Assembly (NCBI RefSeq): GCF_002895565.1
Contig: NZ_AZRN01000023.1
Span: 1 to 64,000, forward strand
DNA: 64,000 nt
Reading direction: 5' to 3'
DNA from: Petrotoga mexicana DSM 14811
Lineage (GTDB): Bacteria; Thermotogota; Thermotogae; Petrotogales; Petrotogaceae
Below the pieces are notes generated by a model. It was not told the origin of the DNA, did not search any database, and saw nothing but the letters and a program-made list of their open reading frames with translations. The stretch's first letter is position 1; each line of letters starts with the position of its first letter. Shown piece after piece: positions 1 to 64,000 of this stretch. A program made the translations under genes and the position numbers.

Positions 1-35
1 GGGTGGGGAGCGGGGTGAAGGGGCGCTAAATTAGT
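1..35 (+). repeat. GC-rich leader repeat, copy 1 (cut by window edge)
   Basis: This is the first of four copies of a GC-rich element in an AT-rich genome. The shared core reads GGGTGGGnnnnGGGGnnAAG followed by GGGCGCTAAATTA. It lies directly upstream of the MIF-family gene and points in the same direction. The upstream half is lost beyond base 1. Confidence 0.6.
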
Positions 36-55
36 TTTTTGAAGGAGGCTAAAAA

Positions 56-394
56 ATGCCATATTTAAAGGTAACCACAAACAAAAAGATAGATAACAAA
101 GAAGAGTTGACACGTATTCTTTCAAGGGAAGTTGCTAATGCTCTTGGTAAACCAGAAATGTATTTTATGGTTAGCCTAGAAGATACTGCCCATATCCAAT
201 TTCAAGGAAGCTCAGATTTGGCGGCTTTTGTGGAATTAAGAAGCATAGGTTTGCCTGAATCACAAACAAAAGATCTCTCTAAGGTACTCTGCCAATTGCT
301 AGAGCAACAATTGAATATACCAAAAGATCGCGTATATATAAACTTCTTAGATATTAAAAACACGATGTGGGGTTGGAAAGGAGATACATTTTAG
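56..394 (+). CDS. MIF/tautomerase-superfamily protein
   Basis: A 112-residue protein resembling the macrophage migration inhibitory factor (phenylpyruvate/dopachrome tautomerase) family, whose normal length is about 115. The sequence begins MPYLKV, so Pro would be the N-terminal catalytic base once Met is removed. The C-terminal stretch RVYINFLDIKNTMWGWKG matches the family's usual ending (YINF.D...WGWNG). A GAAGGAGG ribosome site lies 8 bases before the ATG. The family tautomerises keto/enol forms of aromatic pyruvates in vitro, but the physiological substrate in bacteria is usually unknown. It follows a copy of the GC-rich leader repeat, and a gene of unknown function comes next on the same strand. 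Confidence 0.85.
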   Translation: MPYLKVTTNKKIDNKEELTRILSREVANALGKPEMYFMVSLEDTAHIQFQGSSDLAAFVELRSIGLPESQTKDLSKVLCQLLEQQLNIPKDRVYINFLDIKNTMWGWKGDTF

Positions 395-473
395 TTTTAA
401 TGAAAAATATCCAACAAATATGCAATAGATCAATCACTGGTTAAAAAAATTAGGTAGTAGGGAGCGACGCGCC

Positions 474-1169
474 ATGTACAAAGACGAATTAGAAATGCTC
501 ATAAAATTTTTGGGTGAAGACCTATTAAAAGAAGAGAATCAAAAAAAACTTCAAGAACTTGTTTTAAGTAAAATTAAAAGAAAAGAAGATTTTCAGTCAA
601 CAAACGAATTACTCAAAACACTTGAAAGTTATGAGTTAAGAAACTTTTTATATTCAAAACTTTTAGAAAGTTATTTTTCTATTTTCAATATTATTTACGA
701 AAAAGAGATCCTAAAATATGGAGACGAGAATTATAAAGTTTCTATAGATAACGACACTTTTGAATCTCTTGTAGAACTACTTGATGAATCAGATATAAAC
801 GGAGAAATTCTATTTTACCTGCTCTCTGACGATTTAAAAAAGAGAGTAGAAATAATACAACAATTGATAAGTGGAAGATCAAAAAAAGAGTGGAATGAAG
901 AAGAATTAAAAAGCTTTGTGAAAAACTTAAAACCACTTACTACAAAGTTTCTTGAATTATTGATCGAAAAAGGGAAATTGAAGTCTGAAGAGATCATGGA
1001 AACCTTGGAACTGAAAAATAAAAAATCAGTTTCCGCCTTGGTAAGCGCTATAATCAGAAACGCCCCAAACGATAAAGAAAAATTAATTTTTAAAGATAAT
1101 GAGTACATATGTATTAATGAAAAGTATAGAAACAAAATTTTTGAAATTATGAATAAATCAAAAAAGTAA
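474..1169 (+). CDS. Hypothetical protein, possible C-terminal winged helix
   Basis: I do not recognise this 231-residue protein. It is very rich in Lys, Glu and Leu, appears all-helical and has no signal peptide or membrane segment. Residues about 160-225 (LLIEKGKLKSEEIMETLEL, then KKSVSALVSAIIRNAP and a short hairpin-like stretch) have the spacing of a winged helix-turn-helix, so a DNA-binding or scaffold role is possible but unproven. AGGGAG lies about 10 bases before the ATG. The stop codon lies inside the stem of a strong terminator. The local GC-rich stretch GGGAGCGACGCGCC just before the start is odd for this genome. Confidence 0.7.
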   Translation: MYKDELEMLIKFLGEDLLKEENQKKLQELVLSKIKRKEDFQSTNELLKTLESYELRNFLYSKLLESYFSIFNIIYEKEILKYGDENYKVSIDNDTFESLVELLDESDINGEILFYLLSDDLKKRVEIIQQLISGRSKKEWNEEELKSFVKNLKPLTTKFLELLIEKGKLKSEEIMETLELKNKKSVSALVSAIIRNAPNDKEKLIFKDNEYICINEKYRNKIFEIMNKSKK

Positions 1170-1199
1170 AAGCAGGATGAAATTCATCCTGCTTTTACT
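1165..1199 (+). terminator. Long-stem terminator after the 231-residue gene
   Basis: A perfect 17-bp inverted repeat (AGTAAAAGCAGGATGAA with TTCATCCTGCTTTTACT) separated by one base contains the TAA stop of the preceding gene. The T-rich right arm fits a Rho-independent terminator. It may also work in the opposite direction, at the end of the tRNA transcript. Confidence 0.75.
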
Positions 1200-1239
1200 T
1201 GTAATATATATATGAAAAAAGTTGAATAAGAATGAATGA

Positions 1240-1314
1240 TGGTGGGTGCGGTAGGGATTGAACCTACGGCCTCTTCCGCGTCAAGGAAGCGCTCTCCCAC
1301 TGAGCTACGCACCC
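1240..1314 (-). tRNA. tRNA-Val(GAC)
   Basis: Read on the minus strand, the sequence folds as a standard cloverleaf. The acceptor stem GGGTGCG pairs with CGCACCC, the D-arm contains AGCTCAGTGGGAGAGC, the anticodon loop TTGACGC sits on a CTTCC/GGAAG stem, and the T-arm contains GGTTCAATCC. The discriminator A and CCA are encoded (CCA at 1240-1242). The anticodon GAC reads the GUC/GUU valine codons. Confidence 0.95.
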
Positions 1315-1329
1315 TTTATAATCGTATAA

Positions 1330-1358
1330 AGTATATCATATTTTTTTTACTCTGTCAA
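1330..1358 (-). promoter_or_regulatory. Sigma-70 promoter of tRNA-Val
   Basis: On the minus strand TTGACA is followed after exactly 17 bases by TATACT, ending 15 bases before the mature 5' end of the tRNA. Both boxes are near consensus. Confidence 0.85.
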
Positions 1359-1365
1359 TAAAACG

Positions 1366-1396
1366 TGGGCTCTTTGTCAAATATGGTTGATAGAAT
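1366..1396 (+). repeat. Solo ISL3-type terminal sequence
   Basis: GGGCTCTTTGTCAAATATGG followed by TTGATAGAATAG matches most positions of the left edge of the shortened ISL3-type element at 4811 (GCTCCTTAACAAATATAGTT, then GATGGAATAG). It also has the GGCTCTTTGTCAAAT look of ISL3-family inverted repeats as I remember them. No transposase follows, so this is a leftover end or a very short derivative. The rest of the gene-free stretch 1397-1772 shows no other element I can name, apart from the hairpin at 1504. Confidence 0.5.
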
Positions 1397-1503
1397 AGTC
1401 AAAAGAGATAATGAAAAAGGTAATACAGCCCAATATCTTATTTGAATGACAACTAATTATCGTCAAGCACGTAAGTATCTAATTTTTCTACCTTCACTTT
1501 TGA

Positions 1504-1526
1504 AAGAGAACCTCCCGAGTTCTCTT
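1504..1526 (-). terminator. Hairpin downstream of the MFS gene
   Basis: AAGAGAAC pairs with GTTCTCTT across a 7-base loop. On the minus strand it is followed by TTTC, so it may be a weak terminator for the MFS transcript, although it lies about 250 bases beyond the stop codon. Confidence 0.4.
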
Positions 1527-1772
1527 AAAAATTATGGCTAATTAAACTTTCATACAATCATATAGCTCGTATAATATGTATGCTATAATTATACCTTGTA
1601 GGCGTGTAATTATCAACGTTTTTTGATTCAAATTCGTTTTGCGTTTAAAGCCAGTTTTCACCTTTTCCTTGAACCTCTTTCGGTGTATTCTTTTACCTGG
1701 AGAGGGTTCACGCTGTGTTCCATAAAAGCATTAAATCACAATTGAAAAAATGATTTTATCTAGGTTCGACTT

Positions 1773-3044
1773 TCACACTTCTTCAGTAAAAGGTTTGGGA
1801 TTAAACGTTTCTTCTGGTGCAATTCTTAAAAATAGGATAATTACAATAATTGATACTATACATGCAACCAGTGTAATTTGATATCCCTTCATCAAATCTA
1901 AAAGAATACCATATATCTGCATACCAACAGGGATAGCTCCTCGAGCAACCAACTCCACAACCGTAAAAACACGAGATCTTACGTTAGTTGGTGTCATTTT
2001 TTGCATGTTGGTATCAATAGGTATATTTATAAAAGCATTGCTCACACCTATTACCATAAGATTTATGTACAAAATTATTAAGAAGGTCCAAGATGCACCT
2101 CCGAATGTGGCAACGATATTAGGAAAAAATAAACCTGAAATGATGAAAAACATGATAGCCTCTACTATAAAACCAAATGTGATCGATTTTTTCGAATTAT
2201 TCTTCGAAAAAATAGTACCGATTAAAATACTACCAATTAGTATCCCCACGGTAAAAGAAGATTGGGTGATTCCATACTGTTCGCTTGTAAATCCAATTTC
2301 TTGCCTTAATACATAAGGAAGCACAATCGTAAGAATCGGTGCCATTATAAAATTGACAACCATTACAAACAAAAGCAATTCTTTCAAACCTTTTCTTCCT
2401 TTTATGAAAATTAATCCCTCTTTGATGTCTGAAAACATAGATTTAAAGGATATTTTTTGTTTACGTTCATAATGAGGATGGTAAGTAATAAACATTTCGC
2501 TTATAGCAGATATAATGAAAGAAATTCCATTTATAAGAAACACAACTTTTATTCCGCCAAATCCATATATGATTCCTCCAAGGATTGGTCCTATAATATT
2601 AGAAAAACTAGTTATTGAAGAGTTTACCGAATTAGCTCTGGTGAGAAAATTAATAGGGACCAAGTCCGGAAGCATCGCATTTGTTGAGCCGCCAAAAAAA
2701 CTGTCTAATATAGAAATAAATACTTGGGCAGTGAAGATAAAGGCAATGGTCATCCAACCTTGATAGGCTGAATATGCCATAAAAAGTATAATTACACCTC
2801 GTATATAATCCAAATTCACCATAATTTTCTTTCGATTTCTTCGATCTCCCAAAACCCCTGCTATCGGCGAAAAAAGTAAGCCTGGAAGCATGCTTAAAAG
2901 AGAAAATGTACCCATAAGGGTTCCAGAGCCTGTAAGATCAAGAATATAAAGCGGTAAAACAATCATTTGTATGCCAGTTCCTATTAAAGATACAAGTCTA
3001 CCTGCGGAATATAGTAAAAAATTTCTTTTTTGCTCATTTGTCAT
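1773..3044 (-). CDS. MFS efflux transporter (MefA/EntS-like)
   Basis: A 423-residue integral membrane protein of the major facilitator superfamily, about the usual length, with roughly 12 hydrophobic segments. The motif between segments 2 and 3 reads AGVLGDRRNRKKIM, the typical GxxxDRxxRRxxx loop. The subfamily looks like the MefA/EntS-type exporters (MFS_3), which expel drugs, macrolides or siderophores, but no substrate can be read from sequence. GGGGG lies 9 bases before the ATG. A GC-rich leader repeat lies just upstream, and an IS3-type element is inserted immediately beyond it, which may have separated the gene from its original promoter. Confidence 0.85.
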   Translation of the reverse strand: MTNEQKRNFLLYSAGRLVSLIGTGIQMIVLPLYILDLTGSGTLMGTFSLLSMLPGLLFSPIAGVLGDRRNRKKIMVNLDYIRGVIILFMAYSAYQGWMTIAFIFTAQVFISILDSFFGGSTNAMLPDLVPINFLTRANSVNSSITSFSNIIGPILGGIIYGFGGIKVVFLINGISFIISAISEMFITYHPHYERKQKISFKSMFSDIKEGLIFIKGRKGLKELLLFVMVVNFIMAPILTIVLPYVLRQEIGFTSEQYGITQSSFTVGILIGSILIGTIFSKNNSKKSITFGFIVEAIMFFIISGLFFPNIVATFGGASWTFLIILYINLMVIGVSNAFINIPIDTNMQKMTPTNVRSRVFTVVELVARGAIPVGMQIYGILLDLMKGYQITLVACIVSIIVIILFLRIAPEETFNPKPFTEEV

Positions 3045-3102
3045 TAGAATTTCCCCCTGTTTTAGTCTTGTTATAGTGTTTTTATGAACTTTAAAACTTT
3101 AT

Positions 3103-3143
3103 ATTTAGCGCCCCTTCGCCCCGCAGCCCCCCACATAATCGGC
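3103..3143 (-). repeat. GC-rich leader repeat, copy 2
   Basis: On the minus strand it reads GCCGATTATGTGGGGGGCTG followed by CGGGGCGAAGGGGCGCTAAA, closely matching copy 3 at 29563. It is 58 bases upstream of the MFS start. Downstream of the repeat come GTTTTAAAGTTC and a TATAAC box, features shared in spacing with copies 3 and 4. Confidence 0.65.
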
Positions 3144-3214
3144 CCAGATGACATTTGGGTATTTTAGGGGCAAGGTAGTAAAATAATTATATATTCTTAA
3201 AAGAGGTGATTTTT

Positions 3215-3613
3215 GTGAAGTCTTACCCCTCAGAGTTAAAAGCTAACGTTGTTAAAGAGCATGTCGAAAAAGGTGTTTCTTGTTCCCAACTTAGTAAAAC
3301 TTTCAACATCCCTACCAGAAATATCTATAAGTGGGTGAAGAAGTTTAGAGATTCTGGTGAGAATTATTCTTGCTTTTTCAACGGCCCTTTTAACAAAAAT
3401 TCCATCGTTTCTCGTGGTTCTAAGGTTCCTCCTGTGGTTTACGAGAATTCCGGTGTCGATTTGGATGAGATTTCTCGACTTTGTATGGAATACCCCGATC
3501 TCGCTCAGACTCTTCAAGCTTTGAAGGATTTGGTGATCAAAAAGGATATTGAGATCAGAGTTCTTAGAGAACAAGTTGAGTTTGTAAAAAAAAATTTGAA
3601 TCAGAGAAAATGA
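3215..3613 (+). CDS. IS3-family transposase OrfA (HTH)
   Basis: A protein of about 132 residues with an N-terminal helix-turn-helix (YPSELKANVVKEHVEKG, then SCSQLSKTFNIPTRNIYKWVKKF). Residues about 95-130 form a leucine-zipper-like coiled coil (LQALKDLVIKKDIEIRVLRE), as in OrfA proteins that bind the IS ends. I chose the GTG at 3215 over the one at 3206, because the latter lies inside the AGAGGTGAT ribosome site. The stop TGA overlaps the ATG of OrfB (ATGA). A run of nine A at 3586-3594 precedes the stop and can shift ribosomes into the OrfB frame. Confidence 0.85.
   Translation: MKSYPSELKANVVKEHVEKGVSCSQLSKTFNIPTRNIYKWVKKFRDSGENYSCFFNGPFNKNSIVSRGSKVPPVVYENSGVDLDEISRLCMEYPDLAQTLQALKDLVIKKDIEIRVLREQVEFVKKNLNQRK
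3586..3594 (+). promoter_or_regulatory. A9 slippery site for -1 frameshifting in the IS3 element
   Basis: Nine consecutive A residues lie near the end of orfA. The -1 frame is open from here through the orfB start (AAA AAA AAA TTT GAA TCA GAG AAA ATG), so slippage would yield an OrfAB fusion transposase, as is standard for IS3-family elements. Confidence 0.7.
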
Positions 3614-4626
3614 TGGAAAATAGACATGTTGATTTTAAATCTACACCCATTTTGGATATTCAATATGTCAATAGGTTATATCGAGAGTACGGCGTTTCTC
3701 TTTCTTATCTTTTTGAAGAGTTCAACGTGAACCCTAGAACTTATTATTACAAAACGAGGCTCTTCTTGGAGACCAGTTCTTTGTCAAAGAAAAAGCATTC
3801 TAATTCCAAAACTCGAGGTTTTTGCTATACTGTGAATGGCGATAAGGTTCCTGATGAGTTTGTAATCGCTGAACTGATAAAAATTAAGGAACATCTCAAT
3901 ATGTATGTCTCAAGGCATTATTTGAAAACTCTTGGTTCTACTAAGCTGTGTGCGTATTTCAAGAAAAATTATGGAATAATTATCAATCATAAAAAGATGA
4001 GACGTTTGAAACACGAAATCGGTTTGGTTGGAAAATATACAAACCATTCACCACATCCAAGAAGAGGTCCTCAAAAACATGTTGCAACCGCTCCTAACCA
4101 GTTTTGGGAAATGGATATCAAATACTTCAAAACTAAAGATGGTTATGTACAGGTGTTCAGCATAATTGATACTTTTGATAGACAAATTGTTGGTTCTTAC
4201 ATCGGACCATCATGTAAATCAAAGGATATAGTTAAAACAATCTTTGAAGCTCTTAGGTACAGAGGAATATCAGGAAAAGGCTTGATTATTAGATCAGATA
4301 ACGGTACTCAATTCACATCTTTGTTAACGGAAAATTTTATGAGAAATGTTGGTATAATTCATGAGTTTGGATATCCACATAATCCAGATTGTCAAGCCTT
4401 TATCGAATCTTTTCATTCAAGTGTCCAAAGAGAGTTTGTGCCTTTGAATACCTTTACTAATATTAGTGATTTCACTATGAAATACAAAGTGTATTTGGAC
4501 TTTTATCTTAATATTAGACCTCATGGCTCTTTGAACTACTTGACACCAAATGAGTTCCATGTTTTATACAAAAAAAATAAAATAGAAATTAAGGAAATCA
4601 AAGAAAAACTTATCATTTTTGAGTAA
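3610..4626 (+). CDS. IS3-family transposase OrfB (DDE integrase core)
   Basis: A 338-residue protein with a rve-type retroviral integrase fold. The first catalytic Asp lies in QFWEMDIKYF and is followed by VFSIIDTFDRQIVG. The second is in IRSDNGTQFTS and the Glu in QAFIESFHSSVQREFV. The N-terminal region carries the IS150/IS3-type HTH_21 segment (KTLGSTKLCAYFKKNYGIIINHKKMRRLKHEIGL, given here in parts). Length and motifs look intact. Translation probably occurs both from the coupled ATGA start and as an OrfAB frameshift product. Confidence 0.9.
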   Translation: MMENRHVDFKSTPILDIQYVNRLYREYGVSLSYLFEEFNVNPRTYYYKTRLFLETSSLSKKKHSNSKTRGFCYTVNGDKVPDEFVIAELIKIKEHLNMYVSRHYLKTLGSTKLCAYFKKNYGIIINHKKMRRLKHEIGLVGKYTNHSPHPRRGPQKHVATAPNQFWEMDIKYFKTKDGYVQVFSIIDTFDRQIVGSYIGPSCKSKDIVKTIFEALRYRGISGKGLIIRSDNGTQFTSLLTENFMRNVGIIHEFGYPHNPDCQAFIESFHSSVQREFVPLNTFTNISDFTMKYKVYLDFYLNIRPHGSLNYLTPNEFHVLYKKNKIEIKEIKEKLIIFE

Positions 4627-4649
4627 AATCGAGTTATGCCTCTCTAATT

Positions 4650-4765
4650 TCTGATATTCGGGGCTCCGCCCGCGCCCATCTAAGGAAGAGTGAGTAGGAT
4701 TTCCCACTGTTTTCGCCATATAAGGAAGGGAAGATCCGCACGTACCCGCCCATAAGGAAATAATT
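4650..4765 (-). repeat. Three degenerate TTCCTTA-ATGGGCG units in a GC-rich patch
   Basis: On the minus strand the motif TTCCTTA followed by (AT)ATGGGCG occurs three times: TTCCTTATGGGCGGG, TTCCTTATATGGCGA and TTCCTTAGATGGGCGCGGG, spaced by about 36-46 bases. The patch is much richer in GC than its surroundings and lies between the IS3 and ISL3 elements. Its function is unknown. Confidence 0.45.
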
Positions 4766-4774
4766 ATTATAATT

Positions 4775-5422
4775 TTAACATATATTTTCGGATATTTCAA
4801 ACTCGATTAAGCTCCTTAACAAATATAGTTGATGGAATAGGCCTTTCAACTCTTCTTTTTTGTCTGATTTTAATATCGCTATCGTCGTCACCATCTTAAA
4901 CCCTCTAAATGAGTGTTCATCTATCCCTAACTTTATATCTTCCATATCTTGAAATTTCGTCCAATCTACCTTTACTTCAATCGAATCTAATAAATTACTC
5001 ACAGTTCTCACACTTACACCGTGCTCTTTCGCGGTTGCCGATATGCTCATCTTACGCAAATTCTTTACAAGGTTTTCTGTCTCTGCTCTTGTTATTCTTT
5101 GCCATCTATAACTTATCTTCTCATTTCTGAAGCTTTTCCCTGTTTTTTTACACATGTATCTTTGTGGTCTGTGTATCAGATATATTCTTTGTGTTCCAAC
5201 TTTGCCAGCTTTGATAATCCTTTCTTTTGCTTTACCGTTACGTACTATGTATTCTCGCTTGTCTTTACATCCTTTACATTTATACGGACATTCTGGTATC
5301 CCTACCTTTTTCGAATATCTCACTTCAAAATAAATCTCTCCATCTTTTCTCAAATCTTTTCTCTCTTTTAACTTAAAACCTTTGTCAATACCCAGTATTT
5401 GTGCTATAATTTTGTTGCTCAT
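4775..5422 (-). pseudogene. ISL3-family transposase, C-terminal half deleted
   Basis: The 215-residue product begins like an ISL3 transposase. It has a zinc-ribbon with CPYKCKGC (about residues 39-46) and a YMCKKTGKSF segment, then a helix-turn-helix (SISATAKEHGVSVRTVSNLL) and the first catalytic Asp in KLGIDEHSFRGFKMV (about 165-180). Family members are about 400 residues, so the remaining catalytic residues are missing. The reading frame ends in IS terminal sequence. The ribosome site GAGGAGTGAT can be paired by an upstream complementary arm (see the hairpin at 5423). Confidence 0.8.
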
Positions 5423-5530
5423 GATATCACTCCTCTCTCTTTTTATTTTTTGTTTTTTTGTTCTATGAGGAGTGATATCTTTTTTTTACCCCTTTTGTCA
5501 AGTACCTCATCAACCATTTTTATTATACAT
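4811..5530 (-). mobile_element. Internally deleted ISL3-family element
   Basis: The left edge (about 4811) matches the solo ISL3-type terminal sequence at 1366. The transposase gene reads inward from the right but is only half length, and its last codons run into the left terminal repeat, so an internal deletion has fused the N-terminal half to the IS end. The right edge, in 5480-5530, could not be placed exactly. Confidence 0.6.
5423..5479 (-). promoter_or_regulatory. Anti-Shine-Dalgarno hairpin before the ISL3 transposase start
   Basis: A perfect 13-bp inverted repeat, GATATCACTCCTC and GAGGAGTGATATC, spans 31 bases. The 3' arm in the minus-strand mRNA contains the ribosome site and ends one base before the ATG. 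Read-through transcripts entering from outside would fold and hide the site, whereas a transcript starting inside the loop would not. Confidence 0.6.
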
Positions 5531-5559
5531 CAGGTGAAGTGTCAATAGGATTGTTCCTA

Positions 5560-6606
5560 TTATTCAAAAAACCATCCGGGAAATTCAAGCTTTTGCTTTG
5601 AAAGAACCCTAAAGGCTTCAGACCAGTTCCTGATCATCGCATATAGAAAGCTTAAAGCATGATTACTGCTAACATCATCATTTTCGCTGAGAGAGGATGA
5701 TAAGGTTTTTATGATCGTTTCAAGTTCCTGAACGGTTGAGTTTCTTTGTAATGCAGGTTCCATAATTTGAACTAAATGATTAAACTTACTTAATAAAAAA
5801 GGTGCACGTCTGTTTAATTCGAATAATAAGCTTTTATTATTTTCTTCCAACCTTTCATAAGTCCATGGACGACTAAAGGCTTCCAGCTTATTTACGTCTA
5901 TGGTTTCAATAGGCATCATTCTTGAGTGAAAAAATAAATCCACCCATTGAACAGGCAAAATGGAAGACTTAATTTTTTGAGGCGGCTCTCCGATCCACAG
6001 CAAATAGCTTGACCATAGTGGGACAACATAGATATTTTCATTCGTTACAGAACGTATTCTTTTGAGCATTGTCGCTAACACAGATGGAATTGACGGTAAA
6101 GGGATTCCAGCTGCTAGGAATGATCCGGTTAAGTCCATACAATGGAAGACTACTCTCCCTTTTTCTTTTCTTAATGAAAGGAAAATTTTGATCCACTCAG
6201 TATCATAGGCATCATCAACATAACCTTTTTCATCATATACGTCAATCAAAATTGTATCAAATTTAGTGTTTAGTTTTTTGACTCCGTCTCTAAAATCGCA
6301 ATAATGTACTTTATAATCATTAAAAAGAGAATGTAATTCCTTCAATGACTCATCTATTTCTATACCAATCCCCTTAGTGGTTATTCCCCATTTATGGAGT
6401 AATTGCGCGAAGGTACCAGCTCCATATCCTAGGGCAAGAACATCACTGTTATTTATTGATGCAGCAGACCAAGCCAGGTAATCCCAATATTTATACGATA
6501 AATCACTTTTTACTATGACAGAATGAATCAATGGAGTAGGTTCTCCTGTCTTCGGATTGCAAATTACTACTGCATCATTAATCATTTTCCATGTATTTAA
6601 AGACAT
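5560..6606 (-). CDS. Spermidine-synthase-fold SAM-dependent transferase (RiPP operon)
   Basis: A 348-residue protein whose N-terminal 200 residues match the spermidine synthase-like Rossmann fold. The SAM-binding glycine loop is ALGYGAGTFAQLL (about 58-70), followed by an acidic residue in GIGIEIDES and the motif DTILIDVYDEKGYVDDAYD (about 113-131). The C-terminal 130 residues are not recognisable. Such proteins either methylate or transfer an aminopropyl-type group. It is the last gene of the minus-strand operon and overlaps the preceding gene by 29 bp. A GGAGGCGAC ribosome site supports the start. In this setting it probably modifies the peptide; a polyamine role is the alternative. Confidence 0.65.
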   Translation of the reverse strand: MSLNTWKMINDAVVICNPKTGEPTPLIHSVIVKSDLSYKYWDYLAWSAASINNSDVLALGYGAGTFAQLLHKWGITTKGIGIEIDESLKELHSLFNDYKVHYCDFRDGVKKLNTKFDTILIDVYDEKGYVDDAYDTEWIKIFLSLRKEKGRVVFHCMDLTGSFLAAGIPLPSIPSVLATMLKRIRSVTNENIYVVPLWSSYLLWIGEPPQKIKSSILPVQWVDLFFHSRMMPIETIDVNKLEAFSRPWTYERLEENNKSLLFELNRRAPFLLSKFNHLVQIMEPALQRNSTVQELETIIKTLSSSLSENDDVSSNHALSFLYAMIRNWSEAFRVLSKQKLEFPGWFFE

Positions 6607-7480
6607 TACCAGTCGCCTCCGATAATATAATTTTTGGATTTACTTCATCACATACCCATACCCGGCTTTGATTCATGAAATTGGGTATTTCCATGATCTC
6701 TGGGAATGAGTGGGTAAACAAATGATGTCTGTACCATAATCTCCATTTTGAGGGATCTTTGATTAGAATTTGCCGAAAGAAACTCATTAAGGATGACGCT
6801 GAAATAAAAATATCATTTGGCATAATTGGTAAAGAAATTAAAAGTTCGTTTTCAGTTGGTGCAATGGCTCCTATAATCGGCGTTTCCAATTTATGTAGCA
6901 AACGGAAAAAGCCACTTCTCAGATTGATGGTCGAACTGATAAACGGTAAGTGGAGAGGGGTTTTATCGTTGCCAGACCCAGTCATTCCATCTAAAAAAAG
7001 AACGACAATGCCACCTTTTTTTAGATGGCGTGCAATACGTAATCCGGTTGACTGATTTTCAGCTATGACCATTTGTATATTTAATTCATCGTACACTTTT
7101 AGCCATTTTTTCAATTGCTGCTCACTGTTATATGATTCTTGATCGACGACGAGTAAAACCAGATTGTCGGGTCTTACTTTAACTACTGATTCAAGAATAG
7201 TTTTGAAAGCATAACGATAAACACCATAATGTATAAAAACTAGAGCTAGACCCTGATTTGCGTATATTTGTTGAATTTTTTCTAAGCCTAATCCGCTGAT
7301 TTTTTTAAAACCCTGATAAAAGTCCGGATTTTCCCGGTATTCTTCAGAATTTTCTATATAATCGCAATAATTTTTCCAAACTTCATAAGGGTCATATAGG
7401 CCTAAATATTTTAATTCCTTGATGATGTTAGAAAAGGCCATAAAATAATCTAAATTTAATCTATTTTCAACTTTATCCAT
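6578..7480 (-). CDS. LpxL/HtrB-like acyltransferase homologue with altered catalytic motif
   Basis: A 300-residue protein resembling the lipid A lauroyl acyltransferase (LpxL/HtrB, LPLAT) family in its central part. It has LVFIHYGVYRYAF (about 79-91), then GGIVVLFLDG (about 154-163), then PFISSTINLRSGFFRLLHKL and PIIGAIAP. In active family members the first motif is H-x4-D/E (for example HFGNWE); here the residue at that position is Arg (HYGVYR), so either the chemistry differs or the assignment is distant. There is no N-terminal membrane anchor. It overlaps the arginase-like gene by 8 bp and the transferase gene by 29 bp. A GAAGGAGG site lies 8 bases before the ATG. I infer a role in lipidating or otherwise acylating the peptide. 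Confidence 0.55.
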   Translation of the reverse strand: MDKVENRLNLDYFMAFSNIIKELKYLGLYDPYEVWKNYCDYIENSEEYRENPDFYQGFKKISGLGLEKIQQIYANQGLALVFIHYGVYRYAFKTILESVVKVRPDNLVLLVVDQESYNSEQQLKKWLKVYDELNIQMVIAENQSTGLRIARHLKKGGIVVLFLDGMTGSGNDKTPLHLPFISSTINLRSGFFRLLHKLETPIIGAIAPTENELLISLPIMPNDIFISASSLMSFFRQILIKDPSKWRLWYRHHLFTHSFPEIMEIPNFMNQSRVWVCDEVNPKIILSEATGNVFKYMEND

Positions 7481-8519
7481 TTTTTCTGCCTCCTTCTTTT
7501 AGCTTGTTCTTTGTGTAAAAATGATTCAAAAGTGATATTAAGATTTCGAGAGGAAGATCATAATCTCCCTTCAAGATATTTCCGCCTCCTGTGCCTTCGA
7601 CCAAGTCAGCCCCGATCACTGGGGCAGATCCTTCAAAGATCTTTTGAATGATTAATATTAATTCATTTTTAGTGAATCCACCGGGAACCCCGAAATCGAC
7701 AAAGGGAAATAAAAGCGGATCCAAACTGTCCAAATCAATGGATATATAATTTGCACAATCCTCATACTCCTTTTGCCATTTTTCAATCAGATGAATAGAA
7801 AATGACGCCTTAGGAATTTTTATGACCTTTGGATGATCCACTATCTGTTTTTCAGTCCGATATCCCCTGCTTCCCAATTGGATAATTGCTCGTATGAAAG
7901 GCGGTTCAGAAAGATGTAAGAATACATTTCCATGGTCTAACTTATGGGTTGTTCCATATAGATCGTTATGAGCATCAATCACCCATATAACGATTGGTTT
8001 ATTTAAAGCCTTCAATGCTACTGCAACATCGTAAGTATAGGAATGGTCACCTCCTACACATAAAAAAGGTAAAGAATTTTTTATACAGAATTTTACAATC
8101 TGCTGAATTGATTCTCTCTCTGAAGAAGGATCGTTGATAACGTTTCCGATATCTAGTAATTTTCCGCACTCGATTTGACGGTCGGAATCAATATGAAAAA
8201 AGTTGATTGGAATAGGAACAGGATATTGGTTCTCATATTCCAGCTTATATGAAGCTTGTCTTAAAATATTTGGGAATTTGTCTACGGTTGAGATCGGTGA
8301 ACGACTGCCATTCTTAAATGGTACACCAAATATGACCATATCAGGATTTTGACCAGTGAATACATAATTAAAAAAAGGTTTCTCTTCAACTGTCGGCAAT
8401 TCAAGCCAATCTGCTCCGTCTGGTAAGTATTCCACTTTATAGTAGGAGTCATGATCAAAATCGTGTAAGTATAAGAATTCATTTTCCTTTTTTACGATAC
8501 TGTATTGCCTTATTTCCAT
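7473..8519 (-). CDS. Arginase/agmatinase-family ureohydrolase (candidate peptide arginase)
   Basis: A 348-residue protein with all metal-ligand motifs of the arginase fold: CVGGDHSYTYD, WVIDAHNDLYG and SIDLDSLDP. The His loop HGNVFLHL and a late acidic residue in GADLVEG are also present, so it should bind two Mn ions and hydrolyse a guanidino group to release urea. About 110 extra N-terminal residues precede the fold. Free arginine or agmatine are possible substrates. However, a peptide with two Arg in its last seven residues is encoded in the same operon, and OspR-type peptide arginases convert Arg to ornithine in RiPPs, so peptide-Arg is my preferred substrate. AAGGAGG lies 7 bases before the ATG; the gene overlaps the M50 gene by 41 bp. 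Confidence 0.8.
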   Translation of the reverse strand: MEIRQYSIVKKENEFLYLHDFDHDSYYKVEYLPDGADWLELPTVEEKPFFNYVFTGQNPDMVIFGVPFKNGSRSPISTVDKFPNILRQASYKLEYENQYPVPIPINFFHIDSDRQIECGKLLDIGNVINDPSSERESIQQIVKFCIKNSLPFLCVGGDHSYTYDVAVALKALNKPIVIWVIDAHNDLYGTTHKLDHGNVFLHLSEPPFIRAIIQLGSRGYRTEKQIVDHPKVIKIPKASFSIHLIEKWQKEYEDCANYISIDLDSLDPLLFPFVDFGVPGGFTKNELILIIQKIFEGSAPVIGADLVEGTGGGNILKGDYDLPLEILISLLNHFYTKNKLKEGGRKNG

Positions 8520-9069
8520 AATATTCCTCCTTGTGTAAATAAACCATTCGACGTGTGGACAGGATTAACATCAGCAGGTATACTAGGGTCATGCCTAATT
8601 GAGTATAGGACTCAGCTTCCTTGTCTTTCCACAAAAAAACCAGGCCGGATAGGGATAAAATAAACAAGAGTCCGACTAGAAACCATAATAGATTTTTAAT
8701 CTTCTTTGAAGGATATGCCTTGAAAATAAAAGCTCCGTCTGTTGTTGACAATGGAACAAGGTTGATTGAAATAATGGAAAAGTAAAACAATGCAAAAGAA
8801 ACCCAAATGGTATCATTTACAGAAAGAATAAAAACAAGTGAAGCTAGAAGCTGCATAGAAACGCCATTAATAGTAAAGAAAATATATTTTTTAAAAGTAA
8901 GATTTTCAGGATAGGAATATACACCTTTGATAGAAGACCAAGAGTATTCAAACTTTTTCAATCGTCCACCTATCAAATAAATGGCAATTACATGTCCCAA
9001 TTCGTGAATAAGAATCATAGTAAGCATATATACTATGATCATCACTATTAATGAAAGCAATTCATTCAC
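8479..9069 (-). CDS. M50-family intramembrane-type metalloprotease
   Basis: A 196-residue membrane protein with about five hydrophobic segments. The zinc site HELGH is at about residues 22-26 in the first segment, and the second motif NLVPLSTTDG (about 103-112) matches the N-x2-P-x4-DG pattern of site-2-type proteases. It is shorter than most S2P proteins and lacks a PDZ domain, which resembles the small M50 proteases associated with bacteriocin/RiPP loci. It would be placed to cleave the leader from the modified peptide at the membrane. GAGGTG lies just before the start. It is the first enzyme gene after the 29-residue peptide. Confidence 0.75.
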   Translation of the reverse strand: MNELLSLIVMIIVYMLTMILIHELGHVIAIYLIGGRLKKFEYSWSSIKGVYSYPENLTFKKYIFFTINGVSMQLLASLVFILSVNDTIWVSFALFYFSIISINLVPLSTTDGAFIFKAYPSKKIKNLLWFLVGLLFILSLSGLVFLWKDKEAESYTQLGMTLVYLLMLILSTRRMVYLHKEEYYGNKAIQYRKKGK

Positions 9070-9099
9070 CTCACATCAAAAAATCGATTAGAAGATAGA

Positions 9100-9205
9100 T
9101 AATTTACCTCCTCAGATGGACACCCTTGCCTTCGACTAGGCGCTCCCGCTATATTGTCCATCGCGGACTTTCACCGCTTAGCTATTGGGTATGCTGGCCA
9201 CATTT
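9100..9205 (-). mobile_element. Fragment resembling group II intron domain I
   Basis: On the minus strand the stretch contains GCGGTGAAAGTCCGC, then GGACAATATAGCGGGAGCGC, CTAGTCGAAGGCAAGGGTGT and CCATCTGAGGAGG. From memory this combination is characteristic of the 5' domain I region of bacterial group II introns (GGUGAAAGUCC..., GCAAGGGUGUCC...GUGAGG). No reverse-transcriptase gene and no domain V are present, so it is a remnant. It is more GC-rich than its surroundings and lies between the peptide gene and the M50 gene. Confidence 0.45.
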
Positions 9206-9212
9206 ATGAGAA

Positions 9213-9241
9213 GAAGAAGAAGGATGGAATCCTTCTTCTTC
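9213..9241 (-). terminator. Hairpin just after the 29-residue peptide gene
   Basis: A perfect 13-bp stem (GAAGAAGAAGGAT with ATCCTTCTTCTTC) encloses a 3-base loop. It starts 17 bases after the stop codon. There is no T-run, so it is better read as an mRNA-stabilising hairpin or partial attenuator that would keep the peptide transcript in excess over the enzyme genes. Confidence 0.55.
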
Positions 9242-9257
9242 CCTAGGGTGGAAAGGA

Positions 9258-9347
9258 TTAGCATCGGATCACACAACGAATGACCTTACGATCTGCTTCT
9301 AGTTTTTTTAATTCTTCCAGTGTTAAAGGCTTCGGTTGCTTTTTCAT
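9258..9347 (-). CDS. Putative RiPP precursor peptide ending IRCVIRC
   Basis: A 29-codon open frame with a near-perfect ribosome site (GGAGGTGAT, 4 bases before ATG). The N-terminal part, with LTLEELKKLEADRK, looks like a short helical leader. The C-terminus is an imperfect heptad IRCVIRC carrying two Arg-Cys pairs. It is the first gene of the operon that continues with an M50 protease, an arginase-fold enzyme, an acyltransferase homologue and a transferase. I infer that it is the substrate: Arg could become ornithine, and Cys could be cross-linked or modified. I know no named family with this sequence, so the call rests on context, ribosome site and composition. Confidence 0.7.
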   Translation of the reverse strand: MKKQPKPLTLEELKKLEADRKVIRCVIRC

Positions 9348-9373
9348 ATGTATCACCTCCTTTCATTTTGTAT

Positions 9374-9404
9374 AGAGTAAATGACCCGAACAAACATTTA
9401 CTCT
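9374..9404 (-). terminator. Hairpin between decayed peptide gene and RiPP precursor
   Basis: AGAGTAAATG pairs perfectly with CATTTACTCT across 11 bases. It sits at the end of the decayed secreted-peptide gene and 27 bases before the RiPP precursor start, so it may have ended the older transcript. No T-run follows. Confidence 0.35.
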
Positions 9405-9545
9405 ACTTCTTCCACAACATTTAAAACCGATCTGGGTACTCCCCCCTCTGTTGATCTTGTATCTAGATTTTCTCCACTAAAAACAAAAAATACCATTCAA
9501 TAGCAAAACTGTAACAAGCTTGCTGTAAAAAAGTCCTAATACTAT
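9398..9545 (-). pseudogene. Decayed copy of the secreted signal-peptide gene
   Basis: On the minus strand this stretch aligns with the intact 47-codon gene at 14824-14967, from the hydrophobic core (TTTTGCTATTGAATGGTATT) to the end (GTTGTGGAAGAAGTAGAGTAA). The start region has changed (no ATG at the equivalent position), and indels in the signal-sequence part bring in stop codons. It is therefore a dead paralogue that marks an older duplication of the peptide/sensor module. Confidence 0.6.
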
Positions 9546-9622
9546 CTCACCCCTATCTTTTGATTTAATCTTTGTTTAAAAAGCAACTGCTACAATCAAT
9601 TTTCATCCTTCTCAATTTCATT

Positions 9623-9903
9623 ATACGCTTTTCCATATGGTTTTCAAGTCGTTTTTTAATTGGTTTTAAACATACATTAACAAAGTATTACAGAGATCGG
9701 TCAAAAAAACTTATGTTAAAATTATTTACGATATTTTTTATCGGATATAATGCATTTGTCATTTCTTTTGGTTATTATAAAAGAGTTATGATATAATGAA
9801 ATTTAGAGAAAAATATAGAAGCTCTGAAGGTTGTTAACATTCCAAAGAAAAGGTTTTTGAAGTAAATTTTATTTTATATTTTTGTTGCTATTGGGTAAAA
9901 GGA
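9623..9903 (+). repeat. Intergenic/promoter repeat, copy A (about 280 bp)
   Basis: It aligns base for base, without indels and with about 15 differences by eye (roughly 95% identity), to 15042-15322, the promoter and leader of the TPR-like gene. It includes the same TTGGTT...TATAAT promoter. Here the downstream gene is gone. The bases right after the repeat (AGCCTTCTGCTGTTTCTTTT, then GAAGG) resemble codons near the 3' end of the TPR-like gene at about 16975-17005, so the body of that gene was deleted. No intact gene lies in 9360-10019. Confidence 0.8.
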
Positions 9904-10019
9904 GCCTTCTGCTGTTTCTTTTGAAGGTTATACCCTGTAACCCTTTTAAAATCAAAATCTTATTTTTGATAATCCTTTTATCTCCAAACTGTCTATATAA
10001 ACTCTATCCTCAAATTCCT

Positions 10020-10942
10020 TTAATCTGGAATCGTTAATACTACAGTTTCTTTTGTTATCTTTTTCCCAGCTACTACTGTGAAGAAAAATAAAAATATCCC
10101 TACTCCTAACAGTATCCATAAAAGTATATCGTTGAACTGTTCTGTCACAGGAAACAACGAAGTCAAATAACTGCCACCAAAAACAACTATGAATCCTATT
10201 ATAAAAAACAAGTTATCAATTATACTTATTCTTCGAATTCTAAAAATTAGATAATACACCCCCACTTTTTCTAAGAATAACTCTTCTAAGTTTCTGTAAT
10301 TACTTAATATATCACTTTTTAAGTTATCCAACACTATTTCTCCTTTTTTCATAAGCATTACCCTGTGAGCTAACTTTTCCACTTCTGCTAAGTCGTGAGA
10401 GGTGTAGAATATACTTTTTCCTTCTTTGTTGAGTTTAAATATTAACTCTCTCATCTTTATCCTTGAAACAGGATCCAAACCACTCATGGGTTCATCAAGT
10501 ATGAAAAGTTCTGGGTCTTTTAAAAGTCCTAAAATAAAAGAAAACTTCCTTCTCGTTCCTTTTGAATAAGTATGAACCTTTTTTGGTAAGAATTCTGAGA
10601 TGTCTAAATACTTTGCATAGCTTTCTATTTGGTCATTTGATAGTTTTCCACCGAGATATTCTCTGAATATTTCGATATTTTTCCATCCCGTTTCTTTTTC
10701 CCAGAGCAAATCCTTTTCTGAAACTACTCCGATGGTTAAGCCATCTTTTTTGATTATTTGATCCTTACCATGGTTGTAGATCCCCGTAAGGCATCTTATT
10801 GTTGTAGTCTTTCCTGCTCCGTTGGGTCCTACCAACGCCAAAATCTCATTCTCTACAACATTGAAGGTTATACCTTTTAGTATTTTGTTACCACCAAGTT
10901 CCTTTGTTAAAGATCTAACAGAGATAAGTGTTCCTTTGTTTT
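10020..10942 (-). pseudogene. ABC exporter ATPase, 3' part, fused to a permease-like tail
   Basis: This is the larger part of the ATPase gene interrupted by the IS1634-type element. The frame from 10942 lacks a start codon (it derives from the 152-bp target duplication); internal Met at 10841 lies just before Walker A, GPNGAGKTTT. The ABC signature is YSKGTRRKFSF and Walker B is LFILDEPMSGLD, followed by the H-loop YTSHDLAEV. After EELFLEKVG the frame continues into about 80 residues with two strong membrane segments (IDNLFFIIGFIVVFGGSYL and ILLWILLGVGIFLFFFTVVAG) unlike an ATPase C-terminus. I infer that a deletion joined the ATPase to the last part of its ABC-2 permease. Confidence 0.7.
10791..10942. 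repeat. 152-bp target-site duplication, left copy
   Basis: Aligns without indels to 12820-12971 with five mismatches by my count. It begins and ends exactly where the IS inverted repeats begin, as expected for a target duplication. IS1634 and IS1549 are known for unusually long, variable target duplications. Confidence 0.85.
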
Positions 10943-11083
10943 CTCTTGACTTTGATAGTTGAGAGACGATTTTTTAGTAAACTGAACGGAAGGAAGCGGG
11001 TTTGAGGGGATAAATCACCTATTTTTTTGAAAAAATTTTTTTGATGTAGTGACACTTTTTTCTCTTTTAATTATATTATTCTC

Positions 11084-11112
11084 TTGACTTCATAATATTT
11101 CTGTGGTATAAT
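11084..11112 (+). promoter_or_regulatory. IS1634-type transposase promoter
   Basis: TTGACT and TATAAT are separated by 17 bases, 35 bases before the transposase start. An inverted repeat CTTCATAAT (11088-11096) / ATTATGAAG (11122-11130) overlaps the promoter and leader and could act as an operator or RNA hairpin. Confidence 0.8.
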
Positions 11113-11146
11113 ATTAAAGACATTATGAAGTTGGGAGATGATTTGG

Positions 11147-12679
11147 ATGTATGTTAGAACGGTAAAAAACAACCAAGGGAAAGAATACTTAAGAATAGTA
11201 GAAAGTTACCGTGAAAACGGTAAGAATAAACAAAAGATAATCGCTAATTTGGGTAGAATCGATACTATCAGTAGAAAAGAAGTGGAAAATATTGTCGATA
11301 AACTTGTACAGATATATGATATAAAAGGTTATGTGAATTTGAATAATGTTGAGGAAGCACCTGATAAGAAGAATTATGGGATAAAGGTAATAGTGGATAA
11401 GTTGTTTGAAAGGTATGAGATGGATAAGTTCTTTGAAAAGATGGATAAAAAGATAAGGTTCGATGTGGAAGATTTGTTGAAAATAATGGTTATGAACAGA
11501 ATAATAGAACCTAAAAGCAAGTTGGGAATATTCAACGACTTAGATTATTATGGATTCAAAAGAATAGATGAGGCAGAGACAGATGAAGAAGGGATAGCCT
11601 TACAATGGATGTACAGGACGCTAGATGTGTTAGCGCAAAAGAAGGAAGAGTTAGAGAAACATCTGTATTGTCAAAGGATAAGTTTATTCAATTCTGTAGT
11701 AGACTTAGTGTTTTACGATGTAACGACGTTAGCCTTTGAGACACAACAAACGAATGAGTTACTACAGATGGGTTATTCTAAAGATAAGAAGTTCAATGAA
11801 TCACAGGTAGTTTTAGGGATGTCGATAGTTGGGAAAGGAAACGCCCCGAAGGGGGTTCAAGGAATGCCGGTTAGTTTTGATATATATCCAGGTAACACGT
11901 TCGAAGGACATACGTTCAAAGATACGATTGAACTGATGAAAAAGAGATATCAGCTGGGGAAGGTAATAGTGGTTTCTGATAGGGGGATGATGAGTAAAAC
12001 CAATATGGAAATAGTAGAGAATTCCGATTACGAATTCATAGTTGGTAAATCGATAAAACAGTTAAAAAAGGTGGATATATTCGATGGGGAATTCACTGAA
12101 ATATCAAAAGGGATTGAATACAGAGAAATAGAATACGGGGGTAAAAGATTACTCATAATACATTCAAAGGAAAGGGCTGAAAAAGATAGAAAAGGCGAAA
12201 AATATGACGGATACTATGGAATAATAACAAACACACAGTTGAATCCTAAACAGATATTAGAGCAATACCATACCTTGTGGAAAGTGGAAGAAAGTTTCAG
12301 AACACTAAAGAATTATCTTGAAACAAGACCGATATTTCATTGGACACAGAAAAGGATAAAGGGACACATAGTGATGAGTTTCATATCTTACATAATGCAA
12401 AGAACACTTGAATTAGAACTTGAAAGAAACAATATAGAATACTCACACGAAAAGATAAGAGAAGCAATTAAAAACATGGAATACATAGATATTAAAACCA
12501 ACGAACAGCATTTTGCCATTAGGACTAACATGAATGTTTTAGCTCAGAAGATATTGAAGATACTTAATATACCAATCCCAAAAGTGGTAACCCCATATGA
12601 GGAATTCATAGAGAAACTAAAACTACAGGACCAAAATGAGGAAAATAAAGGATTAGAAAGGAGCAAAGCACAAGCGTAA
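11147..12679 (+). CDS. IS1634-family transposase
   Basis: The protein is about 510 residues. It begins MYVRTVKNNQGKEYLRIVES and contains the DDE-type segments VDLVFYDVTTLAFE, IVVSDRGMMSK and YHTLWKVEESFRTLKNYLETRPIFHW, the last being the YREK-like block typical of IS4-superfamily (IS1634 group) enzymes. Length is normal and no frameshift is seen. I prefer the ATG at 11147 over 11138, because TTGGGAG then lies at proper spacing. It probably remains active or was so recently, although five mismatches between the target duplications imply the insertion is not very new. Confidence 0.9.
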   Translation: MYVRTVKNNQGKEYLRIVESYRENGKNKQKIIANLGRIDTISRKEVENIVDKLVQIYDIKGYVNLNNVEEAPDKKNYGIKVIVDKLFERYEMDKFFEKMDKKIRFDVEDLLKIMVMNRIIEPKSKLGIFNDLDYYGFKRIDEAETDEEGIALQWMYRTLDVLAQKKEELEKHLYCQRISLFNSVVDLVFYDVTTLAFETQQTNELLQMGYSKDKKFNESQVVLGMSIVGKGNAPKGVQGMPVSFDIYPGNTFEGHTFKDTIELMKKRYQLGKVIVVSDRGMMSKTNMEIVENSDYEFIVGKSIKQLKKVDIFDGEFTEISKGIEYREIEYGGKRLLIIHSKERAEKDRKGEKYDGYYGIITNTQLNPKQILEQYHTLWKVEESFRTLKNYLETRPIFHWTQKRIKGHIVMSFISYIMQRTLELELERNNIEYSHEKIREAIKNMEYIDIKTNEQHFAIRTNMNVLAQKILKILNIPIPKVVTPYEEFIEKLKLQDQNEENKGLERSKAQA

Positions 12680-12789
12680 GACTAAAACACTGATAAATAA
12701 AGGAAAAGAAAGGCATGTAGTGACACTTTTGAAAAACAGAGAAAGCCAAAAACGCTTTTTTGCAGTTATTCATGCCTGTTTTAGAATTC

Positions 12790-12981
12790 TTACGTTTTTG
12801 TAACTGTCAAACTCAGGAGGCACCTTATTGTTGTAGTCTTTCCTGCTCCGTTGGGACCTACCAACGCCAAAATCTCATTCTTTACAACATTGAAGGTTAT
12901 ACCTTTTAGTATTTTGTTACCACCAAGTTCCTTTGTCAAAAATCTAACAGAGATAAGTGTTCCTTTGTTTTTTGATACCAT
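12790..12981 (-). pseudogene. ABC exporter ATPase, 5' fragment ended by the IS
   Basis: The true start of the interrupted ATPase (MVSKNKGTLISVRFLTKELG). It includes Walker A GPNGAGKTTTIRC and then runs into IS sequence after residue 54, where a stop follows. Its ATG lies inside the last codons of the radical SAM gene (46-bp overlap in another frame), which indicates translational coupling in the original operon. Joining it to 10020-10790 restores a continuous ATPase. Confidence 0.8.
12820..12971. repeat. 152-bp target-site duplication, right copy
   Basis: Partner of 10791-10942. It contains codons of the ABC ATPase from just after the start codon to just past Walker A. Confidence 0.85.
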
Positions 12982-14312
12982 CTACAATTTTCCCCCTTTT
13001 CTCTTGCTTTTATAAATCCTCTGGCTATACAGCGAGAACAAAACCAAAGATCTTCACAATCTCCACAAATATCTTCTCTTGGAGCAGGAGTTTTTGAAAT
13101 ATTTTCCAAAAGCTTTGTTTTATTTATTAGAAAATCCTTCAAATTATTCTTATAATCCTTTAAATTACCAATTATTATATCACCCATTTGACATAATCTT
13201 ACATCTAATTTAGATGATACTACCAAACCGGTACTTCCAATTCCGCAATTAATATCATGACTAGTCGCTTCGTCTAAAACCGCAATAAAACTAGGGCCAA
13301 ACTTATTTTTCAATTTGTTCAAAGTGTTTACAAAAGCATTAAAAGCATCCTCATTGTAAGATAGAATTAAATCATCATTATCTTTTGCTCTACCCACAGG
13401 TGTCACTGGACCAAATGCCACTGCTGTAACACCTATTTTGTAGGCAATATTCGCTACTTCTTCCACTTGGTTAACATTACCAGGAGTAACACTACAAGCC
13501 AATCTGACCGGAATTCCTATATTCACTAATTTTTTTATTGTGTTTAAAGCTAATTCGTATGCGTTTTTATGTCCGGTAAACCAATTCACATATTTCGGTG
13601 TACTTCCATGCAAATCAACTTGAGCAACTGCTTTATCTTTGTTTCTAGATAAAACATCAAAGGTTTTTTCAGTAAAATTACTGCCATTAGATAGAATGCC
13701 TATTAATTCAAAATCCTCATTCAAGGCTTTTTCAATTATTTCGTTAAAATAAGGATGTATACTAGGTTCTCCTCCCGTTATTTCTAAAGTTCTGGTCCCT
13801 AATGCAAACATTTGATCTATTAGTGAAAAAGCATCTTCTTTATCTATATCTGTTAAATGTTCGCTCTCCCCACTTTTATTATAACAATGTTTGCAACGGA
13901 AATTACATTTGCTAGTTATCTCCACTACCATTCCTCTTGGAACTACGTAATTCCAACTCCCTAACTTTTCTAATTTATCATCGATAATTGCGTCTTTCTT
14001 TTCATAGGAAATTGTTGATAAACCATAGCTTCTTAATTGGTTTAAAAAATTAAAAATATTTTCTTTAACTCTTTCCTCAGAGTCAGAATACTTTTTTGAA
14101 AAAAATTCTATCATCTGACCAACTTTCATGGGTTCATACATTTTTTCAATTATTTCTCCACCCTCTTTTGTTAATTTAAGAGAAAGAGACTGTTTTAAAC
14201 TACTATCACGAGACTTCGACATATTTGGTATGAACATTAAGGTTGGATATAATGGAGATAGGAACAATTTAGCCTTATTTACGTTCAATTTTAAGTAAAC
14301 ATCTTCTCTCAT
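12936..14312 (-). CDS. Radical SAM/SPASM peptide maturase
   Basis: A 458-residue enzyme. Residues about 40-105 (LSLKLTKEGGEIIEKMYEPM, then VGQMIEFFSKKY) resemble a PqqD/RRE-type peptide-binding domain. The radical SAM cluster motif is C136-x3-C140-x2-C143 (KCNFRCKHCYNKSGE), followed by the SAM-binding EITGGEPSIH. The C-terminal SPASM region has many Cys (CGIGSTG, LCQMGD, ICGDCEDLWFCSRCIARG, ENCRWY) for auxiliary iron-sulfur clusters. Such enzymes install thioether or C-C links in ribosomal peptides. It lies downstream of a Cys-rich 40-residue peptide gene and overlaps the ABC exporter ATPase gene. GGAGGG lies 11 bases before the ATG. Confidence 0.88.
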   Translation of the reverse strand: MREDVYLKLNVNKAKLFLSPLYPTLMFIPNMSKSRDSSLKQSLSLKLTKEGGEIIEKMYEPMKVGQMIEFFSKKYSDSEERVKENIFNFLNQLRSYGLSTISYEKKDAIIDDKLEKLGSWNYVVPRGMVVEITSKCNFRCKHCYNKSGESEHLTDIDKEDAFSLIDQMFALGTRTLEITGGEPSIHPYFNEIIEKALNEDFELIGILSNGSNFTEKTFDVLSRNKDKAVAQVDLHGSTPKYVNWFTGHKNAYELALNTIKKLVNIGIPVRLACSVTPGNVNQVEEVANIAYKIGVTAVAFGPVTPVGRAKDNDDLILSYNEDAFNAFVNTLNKLKNKFGPSFIAVLDEATSHDINCGIGSTGLVVSSKLDVRLCQMGDIIIGNLKDYKNNLKDFLINKTKLLENISKTPAPREDICGDCEDLWFCSRCIARGFIKAREKGENCRWYQKTKEHLSLLDF

Positions 14313-14469
14313 GGTTTTTGTTTCCCTCCTAACTTTTGTTTGCGTTTTTAAGCAATATTTCCCAAAATTAAAATATTACTTTCAACTTTTAAAAATTTTT
14401 TTTAGCTATTTTAACCATTTATGTATATTCGGTTCATTAACTTAAACTTGAATGACTTTAGAACAAAAG

Positions 14470-14500
14470 CTCCCCCCGCAGCTTTTCTCTGCGAGGGAAA
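14470..14500 (-). terminator. Attenuator hairpin between Cys-rich peptide and maturase
   Basis: On the minus strand TCCCTCGCAG pairs with CTGCGGGGGGA (one G-U pair) around AGAAAAG, and the following sequence is GCTTTTGTT. It is placed 20-50 bases after the peptide stop. A partial terminator would give more peptide than enzyme. The rest of 14313-14519 holds no gene. Confidence 0.6.
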
Positions 14501-14519
14501 AATTACTCTTTGATAAATA

Positions 14520-14642
14520 TTACCACAATCCAACAAATGCAACGGCAGTAGACAAAGCTGCACCACTAATTGGGCAAATAAGACAACTATTGCACGCACT
14601 ACAATACTCAGCCCTTGGACCTATAACACCTGCGTTTCCCAT
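14520..14642 (-). CDS. Cys-rich peptide, probable substrate of the radical SAM enzyme
   Basis: A 40-residue product. It begins MGNAGVIGPRAEY, continues with four Cys in ten residues (CSACNSCLIC), and ends in a hydrophobic Gly/Ala tail (ISGAALSTAVAFVGLW). AGGAGG lies 9 bases before the ATG. The Cys cluster, small size and position just before the radical SAM/SPASM gene and an ABC exporter fit a thioether-linked (sactipeptide/ranthipeptide-like) RiPP. A similar arrangement of small Cys-rich peptide, radical SAM protein and ABC transporters is known, from memory, around TM1316 of Thermotoga maritima. Confidence 0.75.
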   Translation of the reverse strand: MGNAGVIGPRAEYCSACNSCLICPISGAALSTAVAFVGLW

Positions 14643-14823
14643 TATCTTCGCCTCCTTTCACTTTTATTTTTCACTACTTTTCCTGCAGGGTTGCTTCTTG
14701 CCGGCAAATAATTCCTCTCCCCACAATCTTTTCCTTCAAAAACTTATCTAGATACTTTCTTAAATCTTTTAAGCTTTTTAAAAGCGTTGTTTTTTATGTA
14801 AAGTAAAAACCTTAATCAAACAT

Positions 14824-14967
14824 TTACTCTACCCCTTCCACAACACTTACAACCGTCCTGGGTACTACTCCATCTGTTGATCCTGTACTGTTACCTTCTC
14901 CACCAAAAACAAAAATCCCACTCAATAGCAGAACAGTGATAAACAAAACAGCAATAAATTTCTTCAT
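14824..14967 (-). CDS. Small secreted peptide, candidate signal pro-peptide
   Basis: A 47-residue product with a classic signal sequence (MKKFIAVLFITVLLLSGIFV, then FGG) and a mature part of about 20-24 residues (EGNSTGSTDG, then VVPRTVVSVVEGVE). GGAGG lies directly before the ATG, preceded by GGGGTGAA. It is divergent from a TPR-like protein gene and upstream of the Cys-rich peptide operon. I infer an exported pheromone-like peptide whose processed C-terminus could be re-imported (an oligopeptide permease is encoded 2.5 kb away). A decayed copy exists at 9398. No known family name can be assigned. Confidence 0.65.
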   Translation of the reverse strand: MKKFIAVLFITVLLLSGIFVFGGEGNSTGSTDGVVPRTVVSVVEGVE

Positions 14968-15041
14968 CCTCCTTCACCCCCTTAGATTATTCTTTTAATT
15001 TAAAACTAATATCTCAAATAATTCAATCCCTCCTTTTAATC

Positions 15042-15322
15042 ATACGCTTTTCCATATGGTTTTCAAGTGTTTTTTTAATTGGTTTCAAATATGTATTTAT
15101 AAAGTATTACAGAGATTGGTCAAAAAAACTTATGTTAAAATTATTTACGATATCTTTTATCGTATATAATGCATTTGTCATTTCTTTTGGTTAATATAAA
15201 AGAGTTATGATATAATGAAATTTAGAAAAAAATATAGAAGCTCTGAGGGTTGTTAACATTCCAAAGAAAAGGTTTTTGAAGTAAATTTTATTTTATATTT
15301 TTGTTGCTATTAGGTAAAGAAA
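15042..15322 (+). repeat. Intergenic/promoter repeat, copy B (about 280 bp)
   Basis: Matches 9623-9903 at about 95% without indels. It forms most of the divergent regulatory region between the secreted peptide gene and the TPR-like gene. Confidence 0.8.
15187..15216 (+). promoter_or_regulatory. Promoter of the TPR-like gene
   Basis: TTGGTT and TATAAT are 18 bases apart, with a leader of about 115 bases before the ATG. The boxes are preserved in repeat copy A. Confidence 0.55.
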
Positions 15323-15336
15323 AAGAGGGTGGAGAA

Positions 15337-17058
15337 ATGAACATTAAAGTATTGATTGAAATTGTAAGTAAAGGACAGTTCATAAGACCAATTTTGAATT
15401 ATGTTGTTCATTACTTAGAAAGTGATAGATCAGATAAAAATAAAAACATCGTCAATTACATAAACGTTTTGAAATTAAAATGGGATGTTAAATACGATGA
15501 AGCCCTTGAGATAATAGATAAAGAGTTACAAAAGTTAAAAAAAGGTGGTTTGCACTGTTTAATTTTAGTTGAAAAGATAGGTATTTTAGTCAAACTTTCT
15601 CGGAATGAAGAAATTAAAGAAGTATTCAATCAATTGAAGGAAGAATTCGCCACACTCCCTAAGTATTTAAGAGGAATAGTTGTTGAGAAATTAAAGAATG
15701 TTCATGAATTAAATTTTGAAGAAAAAGATTCGCAAACCATTAGAATTTGGAGTGAAAGTTATGAAAATGCTCCCGCCGCCAAAGGTTTCATATTGCTATC
15801 AAAAGCAAGAGAGAAAAAGAACGAAGAAAGATACGATGAAGCAGTTTCTTTGAACGTTGAAGCATTTAAGGTTTTAAAAATTGTTCCACATCCTTCTGGT
15901 ATGGTGCAAGCTTTAAACAATACATCTTGGTGGTTGAAAGATACAAACAAAGAAAAGGCTTTAGCTTTTACTTTACCATTGGGATTCTACCTTGGTTACT
16001 ATTTCGATGATAATAACTTTGATGTTTTCAATTTCCTTGATACTATGTTTCAAGTACAAAAGAATAATAACGACCCTCTGGTTTATGAGACCGCCTTTAT
16101 CTTTTCGAGGTGTTTATCTCAACTAAATAAAGTGGAAAGTGAACCGATAAAAAATACTTTTAAAGATATCATTAACCAATTAAAGTACTATGTATTCAAT
16201 TTGGATAACAACCAACACAGAAGTACACCAAAACTGAGAGATTTCATAAGGAAAGTGATAGGAAAAGAAAAGATACCCATAGACTCAATAAACATTTCTG
16301 AAAAAACGTTGAAAGAGTTTTTATCTGCAAATACAAAGTACATTCAACCAAGTACCTTGAGAAACATAATAGATGCTCTTGAGTTTGAAATCACCACATC
16401 CACACCTATATGTATAATCAAAGAATTGAAAAAGAAGGATATAGATAAGAAGTTTGAGATAAACCTTGAAAAGTTTAAAAACCTTCCAAAAGAAAGGCAA
16501 ATATCAGAACTCTTTACCTCTTACCTCGTTCATTACTACAAAGAAGAGATTGATCTAAAAGAGGTAATTAAAGAGATAGAAGATAGGGGTTTGATCAAAG
16601 AAAGATGTGATTACTACACTAAAGAGTTAATAAACTATATCTTTGAAAGAAATCCAAAGATAGAGTTTAATTCTTTACTAACAAACGTTCGAAAACCAAA
16701 AATCTACACAAACAAAAATATAACCTTCAAAGAACATCCTTTTTATTTGGGAAGGAAAGAAGTTGTAAAAAGATTTATGAAAGACTTAAATAAAAAGAAT
16801 TTAAAAGAGTTCATTGGAAATTACATTGGTCTTGATACAAGACAAAAAAAGACGATAGAAAAGTTCATAATGAATTACGGTAGGTACTATGATTTAAGGG
16901 ATATACCAAAAGAATTCACACCAAAAGTACCAAAAGAGATTGATCCATGGGTGAAAAAATACACGTTGAAAAGAAAGCCTTCTGCTCTTTCTTTTTATGT
17001 GTTTGAAGGAGAAGAAAGAGAAGAATTTGTGGAAATAGTCAAGGCTTTTGAAATGTAG
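15337..17058 (+). CDS. TPR-like helical protein, candidate peptide sensor
   Basis: A protein of about 574 residues with no recognised domain by name. Residues about 1-230 read as repeated helical pairs with TPR-like residues (KYDEALEIIDKEL, ERYDEAVSLNVEAFKVL, KEKALAFTLPLGFYL). A middle segment (KTLKEFLSANTKYIQPSTLR, then NIIDALEFEI) has a helix-turn-helix flavour. The protein is cytoplasmic. I chose the ATG at 15337 because GAGGGTGGAG precedes it; upstream TTG codons lack a site. Divergence from a small secreted peptide gene recalls RRNPP (Rap/PlcR/Rgg) systems, in which a TPR protein binds a re-imported peptide. That role is inferred from architecture only. Confidence 0.55.
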   Translation: MNIKVLIEIVSKGQFIRPILNYVVHYLESDRSDKNKNIVNYINVLKLKWDVKYDEALEIIDKELQKLKKGGLHCLILVEKIGILVKLSRNEEIKEVFNQLKEEFATLPKYLRGIVVEKLKNVHELNFEEKDSQTIRIWSESYENAPAAKGFILLSKAREKKNEERYDEAVSLNVEAFKVLKIVPHPSGMVQALNNTSWWLKDTNKEKALAFTLPLGFYLGYYFDDNNFDVFNFLDTMFQVQKNNNDPLVYETAFIFSRCLSQLNKVESEPIKNTFKDIINQLKYYVFNLDNNQHRSTPKLRDFIRKVIGKEKIPIDSINISEKTLKEFLSANTKYIQPSTLRNIIDALEFEITTSTPICIIKELKKKDIDKKFEINLEKFKNLPKERQISELFTSYLVHYYKEEIDLKEVIKEIEDRGLIKERCDYYTKELINYIFERNPKIEFNSLLTNVRKPKIYTNKNITFKEHPFYLGRKEVVKRFMKDLNKKNLKEFIGNYIGLDTRQKKTIEKFIMNYGRYYDLRDIPKEFTPKVPKEIDPWVKKYTLKRKPSALSFYVFEGEEREEFVEIVKAFEM

Positions 17059-17518
17059 AGGTCCTATCTTTTAAAACGTCGAATTCTAACAATTTCCACA
17101 ACCTATTTTGGGTTATATTAAACTTTTTAACCAACTCGGCTACCATCATGTGGTTATTTTAGTCCTATGTTCATATTTCGCTTTTTCTACCCATACTTCT
17201 TGGAAGCAAGCTAAATTTTATAAACCATGAAAAAATTTTCATATTTTAATTATTCTGGTAATATTTGCTTTTAATTGGTCTTAATCGTTTATAGTTCCTT
17301 CAGATAAGCCGTAAACGAACTTGATAAAAATCTAATTTTGTGGAATACTATTAATATGATGATTTGCGCCAAACTTGTAAACGAAAGGCTTTTATTTTTC
17401 AATTAAAGTTTATTACTTGTGTATTAAGATGAAATGTGATAAAATATAAAAGGAAATTGTTTGGGGAAGTATTGTTAGTGTGTGCAAATTCTAATAAATC
17501 TGCAAAGGAGGTAGAGGT
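17059..17518. other. Gene-free stretch before the peptide transporter
   Basis: No open frame with a ribosome site was found. TAACCA (about 17129) can pair with TGGTTA before a TTTT run (about 17150-17158), a weak terminator candidate for the TPR-like gene. A promoter candidate for the binding-protein gene lies at 17417-17445. Confidence 0.5.
17417..17445 (+). promoter_or_regulatory. Promoter candidate for the oligopeptide-binding protein
   Basis: TTGTGT and TAAAAT are separated by 17 bases, about 74 bases before the ATG. The match to consensus is moderate. Confidence 0.45.
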
Positions 17519-19372
17519 ATGAAAAAAGTTTTTATTGTTCTTATGGTTACTTTGATGGGGATTTTTGCCTTTACTCAGGTTAAAAACCCTGATATGATCT
17601 TCGATGCAACACTAAGTGAGCCAGATACTTTAGACCCTCACCATGCTTACGACACTTCTAGTGGTGAAGTTATTTTCAACGTCTATGACAACTTGATAGC
17701 ATACGATGGTGAAAGCTTATCTAAGTTTGTTCCTATGCTCTCAACGGTTGTCCCAACAGTTGAAAATGGTTATTTGAGAGATGGTGGAACAACATATGTC
17801 TTCCCTATAAGAGAAGGTGTGAAATTCCACAACGGTAACGATTTAACACCTGAAGATGTCGAATACACCTTTGAAAGAGCACTATTGTACAACCCTCCTG
17901 GAGGACCAGTATGGATGTACTTAGATCCTATGTTTGGTGTTTTCAGTATTAGAACGTTAGTAGAAGATTATGTAGGTGCTTCATGGGATACTATATTTGA
18001 TGAAGATATGAATCCAACAACTCCAGAATACGAAGAAGCATTAGTTAATTTCTATTATGATGTGATAGATCCTGCAGTAGAAGTTCAAGGTAACGAAGTA
18101 CACGTTCATTTAGCAAGACCTTTCGCCCCATTTTTGAATGTAATTGCTTCCGGAAGTAGTTGGGGTGCGATATTAGATAAAGAATATTCTATAGAGTTAG
18201 GCATATGGGATGGAAATGCAGAAGGTTGGTGGAAGTATCATGGATGGACAAAAGAACAGTCTCCATACTTTGACCATGCGATGGGAACGGGTCCGTATAA
18301 ATTGGTAGAATGGGATCACGCTCAACAAAGGGTAACGCTCGAACGATTTGACGATTATTGGAGAGGTCCCGCCCCAATAAGAAGAGTAATCATTCAAGGT
18401 GTAGACGAGTGGTCAACAAGAAGGGCCATGCTTGAAACAGGCGATGCAGACATAGCTTATGTTCCTGCTCAATATTTAGATGTCGTCCTTTCTATGGATG
18501 GTTTGACCGTTATCCCTGGCACACCTGAGGTTTCAATCACCTCTTTAGGGTTCAATTGGCAAGTTGATCCCGAGTCCCCATACATTGGTTCGGGTCAATT
18601 GGATGGAAACGGTATTCCACCTGATTTCTTTGCAGATCATAATGTTAGATTAGGTTTTGCGTATGCCTTTGATTATGATGGTATGATAAATGAAGTTTTG
18701 AACGGTTTGGGTGAAAAAGTTCCTACCGCTTTACCAACTGGATTCTTAGGGTATAGCGAAGATCTTCCAACATACGAATTGGATCTCCAAAAGGCTGAAA
18801 ATTACTTTAAACGTGCTTATAGAGGTAGACTCTGGCAAACAGGTTTCAAAATGACTATTCTTTACAATACAGGGAACGATTCAAGGAGAGTATCTGCTGA
18901 AATATTGAGAGATAATTTAGCAAAGATAAATCCTAGATTCCAAGTTGAAGTTAGAGGAGTTCAATGGCCAACTTACTTAGATGAAAGAGAAAACATGATG
19001 CTTCCTGTTTACATCATTGGTTGGGTCGCTGATTTTCCAGATCCACATAACTTTATTTTCACTTATTACCACAGTGAGGGCGATTACGGAGGATACTACG
19101 GCGATAACTTTGCGGAATTTGCAAGCTTGCCAAGACCAGAATTTGGTGGAAAATCTTTGAACAAAATGATAGAAGATGCAGCCCTTGAATCTGATCCTGC
19201 TAAAAGAGAACAAATGTACATCGATATTCAAGAATTTGTTTTTGATTACGCTCTTGTTTTACCACTTTATCAGCCACAAGGGTTGAGGGTCCATCGTTCT
19301 TGGCTAAAAGGATGGATAAATAATCCAATTTGGCCAGGTGACTATTATTATAACTACACTAAGGTAGAGTAA
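17519..19372 (+). CDS. Oligopeptide/oligosaccharide ABC transporter substrate-binding protein
   Basis: A 617-residue family 5 (SBP_bac_5) extracellular solute-binding protein. It has an N-terminal signal sequence (MKKVFIVLMVTLMGIFAFTQ) and family features such as LSEPDTLDPHHAYD, NVYDNLIAYDG, PIREGVKFHNGNDLTPEDVEYTFER (given in part) and MGTGPYKLVEWD. There is no lipobox Cys, so it may remain anchored by its signal peptide or be free in the periplasm. GGAGG sits before the ATG. In Thermotogota this family binds either peptides or oligosaccharides, so the ligand is open. A terminator follows, and the four other transporter genes come next. Confidence 0.85.
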   Translation: MKKVFIVLMVTLMGIFAFTQVKNPDMIFDATLSEPDTLDPHHAYDTSSGEVIFNVYDNLIAYDGESLSKFVPMLSTVVPTVENGYLRDGGTTYVFPIREGVKFHNGNDLTPEDVEYTFERALLYNPPGGPVWMYLDPMFGVFSIRTLVEDYVGASWDTIFDEDMNPTTPEYEEALVNFYYDVIDPAVEVQGNEVHVHLARPFAPFLNVIASGSSWGAILDKEYSIELGIWDGNAEGWWKYHGWTKEQSPYFDHAMGTGPYKLVEWDHAQQRVTLERFDDYWRGPAPIRRVIIQGVDEWSTRRAMLETGDADIAYVPAQYLDVVLSMDGLTVIPGTPEVSITSLGFNWQVDPESPYIGSGQLDGNGIPPDFFADHNVRLGFAYAFDYDGMINEVLNGLGEKVPTALPTGFLGYSEDLPTYELDLQKAENYFKRAYRGRLWQTGFKMTILYNTGNDSRRVSAEILRDNLAKINPRFQVEVRGVQWPTYLDERENMMLPVYIIGWVADFPDPHNFIFTYYHSEGDYGGYYGDNFAEFASLPRPEFGGKSLNKMIEDAALESDPAKREQMYIDIQEFVFDYALVLPLYQPQGLRVHRSWLKGWINNPIWPGDYYYNYTKVE

Positions 19373-19421
19373 TAATTTTGCAAAAATATTGTGAAAAGAA
19401 ATTTTTTGTAGTAAAATTTGA

Positions 19422-19446
19422 AGAGAGGGGGTTCCCCTCTCTTTTT
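19422..19446 (+). terminator. Attenuating terminator after the binding-protein gene
   Basis: AGAGAGGGG and CCCCTCTCT form a 9-bp stem with a GTT loop, followed by TTTTT. Located between the binding protein and the permease genes, it would lower expression of the membrane part. Confidence 0.8.
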
Positions 19447-19493
19447 AAGTGATTACTTATTAAGTATAATTAACAAAGCGGAGGTGTTTGCTT

Positions 19494-20531
19494 TTGACAA
19501 CATACATTATCAGAAGGTTGTTATTACTTCCTTTGATTATGTTAGGTGTTACGTTGATAGTTTTTTCTATGCAGCAATTACTTGGACCTTTGAAACTTTT
19601 ATCTACCTACGTTGATCCAAATACTTATGCCAAGTTATCTGATCAGGATAAAATTGCTTTGATGGAGCAGTATGGTTTGACCGATCCTTGGCCAGTTAGA
19701 TATGGGAAATGGATAGGGAATTTGTTTAAGGGGGATCTGGGATGGTCTGTAGTGGGTAAAGAACCTGTTCTTGATGCTTTATTACACAGATTTCCCTATA
19801 CAGTAGAATTAGCACTATATGCTATTTTTCCTATAATAGGGGTTGGTATATGGTTGGGGGTTACCGCTGCCGTACATCATAATTCATTCATAGATCAGGC
19901 TATTAGAATATTTGCTTTAATTGGTTGGTCTTTACCAGATTTTGTTTGGGCAATCTTGGTTTTATTGATATTTTATATAGGTTTGGGATGGTTTCCACCA
20001 GGCAACCTAAGCTTGTGGGCAGATGAAATTGTAAAAAGTGCTACCTTTAATAACTATACTCATCTTTTGACTATAGATGCATTACTCAATGGAAGAATTG
20101 ATATATTTTGGGATGCTTTAAGACATATTTTAGGACCCATTATTGCTATATCTTGGTTATGGTGGGCTAACCTATTAAGGATCACCCGATCATCGATGTT
20201 GGAAGTTCTTAGAAGAGATTACATAAGAACTGCAAGATCAAAAGGGTTACCAGAAAGAGTGGTCATAAACAAGCATGCCAGAAGAAATGCCTTGATTCCA
20301 GTTGTAACAACTGCAGGTCAAATGGTTATTGGTTTGTTGACAGGGGTAGTTATAGTTGAAATGGTTTTTGTTAGAACAGGTTTAGGTTCCTTTGCAGCAA
20401 CAGCCGCTCAACAATTGGATTATGCTTCTATAATGGGTGTTTTATTATTTACTTCTTTCATGCTTATTATAGGAAACCTTATAATCGACGTATCTTACGC
20501 ATTTATTGATCCAAGAATCAGGTTAGGGTGA
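19494..20531 (+). CDS. dppB: Peptide ABC transporter permease (DppB-type)
   Basis: A permease of about 345 residues and normal length with six predicted membrane segments. The BPD_transp_1 domain covers the second half and the EAA-type loop includes YIRTARSKGLPERVVINKHA. The start is TTG: GCGGAGGTG is correctly spaced from the TTG at 19494, whereas 19488 is too close. One base separates its stop from the next gene. Confidence 0.88.
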   Translation: MTTYIIRRLLLLPLIMLGVTLIVFSMQQLLGPLKLLSTYVDPNTYAKLSDQDKIALMEQYGLTDPWPVRYGKWIGNLFKGDLGWSVVGKEPVLDALLHRFPYTVELALYAIFPIIGVGIWLGVTAAVHHNSFIDQAIRIFALIGWSLPDFVWAILVLLIFYIGLGWFPPGNLSLWADEIVKSATFNNYTHLLTIDALLNGRIDIFWDALRHILGPIIAISWLWWANLLRITRSSMLEVLRRDYIRTARSKGLPERVVINKHARRNALIPVVTTAGQMVIGLLTGVVIVEMVFVRTGLGSFAATAAQQLDYASIMGVLLFTSFMLIIGNLIIDVSYAFIDPRIRLG

Positions 20532-20532
20532 G

Positions 20533-21867
20533 GTGAAAATTGTGAATGAAGAAACAAAAAGGGCTTTAAAACGCTTTTTTACTAATCCTTCTGCTATCAT
20601 AGGTTTTTCTATATTGGTATTTTTCATAATTATAGCTATACTTGCACCCGTAATAGCACCTCCTCAATTACCAAAAGAAAGAAGCTTGGAAAGAGCCTTT
20701 GAATTAATAAATGAAGATCCAAGAGGGAATAAGGATTCTATTATTCAAGAGTTTCAAAACTATTGGGAAGATACATATTTTTTCGCTGAAATGGACTATC
20801 AAGATATGACAAACTTGATGGAAAGTGTTGAAAAGTTTGAAAATGGGGAAATTGAAAAAGAAGAGTTAAAATCGGAAATTAAAGGATTAGTTGATATGTA
20901 TGTTTTAAATAGGTCCTACTACGAAGATTTTGATGAAGATACTAAAGGTGTAATTAGAAGATTGAGGAAAGAATATGAAAGTGTAGTTGAAAGGTATGAA
21001 AGGTCTTTACAACTTTCAAAAATAATCAGCGATCTTCAATTACTAGATGGACAAGATTTCAAAAATGAAGCTTTAAACGTTTATGAAACCTTAAACAAAG
21101 ATTTCCTGAACTCAATTGAATTCAATCCATTCTTGATTCCTAACGTAGTTTCGACGTTAGAACCTATACCACCATCTCCTGAGCATCCTTTTGGAGTAGT
21201 AAATCAAAAGGATATCTTTTATGGTGTTGTTTGGGGAAGTAGAACCGCTTTTCAGATAGGTTTAGTAGTTGTTTTAATTTCAACTATCGTAGGACTTTTT
21301 ATAGGTTCAGTAGCTGCCTATTTTGGTGGTTGGCTTGAAGAAGTTTTGATGAGAATTACGGATATCTTTATGTCCATACCTTTTATGCTTGCAGCTATGG
21401 TTTTAACAACTATTTTAGGTCTTGGAGTTAGAAATATGATGATTGCTTTGATAATTTTCGGCTGGATGGTTACAGCAAGATTGATCAGAGGTAATATACT
21501 TCAAGCTAAAAACGAGCAGTACGTTATGGCTGCAAAAGCTCTTGGAGTAAGAGATGCGGCAATTATAGTCAAACATATCTTACCTAATACAATATTTCCC
21601 GTTTTGATAAACGCTACCATGAGGATCGGATCAATGGTTATCACTGCAGCAGCTTTAAGTTTCTTGGGTTTAGGTGCTCCACAAGGATACGCAGATTGGG
21701 GATCAATATTATCGTATTCCCGAGACTGGATCATTGGGGGTACAAATCCAGGACAGTACTGGTTCACGATTTTATATCCTGGTGTGGCTATGATTCTTTT
21801 TGTCATGGGTTGGAATTTATTAGGAGATGCCCTAAGAGATGTTTTTGATCCGAGAATGAGACGATAA
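20533..21867 (+). CDS. dppC: Peptide ABC transporter permease (DppC-type) with large extra domain
   Basis: A 444-residue protein, about 120-150 longer than usual DppC. After the first membrane segment (about 17-41) there is a charged, helical insertion of roughly 150 residues before the family motif resumes at HPFGVVNQKDIFYGVVWGS (the usual HPLGTDxxGRD). The EAA loop is MAAKALGVRDAAIIVKHILP. The insertion should face the outside, next to the binding-protein docking side. Start is GTG; GAGGTGAAAATT precedes it. It is followed two bases later by the ATPase frame. Confidence 0.87.
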   Translation: MKIVNEETKRALKRFFTNPSAIIGFSILVFFIIIAILAPVIAPPQLPKERSLERAFELINEDPRGNKDSIIQEFQNYWEDTYFFAEMDYQDMTNLMESVEKFENGEIEKEELKSEIKGLVDMYVLNRSYYEDFDEDTKGVIRRLRKEYESVVERYERSLQLSKIISDLQLLDGQDFKNEALNVYETLNKDFLNSIEFNPFLIPNVVSTLEPIPPSPEHPFGVVNQKDIFYGVVWGSRTAFQIGLVVVLISTIVGLFIGSVAAYFGGWLEEVLMRITDIFMSIPFMLAAMVLTTILGLGVRNMMIALIIFGWMVTARLIRGNILQAKNEQYVMAAKALGVRDAAIIVKHILPNTIFPVLINATMRIGSMVITAAALSFLGLGAPQGYADWGSILSYSRDWIIGGTNPGQYWFTILYPGVAMILFVMGWNLLGDALRDVFDPRMRR

Positions 21868-21868
21868 A

Positions 21869-22906
21869 GTGAGAGGAGGAAGCTTTTTGAAAGATAACAA
21901 TAGCAAACCTATACTTCGTGTTGATAATTTGCATGTTCATTTTAAGACAGAGGACGGTATAATAAAGGCGGTCAATGGTGCCAGTTTTGATCTTTATCCG
22001 GGTGAAACGTTGGCAATAGTGGGAGAATCTGGTTCGGGCAAAACAGTTACAGCACTAAGCACTATAAGGCTACTAGACGAAAACGGATGGATAGCTGAAG
22101 GGGAAATACAGTACAAAGATATGGATGTTTTATCTTTATCGGACAACCATCTCAGAAAGATACGGGGTAAAGAGATTTCAATGATTTTTCAGGAACCTAT
22201 GACCGCTTTAAACCCTGTTTACACTGTTGGAGAGCAAATCATGGAATCTCTTGAATTACATCTTAAGATGAGCGAAAAAGAAGGGAAAAAAAGAGCGATT
22301 GATTTATTGAGAAAGGTTGGCATTCCCGAACCAGAAAGGCGAATCGACCAATATCCTCATGAATTATCTGGGGGAATGAGACAGAGAGCCATGATCGCTA
22401 TGGCCTTAGCTTGCAACCCTTCCATTCTTATAGCAGATGAACCAACTACCGCATTGGACGTGACCATTCAGGCACAGATACTGGAACTTATGAAAGATTT
22501 ACAAAATGAATTTAAAATGTCTATAATTTTTATCACACATGATCTTGGAGTTATTGCTGAGATGGCTGATAGAGCTATAGTTATGTATGGGGGAGAAGTA
22601 GTGGAAAGTGGTGAAATAAAGACCATTTTTAAAAGGCCACGTCATCCTTATACATGGGGGTTGATGAATTCTATTCCCAGAATAGACAAGGAAGAGGAGA
22701 GATTGCTTTCTATTCCTGGAGTTGTTCCAAACCCCTTGAACTTTCCAAAGGGTTGTAAATTTTCAAATAGGTGTTTCTTTGCTGATCAAAAATGTATAGA
22801 TGAAGATCCTAACTTGGAAGAAGTAGAACCTAGCCATTTTTCCCGTTGTTGGCACATAGACAAATTATTAGACGAAATGAACAAGGTCAAAGAAGGTGAA
22901 GTATAG
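21869..22906 (+). CDS. oppD: Peptide ABC transporter ATPase (OppD/DppD)
   Basis: An ATPase of about 340 residues with Walker A GESGSGKT, Q-loop IFQEPMTALNP, signature ELSGGMRQRA, Walker B ILIADEPTTALD and H-loop FITHDLGV. The C-terminal oligopeptide-transport domain has GCKFSNRCFFADQKC, a Cys pattern that in this family can hold an iron-sulfur cluster. GAGAGGAGG precedes the start, with the functional initiator probably the TTG at 21888. Its last base overlaps the next start. Confidence 0.9.
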   Translation: MRGGSFLKDNNSKPILRVDNLHVHFKTEDGIIKAVNGASFDLYPGETLAIVGESGSGKTVTALSTIRLLDENGWIAEGEIQYKDMDVLSLSDNHLRKIRGKEISMIFQEPMTALNPVYTVGEQIMESLELHLKMSEKEGKKRAIDLLRKVGIPEPERRIDQYPHELSGGMRQRAMIAMALACNPSILIADEPTTALDVTIQAQILELMKDLQNEFKMSIIFITHDLGVIAEMADRAIVMYGGEVVESGEIKTIFKRPRHPYTWGLMNSIPRIDKEEERLLSIPGVVPNPLNFPKGCKFSNRCFFADQKCIDEDPNLEEVEPSHFSRCWHIDKLLDEMNKVKEGEV

Positions 22907-24084
22907 TGCCAAATAGTGACAAAATAATCTTGAAAGTTGAAAATTTGAAAAAATACTTTCCAGTTAGAGCTGGGGTCTTCAAAAGGACGGTTGCTCAAGT
23001 ATTAGCTGTAGACGATATTAGTTTTGAAATAAAAGAGGGCGAAACTTTGGGGCTTGTTGGTGAGTCTGGTTGTGGTAAAAGTACAACAGGCATGACAATC
23101 CTAAGGTTATACGAACCAACAGATGGACGAATTATAATGGAAGAACAAGACACTACTCCATGGTTCATGAAAGGCACCACCGTTAATAAGTATGTTAAGA
23201 AGATTTATGCAGACAGATTTGAGAAAATGAAAAAAGAATTAGGTTCAGAAGAAGAAGTAATTAAGAAATTAGATAATGAAATAGACAAAAAATACGCACA
23301 GTTATATTTTCAAAATGGAGCAAATGAAATAAGAAAAGATTTATTGAGTAATTTGGCTGAAAAAAGACGATCCTTTAGAAAAAATGCCCAAGTCATCTTT
23401 CAAGACCCATATTCTTCTTTAAATCCAAGAATGAGAGTTCTGGATATCATAGGGGAAGGTATGAAAGTTAATAAAATGGGTACAGCTTCTGAAATAAGGG
23501 ATAGAGTTGCCAACTTAATGGAAACCGTGGGATTATCTAAAGATTACGTCTATAGATATCCTCACCAATTTTCTGGTGGGCAAAGACAAAGAGTAGGGAT
23601 AGCACGTGCTTTGGCATTGGACCCAAAATTAATCATTTCTGATGAAGCTGTTTCTGCTTTAGATGTTTCCATTCAATCTCAAATCATAAATTTAATGGTT
23701 GACTTGAAAAACGATTACGGTTTAACCTATGTTTTTATAGCTCATGATTTGGCCGTTGTAAAACATATAAGTGATAGAATAGCGGTTATGTATCTAGGGA
23801 AGATCGCTGAATTAACAACGAAAAAAGAGCTTTTTGACGAGCCATTGCATCCTTATACGGTTTCTTTGATGTCGGCAATTCCAATACCAGATCCGGAAGT
23901 GAAAAAGAAAAGAGTGGTTTTGCAAGGTGATGTACCTAGCCCGCTAAATCCACCCTCAGGTTGTAGATTTCATCCTCGTTGTCCAATTGCCAAGGATATT
24001 TGTAGCAAAGAAGAACCACCACTTAAAGAAGTTAAACCAGGACATTATGTATCATGTCATTTTCCCGGAGAGTTTAAAATTTAA
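22906..24084 (+). CDS. oppF: Peptide ABC transporter ATPase (OppF/DppF) with coiled-coil insertion
   Basis: A 392-residue ATPase with Walker [11 protein letters not shown]-loop [14 protein letters not shown], signature [10 protein letters not shown] and Walker [13 protein letters not shown]. Between Walker A and the Q-loop (about residues 82-155) there is an extra Lys/Glu-rich stretch of roughly 65 residues, probably a coiled coil, that ordinary OppF (about 320 residues) lacks. The C-terminal Cys motif is [18 protein letters not shown] start, with a 1-bp overlap with oppD. Last gene of the operon. Confidence 0.88.
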
Positions 24085-24110
24085 AAGCTTGGGTTTTTAC
24101 CCAAGCTTTT
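24083..24110. terminator. Bidirectional terminator between convergent genes
   Basis: AAAAGCTTGGG pairs with CCCAAGCTTTT around TTTTTA, lying between oppF (plus) and the RseC-like gene (minus). Confidence 0.8.
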
Positions 24111-24117
24111 AAATATC

Positions 24118-24573
24118 TTAAATTTCTCCTTTTTCATGTAATTTTAGATCTATTTTTTTCTCTAACTTTTGTAGTATGACTGGTAAGTATCTGTCTTTTA
24201 ATTTTTTTCTATCGTACTGATGAATTAAAAAATAAGTAATTCCCAATCCTAAGACACCTACCAAGAAAGAGAAGATATCTGAAAATTCCAAAGTATAGAG
24301 AATGGAAATTATAGACAAGAAAACTATTAAAGGAATCCCATAAGCTAAAAAAGAAAGTTTCACTACTGGAACTTCAGGCATTTCAACAATTACTTTGTCT
24401 CCTTTTTTTACATCGACCTTTTCAGTGTTTTTAGCTTTTAACTTCAGCTCGTTTGGGCCACCTAATAGGGTACAACCACCTTTCATTGCACAGCTTTCAC
24501 ATTCTTGCGTCCTTGTGGTTCTCAAATACACGTAATTATCATCTTTATCAATAACGTCCATTACTTCCCTCAT
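24118..24573 (-). CDS. rseC: RseC/MucC-family membrane protein
   Basis: A 151-residue protein with the RseC pattern. An N-terminal Cys cluster CESCAMKGGC (about residues 25-34) is followed by a beta-rich segment and two membrane helices (about 75-95 and 100-118), then a basic cytoplasmic tail. Relatives are SoxR-reducing or sigma-E-associated proteins. It overlaps homoserine kinase by 26 bp and is the last gene of an operon headed by an ECF sigma factor, as rseC is in the rpoE operon of E. coli. Confidence 0.8.
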   Translation of the reverse strand: MREVMDVIDKDDNYVYLRTTRTQECESCAMKGGCTLLGGPNELKLKAKNTEKVDVKKGDKVIVEMPEVPVVKLSFLAYGIPLIVFLSIISILYTLEFSDIFSFLVGVLGLGITYFLIHQYDRKKLKDRYLPVILQKLEKKIDLKLHEKGEI

Positions 24574-25468
24574 CGTTTAATACCTCCAATCCTTGATTAC
24601 ATACGTCCAAAACTGTTACTTTATACCTTTGCTCTAAGTGAGAAAGAAATTTGACCATTTCGTTTTCAATATTTTTATAATCTCCATCTAAAATTCCCAT
24701 GATCGTAGGACCAGAGCCACTCAAAAAACAACCCTTTACACCTATTTTTATCAATTTAGACGTTATTTCTTCCCAGTTAGGGATAAAATCTTTACGATAT
24801 GGCTGATGGATTTTATCCTTTGTGGCTTCTGATAAGTTTTCAAAATGTGCGGTTACAAGTGAAGCAACGAGAAGACCAACCCTACTTATATTAAACACTG
24901 CATCTTCAACAGGCACATTTTGTGGTAAAAGTGAACGGGCTTTTTTTGTAGAAAAATGAAAATCTGGGATGATAGCTAATAATTTTAACTGAGGTGGTAA
25001 ATTCATTTTTACATATTTAACTTCGTTTTCTAACAAACAGCCTACTGTCAATCCTCCAACCAATGCTGGTAAAATATTATCCGTATGTCCGTCCATTGTA
25101 GCTGCTAAATACATTATCTCTTCTTTCTTCAAGGGATCATTAAGCAGCTTATTGGCAGCTACCAGGCCACCTGCTATACAAGCTGCGCTACTTCCTAAGC
25201 CCCTTGCAAGGGGTATATTATTTATAAGATTTATTCGAAGACCTTGCGGGTGAATATTTACTGCATCAAACAATTGTTTCATCGCCTGATAGACTAAATT
25301 ATGTTCATTACTTTCTATATATTTTTGATCTTCAACTGGAACATTAATTTCAAGACCAAAGTTGATTTCTTCCACTTCTATAATATTGTATAATTGTAAG
25401 GCTATTCCTAAACTGTCAAATCCTGGTCCTATGTTCGCAGTTGTAGCTGGAACTTTCACTCTGATCAT
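24548..25468 (-). CDS. thrB: Homoserine kinase
   Basis: A 306-residue GHMP kinase. It has the N-terminal VKVPATTANIGPGFDSLGIA and the ATP-binding motif IPLARGLGSSAACIAGG (about 85-101), with the third GHMP motif VKGCFLSGSGPTIMGI near the C-terminus. It phosphorylates L-homoserine on the way to threonine. The placement between a sigma/anti-sigma-like pair and rseC, away from other threonine genes, is unusual. Threonine would feed isoleucine synthesis unless citramalate synthase is used. Confidence 0.92.
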   Translation of the reverse strand: MIRVKVPATTANIGPGFDSLGIALQLYNIIEVEEINFGLEINVPVEDQKYIESNEHNLVYQAMKQLFDAVNIHPQGLRINLINNIPLARGLGSSAACIAGGLVAANKLLNDPLKKEEIMYLAATMDGHTDNILPALVGGLTVGCLLENEVKYVKMNLPPQLKLLAIIPDFHFSTKKARSLLPQNVPVEDAVFNISRVGLLVASLVTAHFENLSEATKDKIHQPYRKDFIPNWEEITSKLIKIGVKGCFLSGSGPTIMGILDGDYKNIENEMVKFLSHLEQRYKVTVLDVCNQGLEVLNDEGSNGRY

Positions 25469-25491
25469 TTCTTCAGCCCTTTCATTATTAG

Positions 25492-25668
25492 TTATCTAAA
25501 ATTAAGTTTACTTTTAACATTGTTGATAACAGAATTTTCGCAGGAAAAGTATGTTTTTATAATGTTCTTATATATATCGATTATTTTCTTGCAGTTTTCA
25601 TTCAACTCATCTTCTTTGATTTTTCCCTCAAAAAATTCGTTCAACAATTCTTCTTCTTTTTCGTTCAT
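25492..25668 (-). CDS. Small protein translationally coupled to the ECF sigma factor
   Basis: A 58-residue protein beginning MNEKEEELLNEFFEGKIKED, with two Cys (about 26 and 43) and no membrane segment. Its ATG overlaps the sigma stop (ATATGA), so translation is coupled. The position is that of an anti-sigma factor, but the usual HxxxCxxC zinc motif is absent. It could be a minimal or degraded anti-sigma or a co-regulator. Confidence 0.6.
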   Translation of the reverse strand: MNEKEEELLNEFFEGKIKEDELNENCKKIIDIYKNIIKTYFSCENSVINNVKSKLNFR

Positions 25669-26225
25669 ATGAACTTAGCCTCCTCTATCAATTGTCTCAA
25701 TTTTTTCCTAGCATAATGTAGCTTACTTTTCACCGTTCCCAAAGGGATTTCCATTATATCGGAAATTTCATTGTAACTCAGTCCATCGATATCTCTTAAC
25801 TTAATCAATAGCCTTTCTTCATCGTCAAGTTTTTCCATTATATTCAAAATCATTTGGTAATCGAGTTCTTCTAAGACTTCATTTTTTACGTTGGTATCGG
25901 AAATTGCTTGGATATTATGATTTTGGTCTGTTTCATCTTCAAAATCCACAGAAGTTTCTTTACTTCTTTGATATTTTCGAGAATAATTTTTACCAACGTT
26001 GACAGCTATTCTATAAATCCAAGTAGACAACTTGGAACGGCCTTTAAATCCATTTATCCCTTTAATAATTCTTATAAACACTTCTTGAAGTGCATCTTCT
26101 ATTTCATCATGGTTAACGTAATTTTTTAAAACTCCGTAAATTTTTGGTGCATACTCTTCGTATAATTTTTTAAACGCATCAGGATCATTTTTTTTAAGAT
26201 CTTCAACGAATTTTTCTTCTGTCAA
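25665..26225 (-). CDS. ECF-type RNA polymerase sigma factor
   Basis: A 186-residue protein with sigma-70 region 2 (EDALQEVFIRIIKGINGFKG, then STWIYRIAVN) and region 4 (EERLLIKLRDIDGLSYNEIS, then PLGTVKSKLHYARKKLRQ). The linker is short, as in RpoE-type ECF factors. The start codon is TTG after GGAGAGAG. It heads an operon with a 58-residue protein, thrB and rseC. The target regulon is unknown. Confidence 0.9.
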   Translation of the reverse strand: MTEEKFVEDLKKNDPDAFKKLYEEYAPKIYGVLKNYVNHDEIEDALQEVFIRIIKGINGFKGRSKLSTWIYRIAVNVGKNYSRKYQRSKETSVDFEDETDQNHNIQAISDTNVKNEVLEELDYQMILNIMEKLDDEERLLIKLRDIDGLSYNEISDIMEIPLGTVKSKLHYARKKLRQLIEEAKFI

Positions 26226-26258
26226 TTTGACTCTCTCCTATAATAAATTGTTCATATT

Positions 26259-26267
26259 ATTATACCA
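26259..26267 (-). promoter_or_regulatory. Extended -10 promoter of the ECF sigma operon
   Basis: On the minus strand TGGTATAAT (TGn plus consensus -10) lies 34 bases before the TTG start. The -35 box is poor. Confidence 0.5.
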
Positions 26268-26494
26268 TAATTGTCGAGAGGATTCTATGAAAAATTTTTC
26301 CTGAAATTTTTTTCATAGTTGGCAAAAACTTCGATAATCGTTCCTAAATTAGTATAATCGCTTATAATCGTCTAAGAACAGATCTCTTTGGATTTGAAAC
26401 TTTGAGAAAAAAGGGATAAAATATGTATGTAAGACTGAAGTGAAGTTCTATACTTCCTAGAAGGAAACAATAAGAAAAAGGAGGGATTTCAAAT

Positions 26495-27790
26495 ATGGAA
26501 GAAACAAAGAAGGTAAGTTTGTACGATAACGCAGTTAAACAATTTGATAGAGCTGCTAGAATCATGGAATTGGATAGAAATTTAAGAGAAGTATTAATCA
26601 AGCCAAAAAGAGAACTTACCGTTAATTTTCCAGTACGTATGGATGATGGATCAATCAAAGTTTTTACAGGTTACAGAGTACAACACAATGTTTCCAGGGG
26701 TCCAGCAAAAGGTGGAATTAGGTACCATCCAGATGTTACATTAGATGAAGTTAAGGCATTAGCCTTTTGGATGACGTGGAAGTCCGCAGTGGTAGACATC
26801 CCCTATGGTGGGGCTAAAGGCGGGGTTACAGTGGATCCATTTAAACTTTCAGATTCAGAATTAGAGAAATTATCCCGAAGATTCTTCTCTGAAATTCAAA
26901 TTATAATAGGTGAAGAAAAAGATATCCCCGCCCCAGATGTAAACACTAATGGTCAAATAATGTCTTGGTATATGGATACATATTCGATGAATATTGGTCA
27001 TACTACTTTAGGTATAGTTACAGGAAAGCCTTTAGAGATTGGAGGCTCTGAAGGAAGAACGGAAGCCACCGGAAGAGGAGTAAATATATGTATTGAGGAA
27101 GCTGTAAAGTATTTGAGAGACAGGGGAAAACTAAATAAAAAAGATGAAGCGATAACAGTTGCCATTCAAGGTTTTGGTAACGTTGGTTCTTACTTGGCTT
27201 TGACTCTCACAGAAGAAACTAAATATAGGTTGGTTGCGATTTCTGATTATAGTGGAGGTTTTTATAAAGAATCTGGTTTTACAGCAGAAGAGATTCGAAG
27301 ACTAATGGATCGAACTAGAAATAGAAAAGCCTTGTTATTGGATGTTAACAAAGAAGGTTATAAAGAGATAACCAACGAAGAGTTATTGAAATTAGATGTT
27401 GATGTTTTTGCCCCTTGTGCTATGGAAAATGCCATTAACGAAGATAATGCAGATGATATAAGAGCAAAACTCATTGTTGAAGGAGCCAACGGTCCATTAA
27501 CTCCAGAAGCGGACGATATCTTGTTGTCCAAGAATGTCTTCATAGTACCGGATTTCTTGGCAAATTCTGGTGGCGTGACCGTTTCGTACTTCGAATGGGT
27601 ACAAGGGCTTCAGTGGAATTTTTGGGAACTTGAAGATATTAGAAAAGCCCTTCATAAAAAGATGAAGAATGCCTTTTGTGACGTTGCTCAAACAATGGAT
27701 AAGTATGAAGTCGATATGCGAACAGCTGCATATGTGAGAGCTATCGAACGTGTGGCAAACGCTACAAAGTTAAGAGGCATTTATCCATGA
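26495..27790 (+). CDS. gdhA: Glutamate dehydrogenase
   Basis: A 431-residue Glu/Leu/Phe/Val dehydrogenase of normal length. The substrate-binding segments are GPAKGGIRYHP (about 69-79) and IPYGGAKGGV (102-111), with a catalytic Asp in PAPDVNTN and the dinucleotide motif GFGNVG (226-231). It interconverts glutamate with 2-oxoglutarate and ammonia, supplying amino groups for the nearby branched-chain pathway. AAGGAGGG precedes the ATG. A strong terminator follows. Confidence 0.93.
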   Translation: MEETKKVSLYDNAVKQFDRAARIMELDRNLREVLIKPKRELTVNFPVRMDDGSIKVFTGYRVQHNVSRGPAKGGIRYHPDVTLDEVKALAFWMTWKSAVVDIPYGGAKGGVTVDPFKLSDSELEKLSRRFFSEIQIIIGEEKDIPAPDVNTNGQIMSWYMDTYSMNIGHTTLGIVTGKPLEIGGSEGRTEATGRGVNICIEEAVKYLRDRGKLNKKDEAITVAIQGFGNVGSYLALTLTEETKYRLVAISDYSGGFYKESGFTAEEIRRLMDRTRNRKALLLDVNKEGYKEITNEELLKLDVDVFAPCAMENAINEDNADDIRAKLIVEGANGPLTPEADDILLSKNVFIVPDFLANSGGVTVSYFEWVQGLQWNFWELEDIRKALHKKMKNAFCDVAQTMDKYEVDMRTAAYVRAIERVANATKLRGIYP

Positions 27791-27804
27791 TGACAAAATA
27801 ACAA

Positions 27805-27846
27805 AAATTACCCCTTTCTTAACTATTTAGAAAGGGGTAATTTTTT
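27805..27846 (+). terminator. Terminator after gdhA
   Basis: AAAATTACCCCTTTCT pairs with AGAAAGGGGTAATTTT across an 8-base loop and is followed by T residues: a strong Rho-independent terminator. Confidence 0.9.
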
Positions 27847-27900
27847 GGTTACTTAAGTCAAGTAAAATAGAATAGGTTTATTTAATAAAGAGGTGGAAAA

Positions 27901-28341
27901 ATGGCTTTTACTTTAATTTCTGTATTTATAAACGTTACGATTGGTTTATTTCTGGTTGATATGTTGTATTGGATTTTTTCACTAATAATTTTAGGTATTG
28001 TACTGTACATTTCCTGGAAAAAAAGTACGTATAGTAAATTGGGTAACTTTATTTTGTTAGTAGGGGTTTTATTTTCTTTTTTTGGTTATTTAAATAATTT
28101 TGATCCGTCTTATTTTTATTTGTTGATAAACCTTTCTGCCTTCCTAGCTGTTCTTTATACAGCGTTTAACAAAAAAATATTAATTATTCTATCTTGGATG
28201 TTGAATGGTTTTTCCTTGGGTTACATCATTGCCGCTTTGAGAAACTTAAATTTGGGCATTGTGTTTGGCATAATTATTTTCCTTATAGGATTAAGAGATG
28301 TTTTTTTGCCTAAAAAGTTTGACGAACATTTAAATGACTAA
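27901..28341 (+). CDS. Small integral membrane protein, unknown
   Basis: A 146-residue protein with about five membrane segments filling almost its whole length (for example FINVTIGLFLVDMLYWIFSL and NFILLVGVLFSFFGYL). I see no family motif. AGAGGTGG lies before the ATG. Its end overlaps by 12 bp the end of the convergent aminotransferase gene. Confidence 0.7.
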   Translation: MAFTLISVFINVTIGLFLVDMLYWIFSLIILGIVLYISWKKSTYSKLGNFILLVGVLFSFFGYLNNFDPSYFYLLINLSAFLAVLYTAFNKKILIILSWMLNGFSLGYIIAALRNLNLGIVFGIIIFLIGLRDVFLPKKFDEHLND

Positions 28342-29511
28342 TTCTTGTATTGTAGAAGCTAACCTTTTTATCCCCTCTTCAATACTTTCTTCATTTGCAC
28401 AGGAATAATTTAATCTCAAGGTATTTACATTTTTCTTATCAATGTAAAAAGGGTCTCCGGGAACGAAGGCAACCTTTTTTTCAATAGCTTTGTCAAACAA
28501 CTCAAGAGCCGAGATGTTGTTAGGCAAAGTTACCCAAAGAAACATTCCTCCTTGTGGATTCGTATATTCTACATCTTTGGGGAAATATTTTTTAATACTA
28601 TCTATCATTGCATTTTTTTGTGAACCATACCTCATTTTTATGTTCATTATATGTTTGTCTAGGTCGTTCTCTTTCACGAACTGGTATATTATTCTTTGCC
28701 CTACATAATTAGAATGGAGATCAGCCCCTTGCTTAGCGGTTACAAGATTTTCCAATATATCTTTAGGAGCAACTACCCAACCCAGCCTAAATCCTGGGGC
28801 AACAATTTTTGAGAATGATCCTAAAAGTATCGTTTGTTCAGGTATCAATTTTTTGAATGAAACACTATCTTTCCCTTCAAATCTTAACTCTCCATATGGG
28901 TCATCTTCTATAAGGTAAATATTGTGTTTTTTTAACAAGTCAGCTATCTTTTCTCTATTTTTATTTGTATAAGTAATTCCCGAAGGATTTTGAAAATTTG
29001 GGACGGTGTAAAGTAATTTTGGTGAGAATTCTTCTAAAACATCTTCTAATTCTTCTAAATCAAGACCTTCTTGGCATAGTTTTACGGTTTTAAAGTTTTT
29101 TGTGTATACTGCTAATGCTTGTATGGCTCCCAGGTATCCAGGTTCTTCAATTGCAATGAAATCATCTTCATTCAAAAATAATTTTCCGAGTAGGTCAAGG
29201 GCTTGTTGAGAACCATGAGTTATTAAGACATCATCTTGTGTAATATTTAAATCTTTCTTTTCCTTGTACCTATTGGCGATGAATTCTCTTAAAGGTGGAT
29301 ATCCTTCTGTGGTACTGTACTGAAGTATCTCTTTACCATAATTATCAAATTGATAAACAGCGGCATTTTTTATCTCTTCTACTGGAAACAAATCAGCGTT
29401 TGGTAAACCGCCTGCAAATGAAATTATTTCGGGGTCATCAATTACTTTAAGTATCTCTCTTATAAAAGAACGTGGAACGTTTTTCATACGATTAGCGTAT
29501 ATATTTTCCAT
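28330..29511 (-). CDS. PLP-dependent aminotransferase (2-aminoadipate/MocR-type, class I)
   Basis: A 393-residue fold-type I enzyme. The N-terminus ISFAGGLPNADLFP is typical of the LysN/aromatic aminotransferase group. The cofactor Asp lies in IEDDPYGELRFEG and the lysine in LLGSFSKIVAPGFRLGWVV. These enzymes transfer amino groups among 2-aminoadipate, branched-chain and aromatic amino acids. Its position just after the ilv/leu block suggests branched-chain or Phe transamination. A GC-rich leader repeat lies between cimA and this gene. GGAGGAG precedes the ATG. Confidence 0.87.
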   Translation of the reverse strand: MENIYANRMKNVPRSFIREILKVIDDPEIISFAGGLPNADLFPVEEIKNAAVYQFDNYGKEILQYSTTEGYPPLREFIANRYKEKKDLNITQDDVLITHGSQQALDLLGKLFLNEDDFIAIEEPGYLGAIQALAVYTKNFKTVKLCQEGLDLEELEDVLEEFSPKLLYTVPNFQNPSGITYTNKNREKIADLLKKHNIYLIEDDPYGELRFEGKDSVSFKKLIPEQTILLGSFSKIVAPGFRLGWVVAPKDILENLVTAKQGADLHSNYVGQRIIYQFVKENDLDKHIMNIKMRYGSQKNAMIDSIKKYFPKDVEYTNPQGGMFLWVTLPNNISALELFDKAIEKKVAFVPGDPFYIDKKNVNTLRLNYSCANEESIEEGIKRLASTIQELVI

Positions 29512-29562
29512 TTTTTATCTCCTCCTGAGAAATTTTATAGCCTTTAGAAATCTTAAAACTTA

Positions 29563-29603
29563 ATTTAGCACCCCTTAGCCCCGTTTTCCACCCACAATCG
29601 GCG
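29563..29603 (-). repeat. GC-rich leader repeat, copy 3
   Basis: On the minus strand GCCGATTGTGGGTGGAAAAC is followed by GGGGCTAAGGGGTGCTAAAT, then TAAGTTTTAAGATTTC and a TATAAA box, 51 bases before the aminotransferase start. Confidence 0.65.
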
Positions 29604-29614
29604 CTGTTACCCTT

Positions 29615-31195
29615 TTAATTTTCTTTAACAGGGAACAAATTATCTACAAACAAGCCATATTCCACACTGTCTAATAATGCTTTCCAACTGGCTTGAATTA
29701 TGTTAGTTGAAACACCCACAGTAGTCCAAGTTTTATCGGTGTCTGAAGTTTCTATTAAGACCCGCACCTTTGCAGCGGTTCCAGAAGCACTGTCCAGCAC
29801 CCTTACTTTGTAATCTATCAATTTCATGTTTTTTAGGGAAGGAAAAAAGTCTTCTAAAGCCTTTCGCAATGCCATATCTAACGCATTCACAGGTCCGTCG
29901 CCTTCAGCAACAGCATGGACAGTTTCATCATTTATTTTTAATTTGACAATGGCTTCGGTTCCCGTGCCTTTACCAAAATTGTAATGAAGAATGTTGAAAT
30001 TCTCCACTTGAAAATTTGGGGCGTAGTCAAAAAATTCTCTTAATACTAAGAGTTTCAAAGAAGCATCTGCACCTTCAAATTGATATCCATCATGCTCATA
30101 TTCCTTGATCTTCAATGTTAACTTTTTGAACTGTTCTTCAGAAAATTGTGTAATATCAAAGCCCAATTCTTCCAACTTTGATTTCAAATTGCTTTTTCCT
30201 GATAACTCAGAAACTAATATCCTTCTAGTGTTTCCAACCCATTCCGGAGATATGTGTTCGTAAGTGAGAGGATTTTTAAGAATGGCGCTAACATGGACAC
30301 CACCTTTATGTGTGAATGCGCTTCTTCCCACGTAAGGGATCCTGTTGTCAGGAGTTAAATTAGCAACTTCAAATACGTAATTATAAAGTGAAGTTGTTTT
30401 TTCTACATTTATTTTCGGTAATCTAAATCCGTATTTAAACTTCAAGTTAGGTATTATAATGCAAAGGTCTGCATTACCACATCTTTCCCCTAAGCCTCCA
30501 ACCGTTCCTTGTATTTGTTCAACTCCTTCTTGTAAGGCTGTAAGAGAATTTGCTACAGCTAGACCGGAATCGTTGTGGGCATGAATACCCAAAGGTATTT
30601 TTATTCTTTCTTTTACCACTTCTATTGCCTCTTTTATCTTTGAAGGGGTTTGCCCCCCATTTGTGTCACACAAAACAACAATTGAAGCACCGGAGTTTTG
30701 TGCAACTTCCAAGGTTTTAAGGGCATATTGTTGATTATGGTTAAAACCATCAAAAAAGTGTTCAGCATCAAAAAAGACTTCTATACCTTTTCTTTTTAAG
30801 AAGGTTATCGTATCTTCTATGAGCTTCAGGTTGTCATCAAGAGAAATGCCCAAGGCTTGAGATACGTGGAAGTCCCAGCTTTTTGCAAATATAGTAACGA
30901 TTTTTGCCCCAGAAGAAACTAATTTTAAAATATTCGGATCATCTTCTGCTTTTATTCCGTATCTTTTTGTAGAGCTAAATGCAACTATTTCACTGTTTTT
31001 GAATGACATATTTTGAACCTTTTTAAAGAACTCTTCATCTTTAGGATTGGATCCCGGCCAACCACCTTCAATGTAGTCTATTCCGTATTCATCTAATTTT
31101 TTGGCTATCTTTAATTTATCTTCCACAGTTAAAGAAACATTCTCACCTTGGGTTCCATCTCTTAAAGTGGTATCAAACAATTTAGGTTCTTTCAA
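29615..31195 (-). CDS. cimA: Citramalate synthase
   Basis: A 526-residue enzyme of the DRE-TIM metallolyase family (LeuA/HCS). The N-terminal [20 protein letters not shown] and IDYIEGGWPGSNPKD follow the pattern of CimA rather than LeuA. The metal-binding HAHNDSGLA and the C-terminal LeuA_dimer regulatory domain (SASGTAAKVRVLIETSD) are present. It condenses pyruvate and acetyl-CoA to (R)-citramalate, giving 2-oxobutyrate for isoleucine without threonine. Last gene of the ilv-leu block, 6 bp after leuB. Confidence 0.92.
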   Translation of the reverse strand: MKEPKLFDTTLRDGTQGENVSLTVEDKLKIAKKLDEYGIDYIEGGWPGSNPKDEEFFKKVQNMSFKNSEIVAFSSTKRYGIKAEDDPNILKLVSSGAKIVTIFAKSWDFHVSQALGISLDDNLKLIEDTITFLKRKGIEVFFDAEHFFDGFNHNQQYALKTLEVAQNSGASIVVLCDTNGGQTPSKIKEAIEVVKERIKIPLGIHAHNDSGLAVANSLTALQEGVEQIQGTVGGLGERCGNADLCIIIPNLKFKYGFRLPKINVEKTTSLYNYVFEVANLTPDNRIPYVGRSAFTHKGGVHVSAILKNPLTYEHISPEWVGNTRRILVSELSGKSNLKSKLEELGFDITQFSEEQFKKLTLKIKEYEHDGYQFEGADASLKLLVLREFFDYAPNFQVENFNILHYNFGKGTGTEAIVKLKINDETVHAVAEGDGPVNALDMALRKALEDFFPSLKNMKLIDYKVRVLDSASGTAAKVRVLIETSDTDKTWTTVGVSTNIIQASWKALLDSVEYGLFVDNLFPVKEN

Positions 31196-31201
31196 TTCGG
31201 T

Positions 31202-32251
31202 TCACCCTCTTTTTAAGATTTTAACAATTTCGTCTCCTACTTCACTGGTGCTTAAATTTCCTCCCATGTCTTGAGAAAGTAAGTTTTCTTGGATAGAGAT
31301 CGTAATTCCATCTTCAATCTTTTCAGCTAAATCTTTTCTTCCGAAATATTCTAACATCATAGCTGCAGCTAAAATAGCAGCTATAGGATTGGCAATACCT
31401 TTACCAGCAATATCTGGAGCTGAACCATGAACGGGTTCAAACATAGAAACACTGTTAGGATTAATATTTCCTGAGGCAGCTAACCCCATGCCTCCCTGAA
31501 GTTCTGCACCCAAATCTGTGATGATGTCTCCAAACATATTGCAGGTTACTATCACATCAAAAATTTCGGGATTTCGTACCATTTTCATCGTTATAGCATC
31601 CACGTAATAATGATCAGTCTGAACTTCTGGATATTCTTTCTTTAACTCTTCAAACACCCTTAACCATAAGCCGTGAGAATAAGTTAGTACGTTACTTTTA
31701 TCACAGAGTGTTAGTTTCCCCTTGAGATTTTTTGCATACTCGAATGCGTAACGGATGATGCGCTCTACACCTTTTCTAGTTGAAATCATCTCTTGTATCG
31801 CTACTTCGTCTTGAGTATCTTTTTTTAAAATTCCACCAATACCTGCATAAAGTCCTTCTGTATTTTCTCTTATTACTGTAAAATTGATCTCATTAACGCC
31901 CTTCTTCTTCAAAGGAGAAAACCTGTCGTTTAGTAGTTTTATGGGCCTTAAATTGACGTATTGATCAAAATGAAATCGTAATTTTAATAGTATCCCATGT
32001 TCTAATATACCTGATGGTACTCTTGGATCTCCCACTGCACCCAAATATATGGCATCGAAGGTTTCTAATTGTTTCAGTAGAGAATCTGGAATTAATTCTC
32101 CAGATTTTAGATAGCGTTCGGCTCCAACCTCGAACTCTTCAAATTTAAGATTCAAATTATACTTTTCTCCCATAAAATTTAATATTTTAAGACCTTCGTT
32201 GATTACTTCCTTCCCAATTCCATCCCCTGGTAGAACAGCTATCGACGGCAT
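31202..32251 (-). CDS. leuB: 3-isopropylmalate dehydrogenase
   Basis: A 349-residue enzyme of the isocitrate/isopropylmalate dehydrogenase family. It has IAVLPGDGIGKEV at the N-terminus, FTVIRENTEGLYAG, the metal-binding NMFGDIITDLGAELQGG and FEPVHGSAPDIAGKG for NAD. It oxidises and decarboxylates 3-isopropylmalate to 4-methyl-2-oxopentanoate. In a citramalate route it may also act on erythro-3-methylmalate. Its start directly abuts the leuD stop. Confidence 0.92.
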   Translation of the reverse strand: MPSIAVLPGDGIGKEVINEGLKILNFMGEKYNLNLKFEEFEVGAERYLKSGELIPDSLLKQLETFDAIYLGAVGDPRVPSGILEHGILLKLRFHFDQYVNLRPIKLLNDRFSPLKKKGVNEINFTVIRENTEGLYAGIGGILKKDTQDEVAIQEMISTRKGVERIIRYAFEYAKNLKGKLTLCDKSNVLTYSHGLWLRVFEELKKEYPEVQTDHYYVDAITMKMVRNPEIFDVIVTCNMFGDIITDLGAELQGGMGLAASGNINPNSVSMFEPVHGSAPDIAGKGIANPIAAILAAAMMLEYFGRKDLAEKIEDGITISIQENLLSQDMGGNLSTSEVGDEIVKILKRG

Positions 32252-32746
32252 CTATTGAGCGACCTCCTTTTTGATCTTCTCTATCAATCCTCCGGAAGAT
32301 ATTATTTCTTGAAGAAATTTGGGGTATTTCTCTGAATAGTATTCTTTATTGTTTTTTAGATCTTTGATGATTCCATTGTCTAAGTCTACCTCTATTTCCG
32401 AACCATCTTCGATATTATCAGAAGCCTCTTTAGAAATAAGTATAGGTAATCCAATATTGATAGCGTTTCTATAAAAAATCCTTGCAAAACTTTCTGCTAT
32501 GACACAAGAAACACCTGCCGCCTTAATCGATAATGGAGCATGCTCACGAGAGCTTCCAGAACCAAAGTTCCTTCCGGCTACTATAATGTCTCCTTTTTTA
32601 ACTTTTTTTACGAAATCTTTATCTATATCTTCCATACAATGTTGTGCCAATATTTCTGGTTCAGGGTTGTTTAGATATCTAGCTGGTATAATAACATCGG
32701 TATCAACGTTGTCACCGTATTTGAAAACTCTCCCTCTGAATTTCAC
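32252..32746 (-). CDS. leuD: 3-isopropylmalate dehydratase small subunit
   Basis: A 164-residue swivelling-domain subunit with the family motifs [14 protein letters not shown] and [15 protein letters not shown]. It pairs with LeuC to isomerise 2- to 3-isopropylmalate (and probably citramalate to methylmalate). It overlaps leuC by 4 bp and abuts leuB. Confidence 0.93.
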
Positions 32747-34002
32747 CTTATAACCTCCTCAGGATGGGTAATGTATCCACTAATAGCAGAAGCTGCCGCC
32801 ACCGCAGGATTGGATAAATAAACTTCGCTTTCTGGATGCCCCATCCTTCCAACAAAATTCCTGTTAGTTGTAGAGATTGCTCTTTCACCTTTTGCCAAAA
32901 CTCCCATATGGCCACCAAGGCAAGGTCCGCACGTTGGTGTACTTACAGCGGCTCCCGCGTCGATGAATATTTCAATTAAGCCTTCTTTTAGTGCCTGCAT
33001 GTATATATCTTGGGTGCCAGGAAAAATAATACATCTTACATCAGGGTTGATTTTATGTCCCTTAAGCACGTGAGCAGCGATTCTTAAATCTTCTATTCTT
33101 CCGTTAGTGCAAGAACCAATTACAGATTGATCAATTTTTATTCCCTTTGCTTCATTAACAGGTTTGGTGTTTTCTGGCAAATGTGGGAAAGCCACCTGTG
33201 GTTCAATACTTGATACATCATATTCGATAACTTCTTCATATGAAGCATCGGGATCGCTACTTACCGGTGTATATTCTCTTACTGCCCTTTCTTTTAAGTA
33301 CTCTTTGGTTTTTTCATCGTATTCAAATAATCCACATTTTGCCCCTGCTTCTATCGCCATGTTTGCCATAGTCATTCTCGAATCCATAGAAAGATCTTCG
33401 ATCGTTTCTCCAGTAAACTCAATAGATTTATACAGGGCTCCGTCTACTCCTATATCTCCTATCGTGTAAAGTATCAGATCCTTCCCACTGACCCATGGCT
33501 TTAACTTCCCCTTGTATACAATCTTTATACTTTCTGGGACACGAAACCATAAGTAACCGGTAGCCATTGCGGCAGCCATGTCGGTGCTTCCAACACCTGT
33601 ACCTAAACAGTTAAGTGCCCCATAGGTACACGTATGTGAATCTGCTCCTACAACGATTTCACCTGGTAAGGCTAGTCCTTTTTCAGGTATTAGACAGTGT
33701 TCTATTCCCATCTTACCTATCTCAAAATAATTAAGAATATTCATCTCTTTTGCAAAATTTCTTATAAATAAAGCATTTTGTGCGGATTTTATGTCTTTAT
33801 TTGGGGTAAAATGATCCGGAACTATTGCAACCCTTTCATTATCAAATACTTTAGATAATCCTATTTTTCTGAATTCTTTGATGGCAACAGGAGTTGTTAC
33901 ATCGTTCCCAAGCACTAAATCTACTCTTGCATTAACAATCTCTCCAGGTTTAACTTCACTTTTATTTGAATGAGACGCAAGAATCTTCTCTACAATAGTC
34001 AT
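32743..34002 (-). CDS. leuC: 3-isopropylmalate dehydratase large subunit
   Basis: A 419-residue aconitase-family protein of the short (HacA/LeuC2) type. The iron-sulfur ligands lie in [23 protein letters not shown] and [13 protein letters not shown]. It works with LeuD. It lies 25 bases downstream of leuA, with GAGGAAG before the ATG. Confidence 0.92.
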
Positions 34003-34027
34003 TTCTTTACTTCCTCGCTTTATTATT

Positions 34028-35560
34028 TTATTTTTTTGCTGTTTGGAGTTTTTTAGTCATATATTTATTCAACGCATTTAGATAGGCCAAAGTACTTGCT
34101 TGGGTAATATCTGTTTCAACAGAATGTCCAACGTATACATCTTCTCCAATTTTGAGTTTAACAGTTGTTTCTCCTAAGGCGTCGGTTCCCTCTGTAACGC
34201 CTTCTATCTTATACGAAATCAAAGTGATATTTTCTTCTTCAGCGATTTCGTTTATGGCTTTAAATATGGCATCTATTGGTCCGTCTCCACTGCAAGCCGC
34301 TTTTTCTATCAAATCTTCGCCTCTTGCTATTTTTATAGTCGCTGTCGGTAGCGTAGTGTTTCCCGTAGTAACGGATAAATATTTGAGTTTGAAATAATCC
34401 TCCGTTTTATATAGTTCGTCGTTTATCAATGCTTCAACATCAAGCGGATTCAAATTCTTTTTTTTACTGGCTAGATCTTTGAATTTAATGAATAACTTCT
34501 CAAAGGTTTCTTCATCCACGGTGTAACCAGATGATGTTAAGAACTCCTTTAAGGCATGTCTTCCCGAATGTTTCCCTAATATTAGTTTATTTGAATTCAA
34601 CCCTATACTTTCTGCTTTCATTATTTCGTAAGTAGTTCTTTCTTTGATAACACCATCTTGATGAATACCAGATTCATGTGCAAAGGCATTTTTACCTACT
34701 ATTGCTTTATTAGGTTGAATAACCATTCCAGTAAATTGTGAAACCATGTTGCTTAATTTCAAAATCTTAGTTGTATCCTGCGTTACGACTAAATCTTCAA
34801 AATAATCTTTCCTGGTAACTAATGCCATTAAAACTTCTTCTAAGGCGGCGTTACCTGCCCTTTCTCCTATTCCATTGACTGCAACCTCTGCCTGATCGGC
34901 ACCCTCTTTCAGAGCAATGAGTGTGTTAGCAGTTGCCATCCCTAAATCGTTATGGCAATGTACGCTTAATTCAATCTTTTCTATGTTCCTTGTGTTTTCT
35001 TTTATCTTCTTAATAAATTCACCAAATTCTTGAGGAATTGCATATCCCACAGTATCAGGCACGTTAATTACCGACGCACCAGCTTCGATGACTTTTTCAA
35101 AGAGTTTGTACAAAAAATCTAACTCGCTTCTTGAAGCATCTTCTGCTGAAAATTCAATATTATTAGTATACTTTGCTGCATATTTCACGGCCTCAACTGC
35201 TCTTTCCATAACTTGCTCTTCATTCATTTGCAGCTTATATTTCATGTGAATAGGAGAAGTGGCAATGAACACATGAATTCTTGGTTGTTCTGCTTCCTGA
35301 AGTGCTTCCCAAGCACAATCGATATCTTTGTAGTTCGCCCTTGCTAAAGCGGCGATCTCAACATCTCTGATTTTTTGGGCGATGTTTTTCACACTTTCAA
35401 AATCACTACTTGAAGAAATAGGAAAACCAGCCTCTATTACATCAACTTTTAACAAGGAAAGCTGTTCGGCTATTGCCAACTTCTCCTCCATTGTCAAACT
35501 TACTCCTGGAGATTGTTCGCCATCCCTCAACGTAGTATCAAAAATTTTTATTTTTCTCAA
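34028..35560 (-). CDS. leuA: 2-isopropylmalate synthase
   Basis: A 510-residue DRE-TIM enzyme with [20 protein letters not shown] and [17 protein letters not shown], as in LeuA, and the metal-binding [15 protein letters not shown]-terminal allosteric domain (about 380-505) is complete, so leucine feedback inhibition is expected. It condenses 2-oxoisovalerate with acetyl-CoA as the first step to leucine. Confidence 0.93.
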
Positions 35561-35591
35561 ATTTGATCACTCTCCTACTTGCCTATATTTT

Positions 35592-36584
35592 TTAGCTTTC
35601 TATCCAAGGCATCATCGCTCTCAACTTCTCTCCAACTTGTTCTAACAAAGAATTATTATCTTTTTCAGTTAAAGCATTGAAAACAGGCCTATTGGCTTTG
35701 TTTTCTAATATCCAGTCCTTTGCAAAATTCCCATTCTGTATGTTTGCAAGTACCTCTTTCATAGTTTCTTTAACCCTATTATCGATAATTTTGGGCCCAA
35801 TGGCAAGGTCTCCATATTGTGCAGTGTCACTTATGGAGTATCTCATCTTTTTTAATCCGCCTTCATACAAAAGATCAACGATTAATTTAAGTTCATTCAA
35901 ACATTCAAAATAGGCTATTTCTGGTTGATACCCCGCTTCAACGAGTGTTTCAAAACCTGCTTTGATGAGTGACGTAGTTCCACCACATAAGACCGCTTGT
36001 TCTCCAAATAGATCCGTTTCTGTTTCCTCTTTGAAAGTTGTTTTGATGACACCTGCTCGTGTACAACCTATTCCTTTGGCGTAAGATAAACCCAACTCTT
36101 TTGCTTTTCCTGAAAAATCTTGGTGAACAGCTAATAATCCTGGAACCCCTTTGCCTTCTAAATACATTCTTCTGACTAAATGACCAGGACTTTTAGGAGC
36201 AACCATGAATACATCAATGTTTTTTGGAGGTACAATTTGTCCAAAATGGATATTAAAACCATGAGAAAACCCAAGTGCATTACCCTCGTCTAAGTTGGGT
36301 TCTATGTCTTTTTTGTACACCTCACTCTGAACTTCATCAGGGATCAATACTTGAATAATATCTCCTTTTTTAACTGCTTCAGATGTTTCGTATACTTCAA
36401 AACCATCTTTTTGGGCAATTTCTTTGCTTTTACTATCTTTCTTCAAACCTATAATTACTTTCAATCCGCTATCTTTAAGATTTTGTGCCTGAGCATGACC
36501 CTGACTTCCATAACCCAAAACTGCAATAGTTTTTCCCTTCAATAAACCTAAGTCTGCATCCTTTTCATAGAATGTTTCCACCAT
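35592..36584 (-). CDS. ilvC: Ketol-acid reductoisomerase
   Basis: A 330-residue class I KARI with the nucleotide motif [19 protein letters not shown] (about 21-39), then [20 protein letters not shown] and the metal/substrate glutamates in [17 protein letters not shown] (written there as EETETD). It converts acetolactate or acetohydroxybutyrate to the dihydroxy acids. Located 31 bases upstream of leuA and 20 downstream of ilvN. Confidence 0.94.
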
Positions 36585-36604
36585 ACACTATCACTCCTTA
36601 ATTT

Positions 36605-37105
36605 TTATGAATTTGTCAAAACGTTGTTGTTCATTTCTCTATCTATGGCTACAATCCCTGTTCTCACGACTTCTTTAATGCCAAAATCCTTCATTATTTC
36701 GATAAAGGCATTTATTTTATTTTCATCCCCCGTAATTTCAACTGTTATTGTGTCAAGGGAAAAATCGACAACCTTACCCCTAAAAACGTCGACCACCTGA
36801 ATAACTTGGCTTCTTTGATTTTTTCCACAATTTACCTTAATTATCGCCATATCCCTCTCTATCATATTGCTTTGATTCAATTCAGTGATCTTTATAACAT
36901 CTATAAGTTTGTAAAGCTGTTTTTTTACTTGTTCTAATGTATCTGTGTTTCCTTCGACAACTATCGTCATCCGAGAATATTCCGGTAATTCTGTTTCCCC
37001 CACATTTAAACTCAGTATGTTAAAATTTCTCCTACTGAATAGGCCAGATATTCTTGCCAAAACCGCAGGTTGATTATTCACTGTTACTGATAAGATGTGT
37101 CTCAT
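36605..37105 (-). CDS. ilvN: Acetolactate synthase small subunit
   Basis: A 166-residue regulatory subunit with an N-terminal ACT domain (ILSVTVNNQPAVLARISGLF, then RRNFNILSLNVGETE) and a second C-terminal ALS_ss_C domain. It confers valine feedback control on IlvB. It overlaps the ilvB stop by 4 bp. Confidence 0.93.
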   Translation of the reverse strand: MRHILSVTVNNQPAVLARISGLFSRRNFNILSLNVGETELPEYSRMTIVVEGNTDTLEQVKKQLYKLIDVIKITELNQSNMIERDMAIIKVNCGKNQRSQVIQVVDVFRGKVVDFSLDTITVEITGDENKINAFIEIMKDFGIKEVVRTGIVAIDREMNNNVLTNS

Positions 37106-38811
37106 GCAACCTCCCCCTGTTTTTCCTTTTCTCTCTTTTTCTTTTTTAGTTCCAACATCTCATTGATCGATGCCCCTTCTGGAACCATTGGGAATACGTT
37201 CTCATCTTGAGGAATAATGACGTCCAGTAAAACTGGGCCATCATAATTTAAAACCTCTTTCAAAGCCATCTCTACATCGTTTGTTTGATCGATTCTTAAC
37301 GATTTTATTCCGTAAGCCTGAGCCAATTTAACGAAATCAGGATTTTCAAGTATAGTGCCGGAATATCTTTCATCAAAAAATAACTCTTGCCACTGTCTTA
37401 CCATCCCTAAGGTTCCGTTGTTTAAAATGATTATTTTCACGGGGAGTCTGTTAGAACTTATTGTAGCCAACTCCTGGAGATTCATTTGAAAACTTCCGTC
37501 ACCAGATATGTTGATAACCGTTTTATCGGGATTCCCTACTTGAACACCCATACTGGCTGGTAAACCATATCCCATAGTTCCAAGGCCTCCTGAGGTTATG
37601 AATGACCTAGGTTTCGAAAAACGAAAGTATTGGGCTGCCCACATTTGATTTTGGCCAACTTCTGTTACTATTACAGTATTTTCATCGGTTAACTCATCCA
37701 ATTTTTCAATCAAGTATTGTGGCTTAATACTGTTATCATCGTATTCGTAGTTAAGCGGAAATCGTCTTTTCCATTCTTTTATTTTTTCTAGCCATTCTTT
37801 TCTTTCGATCGTCTTTATCAACGGAATTAATTTATCTAAAACGTTTTTTGCGTTACCAACAATGGGAATATCAACTTTGACATTTTTATTTACTTCAGCT
37901 GGATCGATATCTATATGAATGATCTTTGCATATGGAGCAAACGTTTCCAACTTACCCGTTACCCTGTCATCAAAGCGTACTCCAATTCCTATTATCAAAT
38001 CTGCTTCAGATATAGCGTAGTTGGCATACATTGTACCGTGCATTCCTAGCATCTTTAGAGAAAGCTCATGATCTTCTGGAAAAGCCCCAAGACCCATAAG
38101 AGATGTAACTACTGGTATCCTTCCCTTTATTGCCATATTTGTCAATTCTTCTGAAGCATTAGAATTTATAACTCCTCCACCGGCAAAGATAACTGGCCTC
38201 TGGGATGTATTAATCGCCTCGGCAGCCAATTTTATTTGCATGTAGTTACCTTCGTATGTTGGCTGATATCCTGGGAGATGAACGCTTTGAGGATACATGA
38301 AATCAGCGTGAGATTTAAGAACATCCACTGGTAAATCTACCAATACTGGACCTGGTCTACCAGTTCTGGCTATGTAAAAAGCTTCTTTTATAGTTTTAGC
38401 TAAATCCTTTACATTTGTTACCATGTAATTGTGCTTGGTTACAGGCAAGGTTATTCCTCTTATGTCTATTTCTTGGAATGAGTCTGTACCTATTAGGCTC
38501 GTCGGAGCTTGACCTGTAAAAGCTACAACTGGTACGGAATCCATGTACGCAGTAGCTAGTCCGGTAACTAGGTTAGTAGCTCCAGGCCCAGAAGTAGCTA
38601 TACACACTCCAACTTTCCCCGTACTCCTTGCATAACCATCTGCAGCATGCGCAGCGCCTTGTTCATGACGTACTAATATATGTTTTATAGGAGCGTCGTA
38701 GAGTTCATCATAAAGTGGGATAACCTTCCCTCCTGGATATCCAAATACGACCTCAACCTTTTCCCTCAAAAGAGATTCAACGAATATTCTTGCCCCGGAA
38801 TGAATCGGCAT
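37102..38811 (-). CDS. ilvB: Acetolactate synthase large subunit
   Basis: A 569-residue thiamine-diphosphate enzyme. The catalytic Glu is in HILVRHEQGAAHAADGYARS, the FAD/central domain includes DDRVTGKLETFAPYAKIIHI, and the ThDP motif is ISGDGSFQMNLQELATISSN to LNNGTLGMVRQWQ. It makes acetolactate from pyruvate or acetohydroxybutyrate from pyruvate plus 2-oxobutyrate. Confidence 0.94.
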   Translation of the reverse strand: MPIHSGARIFVESLLREKVEVVFGYPGGKVIPLYDELYDAPIKHILVRHEQGAAHAADGYARSTGKVGVCIATSGPGATNLVTGLATAYMDSVPVVAFTGQAPTSLIGTDSFQEIDIRGITLPVTKHNYMVTNVKDLAKTIKEAFYIARTGRPGPVLVDLPVDVLKSHADFMYPQSVHLPGYQPTYEGNYMQIKLAAEAINTSQRPVIFAGGGVINSNASEELTNMAIKGRIPVVTSLMGLGAFPEDHELSLKMLGMHGTMYANYAISEADLIIGIGVRFDDRVTGKLETFAPYAKIIHIDIDPAEVNKNVKVDIPIVGNAKNVLDKLIPLIKTIERKEWLEKIKEWKRRFPLNYEYDDNSIKPQYLIEKLDELTDENTVIVTEVGQNQMWAAQYFRFSKPRSFITSGGLGTMGYGLPASMGVQVGNPDKTVINISGDGSFQMNLQELATISSNRLPVKIIILNNGTLGMVRQWQELFFDERYSGTILENPDFVKLAQAYGIKSLRIDQTNDVEMALKEVLNYDGPVLLDVIIPQDENVFPMVPEGASINEMLELKKKKREKEKQGEVA

Positions 38812-38832
38812 AAAATCACCTCTCTAATTTTT

Positions 38833-40521
38833 TTATTCTAAAAACGCCCCTTTATCCGCTGATTGTACAAATCTACTGTACCTATCTAAATACCCATTTG
38901 TTTTTGGAAGTATCGGTTTAAAAGTATTTAATCTTGCTTGTAATTCTTCTTCTGATATTTTTAAATTTAGAGTCTTTTCTGGTATGTTTATCGATACCAT
39001 ATCCCCATCCCTTACAACCCCTATTGGACCTCCTGCCGCAGCTTCGGGAGATACGTGACCTATGGCAGAGCCGCGTGTTGCTCCTGAGAATCTACCATCG
39101 GTGATCAGGGCAACCTTCTTATCCAATCCCATACCAGCTAATGCAGAAGTAGGTGCTAACATCTCTCTCATACCTGGTCCTCCCTTTGGACCTTCGTATA
39201 GGATAACTACTACATCTCCTTCTTTAATTTTTCCCCCATAAATAGCTTTGATGGCTTCTTCTTCTTTGTTGAAGACCTTTGCAGGTCCTTCATGTACCAA
39301 CATCTCATCCGATACAGCTATCTGTTTAACAATTGCCCCGTTGGGAGCTATATTACCTTTTAACACCGCTAGTCCTCCATCTTTATGGTACGGTTTATCT
39401 ATCGGCCTTATCACTTCATGGTTGACATAACCAACTGTTTTGAGATTTTCACCTAAGGTTTCCCCTGTTACGGTCAAGCAGTCCAAATGGAGCAAATTCT
39501 TTTTTGACAATTCTTTTAATACAGCAGGAATACCACCAGCGTAGTGTAAATCTTCAATGTGATGAATTCCTGCAGGAGTTAAACTACATAGGTGTGGGGT
39601 TTTTGAACTAATTTTATTAATAATATCTATTTCAAAATCGATTCCGGCTTCGTGAACGATTGCGGGCAAATGTAAAGCTGTGTTGGTAGAACAACCTAAA
39701 GCCATGTCTAGAGTAAAGGCGTTTTCTACAGTTTTTTCGGTGAATATATCCAATGGTTTAATGTCTTTAGCAACTAACTCCATTATTTTTTCTCCACTTT
39801 TTGTTGCCAAAGCCCTCCTACTAGAAAAAACTGCCGGAATCGTCCCATTTCCCGGCAGCGCAAGTCCTAAAACCTCTGTTAGGCAATTCATTGAATTGGC
39901 AGTAAACATCCCAGCACAAGACCCATACCCAGGACAGGCAGTCATTTCCATTTCACTTAACTCTTCATCAGAAATCTTATTGGCAACTCTCGCACCAACA
40001 GCTTCAAACATATCATGTAAATCGATTTTTCTTCCTCTGTAATTCCCCGCAAGCATTGGACCTCCACTTACAACTATCGCGGGAATATTTAACCTCAAAG
40101 CGGCCATTAGCATCCCTGGAACGATCTTATCGCAGTTGGGAATAAGGACCAATCCATCGAATTTGTAGGCTCTAGCTACAGATTCTATAGAATCGGCAAT
40201 CAACTCTCTACTCGGTAATGAATAGTTCATACCGCTGTGTCCCATAGCGATACCATCACAGATTCCTATCGTTGAAAAAGCTAAAGGTAAACCTCCAGCT
40301 GCGTATACGCCATTTTTTACACTTTCACATATTTCATTCAAATGTTTATGTCCTGGTATTATATCGTTCGCAGAGTTAGCTATACCTATTATAGGTTTAT
40401 CGATCTCTTCTTTTGTCAACCCTAGGGCGTAAAGCAAAGAACGATGTGGAGCTTTTGATATTCCTTTTTTAATTTCGTCGCTTCTTTGTTTATTATCGCT
40501 CATATAATCCTCCCTTTCCAC
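38833..40521 (-). CDS. ilvD: Dihydroxy-acid dehydratase
   Basis: A 562-residue enzyme (556 if the second Met, [14 protein letters not shown], is the true start). The Cys ligands occur in [32 protein letters not shown] and [10 protein letters not shown], with a C-terminal [20 protein letters not shown]. It removes water from dihydroxy acids to give the 2-oxo acids of valine and isoleucine. Located 37 bases after pheA. AGGGAGGATTATATG favours the internal ATG at 40503. Confidence 0.93.
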
Positions 40522-40557
40522 AATGTTTAAAAATGTTGAAAAAATCCCCGGTAGAAT

Positions 40558-41421
40558 TCATTCCCGTTCTTTCCACTTTGGATAACTTCCAAGAATTTTA
40601 AAGAAAGAACTCATTTTTTCTAATTTATCTAATGCTGTTATTACATCTTTATCTTCTTTATAACCTTCAAAATCTATATAAAAAGAATATTCACCTAATT
40701 GCTTTTTGGTTGGTCTAGATTCGATCCTTGTTAGATTTATGTTCTTTTCTTTGAAGGTTTTTAACATATTGTACAGAACCCCAGGTTTGTTGTGTTTTGG
40801 AGAACATATTATCGAGGTTTTGTAATTTTGTTCTGGATCTTCAAACTTTTTAAAGTTATCTGAATGTGCAATCACAAAAAAACGGGTTGAGTTACTTTTT
40901 GAGTCTTGAATATCTTTAGCTAAAACCTTTAGATTATAGATATTAACAATATTTTCTGAACCTATAGCGGCACTTTTGGGCACATCTTTTATCATTTCGC
41001 AAGCATTTGCGGTACTCGCGGTAAATATAACTTCAGGATTATTCAATCTATTTTTTATAAACTTACCACATTGTCCAATAGCTTGTTGATGCGAAAAAAG
41101 CTTTTTAATCTCTGTCAAGTCTAAACTTTCATAAGATAGAAGAAAATGCTTAATTGGAACAACACACTCTCCCACTACCTGAATATCTGATTTCTCGAAT
41201 AAAAGATCCATTGTAATATTAACTGAGCCTTCCACGGAATTTTCAATTGGGACAACTCCAAAATCTACTTCTTTACTTTGAACCATTTCAAAAACGTCTG
41301 AAATAGATTGTAATGGAATCAATGAAACATTTTCACTAAAATATTTCACCGCTGCAATTTCACTAAAAGTCCCTTTAGGTCCTAAATAACAACATTTTTT
41401 TAAATTCTGATCTTTTTTCAA
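40558..41421 (-). CDS. pheA: Prephenate dehydratase
   Basis: A 287-residue monofunctional enzyme. The catalytic domain begins CCYLGPKGTFSEIAAVKYF, with VPIENSVEGSVN and the conserved Thr in IFTASTANACEM (TRF equivalent SNSTRFFVIAH). The C-terminal ACT domain has GVLYNMLKTFKEKNINLTRI and ESRP for phenylalanine feedback. It makes phenylpyruvate. The start codon is TTG with CAAGGAGT 9 bases upstream. It heads the branched-chain operon, which is uncommon. Confidence 0.92.
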   Translation of the reverse strand: MKKDQNLKKCCYLGPKGTFSEIAAVKYFSENVSLIPLQSISDVFEMVQSKEVDFGVVPIENSVEGSVNITMDLLFEKSDIQVVGECVVPIKHFLLSYESLDLTEIKKLFSHQQAIGQCGKFIKNRLNNPEVIFTASTANACEMIKDVPKSAAIGSENIVNIYNLKVLAKDIQDSKSNSTRFFVIAHSDNFKKFEDPEQNYKTSIICSPKHNKPGVLYNMLKTFKEKNINLTRIESRPTKKQLGEYSFYIDFEGYKEDKDVITALDKLEKMSSFFKILGSYPKWKERE

Positions 41422-41543
41422 GACGTCTAACTCCTTGAACTCAAAAATATTACGAAAATATTTTCAGGGTTGAAAGAAAATGAAAAAAATTTCATTTTTC
41501 CTAATTATTGGTAACTATTTAAGATTAGCGTAAATTATTAGCG

Positions 41544-41572
41544 ATTATACACTAAAATCTTCGTTTTTGCAA
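41544..41572 (-). promoter_or_regulatory. Promoter of the pheA-ilv-leu-cimA operon
   Basis: On the minus strand TTGCAA and a perfect TATAAT are exactly 17 bases apart. The leader of about 115 bases contains a weak hairpin (GAAAAATGAAA / TTTCATTTTC, about 41478-41500) but no T-box or long leader peptide that I can see. Confidence 0.8.
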
Positions 41573-41740
41573 GATTTGAAAAAAATTTCATTAAAAGTCC
41601 TTTTAATTCTTTCTTTTAGGGGTTTTAGAAATATAGGATTAAAACAGTCCAATTTAATTTAACCAAAAATTTACTTAAAGCAAATAAAAAATTTACTTCT
41701 GCACTTTCTAAACAAAAATTTTATCATCCTATCATACAAA

Positions 41741-41776
41741 TCCTGTATAATGAATTTGCCATAAAATTGTACAGGA
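41741..41776 (+). promoter_or_regulatory. -10 box within a CCTGTA/TACAGG inverted repeat
   Basis: CCTGTATAATG at 41742 holds a perfect TATAAT. CCTGTA is mirrored by TACAGG at 41770-41775. This may be the promoter, with operator, of the short ORF and the AEC transporter. The -35 box is weak. Confidence 0.45.
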
Positions 41777-41796
41777 GGGAAAGAAAGGAGTTAAAG

Positions 41797-41841
41797 ATGG
41801 TACAATATAATATAGTTAAAATACAATTCAAAGCTACCTAA
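41797..41841 (+). CDS. 14-codon ORF with strong ribosome site
   Basis: ATG follows GGAGGGAAAGAAAGGAGTTAAAG (two GGAG sites), and the frame (MVQYNIVKIQFKAT) stops at TAA 50 bases before the AEC transporter gene. It could be a leader peptide or simply an untranslated remnant. No attenuator hairpin follows. The rest of 41422-41891 holds only the two promoters. Confidence 0.35.
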   Translation: MVQYNIVKIQFKAT

Positions 41842-41891
41842 GAACCAATCATAAGTTTTTTACCAACTAAAATTCGAAAGGAGATTATACA

Positions 41892-42860
41892 ATGAATACA
41901 AATTATATCGAAATAATTCCTAAGATCATACCGGTTTTCATCTTGTTAGGTGTTGGATATTTTTTAAAAGTCAAGAAGTTTATCTCTAACAATTCTATTG
42001 GTGAGATCAAGAAATTGATTGTTAACATTTCGCTTCCCGCACTATTATTTATGTCCTTTCTGGATGTTAATTTCACTATAGAGTTCTTTTTTATCATTCT
42101 AATTGTTTTTTTGATCAATCTTTTGATGTTATTGATAGGTAAGGGTTTTGCATTTTTTACAAAGTTAAAGGATCCTCACTTACCTTTGCTTTTCACCGGT
42201 TTTGAGGTTGGTATGCTTGGTATACCCCTCTTTGGTGCAATATACGGTACGGAAAGTATTAAATACATGGCAGTTGTTGATCTTGGCCAGGAAATATACG
42301 TTTGGTTTGTATTATTTGCAATGTTATTGAGCCTTCAACAAAAGGGAAAACAACTGCATTTTGTAGGGTTATTTAAATCTTTTATTACTTCTCCGATAAT
42401 TATAGCTATTTTACTTGGTATCATTCTCAATTCTAGTGGGATAAAATCTTTAATTAGTGAAAATTTCCTATTTCAAGGTGTTATTAACAGTATCGATATG
42501 CTTGGAAGTTTAACAGTGCCTTTAATACTTTTAGTGATCGGATACGAAATTAATTTTAAAACCAGTAATATTAGTTTACCTTTAAAAATCATTGGCATTA
42601 GACTACTAATATTAGTACCTATTGCACTTTTAGTTGGGAACTTTGTTTTTAGTAAATATCTTGAACTAGACCCCCTTTACAGTGTTGCACTACTGTCGGT
42701 TGTAATATTGCCTCCACCTTTTATAATTCCTCTTTTTTTTAATCAAGAAGACGAACAAATGGGTGAAAAAAGTTACGTATATAACACCTTGTCAATAAGC
42801 ACAGTTATATCTATAATAGCTTTTTTGATTATTGTCGTATTTTTCACACCTGCTCTTTGA
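41892..42860 (+). CDS. AEC (auxin efflux carrier) family transporter
   Basis: A 322-residue membrane protein with ten predicted segments and the AEC/BART-type N-terminus (IIPKIIPVFILLGVGYFLKV) and mid-region (GFEVGMLGIPLFGAIYG). Bacterial members export or import small organic acids such as malate or malonate; the substrate here is not predictable. GAAAGGAG precedes the ATG. Confidence 0.85.
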   Translation: MNTNYIEIIPKIIPVFILLGVGYFLKVKKFISNNSIGEIKKLIVNISLPALLFMSFLDVNFTIEFFFIILIVFLINLLMLLIGKGFAFFTKLKDPHLPLLFTGFEVGMLGIPLFGAIYGTESIKYMAVVDLGQEIYVWFVLFAMLLSLQQKGKQLHFVGLFKSFITSPIIIAILLGIILNSSGIKSLISENFLFQGVINSIDMLGSLTVPLILLVIGYEINFKTSNISLPLKIIGIRLLILVPIALLVGNFVFSKYLELDPLYSVALLSVVILPPPFIIPLFFNQEDEQMGEKSYVYNTLSISTVISIIAFLIIVVFFTPAL

Positions 42861-43049
42861 ATAGCCTGAAAAATAGCAAAAATTAAATGAAAAACCGTCA
42901 GTAAAATTTTATCCAATTCAGAAATAGATAGATAGATAAAATAATTATTAACAAAAAGTAGAATAAGAACAAAAGAGAAGAAATAGATCTAAAATATTGT
43001 AAAATTATCTGAATAAAGCAGACAGAATTTTATTTTAAGGAGAGATATC

Positions 43050-43853
43050 ATGGCTTTATTACAAGTAAATTTTATGTCAAAGTCTTTAATGAGGAAAGTA
43101 CCAATTTTGGTGGTTTTACCGGTTGACAAAGTGAATCTTCCAGGTATGTCTGAAATCACAGACAATCGCAATAATTCCTTTAAAACGCTATATCTTCTTC
43201 ATGGGATGTTCGGTAATTATACAGACTGGGTGTCAGAGACAAGAATTCAAAGATTGGCTGAGGAAAGGAATCTGGTTGTTGTGATGCCTTCTGGTGAAAA
43301 TTCGTTTTATTTGGATCAACCGGAGTCTGGGAATTTTTATGGAGAATTTATAGGAAAAGAACTTGTTGATATCACAAGAAAGATGTTTCCTTTGTCTAAG
43401 AGGAGAGAAGATACCTTTATTGCAGGGCTTTCTATGGGAGGCTACGGTGCTATTAGAAATGGTCTAAAATACCATGAAACCTTTGGTTATATTGCTGGGC
43501 TTTCCAGTGCATTAATTCTTGAGCAAATGCTTAATGAATCATTTAAGGAAATTGCTTATGAGAAGAGCTGTTTTGGAGATCCTCAGGAGGCTATTTTATC
43601 AGATAAAAATCCAAAAATACTTGTGAAGTATATAAGAGAAAAGATGAAAGAAGATCCATCGGTACATTTTCCTAAAATGTATATGGCTTGTGGTACTGAA
43701 GATGATTTAATAAACTCTAACCGTGATTTCAGAGATTTTCTCATGGAAAATAACGTAGATTTAACTTATGAAGAGGGGCCGGGGGCACATACCTGGGATT
43801 TTTGGGATACTTATATTGAAAAAGTGCTTGACTGGCTTCCTTTGAAAAATTGA
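43050..43853 (+). CDS. Alpha/beta-hydrolase esterase (EstA/FrmB type)
   Basis: A 267-residue protein like tributyrin esterase and S-formylglutathione hydrolase. It has LYLLHGMFGNYTDWVS (oxyanion region), the nucleophile elbow AGLSMGGYGAIRNG (Ser about residue 132), a probable acid in ACGTEDDLI and the catalytic His in GPGAHTWDFWD. It is cytoplasmic and could deacetylate sugars. AAGGAGAG lies before the ATG. Confidence 0.88.
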   Translation: MALLQVNFMSKSLMRKVPILVVLPVDKVNLPGMSEITDNRNNSFKTLYLLHGMFGNYTDWVSETRIQRLAEERNLVVVMPSGENSFYLDQPESGNFYGEFIGKELVDITRKMFPLSKRREDTFIAGLSMGGYGAIRNGLKYHETFGYIAGLSSALILEQMLNESFKEIAYEKSCFGDPQEAILSDKNPKILVKYIREKMKEDPSVHFPKMYMACGTEDDLINSNRDFRDFLMENNVDLTYEEGPGAHTWDFWDTYIEKVLDWLPLKN

Positions 43854-43902
43854 TCGCTAGCCGTTGAATGTAATTTAATTGAAAAAGTGGAAGGTGTAAA
43901 AA

Positions 43903-45288
43903 ATGAAAGTGTTGGGAATAGATTTTGGGACAACTTCTTACAGTGCATGCTTATACGATAGTAAAAGCAAAGAAATTGCTTTCGCAAACAAACAAAATAC
44001 AAGTTTAATTTTCGATGGTTTAAAAAGTGAATTCGATATAAAAAAATTAGAAAGTGATTTTGATTCTTTTATACAGTATCTAACTAAAATTTTTGATTTA
44101 AAAGGAACCGAAGCTATTTCAGTTACTGGAAACATGCATAGCTTTTTTCTTGTAAAAGATAACACCCCAACAACAAATATAATTACTTGGCAAGATCAAA
44201 GAGCTTTAGAAAAAAATGAAAATGGAATATCTTATGTAGATTATATTAATAAAAATTATAAATCGCTATTTTCTAAATTTCAATACTTGGTAAGCTCAGG
44301 GTATGCTGTCACAACTTTACTCCCTTTAAAAAAATTTATGGACACTTCGGGGTTTTCTCTCCATTTTGCTCCAGATTTCATCTTAAAAAAGTTGATTGGA
44401 GATACCACATACGATTCAATACCTATAGATCCTTCTATAGCTCATAGCAGTGGATTTTATGCATTAGAAAACAAAGATTGGAATTGGGAACTAATCAATG
44501 CATTGGGATACAGCGAAATTCACCTTCCCAAAATTGCTGAACCCGGAACTTTTGTAGGAGATGTTGGAAAGTACATCCCTCAATTAACCGGTACCCCAAT
44601 CTTTTTAGGGATGGGTGATAATCAAGTATCAGTCTTAGGAGCAATTTTTGAAAAGAAATTTGAAACTTCTCATAATAAAACGAACTCGATGGTTATAAGC
44701 ATAGGAACAAGCGGTCAAATATCTGCTGTAGTTAAGGAAATTAAGAAGATTTCAAAATACATAGATTATCGACCGTTTTTAAATAATTATTATTTATTAG
44801 TTGGAGCTAGTTTATCCGCTGGTAAGACTATTGAAGCCATCAAAAATTTTATAAAAAACTTTATAAACTTGGCTTGTAAGAAAAACGTTGAAGACAATTA
44901 CATTTACGAATTTATCCAAAATTCAATATTACCAGTTTCTCCTCTAAAATTTCGCACTACATTAAACGGTACACGTTATAATCCTAATTTGAGAGGAGCT
45001 ATTAATAATATAAGTTTAAACAACTTTACAATTCAGAATCTAGTGACAGCAGCTGCATATGGAATAGTGGAAGAACTCTACAAATATTATAGAGAAATGG
45101 ATATCGATTATGAAGATATTATAGGGGTGGGAAATGGATTACAGAAAAACAAATATTTTATAAATATCATAAAAAAAGTCTTTAATAAAAATTTTTACCT
45201 AAGTAAACTGGAAGAAACTACAAGTTTTGGTGCTGCTGTGTGCGCAATGGAAGGAAAATCGAAAGGGAAGGTTGACTTTCAAGAATGA
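43903..45288 (+). CDS. FGGY-family carbohydrate kinase (sedoheptulokinase-like)
   Basis: A 461-residue kinase. Motifs: GIDFGTTSYSACLYD (phosphate 1), ITWQDQRAL, GMGDNQVSVLGA (with the catalytic Asp), ISIGTSGQIS (phosphate 2) and a degenerate adenosine motif VGNGLQKNKYF. TWQDQR with GDNQ recalls the sedoheptulokinase branch, but specificity cannot be fixed from sequence. It lies just after the esterase (49 bases). Confidence 0.8.
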   Translation: MKVLGIDFGTTSYSACLYDSKSKEIAFANKQNTSLIFDGLKSEFDIKKLESDFDSFIQYLTKIFDLKGTEAISVTGNMHSFFLVKDNTPTTNIITWQDQRALEKNENGISYVDYINKNYKSLFSKFQYLVSSGYAVTTLLPLKKFMDTSGFSLHFAPDFILKKLIGDTTYDSIPIDPSIAHSSGFYALENKDWNWELINALGYSEIHLPKIAEPGTFVGDVGKYIPQLTGTPIFLGMGDNQVSVLGAIFEKKFETSHNKTNSMVISIGTSGQISAVVKEIKKISKYIDYRPFLNNYYLLVGASLSAGKTIEAIKNFIKNFINLACKKNVEDNYIYEFIQNSILPVSPLKFRTTLNGTRYNPNLRGAINNISLNNFTIQNLVTAAAYGIVEELYKYYREMDIDYEDIIGVGNGLQKNKYFINIIKKVFNKNFYLSKLEETTSFGAAVCAMEGKSKGKVDFQE

Positions 45289-45678
45289 ATAAAAAAGAAA
45301 TTCAAGAACAACTAAAGAAACCCTTGATAGTTAAAGAAACAAGGTGTACTTACTAAACGAAAAGAGGTTCTTCTCCCTAAGTGTTGAATCCTCTCCATTA
45401 TTCTATCTCCTAATACTTCATGCTTAATGTATTCTTAGTTCTCATCTAACAACTTACCTATTTCTTTCCTTCCACCGATCTTTTTTAAGTGATTTTTATC
45501 AATTATATAACCAGCGGCTAATCAAGTCAAATGTTGATGAAAAAAACATTATTCATTTAAAAAGTGTGCTAATGGTTGGAATTTTTAGAAAATATAACAA
45601 AAATTAAGAATTTGCTTTATAAACAACGATAATCGTTTATAATCGTTTCAGATTCCTTATAATTCGTTAAAATGGTAT
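45289..45678. other. Gene-free stretch with a degenerate coding remnant
   Basis: On the minus strand, 45360-45510 reads as a broken frame (KKIGGRKEIGKLLDEN, stop, EYIKHEVLGDRIMERIQHLG), which looks like a decayed protein C-terminus I cannot name. The segment 45625-45650 carries ACGATAATCGT and a repeated TATAATCGTTT. Nothing else is recognised. Confidence 0.4.
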
Positions 45679-45707
45679 TTGACTTTTTAAAAATATAGAT
45701 ATATAAT
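45679..45707 (+). promoter_or_regulatory. Promoter of the LacI-family gene
   Basis: TTGACT and TATAAT with 17-base spacing, 50 bases before the ATG. Confidence 0.8.
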
Positions 45708-45730
45708 TCTGTTAGAAATTTACTAAATCG

Positions 45731-45740
45731 ATTACGTAAT
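45731..45740 (+). promoter_or_regulatory. Candidate LacI-type operator (autoregulation)
   Basis: ATTACGTAAT is a perfect palindrome with the central CG typical of LacI-family operators, extended by AAAT..TTT flanks. It lies between the -10 box and the start of the lacI-type gene. Confidence 0.5.
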
Positions 45741-45757
45741 AATTTCAAGGAGATTGT

Positions 45758-46765
45758 ATGATGAAAAAGGTAACTATAAAAGATATAGCCGAAAGAGCAG
45801 GAGTCTCCCCAGCGACAGTATCTAGGGTGTTAAACCATCAAAATGGTGTAAGTGACGAAGTTGCCGAAAAAATTATGAAAATAGCCAAAGAAATGAACTA
45901 TTCATTCAATATGAATGCAAGAATATTACGATCCGGTAAGTCCAAAATAATTGGAATAATTATTCCTGATATATCTAATTCCTTTTTTTCTAAAGTTTTA
46001 TACGGTATACAAAGCGTTTTACAACCTCTAAATTACAAAATATTACTTGCCAACACGGAAGAAAATCCTAAATTGGAGGAAGAGTATCTCAAAACTTTTG
46101 TAGATCATAAAGTAGACGGTATCTTATCAGCTCCCACAAGAAATGTAAATAAAAAAGTCTATTTAGACATTATAAATGGAAGTATCCCAGTAGTTTTTTT
46201 TGATCGAATTATTCCACAAATGAACATTAGTTCTGTTACTTTAGACAATCAAGGAGCTATTGAAAAGGCCATAGATCATCTACTTCAAAAAGGGCATAAA
46301 AAAATTGGCTTCGTGAGTGGGATAAAAGAAATCTATACCGGAGAACAAAGAGAAAAAGGTTTTTTAAATTCTTTAAAAAAGTTCAATTTAAATTCAAAGG
46401 AATGCCCTGTTTATGGAGGACAATTCAGTGAGACTGAAGCAGAAAAAGCTGCAAAAGAAATGCTGAATAATTTTAGTATTACCGCTGTAGTTTGTTCTAA
46501 TAACAAAACAACTATAGGAGCGTTAAGAGCCATAAAAAATGTAAAATTGCGTATAAAGGAGGATATTTCTATAATTGGTTTTGATTTAGAATCTTGGTCT
46601 GATTTAATTGAAATAACAATAATTAGCCAACCTCAATTCTCAATCGGAATGATATGTGCTCAAAGACTTTTGAGAGAAATTGAGAACAAAAATATCGAAA
46701 CTGAAAATATTGTTTTATCACCCGAACTTATAATAAGAAATTCGGTTAAAAATATTACAAAATAA
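45758..46765 (+). CDS. LacI-family transcriptional regulator
   Basis: A protein of about 334 residues. The N-terminal helix-turn-helix and hinge are typical (VTIKDIAERAGVSPATVSRV, then LNHQNGVSDEVAEKI), followed by a periplasmic-binding-like sugar domain (IIGIIIPDISNSFFSKVLYG). CAAGGAG precedes the start. It is upstream of, and on the same strand as, the sugar ABC transporter operon and probably represses it. Confidence 0.92.
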   Translation: MMKKVTIKDIAERAGVSPATVSRVLNHQNGVSDEVAEKIMKIAKEMNYSFNMNARILRSGKSKIIGIIIPDISNSFFSKVLYGIQSVLQPLNYKILLANTEENPKLEEEYLKTFVDHKVDGILSAPTRNVNKKVYLDIINGSIPVVFFDRIIPQMNISSVTLDNQGAIEKAIDHLLQKGHKKIGFVSGIKEIYTGEQREKGFLNSLKKFNLNSKECPVYGGQFSETEAEKAAKEMLNNFSITAVVCSNNKTTIGALRAIKNVKLRIKEDISIIGFDLESWSDLIEITIISQPQFSIGMICAQRLLREIENKNIETENIVLSPELIIRNSVKNITK

Positions 46766-46985
46766 AGATCTGCTCAAATTTATGTTTTTTCGCAGGAAGG
46801 TTATGATTTCAAAAGCAACGATTGCTGTAAGCAATCTTTAACGAAGGTCAAAAGACTTGAGCTGAAACGAGCTAAATAGAATAAGCATATCTTAAGATGT
46901 TCAGGTTATTTTAAAAATTAAGCTACTTCACTTATGAATGTAAGTTGAAACTCTAAAGACATTATTCCACACATTACATTAGGAG
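46766..46985. other. Intergenic leader before the sugar ABC operon
   Basis: GATTGCT/AGCAATC (about 46822-46838) forms a 7-bp hairpin followed by TTTAA, a possible weak terminator of the lacI-type gene. I see no clear promoter or ATTACGTAAT-like operator in this stretch. Confidence 0.4.
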
Positions 46986-48023
46986 GTGTTTGGTATGAAA
47001 AAGGGTCTAACTGTTTTGTTGTTAGTTACTGTTTTATTGAGTTTTTCGTTGATGGGTTTTGGACAAACTAGCTTTTTTGATATTTCAAAAGCAAATCCAC
47101 CTAAAGCTATTCAGTCAAGTGACATGACAATCTTCTTCATAGTAAAAGCTAGTGAGAATGAATTTTGGCAGATTGTTTTGGATGGAGCGCAAAAAGCGGC
47201 GAACCATTTTGGTGTAGAATTTATTCATCAAGAACCCACTTCGGAGTCCGAAGTCTCAAGGCAAGTTTCTATTCTAGAAACAGCTATTTCTACAAAACCA
47301 GATGCAATTGTTTTGGCTCCTACTGTGGCGGATGCCTTAGTCCCTGGAATAGAAAGAGCTATGGATAGTGGAATACCTGTAATACTTATTGATTCATTGG
47401 CGAATACGGATAAGTATGTATCATTTTTAGGTTCAGATAACTATACTATTGGTCAAAGATCTGCAGATGAGTTAGCTAAAGCATTGGAAGAGAAAAACGG
47501 TTCGCCAAGCGGAAAAGTTGCAGCAATAACATATATGAGTGGAGTTGGATCACTAGAGGCTAGAATCTCAGGATTCTTGGATAGAATTGAAGAAGCATAT
47601 CCCGATATTGAGGTTGTAAGTGTAAGAGACGCTATGGGGCAAGTCGGTAACACTATAAACATTACTTTAGATTTGCTAACTGCTTATCCTGATTTAGATG
47701 GGTTGTATGCTAATAATCAAATGACGGGTGACGATATGGTAAGGGCACTTGATATGCAAGGGAGAAAAGATTTAGCAGCTGTTGCGGTGGATGCCAGCGC
47801 TCAAGAGATTTGGGGTTTAGAAAATGGTTATTTAGACTCTGTTCTTGTTCAACAGCCATGGGTAATGGGATACGCTGGAGTTGCCTATGCTGTAATGGCA
47901 AGAAATGGAGTACCTCTTGCTAAAAGTGTCGATACTGGAATATTAGTTATTACACCGGAATCAATAGCAAGTGGAGAAGCGGATGCTGCTATAAATCCTT
48001 TTGAATATTACAAGGATTGGTAA
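46986..48023 (+). CDS. Sugar ABC transporter periplasmic binding protein (RbsB type)
   Basis: A protein of about 345 residues with a signal sequence (about 1-26, MKKGLTVLLLVTVLLSFSLM). A Peripla_BP_4 fold follows: IFFIVKASENEFWQIVLDGA, ILETAISTKPDAIVLAPTVA and VPGIERAMDSGIPVILIDSL. It captures a monosaccharide outside the cell. AGGAGGTG lies before the ATG. The next gene is the ATPase, after a hairpin. Confidence 0.9.
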   Translation: MFGMKKGLTVLLLVTVLLSFSLMGFGQTSFFDISKANPPKAIQSSDMTIFFIVKASENEFWQIVLDGAQKAANHFGVEFIHQEPTSESEVSRQVSILETAISTKPDAIVLAPTVADALVPGIERAMDSGIPVILIDSLANTDKYVSFLGSDNYTIGQRSADELAKALEEKNGSPSGKVAAITYMSGVGSLEARISGFLDRIEEAYPDIEVVSVRDAMGQVGNTINITLDLLTAYPDLDGLYANNQMTGDDMVRALDMQGRKDLAAVAVDASAQEIWGLENGYLDSVLVQQPWVMGYAGVAYAVMARNGVPLAKSVDTGILVITPESIASGEADAAINPFEYYKDW

Positions 48024-48041
48024 AACTATAAAAAACTAAAT

Positions 48042-48066
48042 GGGGGAGACTTTTTTCTCCCCTATT
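48042..48066 (+). terminator. Attenuating hairpin between binding protein and ATPase genes
   Basis: GGGGAGA and TCTCCCC enclose a T-rich loop and are followed by TATTTT. It would trim the transcript so the binding protein is made in excess. It also argues against the ATG at 48040 as the ATPase start. Confidence 0.7.
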
Positions 48067-48087
48067 TTAAAAAGAGGGGGCTTCAAA

Positions 48088-49617
48088 GTGGCTGATGAAA
48101 TTAATTCTAGTTACAGTGTCATAATGAAAAATATTACCAAAACTTTCCCGGGTGTAGTAGCGTTAGCAAACGTTAATTTTGAGTTAGAGAAAGGAGAAGT
48201 CAAAGGATTAGTTGGCGAAAATGGAGCAGGTAAATCAACATTAATTAAAATTCTAACGGGAGCCTATACTCCTGATAAAGGTGAAATTATCATATTTGGT
48301 GAAAAATTTGATGCCTTAACTCCGATTATTTCTGAAAGAAAAGGAATTGCCGCTGTTTACCAAGATTTAATGTTAACTAACCATTTAACAGTTCAAGAAA
48401 ATATATTTTTGGGAAATGAATTGTCTAAATTTGGTTTAATTAATAAAAAAGAGATGATTAAAAAAACAAAGGAGCTATTAGCAAATTTAGGGTATGAAGA
48501 TATCATTCATCCTCTAGATAAAGTTGGAAACTTAAGTTCCGCTCATAAGGGAATGGTGGCTATTGCGAAAGCTTTAGCAAAAAAAGTGAAAATTATGATT
48601 TTTGATGAGCCTACTGCTGTTCTAGCCGAAAAAGAGGTTAAAGAACTATTCCGAGTTGTGAAGCAATTAAAAAGCAATGGAATTTCTGTTATATATATCT
48701 CACATAGATTAGAAGAAATATTTGAAATTTGTGATACCGTATCTGTATTGAAAGATGGTAAAGTTGTAGGAAGTAAAAAGGTTGAAGAAACAACTGAGGA
48801 CGAATTAATAACTATGATGGTAGGTAGAGAACTGAAAAAGGATTTGTATCTAGGGCGAAATATAGGGGAAGAAGTTTTAAGGGTTGAGAATTTAACAAAC
48901 ACCAAAGTAAAAGACTGCTCTTTTTCAATAAGAAAAGGCGAGATAGTTGGTATATATGGTTTAGTTGGTTCTGGTCGAACAGAACTTGTAAGAGCTTTAT
49001 TCGGGGCTGATCCCATTGAAGAAGGAAAAATATATATAGGAGGTAAACAAGTTAATAAACCTTCTCCCAATAGTTCGATTAAAAGAAAACTAGCATTAAT
49101 CCCAGAGGATCGAAGAGAACAAGGGTTAGCACTTCGCCTATCTGTTAAAGATAATATAAACCTTCCTATATACACTCGTATAAGTAAGATTGGAATTATC
49201 GATTCAAAAAAAGAAAAAGATAATACATTTCATTTCATAGAATCTTTATCTATTAAAACTCCTACAATTTATCAAAAAGTAGAAAATTTAAGTGGAGGTA
49301 ATCAACAAAAAGTTGTTCTTTCTAAATGGCTAGCTAGTGAATCAGAGGTTTTTATATTAGATGAACCTACTAATGGAGTAGATGTTGGTGCAAAAGAAGA
49401 GATTTATGAATTGATAAATGATTTAGCCTCGCGAGGGAACGCAATTTTATTTATTTCATCGTATATTCCTGAGTTAATGTCCATTTGTGACAGGATACTT
49501 GTAATGAGAGAGGGAACCATTGCAGGAGAGGTAAGTAGGGATGAATTCTCTGAGGAAAAAATTCTATCCATTGCTTTAAAAACTGAAAAAAATAAGGTAG
49601 GTGTAAAAAATGACTAA
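48088..49617 (+). CDS. Sugar ABC transporter ATPase (RbsA type, two ABC domains)
   Basis: A protein of about 509 residues with duplicated ABC cassettes. The first has Walker A GENGAGKST and Walker B IMIFDEPTAVLAEKE. The second has a degenerate Walker A (GLVGSGRTEL), signature NLSGGNQQKV and Walker B VFILDEPTNGVDVGAKEE, as in RbsA/MglA. I take GTG at 48088, preceded by AGAGGGGG, as the start. It overlaps the permease gene by 8 bp. Confidence 0.92.
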   Translation: MADEINSSYSVIMKNITKTFPGVVALANVNFELEKGEVKGLVGENGAGKSTLIKILTGAYTPDKGEIIIFGEKFDALTPIISERKGIAAVYQDLMLTNHLTVQENIFLGNELSKFGLINKKEMIKKTKELLANLGYEDIIHPLDKVGNLSSAHKGMVAIAKALAKKVKIMIFDEPTAVLAEKEVKELFRVVKQLKSNGISVIYISHRLEEIFEICDTVSVLKDGKVVGSKKVEETTEDELITMMVGRELKKDLYLGRNIGEEVLRVENLTNTKVKDCSFSIRKGEIVGIYGLVGSGRTELVRALFGADPIEEGKIYIGGKQVNKPSPNSSIKRKLALIPEDRREQGLALRLSVKDNINLPIYTRISKIGIIDSKKEKDNTFHFIESLSIKTPTIYQKVENLSGGNQQKVVLSKWLASESEVFILDEPTNGVDVGAKEEIYELINDLASRGNAILFISSYIPELMSICDRILVMREGTIAGEVSRDEFSEEKILSIALKTEKNKVGVKND

Positions 49618-50557
49618 CAACAAGAAATTTAATTTTACCTGGAGCACTCAAGCAGTTATACTACTAGTAGTAGTAGCTATGTGGATTTTTCTTTCACTAA
49701 CAACTGAGAATTTTCTAACTGTATCAAATATTCAAAATATATTAAGGCAAGTGACCATTCAAGGTATAAATGCTGTCGGTGTTACTTTAGTTATTATAAC
49801 TGCAGGTATCGATCTATCCGTTGGATCAGTTGTTGCTTTGGTTAATATACTTTTTGCAATGCTATTAGTAGGGGGATCTCCAGTTTGGTTTGGAGTTTTA
49901 ATGGTTCTAGCGTTGGCGACGGGTCTCGGTTTCGTAAATGGTTTTTTTGTTCATCAATTTAGGGTACCTCCATTTATTGCTACCTTAGCTATGATGAGTA
50001 TCGCAAGAGGAGCGGCATTATTGATTTCTGGAGGAAGAAATGTTTTCGGGCTGCCCAGAAGTATAGCGGAATTTTCTTCTGGAACACTATTAGGGATTCC
50101 TAACCTATTTTGGTTTTTGATAGCTGTAATAGGCTTTATGGAATTTTTATTGAGAAAAACAACATTTGGAAGATATGTTTATGCTGTTGGTAGTAACCCA
50201 GAGGCAGCACGATTATCTGGAATTAATATTAGATGGGTTGTTATAGGAGTTTACATGATAGCCGGATTTTTATGGGGATTATCTGGAATATTAGAAACTT
50301 CAAGGCTTTGGATGGGAGTTCCGAGCACTGGAACAGGCTACGAACTAGATGCAATAGCTGCAGCTGTTCTGGGAGGAGCAAGTTTAATGGGCGCACAAGG
50401 AAGCGCTATCGGTGCGTTTTTGGGTGCTTTAGTTATGGCGACGATATATAATGGATCCGTCCTTTTGAACATTAACCCTTTTTGGCAAAGAATAATAGTC
50501 GGAATTATTCTAGTCATAACTGTTTCAATTGATCAAATACGTTCAAGAAGAGCATAA
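49610..50557 (+). CDS. Sugar ABC transporter permease (RbsC type)
   Basis: A 315-residue permease (BPD_transp_2) with eight to ten membrane segments. The family sequences ITAGIDLSVGSVVALVNILF and YAVGSNPEAARLSGINIRWV (the loop that meets the ATPase) are present, with LGGASLMGAQGSAIGAFLGA near the end. It forms the channel with the RbsA-type ATPase. Confidence 0.92.
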   Translation: MTNNKKFNFTWSTQAVILLVVVAMWIFLSLTTENFLTVSNIQNILRQVTIQGINAVGVTLVIITAGIDLSVGSVVALVNILFAMLLVGGSPVWFGVLMVLALATGLGFVNGFFVHQFRVPPFIATLAMMSIARGAALLISGGRNVFGLPRSIAEFSSGTLLGIPNLFWFLIAVIGFMEFLLRKTTFGRYVYAVGSNPEAARLSGINIRWVVIGVYMIAGFLWGLSGILETSRLWMGVPSTGTGYELDAIAAAVLGGASLMGAQGSAIGAFLGALVMATIYNGSVLLNINPFWQRIIVGIILVITVSIDQIRSRRA

Positions 50558-50583
50558 CAAATAGAATTCGTGAGGTGATTTAT

Positions 50584-51006
50584 ATGTTAAAAAACATACC
50601 TAAGATAATATCTCCGGAATTAATGAAAGTCCTATTAGAAATGGGACATGGGGATGAAATATTGTTGGCTGATGGAAATTATCCCAGCCATTCGACAGGA
50701 GTAAAAGTTGTTAGATTAGATGGTCATGGAATCCCAGAAATTTTAACAGCCATCTTAAAATACTTACCTCTAGATACTTTTGTTGAAGAAAACGTTCTAT
50801 TAATGGATAATAATTTAAGTAGCAAACCTGAGATTTGGAAAAGTTACGAAGAAATATTGTATGATTCTAACGAAGATTTTAGAATTAAAGTATTAGAGAG
50901 ATTCAAATTTTATGAAAGAGCTAGAAACGTATACGCTATAGTTGCAACAAGTGAAAGTGCCTTGTATGCTAATATAATTCTTAAAAAAGGGGTTGTCAAA
51001 ACATGA
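50584..51006 (+). CDS. fucU: RbsD/FucU-family sugar mutarotase
   Basis: A protein of about 140 residues. The family motifs KVLLEMGHGDEILLADGNYP (His and Asp of the active site) and VYAIVATSESALYANIILKKGVV favour the FucU (fucose mutarotase) branch. It speeds anomer exchange of the imported pyranose before isomerisation. The ATG at 50584 follows GAGGTGAT; the upstream GTG lies inside that site. It overlaps the next gene by 4 bp. Confidence 0.82.
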   Translation: MLKNIPKIISPELMKVLLEMGHGDEILLADGNYPSHSTGVKVVRLDGHGIPEILTAILKYLPLDTFVEENVLLMDNNLSSKPEIWKSYEEILYDSNEDFRIKVLERFKFYERARNVYAIVATSESALYANIILKKGVVKT

Positions 51007-51650
51007 TATATATAGACTCGATTAATGAGAAAGCTATTTCACTTTTAAATTTTCCTTTTATCCAGGGGTTGACTACAAATCCTTCCATAATAAAAAAGGA
51101 GACTAATTCCTGGGGTTTTGTAGAAACCGTCACTTTTCTCCAAAAAATCCCAGGAAATCATTTCGTTCAGGGAAGTGTAAAAAAAGATAAAGATTGGTTT
51201 ATGGAATTGCATAAACTTTTAGAAAAAGGAGAAATTGATGCTAAGAAGTTCATAATCAAACTTCCATGGGATCCCTCTCTTTCAGCTAATTATGTTTTGC
51301 CTTTAAAAGATTTAGGTTTTAAAGTTTGTGCCACTGCAGTTTATACTATACAACAAACTTTTACGGCTGTGTTTAGTAATGTGGATTATATAGCTTTTTA
51401 TTATGATAGAATGAAAAAAAATAATATTGATACAGAAAACAGATTGTTAGATATATTAAACATATGTGAAAAAAACAACCCCAAACTTAGGTTGTTAGGT
51501 GCAAGTATAAAAGATATTACAACTGTCAACATACTACTAAAATTAGGAATTCATGATTTAACTCTTCCTTTGAACGTTGTGGAAGAAATTTTAAAGACTA
51601 ATTTTCCGCAAAATGATTTAGAAATATTTGAAGATGATTTTAAATTATGA
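51003..51650 (+). CDS. Transaldolase / fructose-6-phosphate aldolase-like (FSA type)
   Basis: A 215-residue class I aldolase with the short length of the FSA/TalC group. It has FIQGLTTNPSIIKKET, the Schiff-base Lys in KFIIKLPWDPSLSANY (about residue 85), CATAVYTIQQTF and LRLLGASIKDITT. In this locus it may cleave a phosphorylated ketose, taking the place of a class II fuculose-phosphate aldolase. The reaction is inferred from the neighbours. Confidence 0.82.
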   Translation: MIYIDSINEKAISLLNFPFIQGLTTNPSIIKKETNSWGFVETVTFLQKIPGNHFVQGSVKKDKDWFMELHKLLEKGEIDAKKFIIKLPWDPSLSANYVLPLKDLGFKVCATAVYTIQQTFTAVFSNVDYIAFYYDRMKKNNIDTENRLLDILNICEKNNPKLRLLGASIKDITTVNILLKLGIHDLTLPLNVVEEILKTNFPQNDLEIFEDDFKL

Positions 51651-51780
51651 GAAACGAAGAAAAGAATTTATTATTACCTTTTTTTAAAATTGTTGCTGTA
51701 GTTTACAACCCTACTCTTTGAAAAACATGCAGTAATCAAAAGAAGGACAAGTCAGAGAAATATTTTTAGGAGGTAATTCC

Positions 51781-52810
51781 ATGCAAAAACCTACAATAAA
51801 AGACATCGCAAAGGCTCTGAATATATCTCCCTCTACAGTTTCAAGAGCGTTGTCTGGTAAACCTGGCGCAAGTTGAAGAATTACGAAAAAAAGTTATAGA
51901 TACCGCTCAAAAATTAGGGTATATGAAAAATCTATCCGCAGGTACACTTAAAAATTCAAAATCAAAGATTATTGGTGTTATAGCGTTTGATATAAGGAAC
52001 CCTTTCTTTTTGGATTTTTTAAAAGGGGTAGAAGATGTTTTATTTCCATGTGAATATAAGATTTTGTTAAGTAACGTCGATGAGAATGTAGATAAGGAAA
52101 AGACCTATTTAAACTGGATGATCAGTCATGGGGTTGAAGGTATTTTAGCTTCCCCAATTACAGAAAAAAACGGAAAAAGTAATTTGAGATTATATCAAGA
52201 TTTTTTCAAAATGGGTATTCCAGTAGTTTTCTACGACAGGATGTTTTATAATCAAGAACAATTTGATCATGTTATTGTAGACAACCAAGATGCAATTATT
52301 CAAGCTTTAATGTATTTAAAAGAAAATGGTCATGAAAAGATAGGTATTTTTTTGTCTAAAAAAGGAATATTCACTGTAGAAGAAAGATTCAAAGGTTTTC
52401 TAAAGGGTTGTAAACTGTTGAATATTCCCGTTAAAAATGAATGGATATGTGAAGATATTTTTCCTTATGAAAAAGCTATAGGAGTTTTAAATGAGCTGAA
52501 GAGAAAAAAGAGTTTACCAACGGCGATAATAGCTACAAACAACAATATAACTAAGTATATAGTCTTCGCTGCTAAAAAAAATAATATAAAAATTCCTGAA
52601 GAACTGTCTTTAGTTGGATTTGATGATTTACCTGAAAATGAACTGATAGATCCACCTTTAACGACTATAAAACAACCAATATTAGAAGAAGGTAAAATAG
52701 CTGCCACAGCTTTACTATCAAGGATAGAAGACAGATATGCCAGACCTATGAAAGTTATATTAAAAGGAGAATTAATAGAAAGAAAGTCAGTCAAAAATTT
52801 GAAATCATAA
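51781..52810 (+). pseudogene. LacI-family regulator with frameshift after the HTH
   Basis: The ATG at 51781 (after AGGAGG) starts KPTIKDIAKALNISPSTVSR and reaches ALSGKPGAS, then a TGA at 51874. In another frame the text continues at once (QVEELRKKVIDTAQKLGYMK) and the sugar-binding domain is complete to 52810 (an internal ATG at 51923 gives 295 residues). A one- or two-base indel in about 51865-51876 separates DNA-binding and sensor domains. It is a recent pseudogene or a sequencing error. Confidence 0.85.
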
Positions 52811-52845
52811 CAGATTAAAAAAATCTATGAGGAGGCTAATTTTAT

Positions 52846-54261
52846 ATGAAAAAAAGGAAAATAGGGATAATCACATTTTCAGATGGTAGAGATTTTGTTC
52901 ATGAGGAAACCTTGGAGATGAACAAAAAATTTGAAGACAGGCTAGTAAAAGCGTTAGAAAGCACCGGTGAAGTAGAAGTAGTAAGAGCTTCAGACATTGT
53001 AAACAAACCATCAAAAGCAAAAAAAGCTGGAAAAGAAATGATGAAAGCAGAAGTGGAAATGACGATCTTCAATTATTCTATATGGTGTTGGCCTCATTTG
53101 AGCGTTATGGCTTCACTTTATGCCCCTGGACCGTATTTAACTTATGGCCAAATAAATCCAAAGTATCCTGGAATGGTAGGATTGTTAGCTGCAGCTGGTG
53201 CTTTAGAGCAAATAGGAATATTCCCAGAAAGAGTTTGGGGAGAGCCAGAAGATCCAATGGTTTTAGAAAAATTACTAAAATACATACGAGCTGCCAGTGC
53301 TGCACATAGGTTAAAAGGAGAAAGGTACGGAATGTTTGGTGGAAGACCCATGGGAATGTACACAGCTTCTGCCAACGGAGATCAATGGATGAAAGAATTT
53401 GGAATTGATGTTGAACAGGTAGACCAATATGCATTGGTTTTAAAAGCTGAAAAAGTGCCATCTCAGAAGAAAAAGAAAGCAAGAGAATGGCTTGAAAAAT
53501 TAGCAACCGTTAAATATGACGGCAATAGACTCACTCCTGTAATTTTAGAGAAGCAGATAGGATTATATTACGCTGCACTTGAAATTATAAAAGAAGAAGA
53601 GCTTGATTTTGTTGGATTCAAAGGACAACCTGAAATGACAAATAATTATGCAACATTAGATATTGCAGAAGCTTTTTTGAACGATCCATACGATTTTGAT
53701 GGTGTAAAGGAACCTATTGTGGCAGCAACTGAAACAGATATGGATGGAGCTTTAACCATGGAAATCTTTAAACATATAGCCCAAACCCCTGTATTGTTTG
53801 CAGACGTGAGGCATTACTTCAAAGAAGAGAATTTGTTGGATTTAGCAAACTCTGGACAGCATGCGACATATTTTGCAGGGAAATCTAACAAACCTGAAGA
53901 AAATTTGAAAAACGTGATTATACACCCTGAAGATTTTTATTTCCCAGCAGGTGGTGGCGCTGTTAAACACTTTGCAGCTCCTGGGAGAGTTACATTAGCA
54001 AGACTTGCAAGGCAAGATGGGAATTATGTAATGACAATAGTTCCCGCTGAGTTTGTCGAACTTTCTGAAGAAGAAAAGAAAAGGCTCAGTGAACAAGTAC
54101 AAATCGAATGGCCACATGCATATGCTAAATTAGATACTGATATAGAAACCTTTTTGGAATATTACCCTTGTAACCATACACATGGGGTATATGGGAATTC
54201 TATAGATGAGTTGGTACATTTTTGTAAGATAAAAAATATCGATTATCAAATTTTAGATTGA
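52846..54261 (+). CDS. L-fucose/arabinose isomerase-family protein
   Basis: A 471-residue protein resembling the FucI-like isomerases. The N-terminal domain is KIGIITFSDGRDFVHEETLE, the central part contains YGMFGGRPMGMYTASANGDQ, WMKEFGIDVEQVDQ and FVGFKGQPEMTNNYATLDI, and candidate metal ligands lie in ATETDMDGALTMEIFKHI and in PAGGGAVKHFAAPG. It is shorter than E. coli FucI (591). It should interconvert an aldose and ketose; the exact sugar is unknown. Strong AGGAGG before ATG. Confidence 0.8.
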   Translation: MKKRKIGIITFSDGRDFVHEETLEMNKKFEDRLVKALESTGEVEVVRASDIVNKPSKAKKAGKEMMKAEVEMTIFNYSIWCWPHLSVMASLYAPGPYLTYGQINPKYPGMVGLLAAAGALEQIGIFPERVWGEPEDPMVLEKLLKYIRAASAAHRLKGERYGMFGGRPMGMYTASANGDQWMKEFGIDVEQVDQYALVLKAEKVPSQKKKKAREWLEKLATVKYDGNRLTPVILEKQIGLYYAALEIIKEEELDFVGFKGQPEMTNNYATLDIAEAFLNDPYDFDGVKEPIVAATETDMDGALTMEIFKHIAQTPVLFADVRHYFKEENLLDLANSGQHATYFAGKSNKPEENLKNVIIHPEDFYFPAGGGAVKHFAAPGRVTLARLARQDGNYVMTIVPAEFVELSEEEKKRLSEQVQIEWPHAYAKLDTDIETFLEYYPCNHTHGVYGNSIDELVHFCKIKNIDYQILD

Positions 54262-54286
54262 AAAAAATTTATATGGAAGTGAAAAA

Positions 54287-55282
54287 ATGGATGTTATTAG
54301 AAAATCCTTTATATTTGACAAAATCCCAGGTAAACTGAGTTCTCATTCAGTAAGTCTTTGTAAAATCAATGAAAAAGAAATATTAGCCTTTTGGTTTGCG
54401 GGAACCTGGGAAGGTAATAAAGATGTTGATTTATTTACTTCCCGATACAATATTCTTGAAAAAAGTTGGGAATCTCCAAAACTTTTTGTTCATGATCCTG
54501 TAAGATCTCTAGGTAATACAGTTCCAGTATTATTTGGTAATACAATAAGAGTGTATTATGCTGCCATGGAAGGTAAAGATTGGACTGAAACGTCATTGTG
54601 GTATAAAGAGTCTTATGATCAAGGAACAACTTGGACTCAAGAAAAACCTTTTTCTCTAGTTAACAATAACCTTTTGTTTGGAACTAAATTATTGAAATTA
54701 AGAAATAACAGATATGTTTTTCCTATATATAATGAAAAGATGTGGATTAGTACCCCCTATATATCAAATGATATTCAAAGAAACAAATGGAAAAAATTTG
54801 GTGAGATTCAGACGGAAAAGGGAAATATTCAACAAGACATGATCGAAATTAAAAATCACATTTTTTCGTTGCTAAGAACTAGAGATGGTTATATTTATAA
54901 AACAACTTATGACTTAGAAAAGAAAGAATGGGATAAACCCAAATCTACAGGAATACCAAATCCAAATTCAAGAGTGACTTTAGAAAAGATAGGAAATTTA
55001 TTAGTTTGTTGTTGTAATCCGTTGGGTTTAGAGAAAGGAGAAATTATTGAAGATCCTAGAAAGTTATCTAATTTGGAGGATCCGTTTTGGGGTAAAAGAG
55101 AAAAGTTGTCTATTTTTACTTCATATGACTTTGGAAATACGTGGCATGAAGAAATTATTTTAGAAAATTCAAAAAACAAAGAATATTCATATCCATGGAT
55201 TCAGATAATCAGTGAATCTGAATTAATGGTTGCATATACTTATGAAAGAAGAAATATTGCTTATACTATAATAAAAATATAA
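54287..55282 (+). CDS. Sialidase-like (BNR/Asp-box) protein
   Basis: A 331-residue protein with two clear Asp boxes, SYDQGTTW (about 106-113) and SYDFGNTW (about 282-289), the signature of six-bladed sialidase-type propellers. It lacks a signal peptide, so it should work inside the cell on an imported oligosaccharide or glycoside. An N-terminal Arg/His-rich start (KIPGKLSSHSVSLCKINEKE) resembles the exo-sialidase-like families found in sugar-utilisation loci. Sialic acid specificity should not be assumed, since no sialate catabolic gene is nearby. Confidence 0.75.
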   Translation: MDVIRKSFIFDKIPGKLSSHSVSLCKINEKEILAFWFAGTWEGNKDVDLFTSRYNILEKSWESPKLFVHDPVRSLGNTVPVLFGNTIRVYYAAMEGKDWTETSLWYKESYDQGTTWTQEKPFSLVNNNLLFGTKLLKLRNNRYVFPIYNEKMWISTPYISNDIQRNKWKKFGEIQTEKGNIQQDMIEIKNHIFSLLRTRDGYIYKTTYDLEKKEWDKPKSTGIPNPNSRVTLEKIGNLLVCCCNPLGLEKGEIIEDPRKLSNLEDPFWGKREKLSIFTSYDFGNTWHEEIILENSKNKEYSYPWIQIISESELMVAYTYERRNIAYTIIKI

Positions 55283-55304
55283 AGCACACCGGGAGGAACT
55301 AAAG

Positions 55305-56825
55305 ATGTATTTAGTGGGAGTGGATATAGGAACTCAAAGCACTAAATCTGTTATCACAGATGAAAATGGAAGAGTCGTTGCAGAAGCTTCGAAAGAATAT
55401 TCTGTTTTGACACCTCAACCCAATTGGGCTGAACAATGGCCTAATGTGTGGTTTGACGCGGTGATTGATACTCTGAAATTAGTCCTAGAAAAAGGAAAAA
55501 TAAATCCAAAAACTGTTGCAGGAATAGCTATAAGTGGATTATACGGAGGTTCAGGAATCCCAGTTGACAAAGATTTCAACCCCCTAAGGCCCTGTTTAAT
55601 TTGGATGGATAGAAGGGCAACGAAAGAAACAGATTGGGTTAAAAATAATGTTCCTAAAGAAACTTTATTTGGGATAACAGGTAACTATGTCGATAGTTAT
55701 TTTGGTTTCACAAAAATTCTTTGGATAAAAAATAATGAAAAGGATATTTGGAACAAAACTTATAAATTTATAACACCAAAAGATTTCGTCATTCACAAAC
55801 TAACAGGTGAAGTAATAATAGACTTCTCTTCTGCAGGTAATATTGGAGGAATTTTCGACATTCAAAAAAAATACTGGTCAGAAGAGATGTGCAAAATTCT
55901 TGGTATAACTTCAGATAAATTGCCTGAAAAAATAGTTAAATCTTCTGAGATTGTAGGAACCCTTAACAAAACATCTGCACAAGAAATTGGACTTTTGGAA
56001 GGTACTCCAATAATCGCCGGAGGTATTGACGCCCCAGTTGCTCAATTAAGTGCCGGATCTGTCAACGAAGGTGAACACGTAGCTATGGTTGGTACTTCGA
56101 CATGTTGGGGCAATATTCACGATGGCAAATACTTAACCCCAGAATTGGTGAGCTATCCCTATGTAGTTGATGATTTAACAAAAATATACACGTTTGGGGG
56201 AGGAGCTACCTCTGGGGCCATAGTGAGATGGTTTCGAGAAGAATTCGGGGAATATGAAAAGGAATTTGAAAGAAAAAGAGGTATTTCTACTTATTCACTT
56301 CTTGAATTAGAATCAAAAGATATTCCTCCAGGATGTGATGGGATTATAGTTTTGCCATATTTCATGGGTGAAAGATCACCTATTTGGGAATCAAATGCGA
56401 AAGGAACTATTATAGGACTTAACTTGTATCACAAAAGAAGCCATCTTTACAAAGCCTTTATGGAATCTGTAGCCTATTCTCTGAGACATAATATGGAATA
56501 CGCGGAAAATACTGGAATGAAATTGAATTCTGAATGTTACTTAGTAGGAGGAGCTGCTAAGAGTGATATTTGGACTCAAATATTTGCAGATATGACGGGA
56601 TATATTATGAAAAGAACGATGCAAGATGTTGAAGCACCTTTAGGAGATGCATTTTTAGCAGGCTTAGGAACAGGTGTATTTCACGATTCACAAGATATTA
56701 AGAAATGGATAAAGTTCAAAGAAAATACTTCACCAGACGCTAATAACAAAAGTGTTTATGATAAATATTTCAGTTTATACAAAAAGTTGTATGAAAATAC
56801 CAAAGAAATAATGAAACAATTATAA
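55305..56825 (+). CDS. FGGY-family carbohydrate kinase (xylulokinase/fuculokinase-like)
   Basis: A 506-residue kinase. It contains GVDIGTQSTKSVITDENG, CLIWMDRRATKETDWV, the catalytic Asp in IAGGIDAPVAQLSAGSV and TFGGGATSGAIVRWF, plus the adenosine motif YLVGGAAKSDIWTQIFADMTG. It is closest in style to xylulokinases and related FGGY enzymes. It presumably phosphorylates the ketose made by the FucI-like isomerase. GGGAGG precedes the ATG; it is the last gene of the sugar locus. Confidence 0.85.
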   Translation: MYLVGVDIGTQSTKSVITDENGRVVAEASKEYSVLTPQPNWAEQWPNVWFDAVIDTLKLVLEKGKINPKTVAGIAISGLYGGSGIPVDKDFNPLRPCLIWMDRRATKETDWVKNNVPKETLFGITGNYVDSYFGFTKILWIKNNEKDIWNKTYKFITPKDFVIHKLTGEVIIDFSSAGNIGGIFDIQKKYWSEEMCKILGITSDKLPEKIVKSSEIVGTLNKTSAQEIGLLEGTPIIAGGIDAPVAQLSAGSVNEGEHVAMVGTSTCWGNIHDGKYLTPELVSYPYVVDDLTKIYTFGGGATSGAIVRWFREEFGEYEKEFERKRGISTYSLLELESKDIPPGCDGIIVLPYFMGERSPIWESNAKGTIIGLNLYHKRSHLYKAFMESVAYSLRHNMEYAENTGMKLNSECYLVGGAAKSDIWTQIFADMTGYIMKRTMQDVEAPLGDAFLAGLGTGVFHDSQDIKKWIKFKENTSPDANNKSVYDKYFSLYKKLYENTKEIMKQL

Positions 56826-57034
56826 TCCCATTGATTGAAATAGAGAAAAATTTAGGGTTCGATGATATTTATTTTCTTCGTATAAATACTTTGAAAATAA
56901 AATAATTTTAAAAGCACTGTAGGAAGTAACTCTTACCATTCTTTATAGATGGGTGTTGGACGAGGTGGCTTTGAAGTAAATTTTAAAATTTCTAAAATTA
57001 GTAGAGCCATATTTGATAATGAGCCTAATAACTC
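56826..57034. other. Gene-free stretch after the sugar locus
   Basis: It contains a 37-codon frame at 56949-57062 (MGVGRGGFEVNFKISKISRA...) with no good ribosome site, possibly a gene remnant. No terminator of quality was seen. Confidence 0.3.
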
Positions 57035-57063
57035 TTGGAAAAAATACGATGTTGATGTATAAT
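57035..57063 (+). promoter_or_regulatory. Promoter of the cobalamin-riboswitch transcript
   Basis: TTGGAA and a perfect TATAAT are 17 bases apart, about 25 bases upstream of the riboswitch. Confidence 0.7.
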
Positions 57064-57087
57064 TAAATTATGTAAAAGTAAATATTC

Positions 57088-57244
57088 ACTTAAAAGTGCC
57101 TTTATGGAATAATAGGGAAATCAGTGAAAATCTGATGCAGCCCCCGCTACTGTAAGCATGGATGAAATTGTCAAAACCACTGGACTTTGTGCCGGGAAGG
57201 GACAAGAGTAAAGGGAAGTGCAAGCCAGGAGACCTGCTTTTAAG
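57088..57244 (+). ncRNA. Adenosylcobalamin riboswitch
   Basis: All hallmark segments are present in order: AAAAGTGCC, GGGAAATCAGTGAAAATCTG, the B12 box core ATGCAGCCCCCGCTACTGTA, CCACTG, GCCGGGAAGG and AAGCCAGGAGACCTGC. With the terminator at 57322 it should shut off the cob genes when adenosylcobalamin is abundant. Confidence 0.95.
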
Positions 57245-57321
57245 AGAAAGATGTTTGTTCTTCGGAGGGAAGGATAAGGTGATAATACGCAACTTAATCG
57301 CAATCGGGTAGTGTACTATGT

Positions 57322-57359
57322 TAAAAAACCTTAACTTCTTGCAAGTTAAGGTTTTTTTA
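57322..57359 (+). terminator. Riboswitch-controlled terminator
   Basis: AAAAAACCTTAACTT pairs with AAGTTAAGGTTTTTT around CTTGC, with a T tail. Located between riboswitch and cobT. The stretch 57360-57557 contains degenerate codons (MDKVNCSRIVIVGTRKEVE; YEKVIPSVLDIEY) that look like a decayed gene. Confidence 0.85.
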
Positions 57360-57557
57360 ATTGGTCATATGGTAAGGACCTTCCATGGATAAAGTAAATT
57401 GTTCAAGAATCGTCATAGTAGGAACTAGAAAAGAAGTAGAAGTTAGGTTTAATCATTTCCTTTGAAACGGTGATGTGCAGAATTATGAAAAAGTAATTCC
57501 TTCAGTGTTGGATATTGAGTATTAAGTTAATATATTGTAATTAAAGGGGTTAAAAAC

Positions 57558-58610
57558 ATGCAGTGGGAAGAAGTAATACCCAAATTAAAGCCGTTAAACG
57601 AAGAATATATTATGCAAGCGCAAGAACGTTTGGATCAATTAACCAAACCAAAGGGAAGTTTGGGACAGTTAGAACAGTTGGCAATGCAATTATCGGCAAT
57701 TTATCAGTCGATTTATTTTTCTGTAGATCCTATAACTCATTATGTATTTGTAGGAGATCATGGAATTACCGCAGAAGGTGTCTCTGCTTTTCCGTCTGAA
57801 GTTACTACACAGATGGTGTATAACTTTTTGCAGGGAGGGGCAGCTATCAATGTGTTAACTAAAAACAATAATGTTGCCATCAAAGTAGTTGACGTAGGAA
57901 TGAAAGATACGATTGCAGATCCCAGACTGATTCAACGTAAGATCAAAAAAGGAACTAACAATTTCTTATTCAGTAAAGCAATGAGCAAGAAAGAAGTGTA
58001 TGATGCTATCCAGGTCGGATTTCAATTAGGAATTGAAGAAGTTGAACAGGGAGCGAAAATGTTGTCGATCGGAGAGATGGGTATTGGCAACACTACATCA
58101 AGTGCCGCTATAGCTGCTCATTTGCTTGAACTACCCGTTGAACAGATGACAGGTAAAGGGACAGGACTTAATGATATTCAACTAAAACATAAAATAAATG
58201 TGATTCGCAAAGCCTTTGAAAAGCACCAACTTGCTACAAAAGATGCTATGGAGACGTTAGCTACCTTTGGTGGAGTGGAACATGCGGCAATGACCGGAAT
58301 GATTATTGCTGCATCCTACAAACAAATCCCAGTTTTGCTTGATGGACTGAATACAGGTGCTGCCGCCCTTGCTGCGACATATATTCATCCTATCACTGCA
58401 TCTTATATGATTGCAGCCCATCAATCAGAAGAGCCTGGACATGCAATTATTTTAAAAGTCTTGCAATTAAAACCGTTATTACAATTGTCATTACGATTAG
58501 GAGAAGGAACTGGAGCGATTTTAGCCTTACCTTTAATTCGTTCTACTCAACATTTGCTACAGGAAATGGCTACCTTTTCCCAAGCAAAGGTGTCGCAAAA
58601 AGAGCGGTAA
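57558..58610 (+). CDS. cobT: Nicotinate-nucleotide--dimethylbenzimidazole phosphoribosyltransferase
   Basis: A 350-residue enzyme of normal length. It has RLDQLTKPKGSLGQLEQLA, HYVFVGDHGITAEGVSAFPS, IGEMGIGNTTSSAAIAAHLL and the catalytic Glu region HQSEEPGHAIILKVLQLKPL. It makes alpha-ribazole phosphate for the lower ligand of cobalamin. The protein is Gln-rich and Firmicute-like in style. Under riboswitch control. Confidence 0.95.
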   Translation: MQWEEVIPKLKPLNEEYIMQAQERLDQLTKPKGSLGQLEQLAMQLSAIYQSIYFSVDPITHYVFVGDHGITAEGVSAFPSEVTTQMVYNFLQGGAAINVLTKNNNVAIKVVDVGMKDTIADPRLIQRKIKKGTNNFLFSKAMSKKEVYDAIQVGFQLGIEEVEQGAKMLSIGEMGIGNTTSSAAIAAHLLELPVEQMTGKGTGLNDIQLKHKINVIRKAFEKHQLATKDAMETLATFGGVEHAAMTGMIIAASYKQIPVLLDGLNTGAAALAATYIHPITASYMIAAHQSEEPGHAIILKVLQLKPLLQLSLRLGEGTGAILALPLIRSTQHLLQEMATFSQAKVSQKER

Positions 58611-58756
58611 GAGATAGGAAGGCAGAAGAATGTTCTATTCGTTTAGCTGATTCCTTCTATGGATTAAACAAGCACTATATTCGGCTTGCCGTAAAAAGGC
58701 GTGAAGAAAATCAGCAGTTGATAAAGGAGTTGAACTTATTTGTCTCAAAACGATAA
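58595..58756 (+). pseudogene. cobD: C-terminal remnant of CobD (threonine-phosphate decarboxylase)
   Basis: A start-less frame overlapping the cobT end reads AEECSIRLADSFYGLNKHYI then RLAVKRREENQQLIKEL, the typical end of CobD/aminotransferase-like decarboxylases (RDCSNFxGL...YIRVAVRxxxEN). The rest of the gene is gone. Confidence 0.65.
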
Positions 58757-59348
58757 AAAAATTATTTTAGTAACAGGTGGAATTCGTAGTGGCAAATCAA
58801 GCTTTGCTCAACGTTTAGTTCAACCCTATGGGGATCATGTTCGTTATATTGCAACAGCGCAAGCAAAGGATGAGGAAATGGAAAAAAGAATTGTGATTCA
58901 TCGCCAGAATCGACCAAAATCATGGCGAACTCTAGAAGAACCCATTCATTTGGCAAAGTTATTTTATGAGGATAGAAGTGATGATTTTGATAAGCAGATG
59001 AATCAAAAAGTTGCATCCTTAATCGATTGTATCACCCTTTGGATCTCTAATCTCCTTTTGCAGAAGGATGAGCAAGGGAAAGAACTATGGGAGACAGAGG
59101 AAGGACAAAAAAAAGTAGAATCGATGATTGATGATTTTCTTCACGCCCTTACCGGCCATCGCTATCCAGTAATTATTGTAACCAATGAAGTTGATTGGGG
59201 TGGAATAGAAATGAATCCATTAGGTAGAGTGTATCAGGATATTTTAGGGTGGACTAATCAAAAGATTTCCAACATTGCAGATGAGGTTTATATGGTTGTA
59301 TCTGGTATACCGGTTCTATTAAAGGGTGGGATACGGAATGATCAATAA
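58740..59348 (+). CDS. cobU: Adenosylcobinamide kinase / guanylyltransferase
   Basis: A 202-residue bifunctional enzyme with the P-loop LVTGGIRSGKSSFAQRL, the YIATAQAKDEEMEKRIVIHR segment containing the guanylylated His, and LIDCITLWISNLL and IVTNEVDWGGIEMNPLGRVY. TTG start after AAAGGAG. It overlaps cobS by 11 bp. It activates cobinamide to GDP-cobinamide. Confidence 0.94.
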   Translation: MSQNDKKIILVTGGIRSGKSSFAQRLVQPYGDHVRYIATAQAKDEEMEKRIVIHRQNRPKSWRTLEEPIHLAKLFYEDRSDDFDKQMNQKVASLIDCITLWISNLLLQKDEQGKELWETEEGQKKVESMIDDFLHALTGHRYPVIIVTNEVDWGGIEMNPLGRVYQDILGWTNQKISNIADEVYMVVSGIPVLLKGGIRNDQ

Positions 59349-60084
59349 TTATCTTAACGCATTAGGCTTAGCAATTCAATATTATAGTCGAATTCCCCTT
59401 CCCTTTTCCTTTCCTTATCAAGAGGAAAATGTAAAAAGAACAATTTTTTTCCTTCCCTTCATTGGTTGGCTATTGGGGGGACTGGTATATTTATTTTATG
59501 ATTTTTTTCACCCTTATTTTCCCGAGTCGTTGTTTGCAGTCTTTCTTGTTGTTTTTTTATTGTGGCTAACTGGTGCCCTGCATGCAGATGGCTGGATGGA
59601 TGTTTTTGATGGAATAGGCAGTTGTCAGAGTAAAGAAAAAATGTTAACAATTATGAAGGATAGTCGTGTGGGAGCGATGGGAGTTATTGGATTTATGGGA
59701 TTATATAGCATTAAAATATTTAGCCTATCAATACTGTTGTCATCAGATTTAATAAAAGAAGCTTTAATTATTACTCCCCTTATCGCCCGATGGGGAGTAC
59801 TGTTAGCTATTGTTTTGTTTCCCTATGCAAGAGATGAAGGATTAGGCAAGCAATACAAGGACTGGTTCAAATTGCCGATGCTGTTTGTATCAATTATCTG
59901 GTTGTTACCGGGCTTTTGGTTAAGTTCTTATTTTCCTTTTATGTTGTTGATTAACTTGATATTTATTATCTTATCAGGAGTTTATTTTAAAAAAAAGATA
60001 GAAGGGTTAACAGGAGATGTGTACGGATGGATGATTGAAGGGGGAGAGATGCTCCTTTGGATCATGCTGGTGGTATATCTATGA
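59338..60084 (+). CDS. cobS: Adenosylcobalamin-5'-phosphate synthase
   Basis: A 248-residue integral membrane enzyme. It has the N-terminal ALGLAIQYYSRIPLP and the active-site stretch LTGALHADGWMDVFDGIGSC (DGxxDxxDG), then DSRVGAMGVIGFMGL. It joins GDP-cobinamide and alpha-ribazole phosphate. The ATG at 59338 follows AAAGGGTGGG. Its TGA overlaps the cobC start (ATGA). Confidence 0.94.
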   Translation: MINNYLNALGLAIQYYSRIPLPFSFPYQEENVKRTIFFLPFIGWLLGGLVYLFYDFFHPYFPESLFAVFLVVFLLWLTGALHADGWMDVFDGIGSCQSKEKMLTIMKDSRVGAMGVIGFMGLYSIKIFSLSILLSSDLIKEALIITPLIARWGVLLAIVLFPYARDEGLGKQYKDWFKLPMLFVSIIWLLPGFWLSSYFPFMLLINLIFIILSGVYFKKKIEGLTGDVYGWMIEGGEMLLWIMLVVYL

Positions 60085-60671
60085 TGGATTTTTATCTTCT
60101 TCGTCATGGGAAAACAAAATATAATGAAAAGGGTTTATTACTGGGAAAAACAGATGTTCCTTTACTATCTAGAGAAGATCCGGATCTATTAAAGTGGATC
60201 GATCGCTTAGTTGCTATTTCCTGGGTAGCCATGTTCCATAGTGGAATGAAACGATCTGAGGAAACCTTACGGGAGATTTATCGAAGGCTTGATGAAAAAA
60301 AGAAAGACATTCCTATTTACGTAGATGAACGTTTACAAGAAATGAATTTTGGCGAATGGGAATTAAAAAGTTACGATTGGCTGTACCAAAATCAACGGGA
60401 AGATTTTTTAAACTGGTTACATAGTCCTTATGATTATGCTCCTCCACAGGGGGAAACACTAGCTCAGATGGAAAAAAGGGTTATATCCTTCTTTGAGGAA
60501 TGGGCGTCCAAAGAATTGATTGGATCGATATTGCTTGTGACCCACGGAGGTCTTATTCGGCTTTTATGGTCAATCATACATCAGACATCTTTTTATGAAA
60601 AGAAAGTAGAAATTGGTTCTCTTTTTTGCCTTAATTGGCAAAAGCGAAATATGGAAGAAATTTTAGAATAA
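60081..60671 (+). CDS. cobC: Alpha-ribazole phosphatase (histidine phosphatase family)
   Basis: A protein of about 196 residues with the RHG motif FYLLRHGKTKYNEKGLLLGK, FHSGMKRSEETL, the acid in LQEMNFGEWELKSYD and the second His in LLVTHGGLIRLL. It removes the 5' phosphate in cobalamin assembly. Translationally coupled to cobS. Confidence 0.9.
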   Translation: MMDFYLLRHGKTKYNEKGLLLGKTDVPLLSREDPDLLKWIDRLVAISWVAMFHSGMKRSEETLREIYRRLDEKKKDIPIYVDERLQEMNFGEWELKSYDWLYQNQREDFLNWLHSPYDYAPPQGETLAQMEKRVISFFEEWASKELIGSILLVTHGGLIRLLWSIIHQTSFYEKKVEIGSLFCLNWQKRNMEEILE

Positions 60672-60714
60672 AATAAATGTCTTAATAAAAAGGTTGAAAG
60701 AGGAATGAAAAAAT

Positions 60715-60940
60715 ATGGCAAAAGCATTGATGATTGTTGGAACGGGGTCAGATGTAGGAAAAAGTATGGTTGCTACAGCGTTTTGCAGGTATTTAGCTGC
60801 AAGAGGTATTTCCGTTACCAAAATTCTCAAAAAGAGTCTTTTACTATAATAGGAAAGAACAAATGTTTGATAGATTGGAACAATGGCTAATAGAAGGAAT
60901 GAGTGTGGAAGGTAAAAGATTAATAAATGCATATAAATAA
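60715..60940 (+). pseudogene. cobQ: Cobyric acid synthase gene with large internal deletion
   Basis: The frame starts AKALMIVGTGSDVGKSMVAT and AFCRYLAARGISVTK, the ATP-binding start of CobQ/CbiP, but stops at 60849. In another frame it is followed by KRVFYYNRKEQMFDRLEQWL, which resembles the end of CobQ. Roughly 430 codons are missing, so the gene is dead. Confidence 0.7.
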
Positions 60941-61301
60941 TTATGCCCAAAATATTTAAAAGCCAGTATTTTTTGAATCAAAGAATGTACTCATATGATT
61001 TTCGAAAAATGGGGAAGCAAAAATTCTTTTCTATTACGCACAAACATTTTACGAAGGAAAGAAAAGTGAAAAAGAAGAGGAAATCGTGAACCTGATCAGA
61101 TATGTGTGGGATGGAACACAAAGATATGGAACGGTAGTATGGTCTTTCGGTGAATAAGCTTATGAAATAATAAAAGAACTGCTATTTTTAAGGAGAAATT
61201 AAAACCTTTGGATAGAATTTGAAGCACTTTTAAACAAGGTCCTGGCCTTTAGAAAAGATAGTAGAAAAATTTTCTGACTATAATTTACAATGTTTTACTT
61301 T
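60941..61301. other. Gene-free stretch with broken frames
   Basis: Short frames such as EEEIVNLIRYVWDGTQRYGT followed by VVWSFGE and a stop suggest a decayed gene, which I cannot name. No intact ORF with a ribosome site. Confidence 0.4.
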
Positions 61302-61330
61302 AGCCCCTTTAAGGGGCTTATTTTTTTATT
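61302..61330 (+). terminator. Terminator closing the cobalamin region
   Basis: AGCCCCTT-T-AAGGGGCT is followed by TATTTTTTTATT: a compact Rho-independent terminator. Confidence 0.85.
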
Positions 61331-61351
61331 TGTAAAAAAACCTTAAGAAAC

Positions 61352-61380
61352 TTGATTGTGGTTGTAAAAAGGTATATCAT
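61352..61380 (+). promoter_or_regulatory. Promoter of the activase-type gene
   Basis: TTGATT and TATCAT are 17 bases apart. The GC-rich leader repeat copy 4 begins about 22 bases downstream and so would be within the transcript. Confidence 0.6.
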
Positions 61381-61401
61381 AATAGTGGGAAGAAAAAGGA
61401 T

Positions 61402-61436
61402 AGGGTGGGCTGTGGGGTAAATGTGCGCTAAAGTAG
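61402..61436 (+). repeat. GC-rich leader repeat, copy 4
   Basis: AGGGTGGGCTGTGGGGTAAA followed by TGTGCGCTAAAGTA, then GGTTTTAGAGTTTTTAAAG and TATAAT, 55 bases before the activase ATG. It is the most divergent copy. Confidence 0.6.
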
Positions 61437-61490
61437 GTTTTAGAGTTTTTAAAGAAAAATTTTATAATTTTAGGGAGTGAAAAAGGTATA

Positions 61491-64000
61491 TGTATTACGT
61501 TGGTTTTGATATTGGATCCTCGAGTATTCACGTAGCGGTCATTGATGAAGAAGGAAAACTAAAATACGTAAAAGAAAGTATTCCACATTTTGGTGTGCCT
61601 TTAAAAAGGCTACCCGAGATTTGGGAATCGATAAAACCTGAATTGGATGGGGAAATACTTTCCACATCGTTCACTGGCATAGGTGCGCAACTTTTTAACA
61701 AAGTTTTTCCGGAACTCTTGTTTGATTACGAGAGTGTTACTATTCCCAAAGGTGCTTCTTTTCTTGAACCAAACGTTTCCTATGTATTCCACATTGGAGC
61801 AAAGGACTCCTATTTTTTAAGACTTGGACATCTTAAAGACAAGGTGAATCTTATAGAGTGGTCAGCTAATAGCAAATGTGGTGGCGGTTCGGGGATTTTA
61901 GTTGAAAAACAGTTGAAAAGGTTATACTTAAAAAACGATTCTGAGTTTTTTCAGTTAGATGATTACTCACAAAAAATTAAACTAATGAAAAGATTATATG
62001 CGCAAGCAGAGAACGAGGTGAAAGATTACAGCGATATTCAAGGCTTCAACGCGAGATGTGGTGTTGTAATTCAATCAGATTTGATACATGAACAAAATGA
62101 AGGTGCTCAAAGGCCTTTTTTAGTTGCAAAATTGTACTCTACAGTGGCAAGAAATTATAAAAATGACGTGATTGGAGCGAGGGAACTTGATCCTTCTCTT
62201 TCTGCAATAGCTACAGGTGGAGTCTTTTCAAGTGATTATATCCTAAAAAGTTTTAACTTGTTAACCAATTTAAATGTTAAAAGGCCTAAGTACCATACGG
62301 CGATTGGAGCAATTGGAATAGCTTTAGAAGCGTTAGAAAAGAAGAATAAATTTGTGATAGATTTTAACAGACTTTCTGAAATCTCTAATTTTACAAGGAG
62401 TAAACGTCCCTATGCTAAACCTCTTTATGCCTTCCTTGATAAAGTTCACAACTATGAGGGAAAAATTGAGCAAGTGCAACCAGATGTGGTTAGAGACGTC
62501 ACCATAGGAGTAGATGGTGGTTCAACTACCACAAAAGCTGCTATTGTGGACGTTGAAACGGGAGATCTTTTAGACAAGATCTACATCAGCACCCACGGCG
62601 ATCCAGAAAAGGCTCTTAAAGAAGTGTTTAGACATTTAGCCAAAAAATCTAACAATTATAATGTCCTTGGAGTATGTACTACAGGATCAGCCAGAAAATT
62701 GTACGAAAGAATTTTGATAAGTCAAAAGAAAAAAGAAGCTTTAGAAGAGGAAGGATACACAGTTTTAGATGGAGCCGTTGATGAAGTCACATGTCACGCC
62801 AAAGGAATTAAATTTCACGATGAAAAGATCGACACAATATTTGAAATTGGTGGACAAGATATGAAGTTCACTTCTTTCAAACTTAATGGGGAAGAAGCTA
62901 CAGATCAGATAAAAGAGGCTAGGATGAATTATTCATGTCAAGCTGGGGCAGGTCAAACATTGGAAAACATGGCTCAATTGTTAGGCTTGGATGTCAAATC
63001 AACACTTCAAGAAGCAGCATTGAAGGCTGAAAAAGTGCCAATTATAGATTCTACATGCGGCGTTTTCATGGAGATGGAAGAAAACCGTTTAATTTCCGAG
63101 GGTTTTTCACAAGAAGAGATAGCGGCAGCGATAGTTAGATCCACCGCAGCTAGTTATTTTAATAAGTTTGTTGGAGGTCCACAACATGTCCAAAACAAAT
63201 GCTCTTGTCAAGGTGGACCAGCCTTGGGCAAAGCTTTCCTGGCAGCAATGGCACAAGTTACGAATAAAGATATCTATGCCTATCCCCACAGAGAGTTGTT
63301 TGGAGCATGGGGAGCAGGTCTTTTTCTAAGAGAAGAGATATTGAAGCTGAAAAAAGAAGGAAAAGAAGTACGCTCAGCTTTCAGAGGCTTCGAAGTAGTG
63401 AATATGAAATTTGAAAAAGAAGAGGTAATGTGTTCAGATTACTTCGGCAAATTGTCCTGTAAGGTAAGAAACTGCAAATTGAAAATCTTTACCATCGGTG
63501 GGGAAAAAGTTATAACCGGTGGTTTTTGCCCAAGAGGTAACAGTGAAGGGGCAGAAAAAACAAAGGTAGATTATGTTGAAGTTTATCATAGATTGTTTGA
63601 AAAACATTTTGAAGGTATCAATTACGAAAAATTGGATGAAATAAATGTCGATAACGAAAAAACGGTAGGTATTCACAGGGCTGGAGTAACTTTAGGAGAA
63701 ATAGGGGTTTGGTCTGCAGCATTGCTTAGTAAAATTGGATTTTTACCGGTATTATCTCCAATTTCAGATGAAGAAATCGCACAAAGAGGTATTAATATTG
63801 CTCCTACAGAGTTTTGTATAGCGATGAAACTCGTTGTAGGACATGGGGATCTACTGGCAAAAGATAAAAGGATAAAACATCTGTTTAACCCGTCGGTTAT
63901 TGAAGAAGTAAGAGATAAAAAACCAATGAGAAAATTCTGCATATATACTGAGGCTGAAGGTTACTTGTTACAAGACATATTGGGATTGGAAGAAGACAGA
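61491..64000 (+). CDS. 2-hydroxyacyl-CoA dehydratase activase-type protein (BcrAD/BadFG), runs off the window
   Basis: The reading frame stays open for 836 codons to the window end. Two ASKHA ATPase domains follow each other: YYVGFDIGSSSIHVAVIDEE (from residue 2) and TIGVDGGSTTTKAAIVDVET (about 340), with FEIGGQDMKF and the cluster-type Cys CGVFMEMEEN and NKCSCQGG in the second. Next comes a DUF2229-like region with Cys motifs (KVRNCKLKIF, TGGFCPRGN). Such large fused activases use ATP to drive an electron into a dehydratase or related radical enzyme; the partner is outside the window. GGGAG precedes the ATG. Confidence 0.85.

Follow-up and report, generated by a model that had tools for sequence, protein, structure and literature searches.

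Does the 29-codon open reading frame that heads four overlapping genes on the minus strand of the window (the whole stretch of DNA analysed, 64,000 nucleotides) encode a substrate for the enzymes behind it, and what would these enzymes make of it? The operon runs in the order peptide, M50 protease, PF00491 arginase, AT (acyltransferase-like) and MT (spermidine-synthase-like). A gap of 188 nt follows the stop codon of the peptide, and the M50, arginase, AT and MT genes each overlap the next one. This layout had been described in the original prediction, and both the coordinates and its recurrence in three Bacillaceae genomes agree with it. The features are as follows.

9366..9899, minus strand: promoter cassette copy (identity to the copy at 14792-15318)
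9348..9363, minus strand: ribosome binding site AAAGGAGGTGATACAT, upstream of the peptide ATG
9258..9347, minus strand: almost certain precursor peptide, 29 aa, MKKQPKPLTLEELKKLEADR / KVIRCVIRC (leader / probable core; orthologues, tandem copies, leader motif)
9207..9246, minus strand: hairpin GAAGAAGAAGGATTCCATCCTTCTTCTTCTTC 3' of the peptide (folding)
8479..9069, minus strand: M50-type intramembrane metalloprotease (HExxH and NxxPxxxxDG)
7473..8519, minus strand: ureohydrolase of the arginase family PF00491 (profile and di-metal ligands)
6578..7480, minus strand: AT, putative acyltransferase, distant kin of PF03279 (Lip_A_acyltrans) (via relatives; weak PatA fold matches)
5560..6606, minus strand: MT, SAM-type transferase with an aminopropyltransferase-like fold and a C-terminal helical part (sub-threshold profile, fold)

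The peptide ORF starts with the ATG at 9347, its stop codon ends at 9258 on the minus strand, and its 29-aa product is MKKQPKPLTLEELKKLEADRKVIRCVIRC, for which no match was found among the Pfam and NCBIfam models. The full five-gene set is present in Priestia taiwanensis (L060) and in two Lysinibacillus genomes, a MAG (L061) and L. mangiferihumi (L062), with proteins 40-60% identical to those of the window operon. The precursors of these sets are nearly identical (QPKPLTxEELxxLEADRxVIRCVIRC) and occur in one to three tandem copies, three in L061 and two in L062. The sequence AAAGGAGGTGATACAT also precedes the Lysinibacillus precursors, and the Priestia version differs in the last base only; the recurrence of nearly the same site in three Bacillaceae genomes, together with the ORF and with the same genes downstream, indicates that the short ORF is not a chance occurrence. 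Comparison of the last 26 codons of the window and Priestia precursors revealed 10 synonymous and 3 non-synonymous differences. When the 15 base changes concerned were placed randomly in 20,000 simulation runs, the mean was 10 amino-acid changes, and no run gave as few as 3. Judged from these codon differences, the precursor is under purifying selection.

In total, the family comprises 12 loci in 11 genomes that have the peptide, the M50 protease and AT in common. Besides the four loci with the five-gene set, six loci combine the peptide, M50, arginase, AT and an MFS gene without MT, and their precursors include MSNLQPISSEELVKFEEVRNGDKITVIRC, ..EGDVVRCGDVVRCGDVIRC and ..ASGCCASGRCASGRC. The MT gene is restricted to the VIRCVIRC subgroup (absent from 8 of the 12 loci), and the Bacillaceae clusters also encode a TetR regulator and an MFS exporter of their own. 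Precursors of the family are 27-39 aa long and share across subtypes the leader motif L/V/I-T/S/D..E-L..L/F/Y-E/A..R, matches to which, among the 37 sequences scanned, were confined to the 12 loci. The cores vary by subtype (VIRCVIRC, ITVIRC, (GDVVRC)n, (ASGRC)n, KCEC and others). A short conserved precursor beside putative maturase genes, with the leader kept and the core variable, is what generally characterizes RiPPs, and the 29-aa peptide is almost certainly a RiPP precursor.

The original prediction had proposed to look for a short ORF with an Arg-Cys end upstream of the arginase gene, and such an ORF was found at all ten arginase-bearing loci of this kind. Sets of arginase, M50 and AT genes lacking a short ORF, which had been named as counter-evidence, were not encountered; arginase and AT without a recognisable precursor were seen only in class B, a more distant cluster type in which M16 proteases replace M50 and in which a search for a small precursor gave nothing convincing. 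No relatives of AT, MT or the operon were detected in the plasmid and phage collections searched, and none in the viral contigs searched. As had been stated for the gene set, no named class could be assigned: neither a family model nor an open-access paper joining these features was found. The operon is probably a member of an unnamed RiPP cluster family.

The arginase of the window matches PF00491 (profile search; E-value, 2e-29) and retains all of the di-metal ligands (GGDHS, DAHND, SIDLD, Glu308), GGDH, DAHxD and DxD being invariant across the seven arginases compared. The parallel with OspR-type peptide arginases that had been drawn does not extend to the family: the protein matches PF00491 only, with no match to PF12640, and the EEH(N/H)EAF motif is absent from the alignment. 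The presence of the arginase co-varies with the core. At the 10 loci with the gene, every precursor ends in Arg-Cys, and at the two loci without it the cores of all five precursors (KAIKCECYYTF, HAFKCTCTVSKK, KSVSCSCTISKK, DSISSSCKITKK and NVYYCQCHMPWNK) contain Lys and no Arg. In the AT tree these two loci are sister lineages forming one clade, and the switch from Arg to Lys thus counts as a single evolutionary contrast. The Arg at the leader end is kept even without the arginase, so it is probably not a substrate. Core Arg would very probably be converted to ornithine on the peptide by the arginase, and the change from Arg to Lys where the enzyme is missing is suggestive of a side-chain amine that the enzymes generate first and modify afterwards. 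The arginase-less relatives provide a natural control for the requirements of AT.

No match of the window AT to Pfam was found, and profile comparison of AT with LpxL, LpxP and LpxM of E. coli was not significant. The class B homologues of AT reach 23.5-29.2 bits against PF03279 (cut-off, 22.3), which points, via relatives only, to a kinship with lipid A acyltransferases such as LpxL/HtrB; mycobacterial PatA is among the weak fold matches of AT, the predicted structure of which is poor. In contrast to LpxL/HtrB and PatA, AT is encoded beside peptide genes and has HX4R in place of the HX4(D/E) motif of lipid A acyltransferases, the acid being replaced by Arg (H-[YF]-G-x-Y-R in most members, and in the class A proteins of loci with arginase). 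Acylation of a side-chain amine by AT is slightly favoured, and would bring an enzyme of the lipid A acyltransferase type into RiPP biosynthesis.

The protease remains below the Pfam thresholds (PF13398, 24.1 bits vs. 26; PF02163, 22.5 vs. 27.2), but its earlier assignment to M50 holds, as HELGH and NLVPLSTTDG are present in the window protein; HExxH occurs in 9 of 9 members, and Asp-Gly is retained. Small HExxH membrane proteases are also found in the peptide operons of epipeptides and daptides (LiaK/YydH; daptide_HExxH), but the window protein matches these models weakly, far below their cut-offs, and its partner genes are different. MT scores 17.6 bits against PF01564 (cut-off, 22.9), and its fold is nearest to aminopropyltransferases, a match covering the superfamily-wide core (TM about 0.45). 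In aminopropyltransferases, decarboxylated SAM is held at its aminopropyl group by an acidic residue. MT has G-[YF]-GAG with Ala (Ala63 in the window, Ala in three orthologues) instead of the Asp/Glu of GGG(D/E)G, and it may methylate, at somewhat less than even odds.

A pathway can be proposed from the gene set, the conservation and selection of the precursor, the catalytic residues of the arginase and protease, and the co-variation of the arginase with core Arg/Lys, its chemical steps being predictions from sequence. The precursor would consist of the conserved leader ..LTxEELxxLEADR, followed by xVIRCVIRC, a short core that contains Cys. The arginase would hydrolyse Arg side chains in the core to ornithine and urea. 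The amine so exposed on the side chain would be acylated by AT, for which the thiol of Cys is a less likely target. In the VIRCVIRC subgroup, MT would then add a small group, more likely a SAM methyl than an aminopropyl group. The leader would be removed at the membrane by the M50 protease and, in the Bacillaceae clusters, the product exported by the MFS transporter, a gene that the window operon does not have. The hairpin after the peptide, where a consensus scan called no terminator, has counterparts predicted by folding after the precursors of the Bacillaceae loci, and probably limits read-through, so that the peptide would exceed the enzymes.

The Arg and Cys codons at the end of the ORF, with a hairpin behind them and the enzyme genes further downstream, would also befit a leader peptide for attenuation in response to the supply of arginine or cysteine, the enzymes making an unrelated product. 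This is very unlikely, given that up to four tandem precursors occur, each with its own ribosome site, that the N-terminal amino-acid sequence is conserved through mostly synonymous changes, that the arginase-less loci change the core and keep the leader, and that one hairpin with no alternative structure is visible. Less probable still is the polyamine-type module offered as an alternative in the original prediction, in which free arginine or agmatine would be hydrolysed, a spermidine synthase would extend the product and the ORF would be unrelated. The arginase and spermidine-synthase-like folds would suit it, but 8 of the 12 loci have no MT, while all 12 have the peptide, M50 and AT, and the acidic aminopropyl-binding residue is Ala in MT and the three orthologues.

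A more serious contender, although an improbable one, accepts that ornithine is made on the precursor but has AT acylate another group, either the thiol of Cys or the peptide N-terminus, or lack acylating activity altogether (it might, for instance, join side chains). No core residue is more constant than Cys, whatever the subtype and whether or not arginase is present, and AT lacks the catalytic acid of lipid A acyltransferases; the Arg/Lys exchange that tracks the arginase is nevertheless most readily accounted for if a side-chain amine is required. As for the role of the product, M50 proteases are able to mature pheromones, and the short core would fit a secreted signal rather than an antimicrobial, as would the cassette with its conserved 47-aa ORF and divergent regulator-like gene. 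We consider this doubtful, since the Bacillaceae clusters carry the dedicated MFS exporter and TetR regulator usual for exported metabolites.

Among known systems, the selidamides (phaeornamide and kamptornamide, and nostolysamides for Lys) are ribosomal peptides in which the side-chain amines of Orn or Lys are fatty-acylated by GNAT enzymes, the leaders of the associated clusters being of the NHLP or Nif11 type (PMC12703449, PMC13060382). The window operon, in contrast, has no GNAT; its putative acyltransferase is of the lipid A type, and its leader (~20 aa) is unrelated to theirs. The proposed conversion of peptidyl Arg to Orn is like that of OspR (PF12640), but the enzyme here belongs to PF00491, with DAHND and SIDLDSLDP. 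A PF00491 arginase (KgrD) also acts in the enteropeptin pathway, a RiPP pathway with Arg adjoining Cys, and the family would add another lineage of PF00491 peptide arginases besides KgrD. Unlike the enteropeptin clusters, which have a radical SAM thiomorpholine enzyme and an Fe-S methyltransferase, neither the operon nor the Bacillaceae orthologue loci contain a radical SAM enzyme or Fe-S methyltransferase, and the radical SAM protein of the window gave no match in L060-L062 when used as the query. We are evenly divided on whether the loci represent a new RiPP class that is distributed across Bacilli and also reached a thermophilic lineage, probably one of the Thermotogota. In this class AT would N-acylate lysine, or ornithine made in place by the PF00491 arginase, beside cysteine, and the class would be a convergent counterpart of the selidamides with unrelated enzymes. 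If true, this modified-peptide family would unite maturase types apparently not described together before.

The 29-aa peptide takes the precursor slot behind a dispersed promoter cassette of its own genome, which carries a conserved 47-aa small secreted-looking ORF and a divergent regulator-like gene. The copy at 9366..9899, in which this small ORF is degenerate, matches that at 14792-15318 over 289 nt (93% identity) and over another 124 nt (77%), and it contains TTGAAA-16-TATAAT at 9647-9620 (a consensus match only). The radical SAM gene at 12936-14312 is part of an adjacent unit, which has a Cys-rich peptide of its own. Several copies of the cassette are found in the genus of the window, where it also drives radical-SAM peptide clusters, and the cassette marks many more peptide clusters in this genus.

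Re-reading of the sequence placed all five features of the operon where the original prediction had put them:

9258–9347, minus strand, 29-residue precursor peptide
8479–9069, minus strand, M50 membrane metalloprotease
7473–8519, minus strand, arginase
6578–7480, minus strand, acyltransferase-like protein (AT)
5560–6606, minus strand, spermidine-synthase-like protein (MT)

The peptide gene (MKKQPKPLTLEELKKLEADRKVIRCVIRC; stop at 9258) is followed by the M50, arginase, AT and MT genes, which overlap one another. The arginase annotation was borne out by a match to PF00491 (E-value, 2 × 10−29). That of the M50 protease is reasonable: its profile match is sub-threshold, but the active-site motifs are present, and HExxH and the Asp-Gly motif are retained throughout the aligned members.

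AT was found in none of 20 other genomes of the family to which the window belongs, so the operon is unique there, and a search for MT across the phylum (103 genomes) yielded short weak matches only. When 84,980 species were scanned with patterns targeted at the catalytic motifs of the arginase, matches emerged in Priestia taiwanensis (60%), a Lysinibacillus MAG (49%) and L. mangiferihumi (46%); artificial variant rows steered the choice of pattern, and the matches held up in tblastn searches that used the actual protein as query. In all three Bacillaceae genomes, the peptide, M50, arginase, AT and MT genes are ordered as in the window, with genes for an MFS transporter and a TetR-like protein (families checked for Priestia) ahead of them. 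The Priestia precursor is MEKQPKQPKPLTAEELKQLEADRNVIRCVIRC. In the Lysinibacillus loci, MKKQT.NQPKPLTVEEL.KLEADRNVIRCVIRC is repeated in tandem, three times in the MAG and twice in L. mangiferihumi. Every copy follows the ribosome site AAGGAGGTGATACAT, of which the Priestia variant ends in ..ACAG. Over the last 26 codons, the window and Priestia precursors differ by 10 synonymous and 3 non-synonymous codons; when the 15 base changes were placed at random, under a simple null without transition bias, so few amino-acid changes never arose in 20,000 trials. A hairpin lies 3′ of the last precursor in the window and the Bacillaceae loci, as expected if the peptide is made in excess over the enzymes, a purpose that we infer. 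Between hairpin and M50, the window has a 116-nt stretch (9100–9215) that is absent from the Bacillaceae loci; copies 83–85% identical in several loci of the genus mark it as a dispersed element, with no Rfam match at gathering level.

In total, 1,672 genomes, mostly of Bacilli, were searched, chiefly with AT as query. Loci with peptide, M50, AT and a nearby MFS-type transporter (class A) numbered 12 in 11 genomes, including the window, whose operon, though of class A, has no MFS gene inside it. When loci were scanned for the leader motif, precursors turned up at all those of class A and at no others. The arginase is present in 10 of the 12 loci, and MT accompanies it in four, the window and the three Bacillaceae loci (VIRCVIRC subgroup). 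Precursors of the arginase-bearing loci without MT are MS[NK]LQPISSEEL.KFEEVRNGDKITVIRC, MEELKEVSLEELENYEEEREGDVVRCGDVVRCGDVIRC and MKKSIVLKPVDAKDLKELEANRRNASGCCASGRCASGRC. The two loci that lack arginase, G1054 and G1040, share the leader with the rest, and their precursor cores are KAIKCECYYTF, HAFKCTCTVSKK, KSVSCSCTISKK and DSISSSCKITKK; a further arginase-less precursor with a GTG start, NVYYCQCHMPWNK, was read by eye in intergenic sequence.

The main interpretation of the original prediction, a RiPP-like operon in which Arg becomes ornithine, holds up in this genomic test, as all 13 precursor copies of arginase-bearing loci have an Arg-Cys end. In the arginase-less loci, none of the five precursors contains Arg beyond the conserved leader Arg, and Lys is present. 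These sequences are most simply read as a need of the later enzymes for a side-chain amine, which ornithine would provide where the arginase makes it and lysine otherwise. The two arginase-less loci group together in the AT tree (100/100), so the Arg/Lys switch counts as one contrast, not several; a tree without a fixed root fits either gain or loss of the arginase. We have high confidence that the operon belongs to a RiPP family, and good confidence that core Arg is converted to ornithine. The seven class A arginases that were aligned share every ligand of the di-metal centre. Unlike OspR, FlmR and OhkR, which are of the PF12640 family, the window arginase is not a PF12640 protein; KgrD of the enteropeptins is a PF00491 peptide arginase (PMC12703449).

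Acylation of the amine is held with moderate confidence. The window AT has no direct Pfam or PDB match. Four homologues from a second set of clusters (class B) exceed the PF03279 cut-off (29.2, 26.9, 25.0 and 23.5 vs. 22.3 bits), and a profile built mainly from class A ATs finds class B-type proteins at E-values of 1 × 10−67 to 1 × 10−72. Weak fold matches of the poor AT model include mycobacterial PatA, a member of the same superfamily as the Lip_A acyltransferases (PF03279). AT has Arg where the HX4(D/E) motif expects an acid; that it transfers acyl groups by the standard mechanism can therefore not be taken for granted. Class B (L115–L124, L093, L084) combines AT with, mostly, arginase, KAS-III-like, acyl-CoA-dehydrogenase-like and MATE-like exporter proteins and an M16 protease pair (several family names assigned by eye), and AT is fused to an M16 protein in L084 and L093. 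This gene content hints that AT works with acyl chains; class B, in which a search found no precursor, is a system different from class A. Another arginase-containing cluster, on plasmid pWHA07 of Mammaliicoccus sciuri (4386–11771), encodes a 27-residue ORF, an N-terminally extended arginase, PLP transferase, ABC and GNAT proteins and two proteins resembling PLP decarboxylases by eye, and may be a further peptide system.

Confidence in the last modification, the MT step, is low. The MT model (pLDDT 75) best matches aminopropyltransferases, with modest TM-scores. In those enzymes, the acidic residue of the GGG(D/E)G motif is tied to the use of decarboxylated SAM; its replacement by Ala in MT speaks for SAM as substrate instead. 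The end product may resemble selidamides, from which this operon family differs in leader, arginase family and acyltransferase family.

The stretch of about 500 bp upstream of the peptide (9366–9899) recurs at 14792–15318, upstream of a Cys-rich peptide (about 14520–14642) and a radical SAM protein whose best NCBIfam similarity, far below the model cut-off, is to AlbA. Each genome of the genus (L040–L059) has 3–13 matches to this cassette. Other copies are accompanied by a divergent gene of ~573 aa, which matches no Pfam family, and by a conserved, secreted-looking 47-aa ORF (MKKFIAVLF..VVPRTVVSVVEGVE), with varied small Cys-containing ORFs and radical SAM, ABC and other genes downstream. Since the cassette elsewhere precedes peptide clusters, the operon occupies a peptide-cluster slot, which independently supports the RiPP reading; possibly, the cassettes are peptide-controlled RiPP expression sites. 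A 2011 paper noted a thuricin-CD-like cluster in Petrotoga mobilis (PMC3132745); our literature search found no account of the promoter cassette itself.

At 10020–14642, the native Cys-rich peptide (MGNAGVIGPRAEYCSACNSCLICPISGAALSTAVAFVGLW) and radical SAM protein are followed by an ABC ATPase split by an inserted transposase (11138–12679), which is flanked on both sides by a 154-nt repeat (10789–10942 and 12818–12971, 97%). An MFS transporter at 1773–3044, with a 91% identical homologue directly behind the cassette promoter in another genome of the genus (L051), could export for the operon, which is without the Bacillaceae MFS. Cobalamin-type genes at 57558–60671 appear Bacillus-like by eye and were possibly transferred too.
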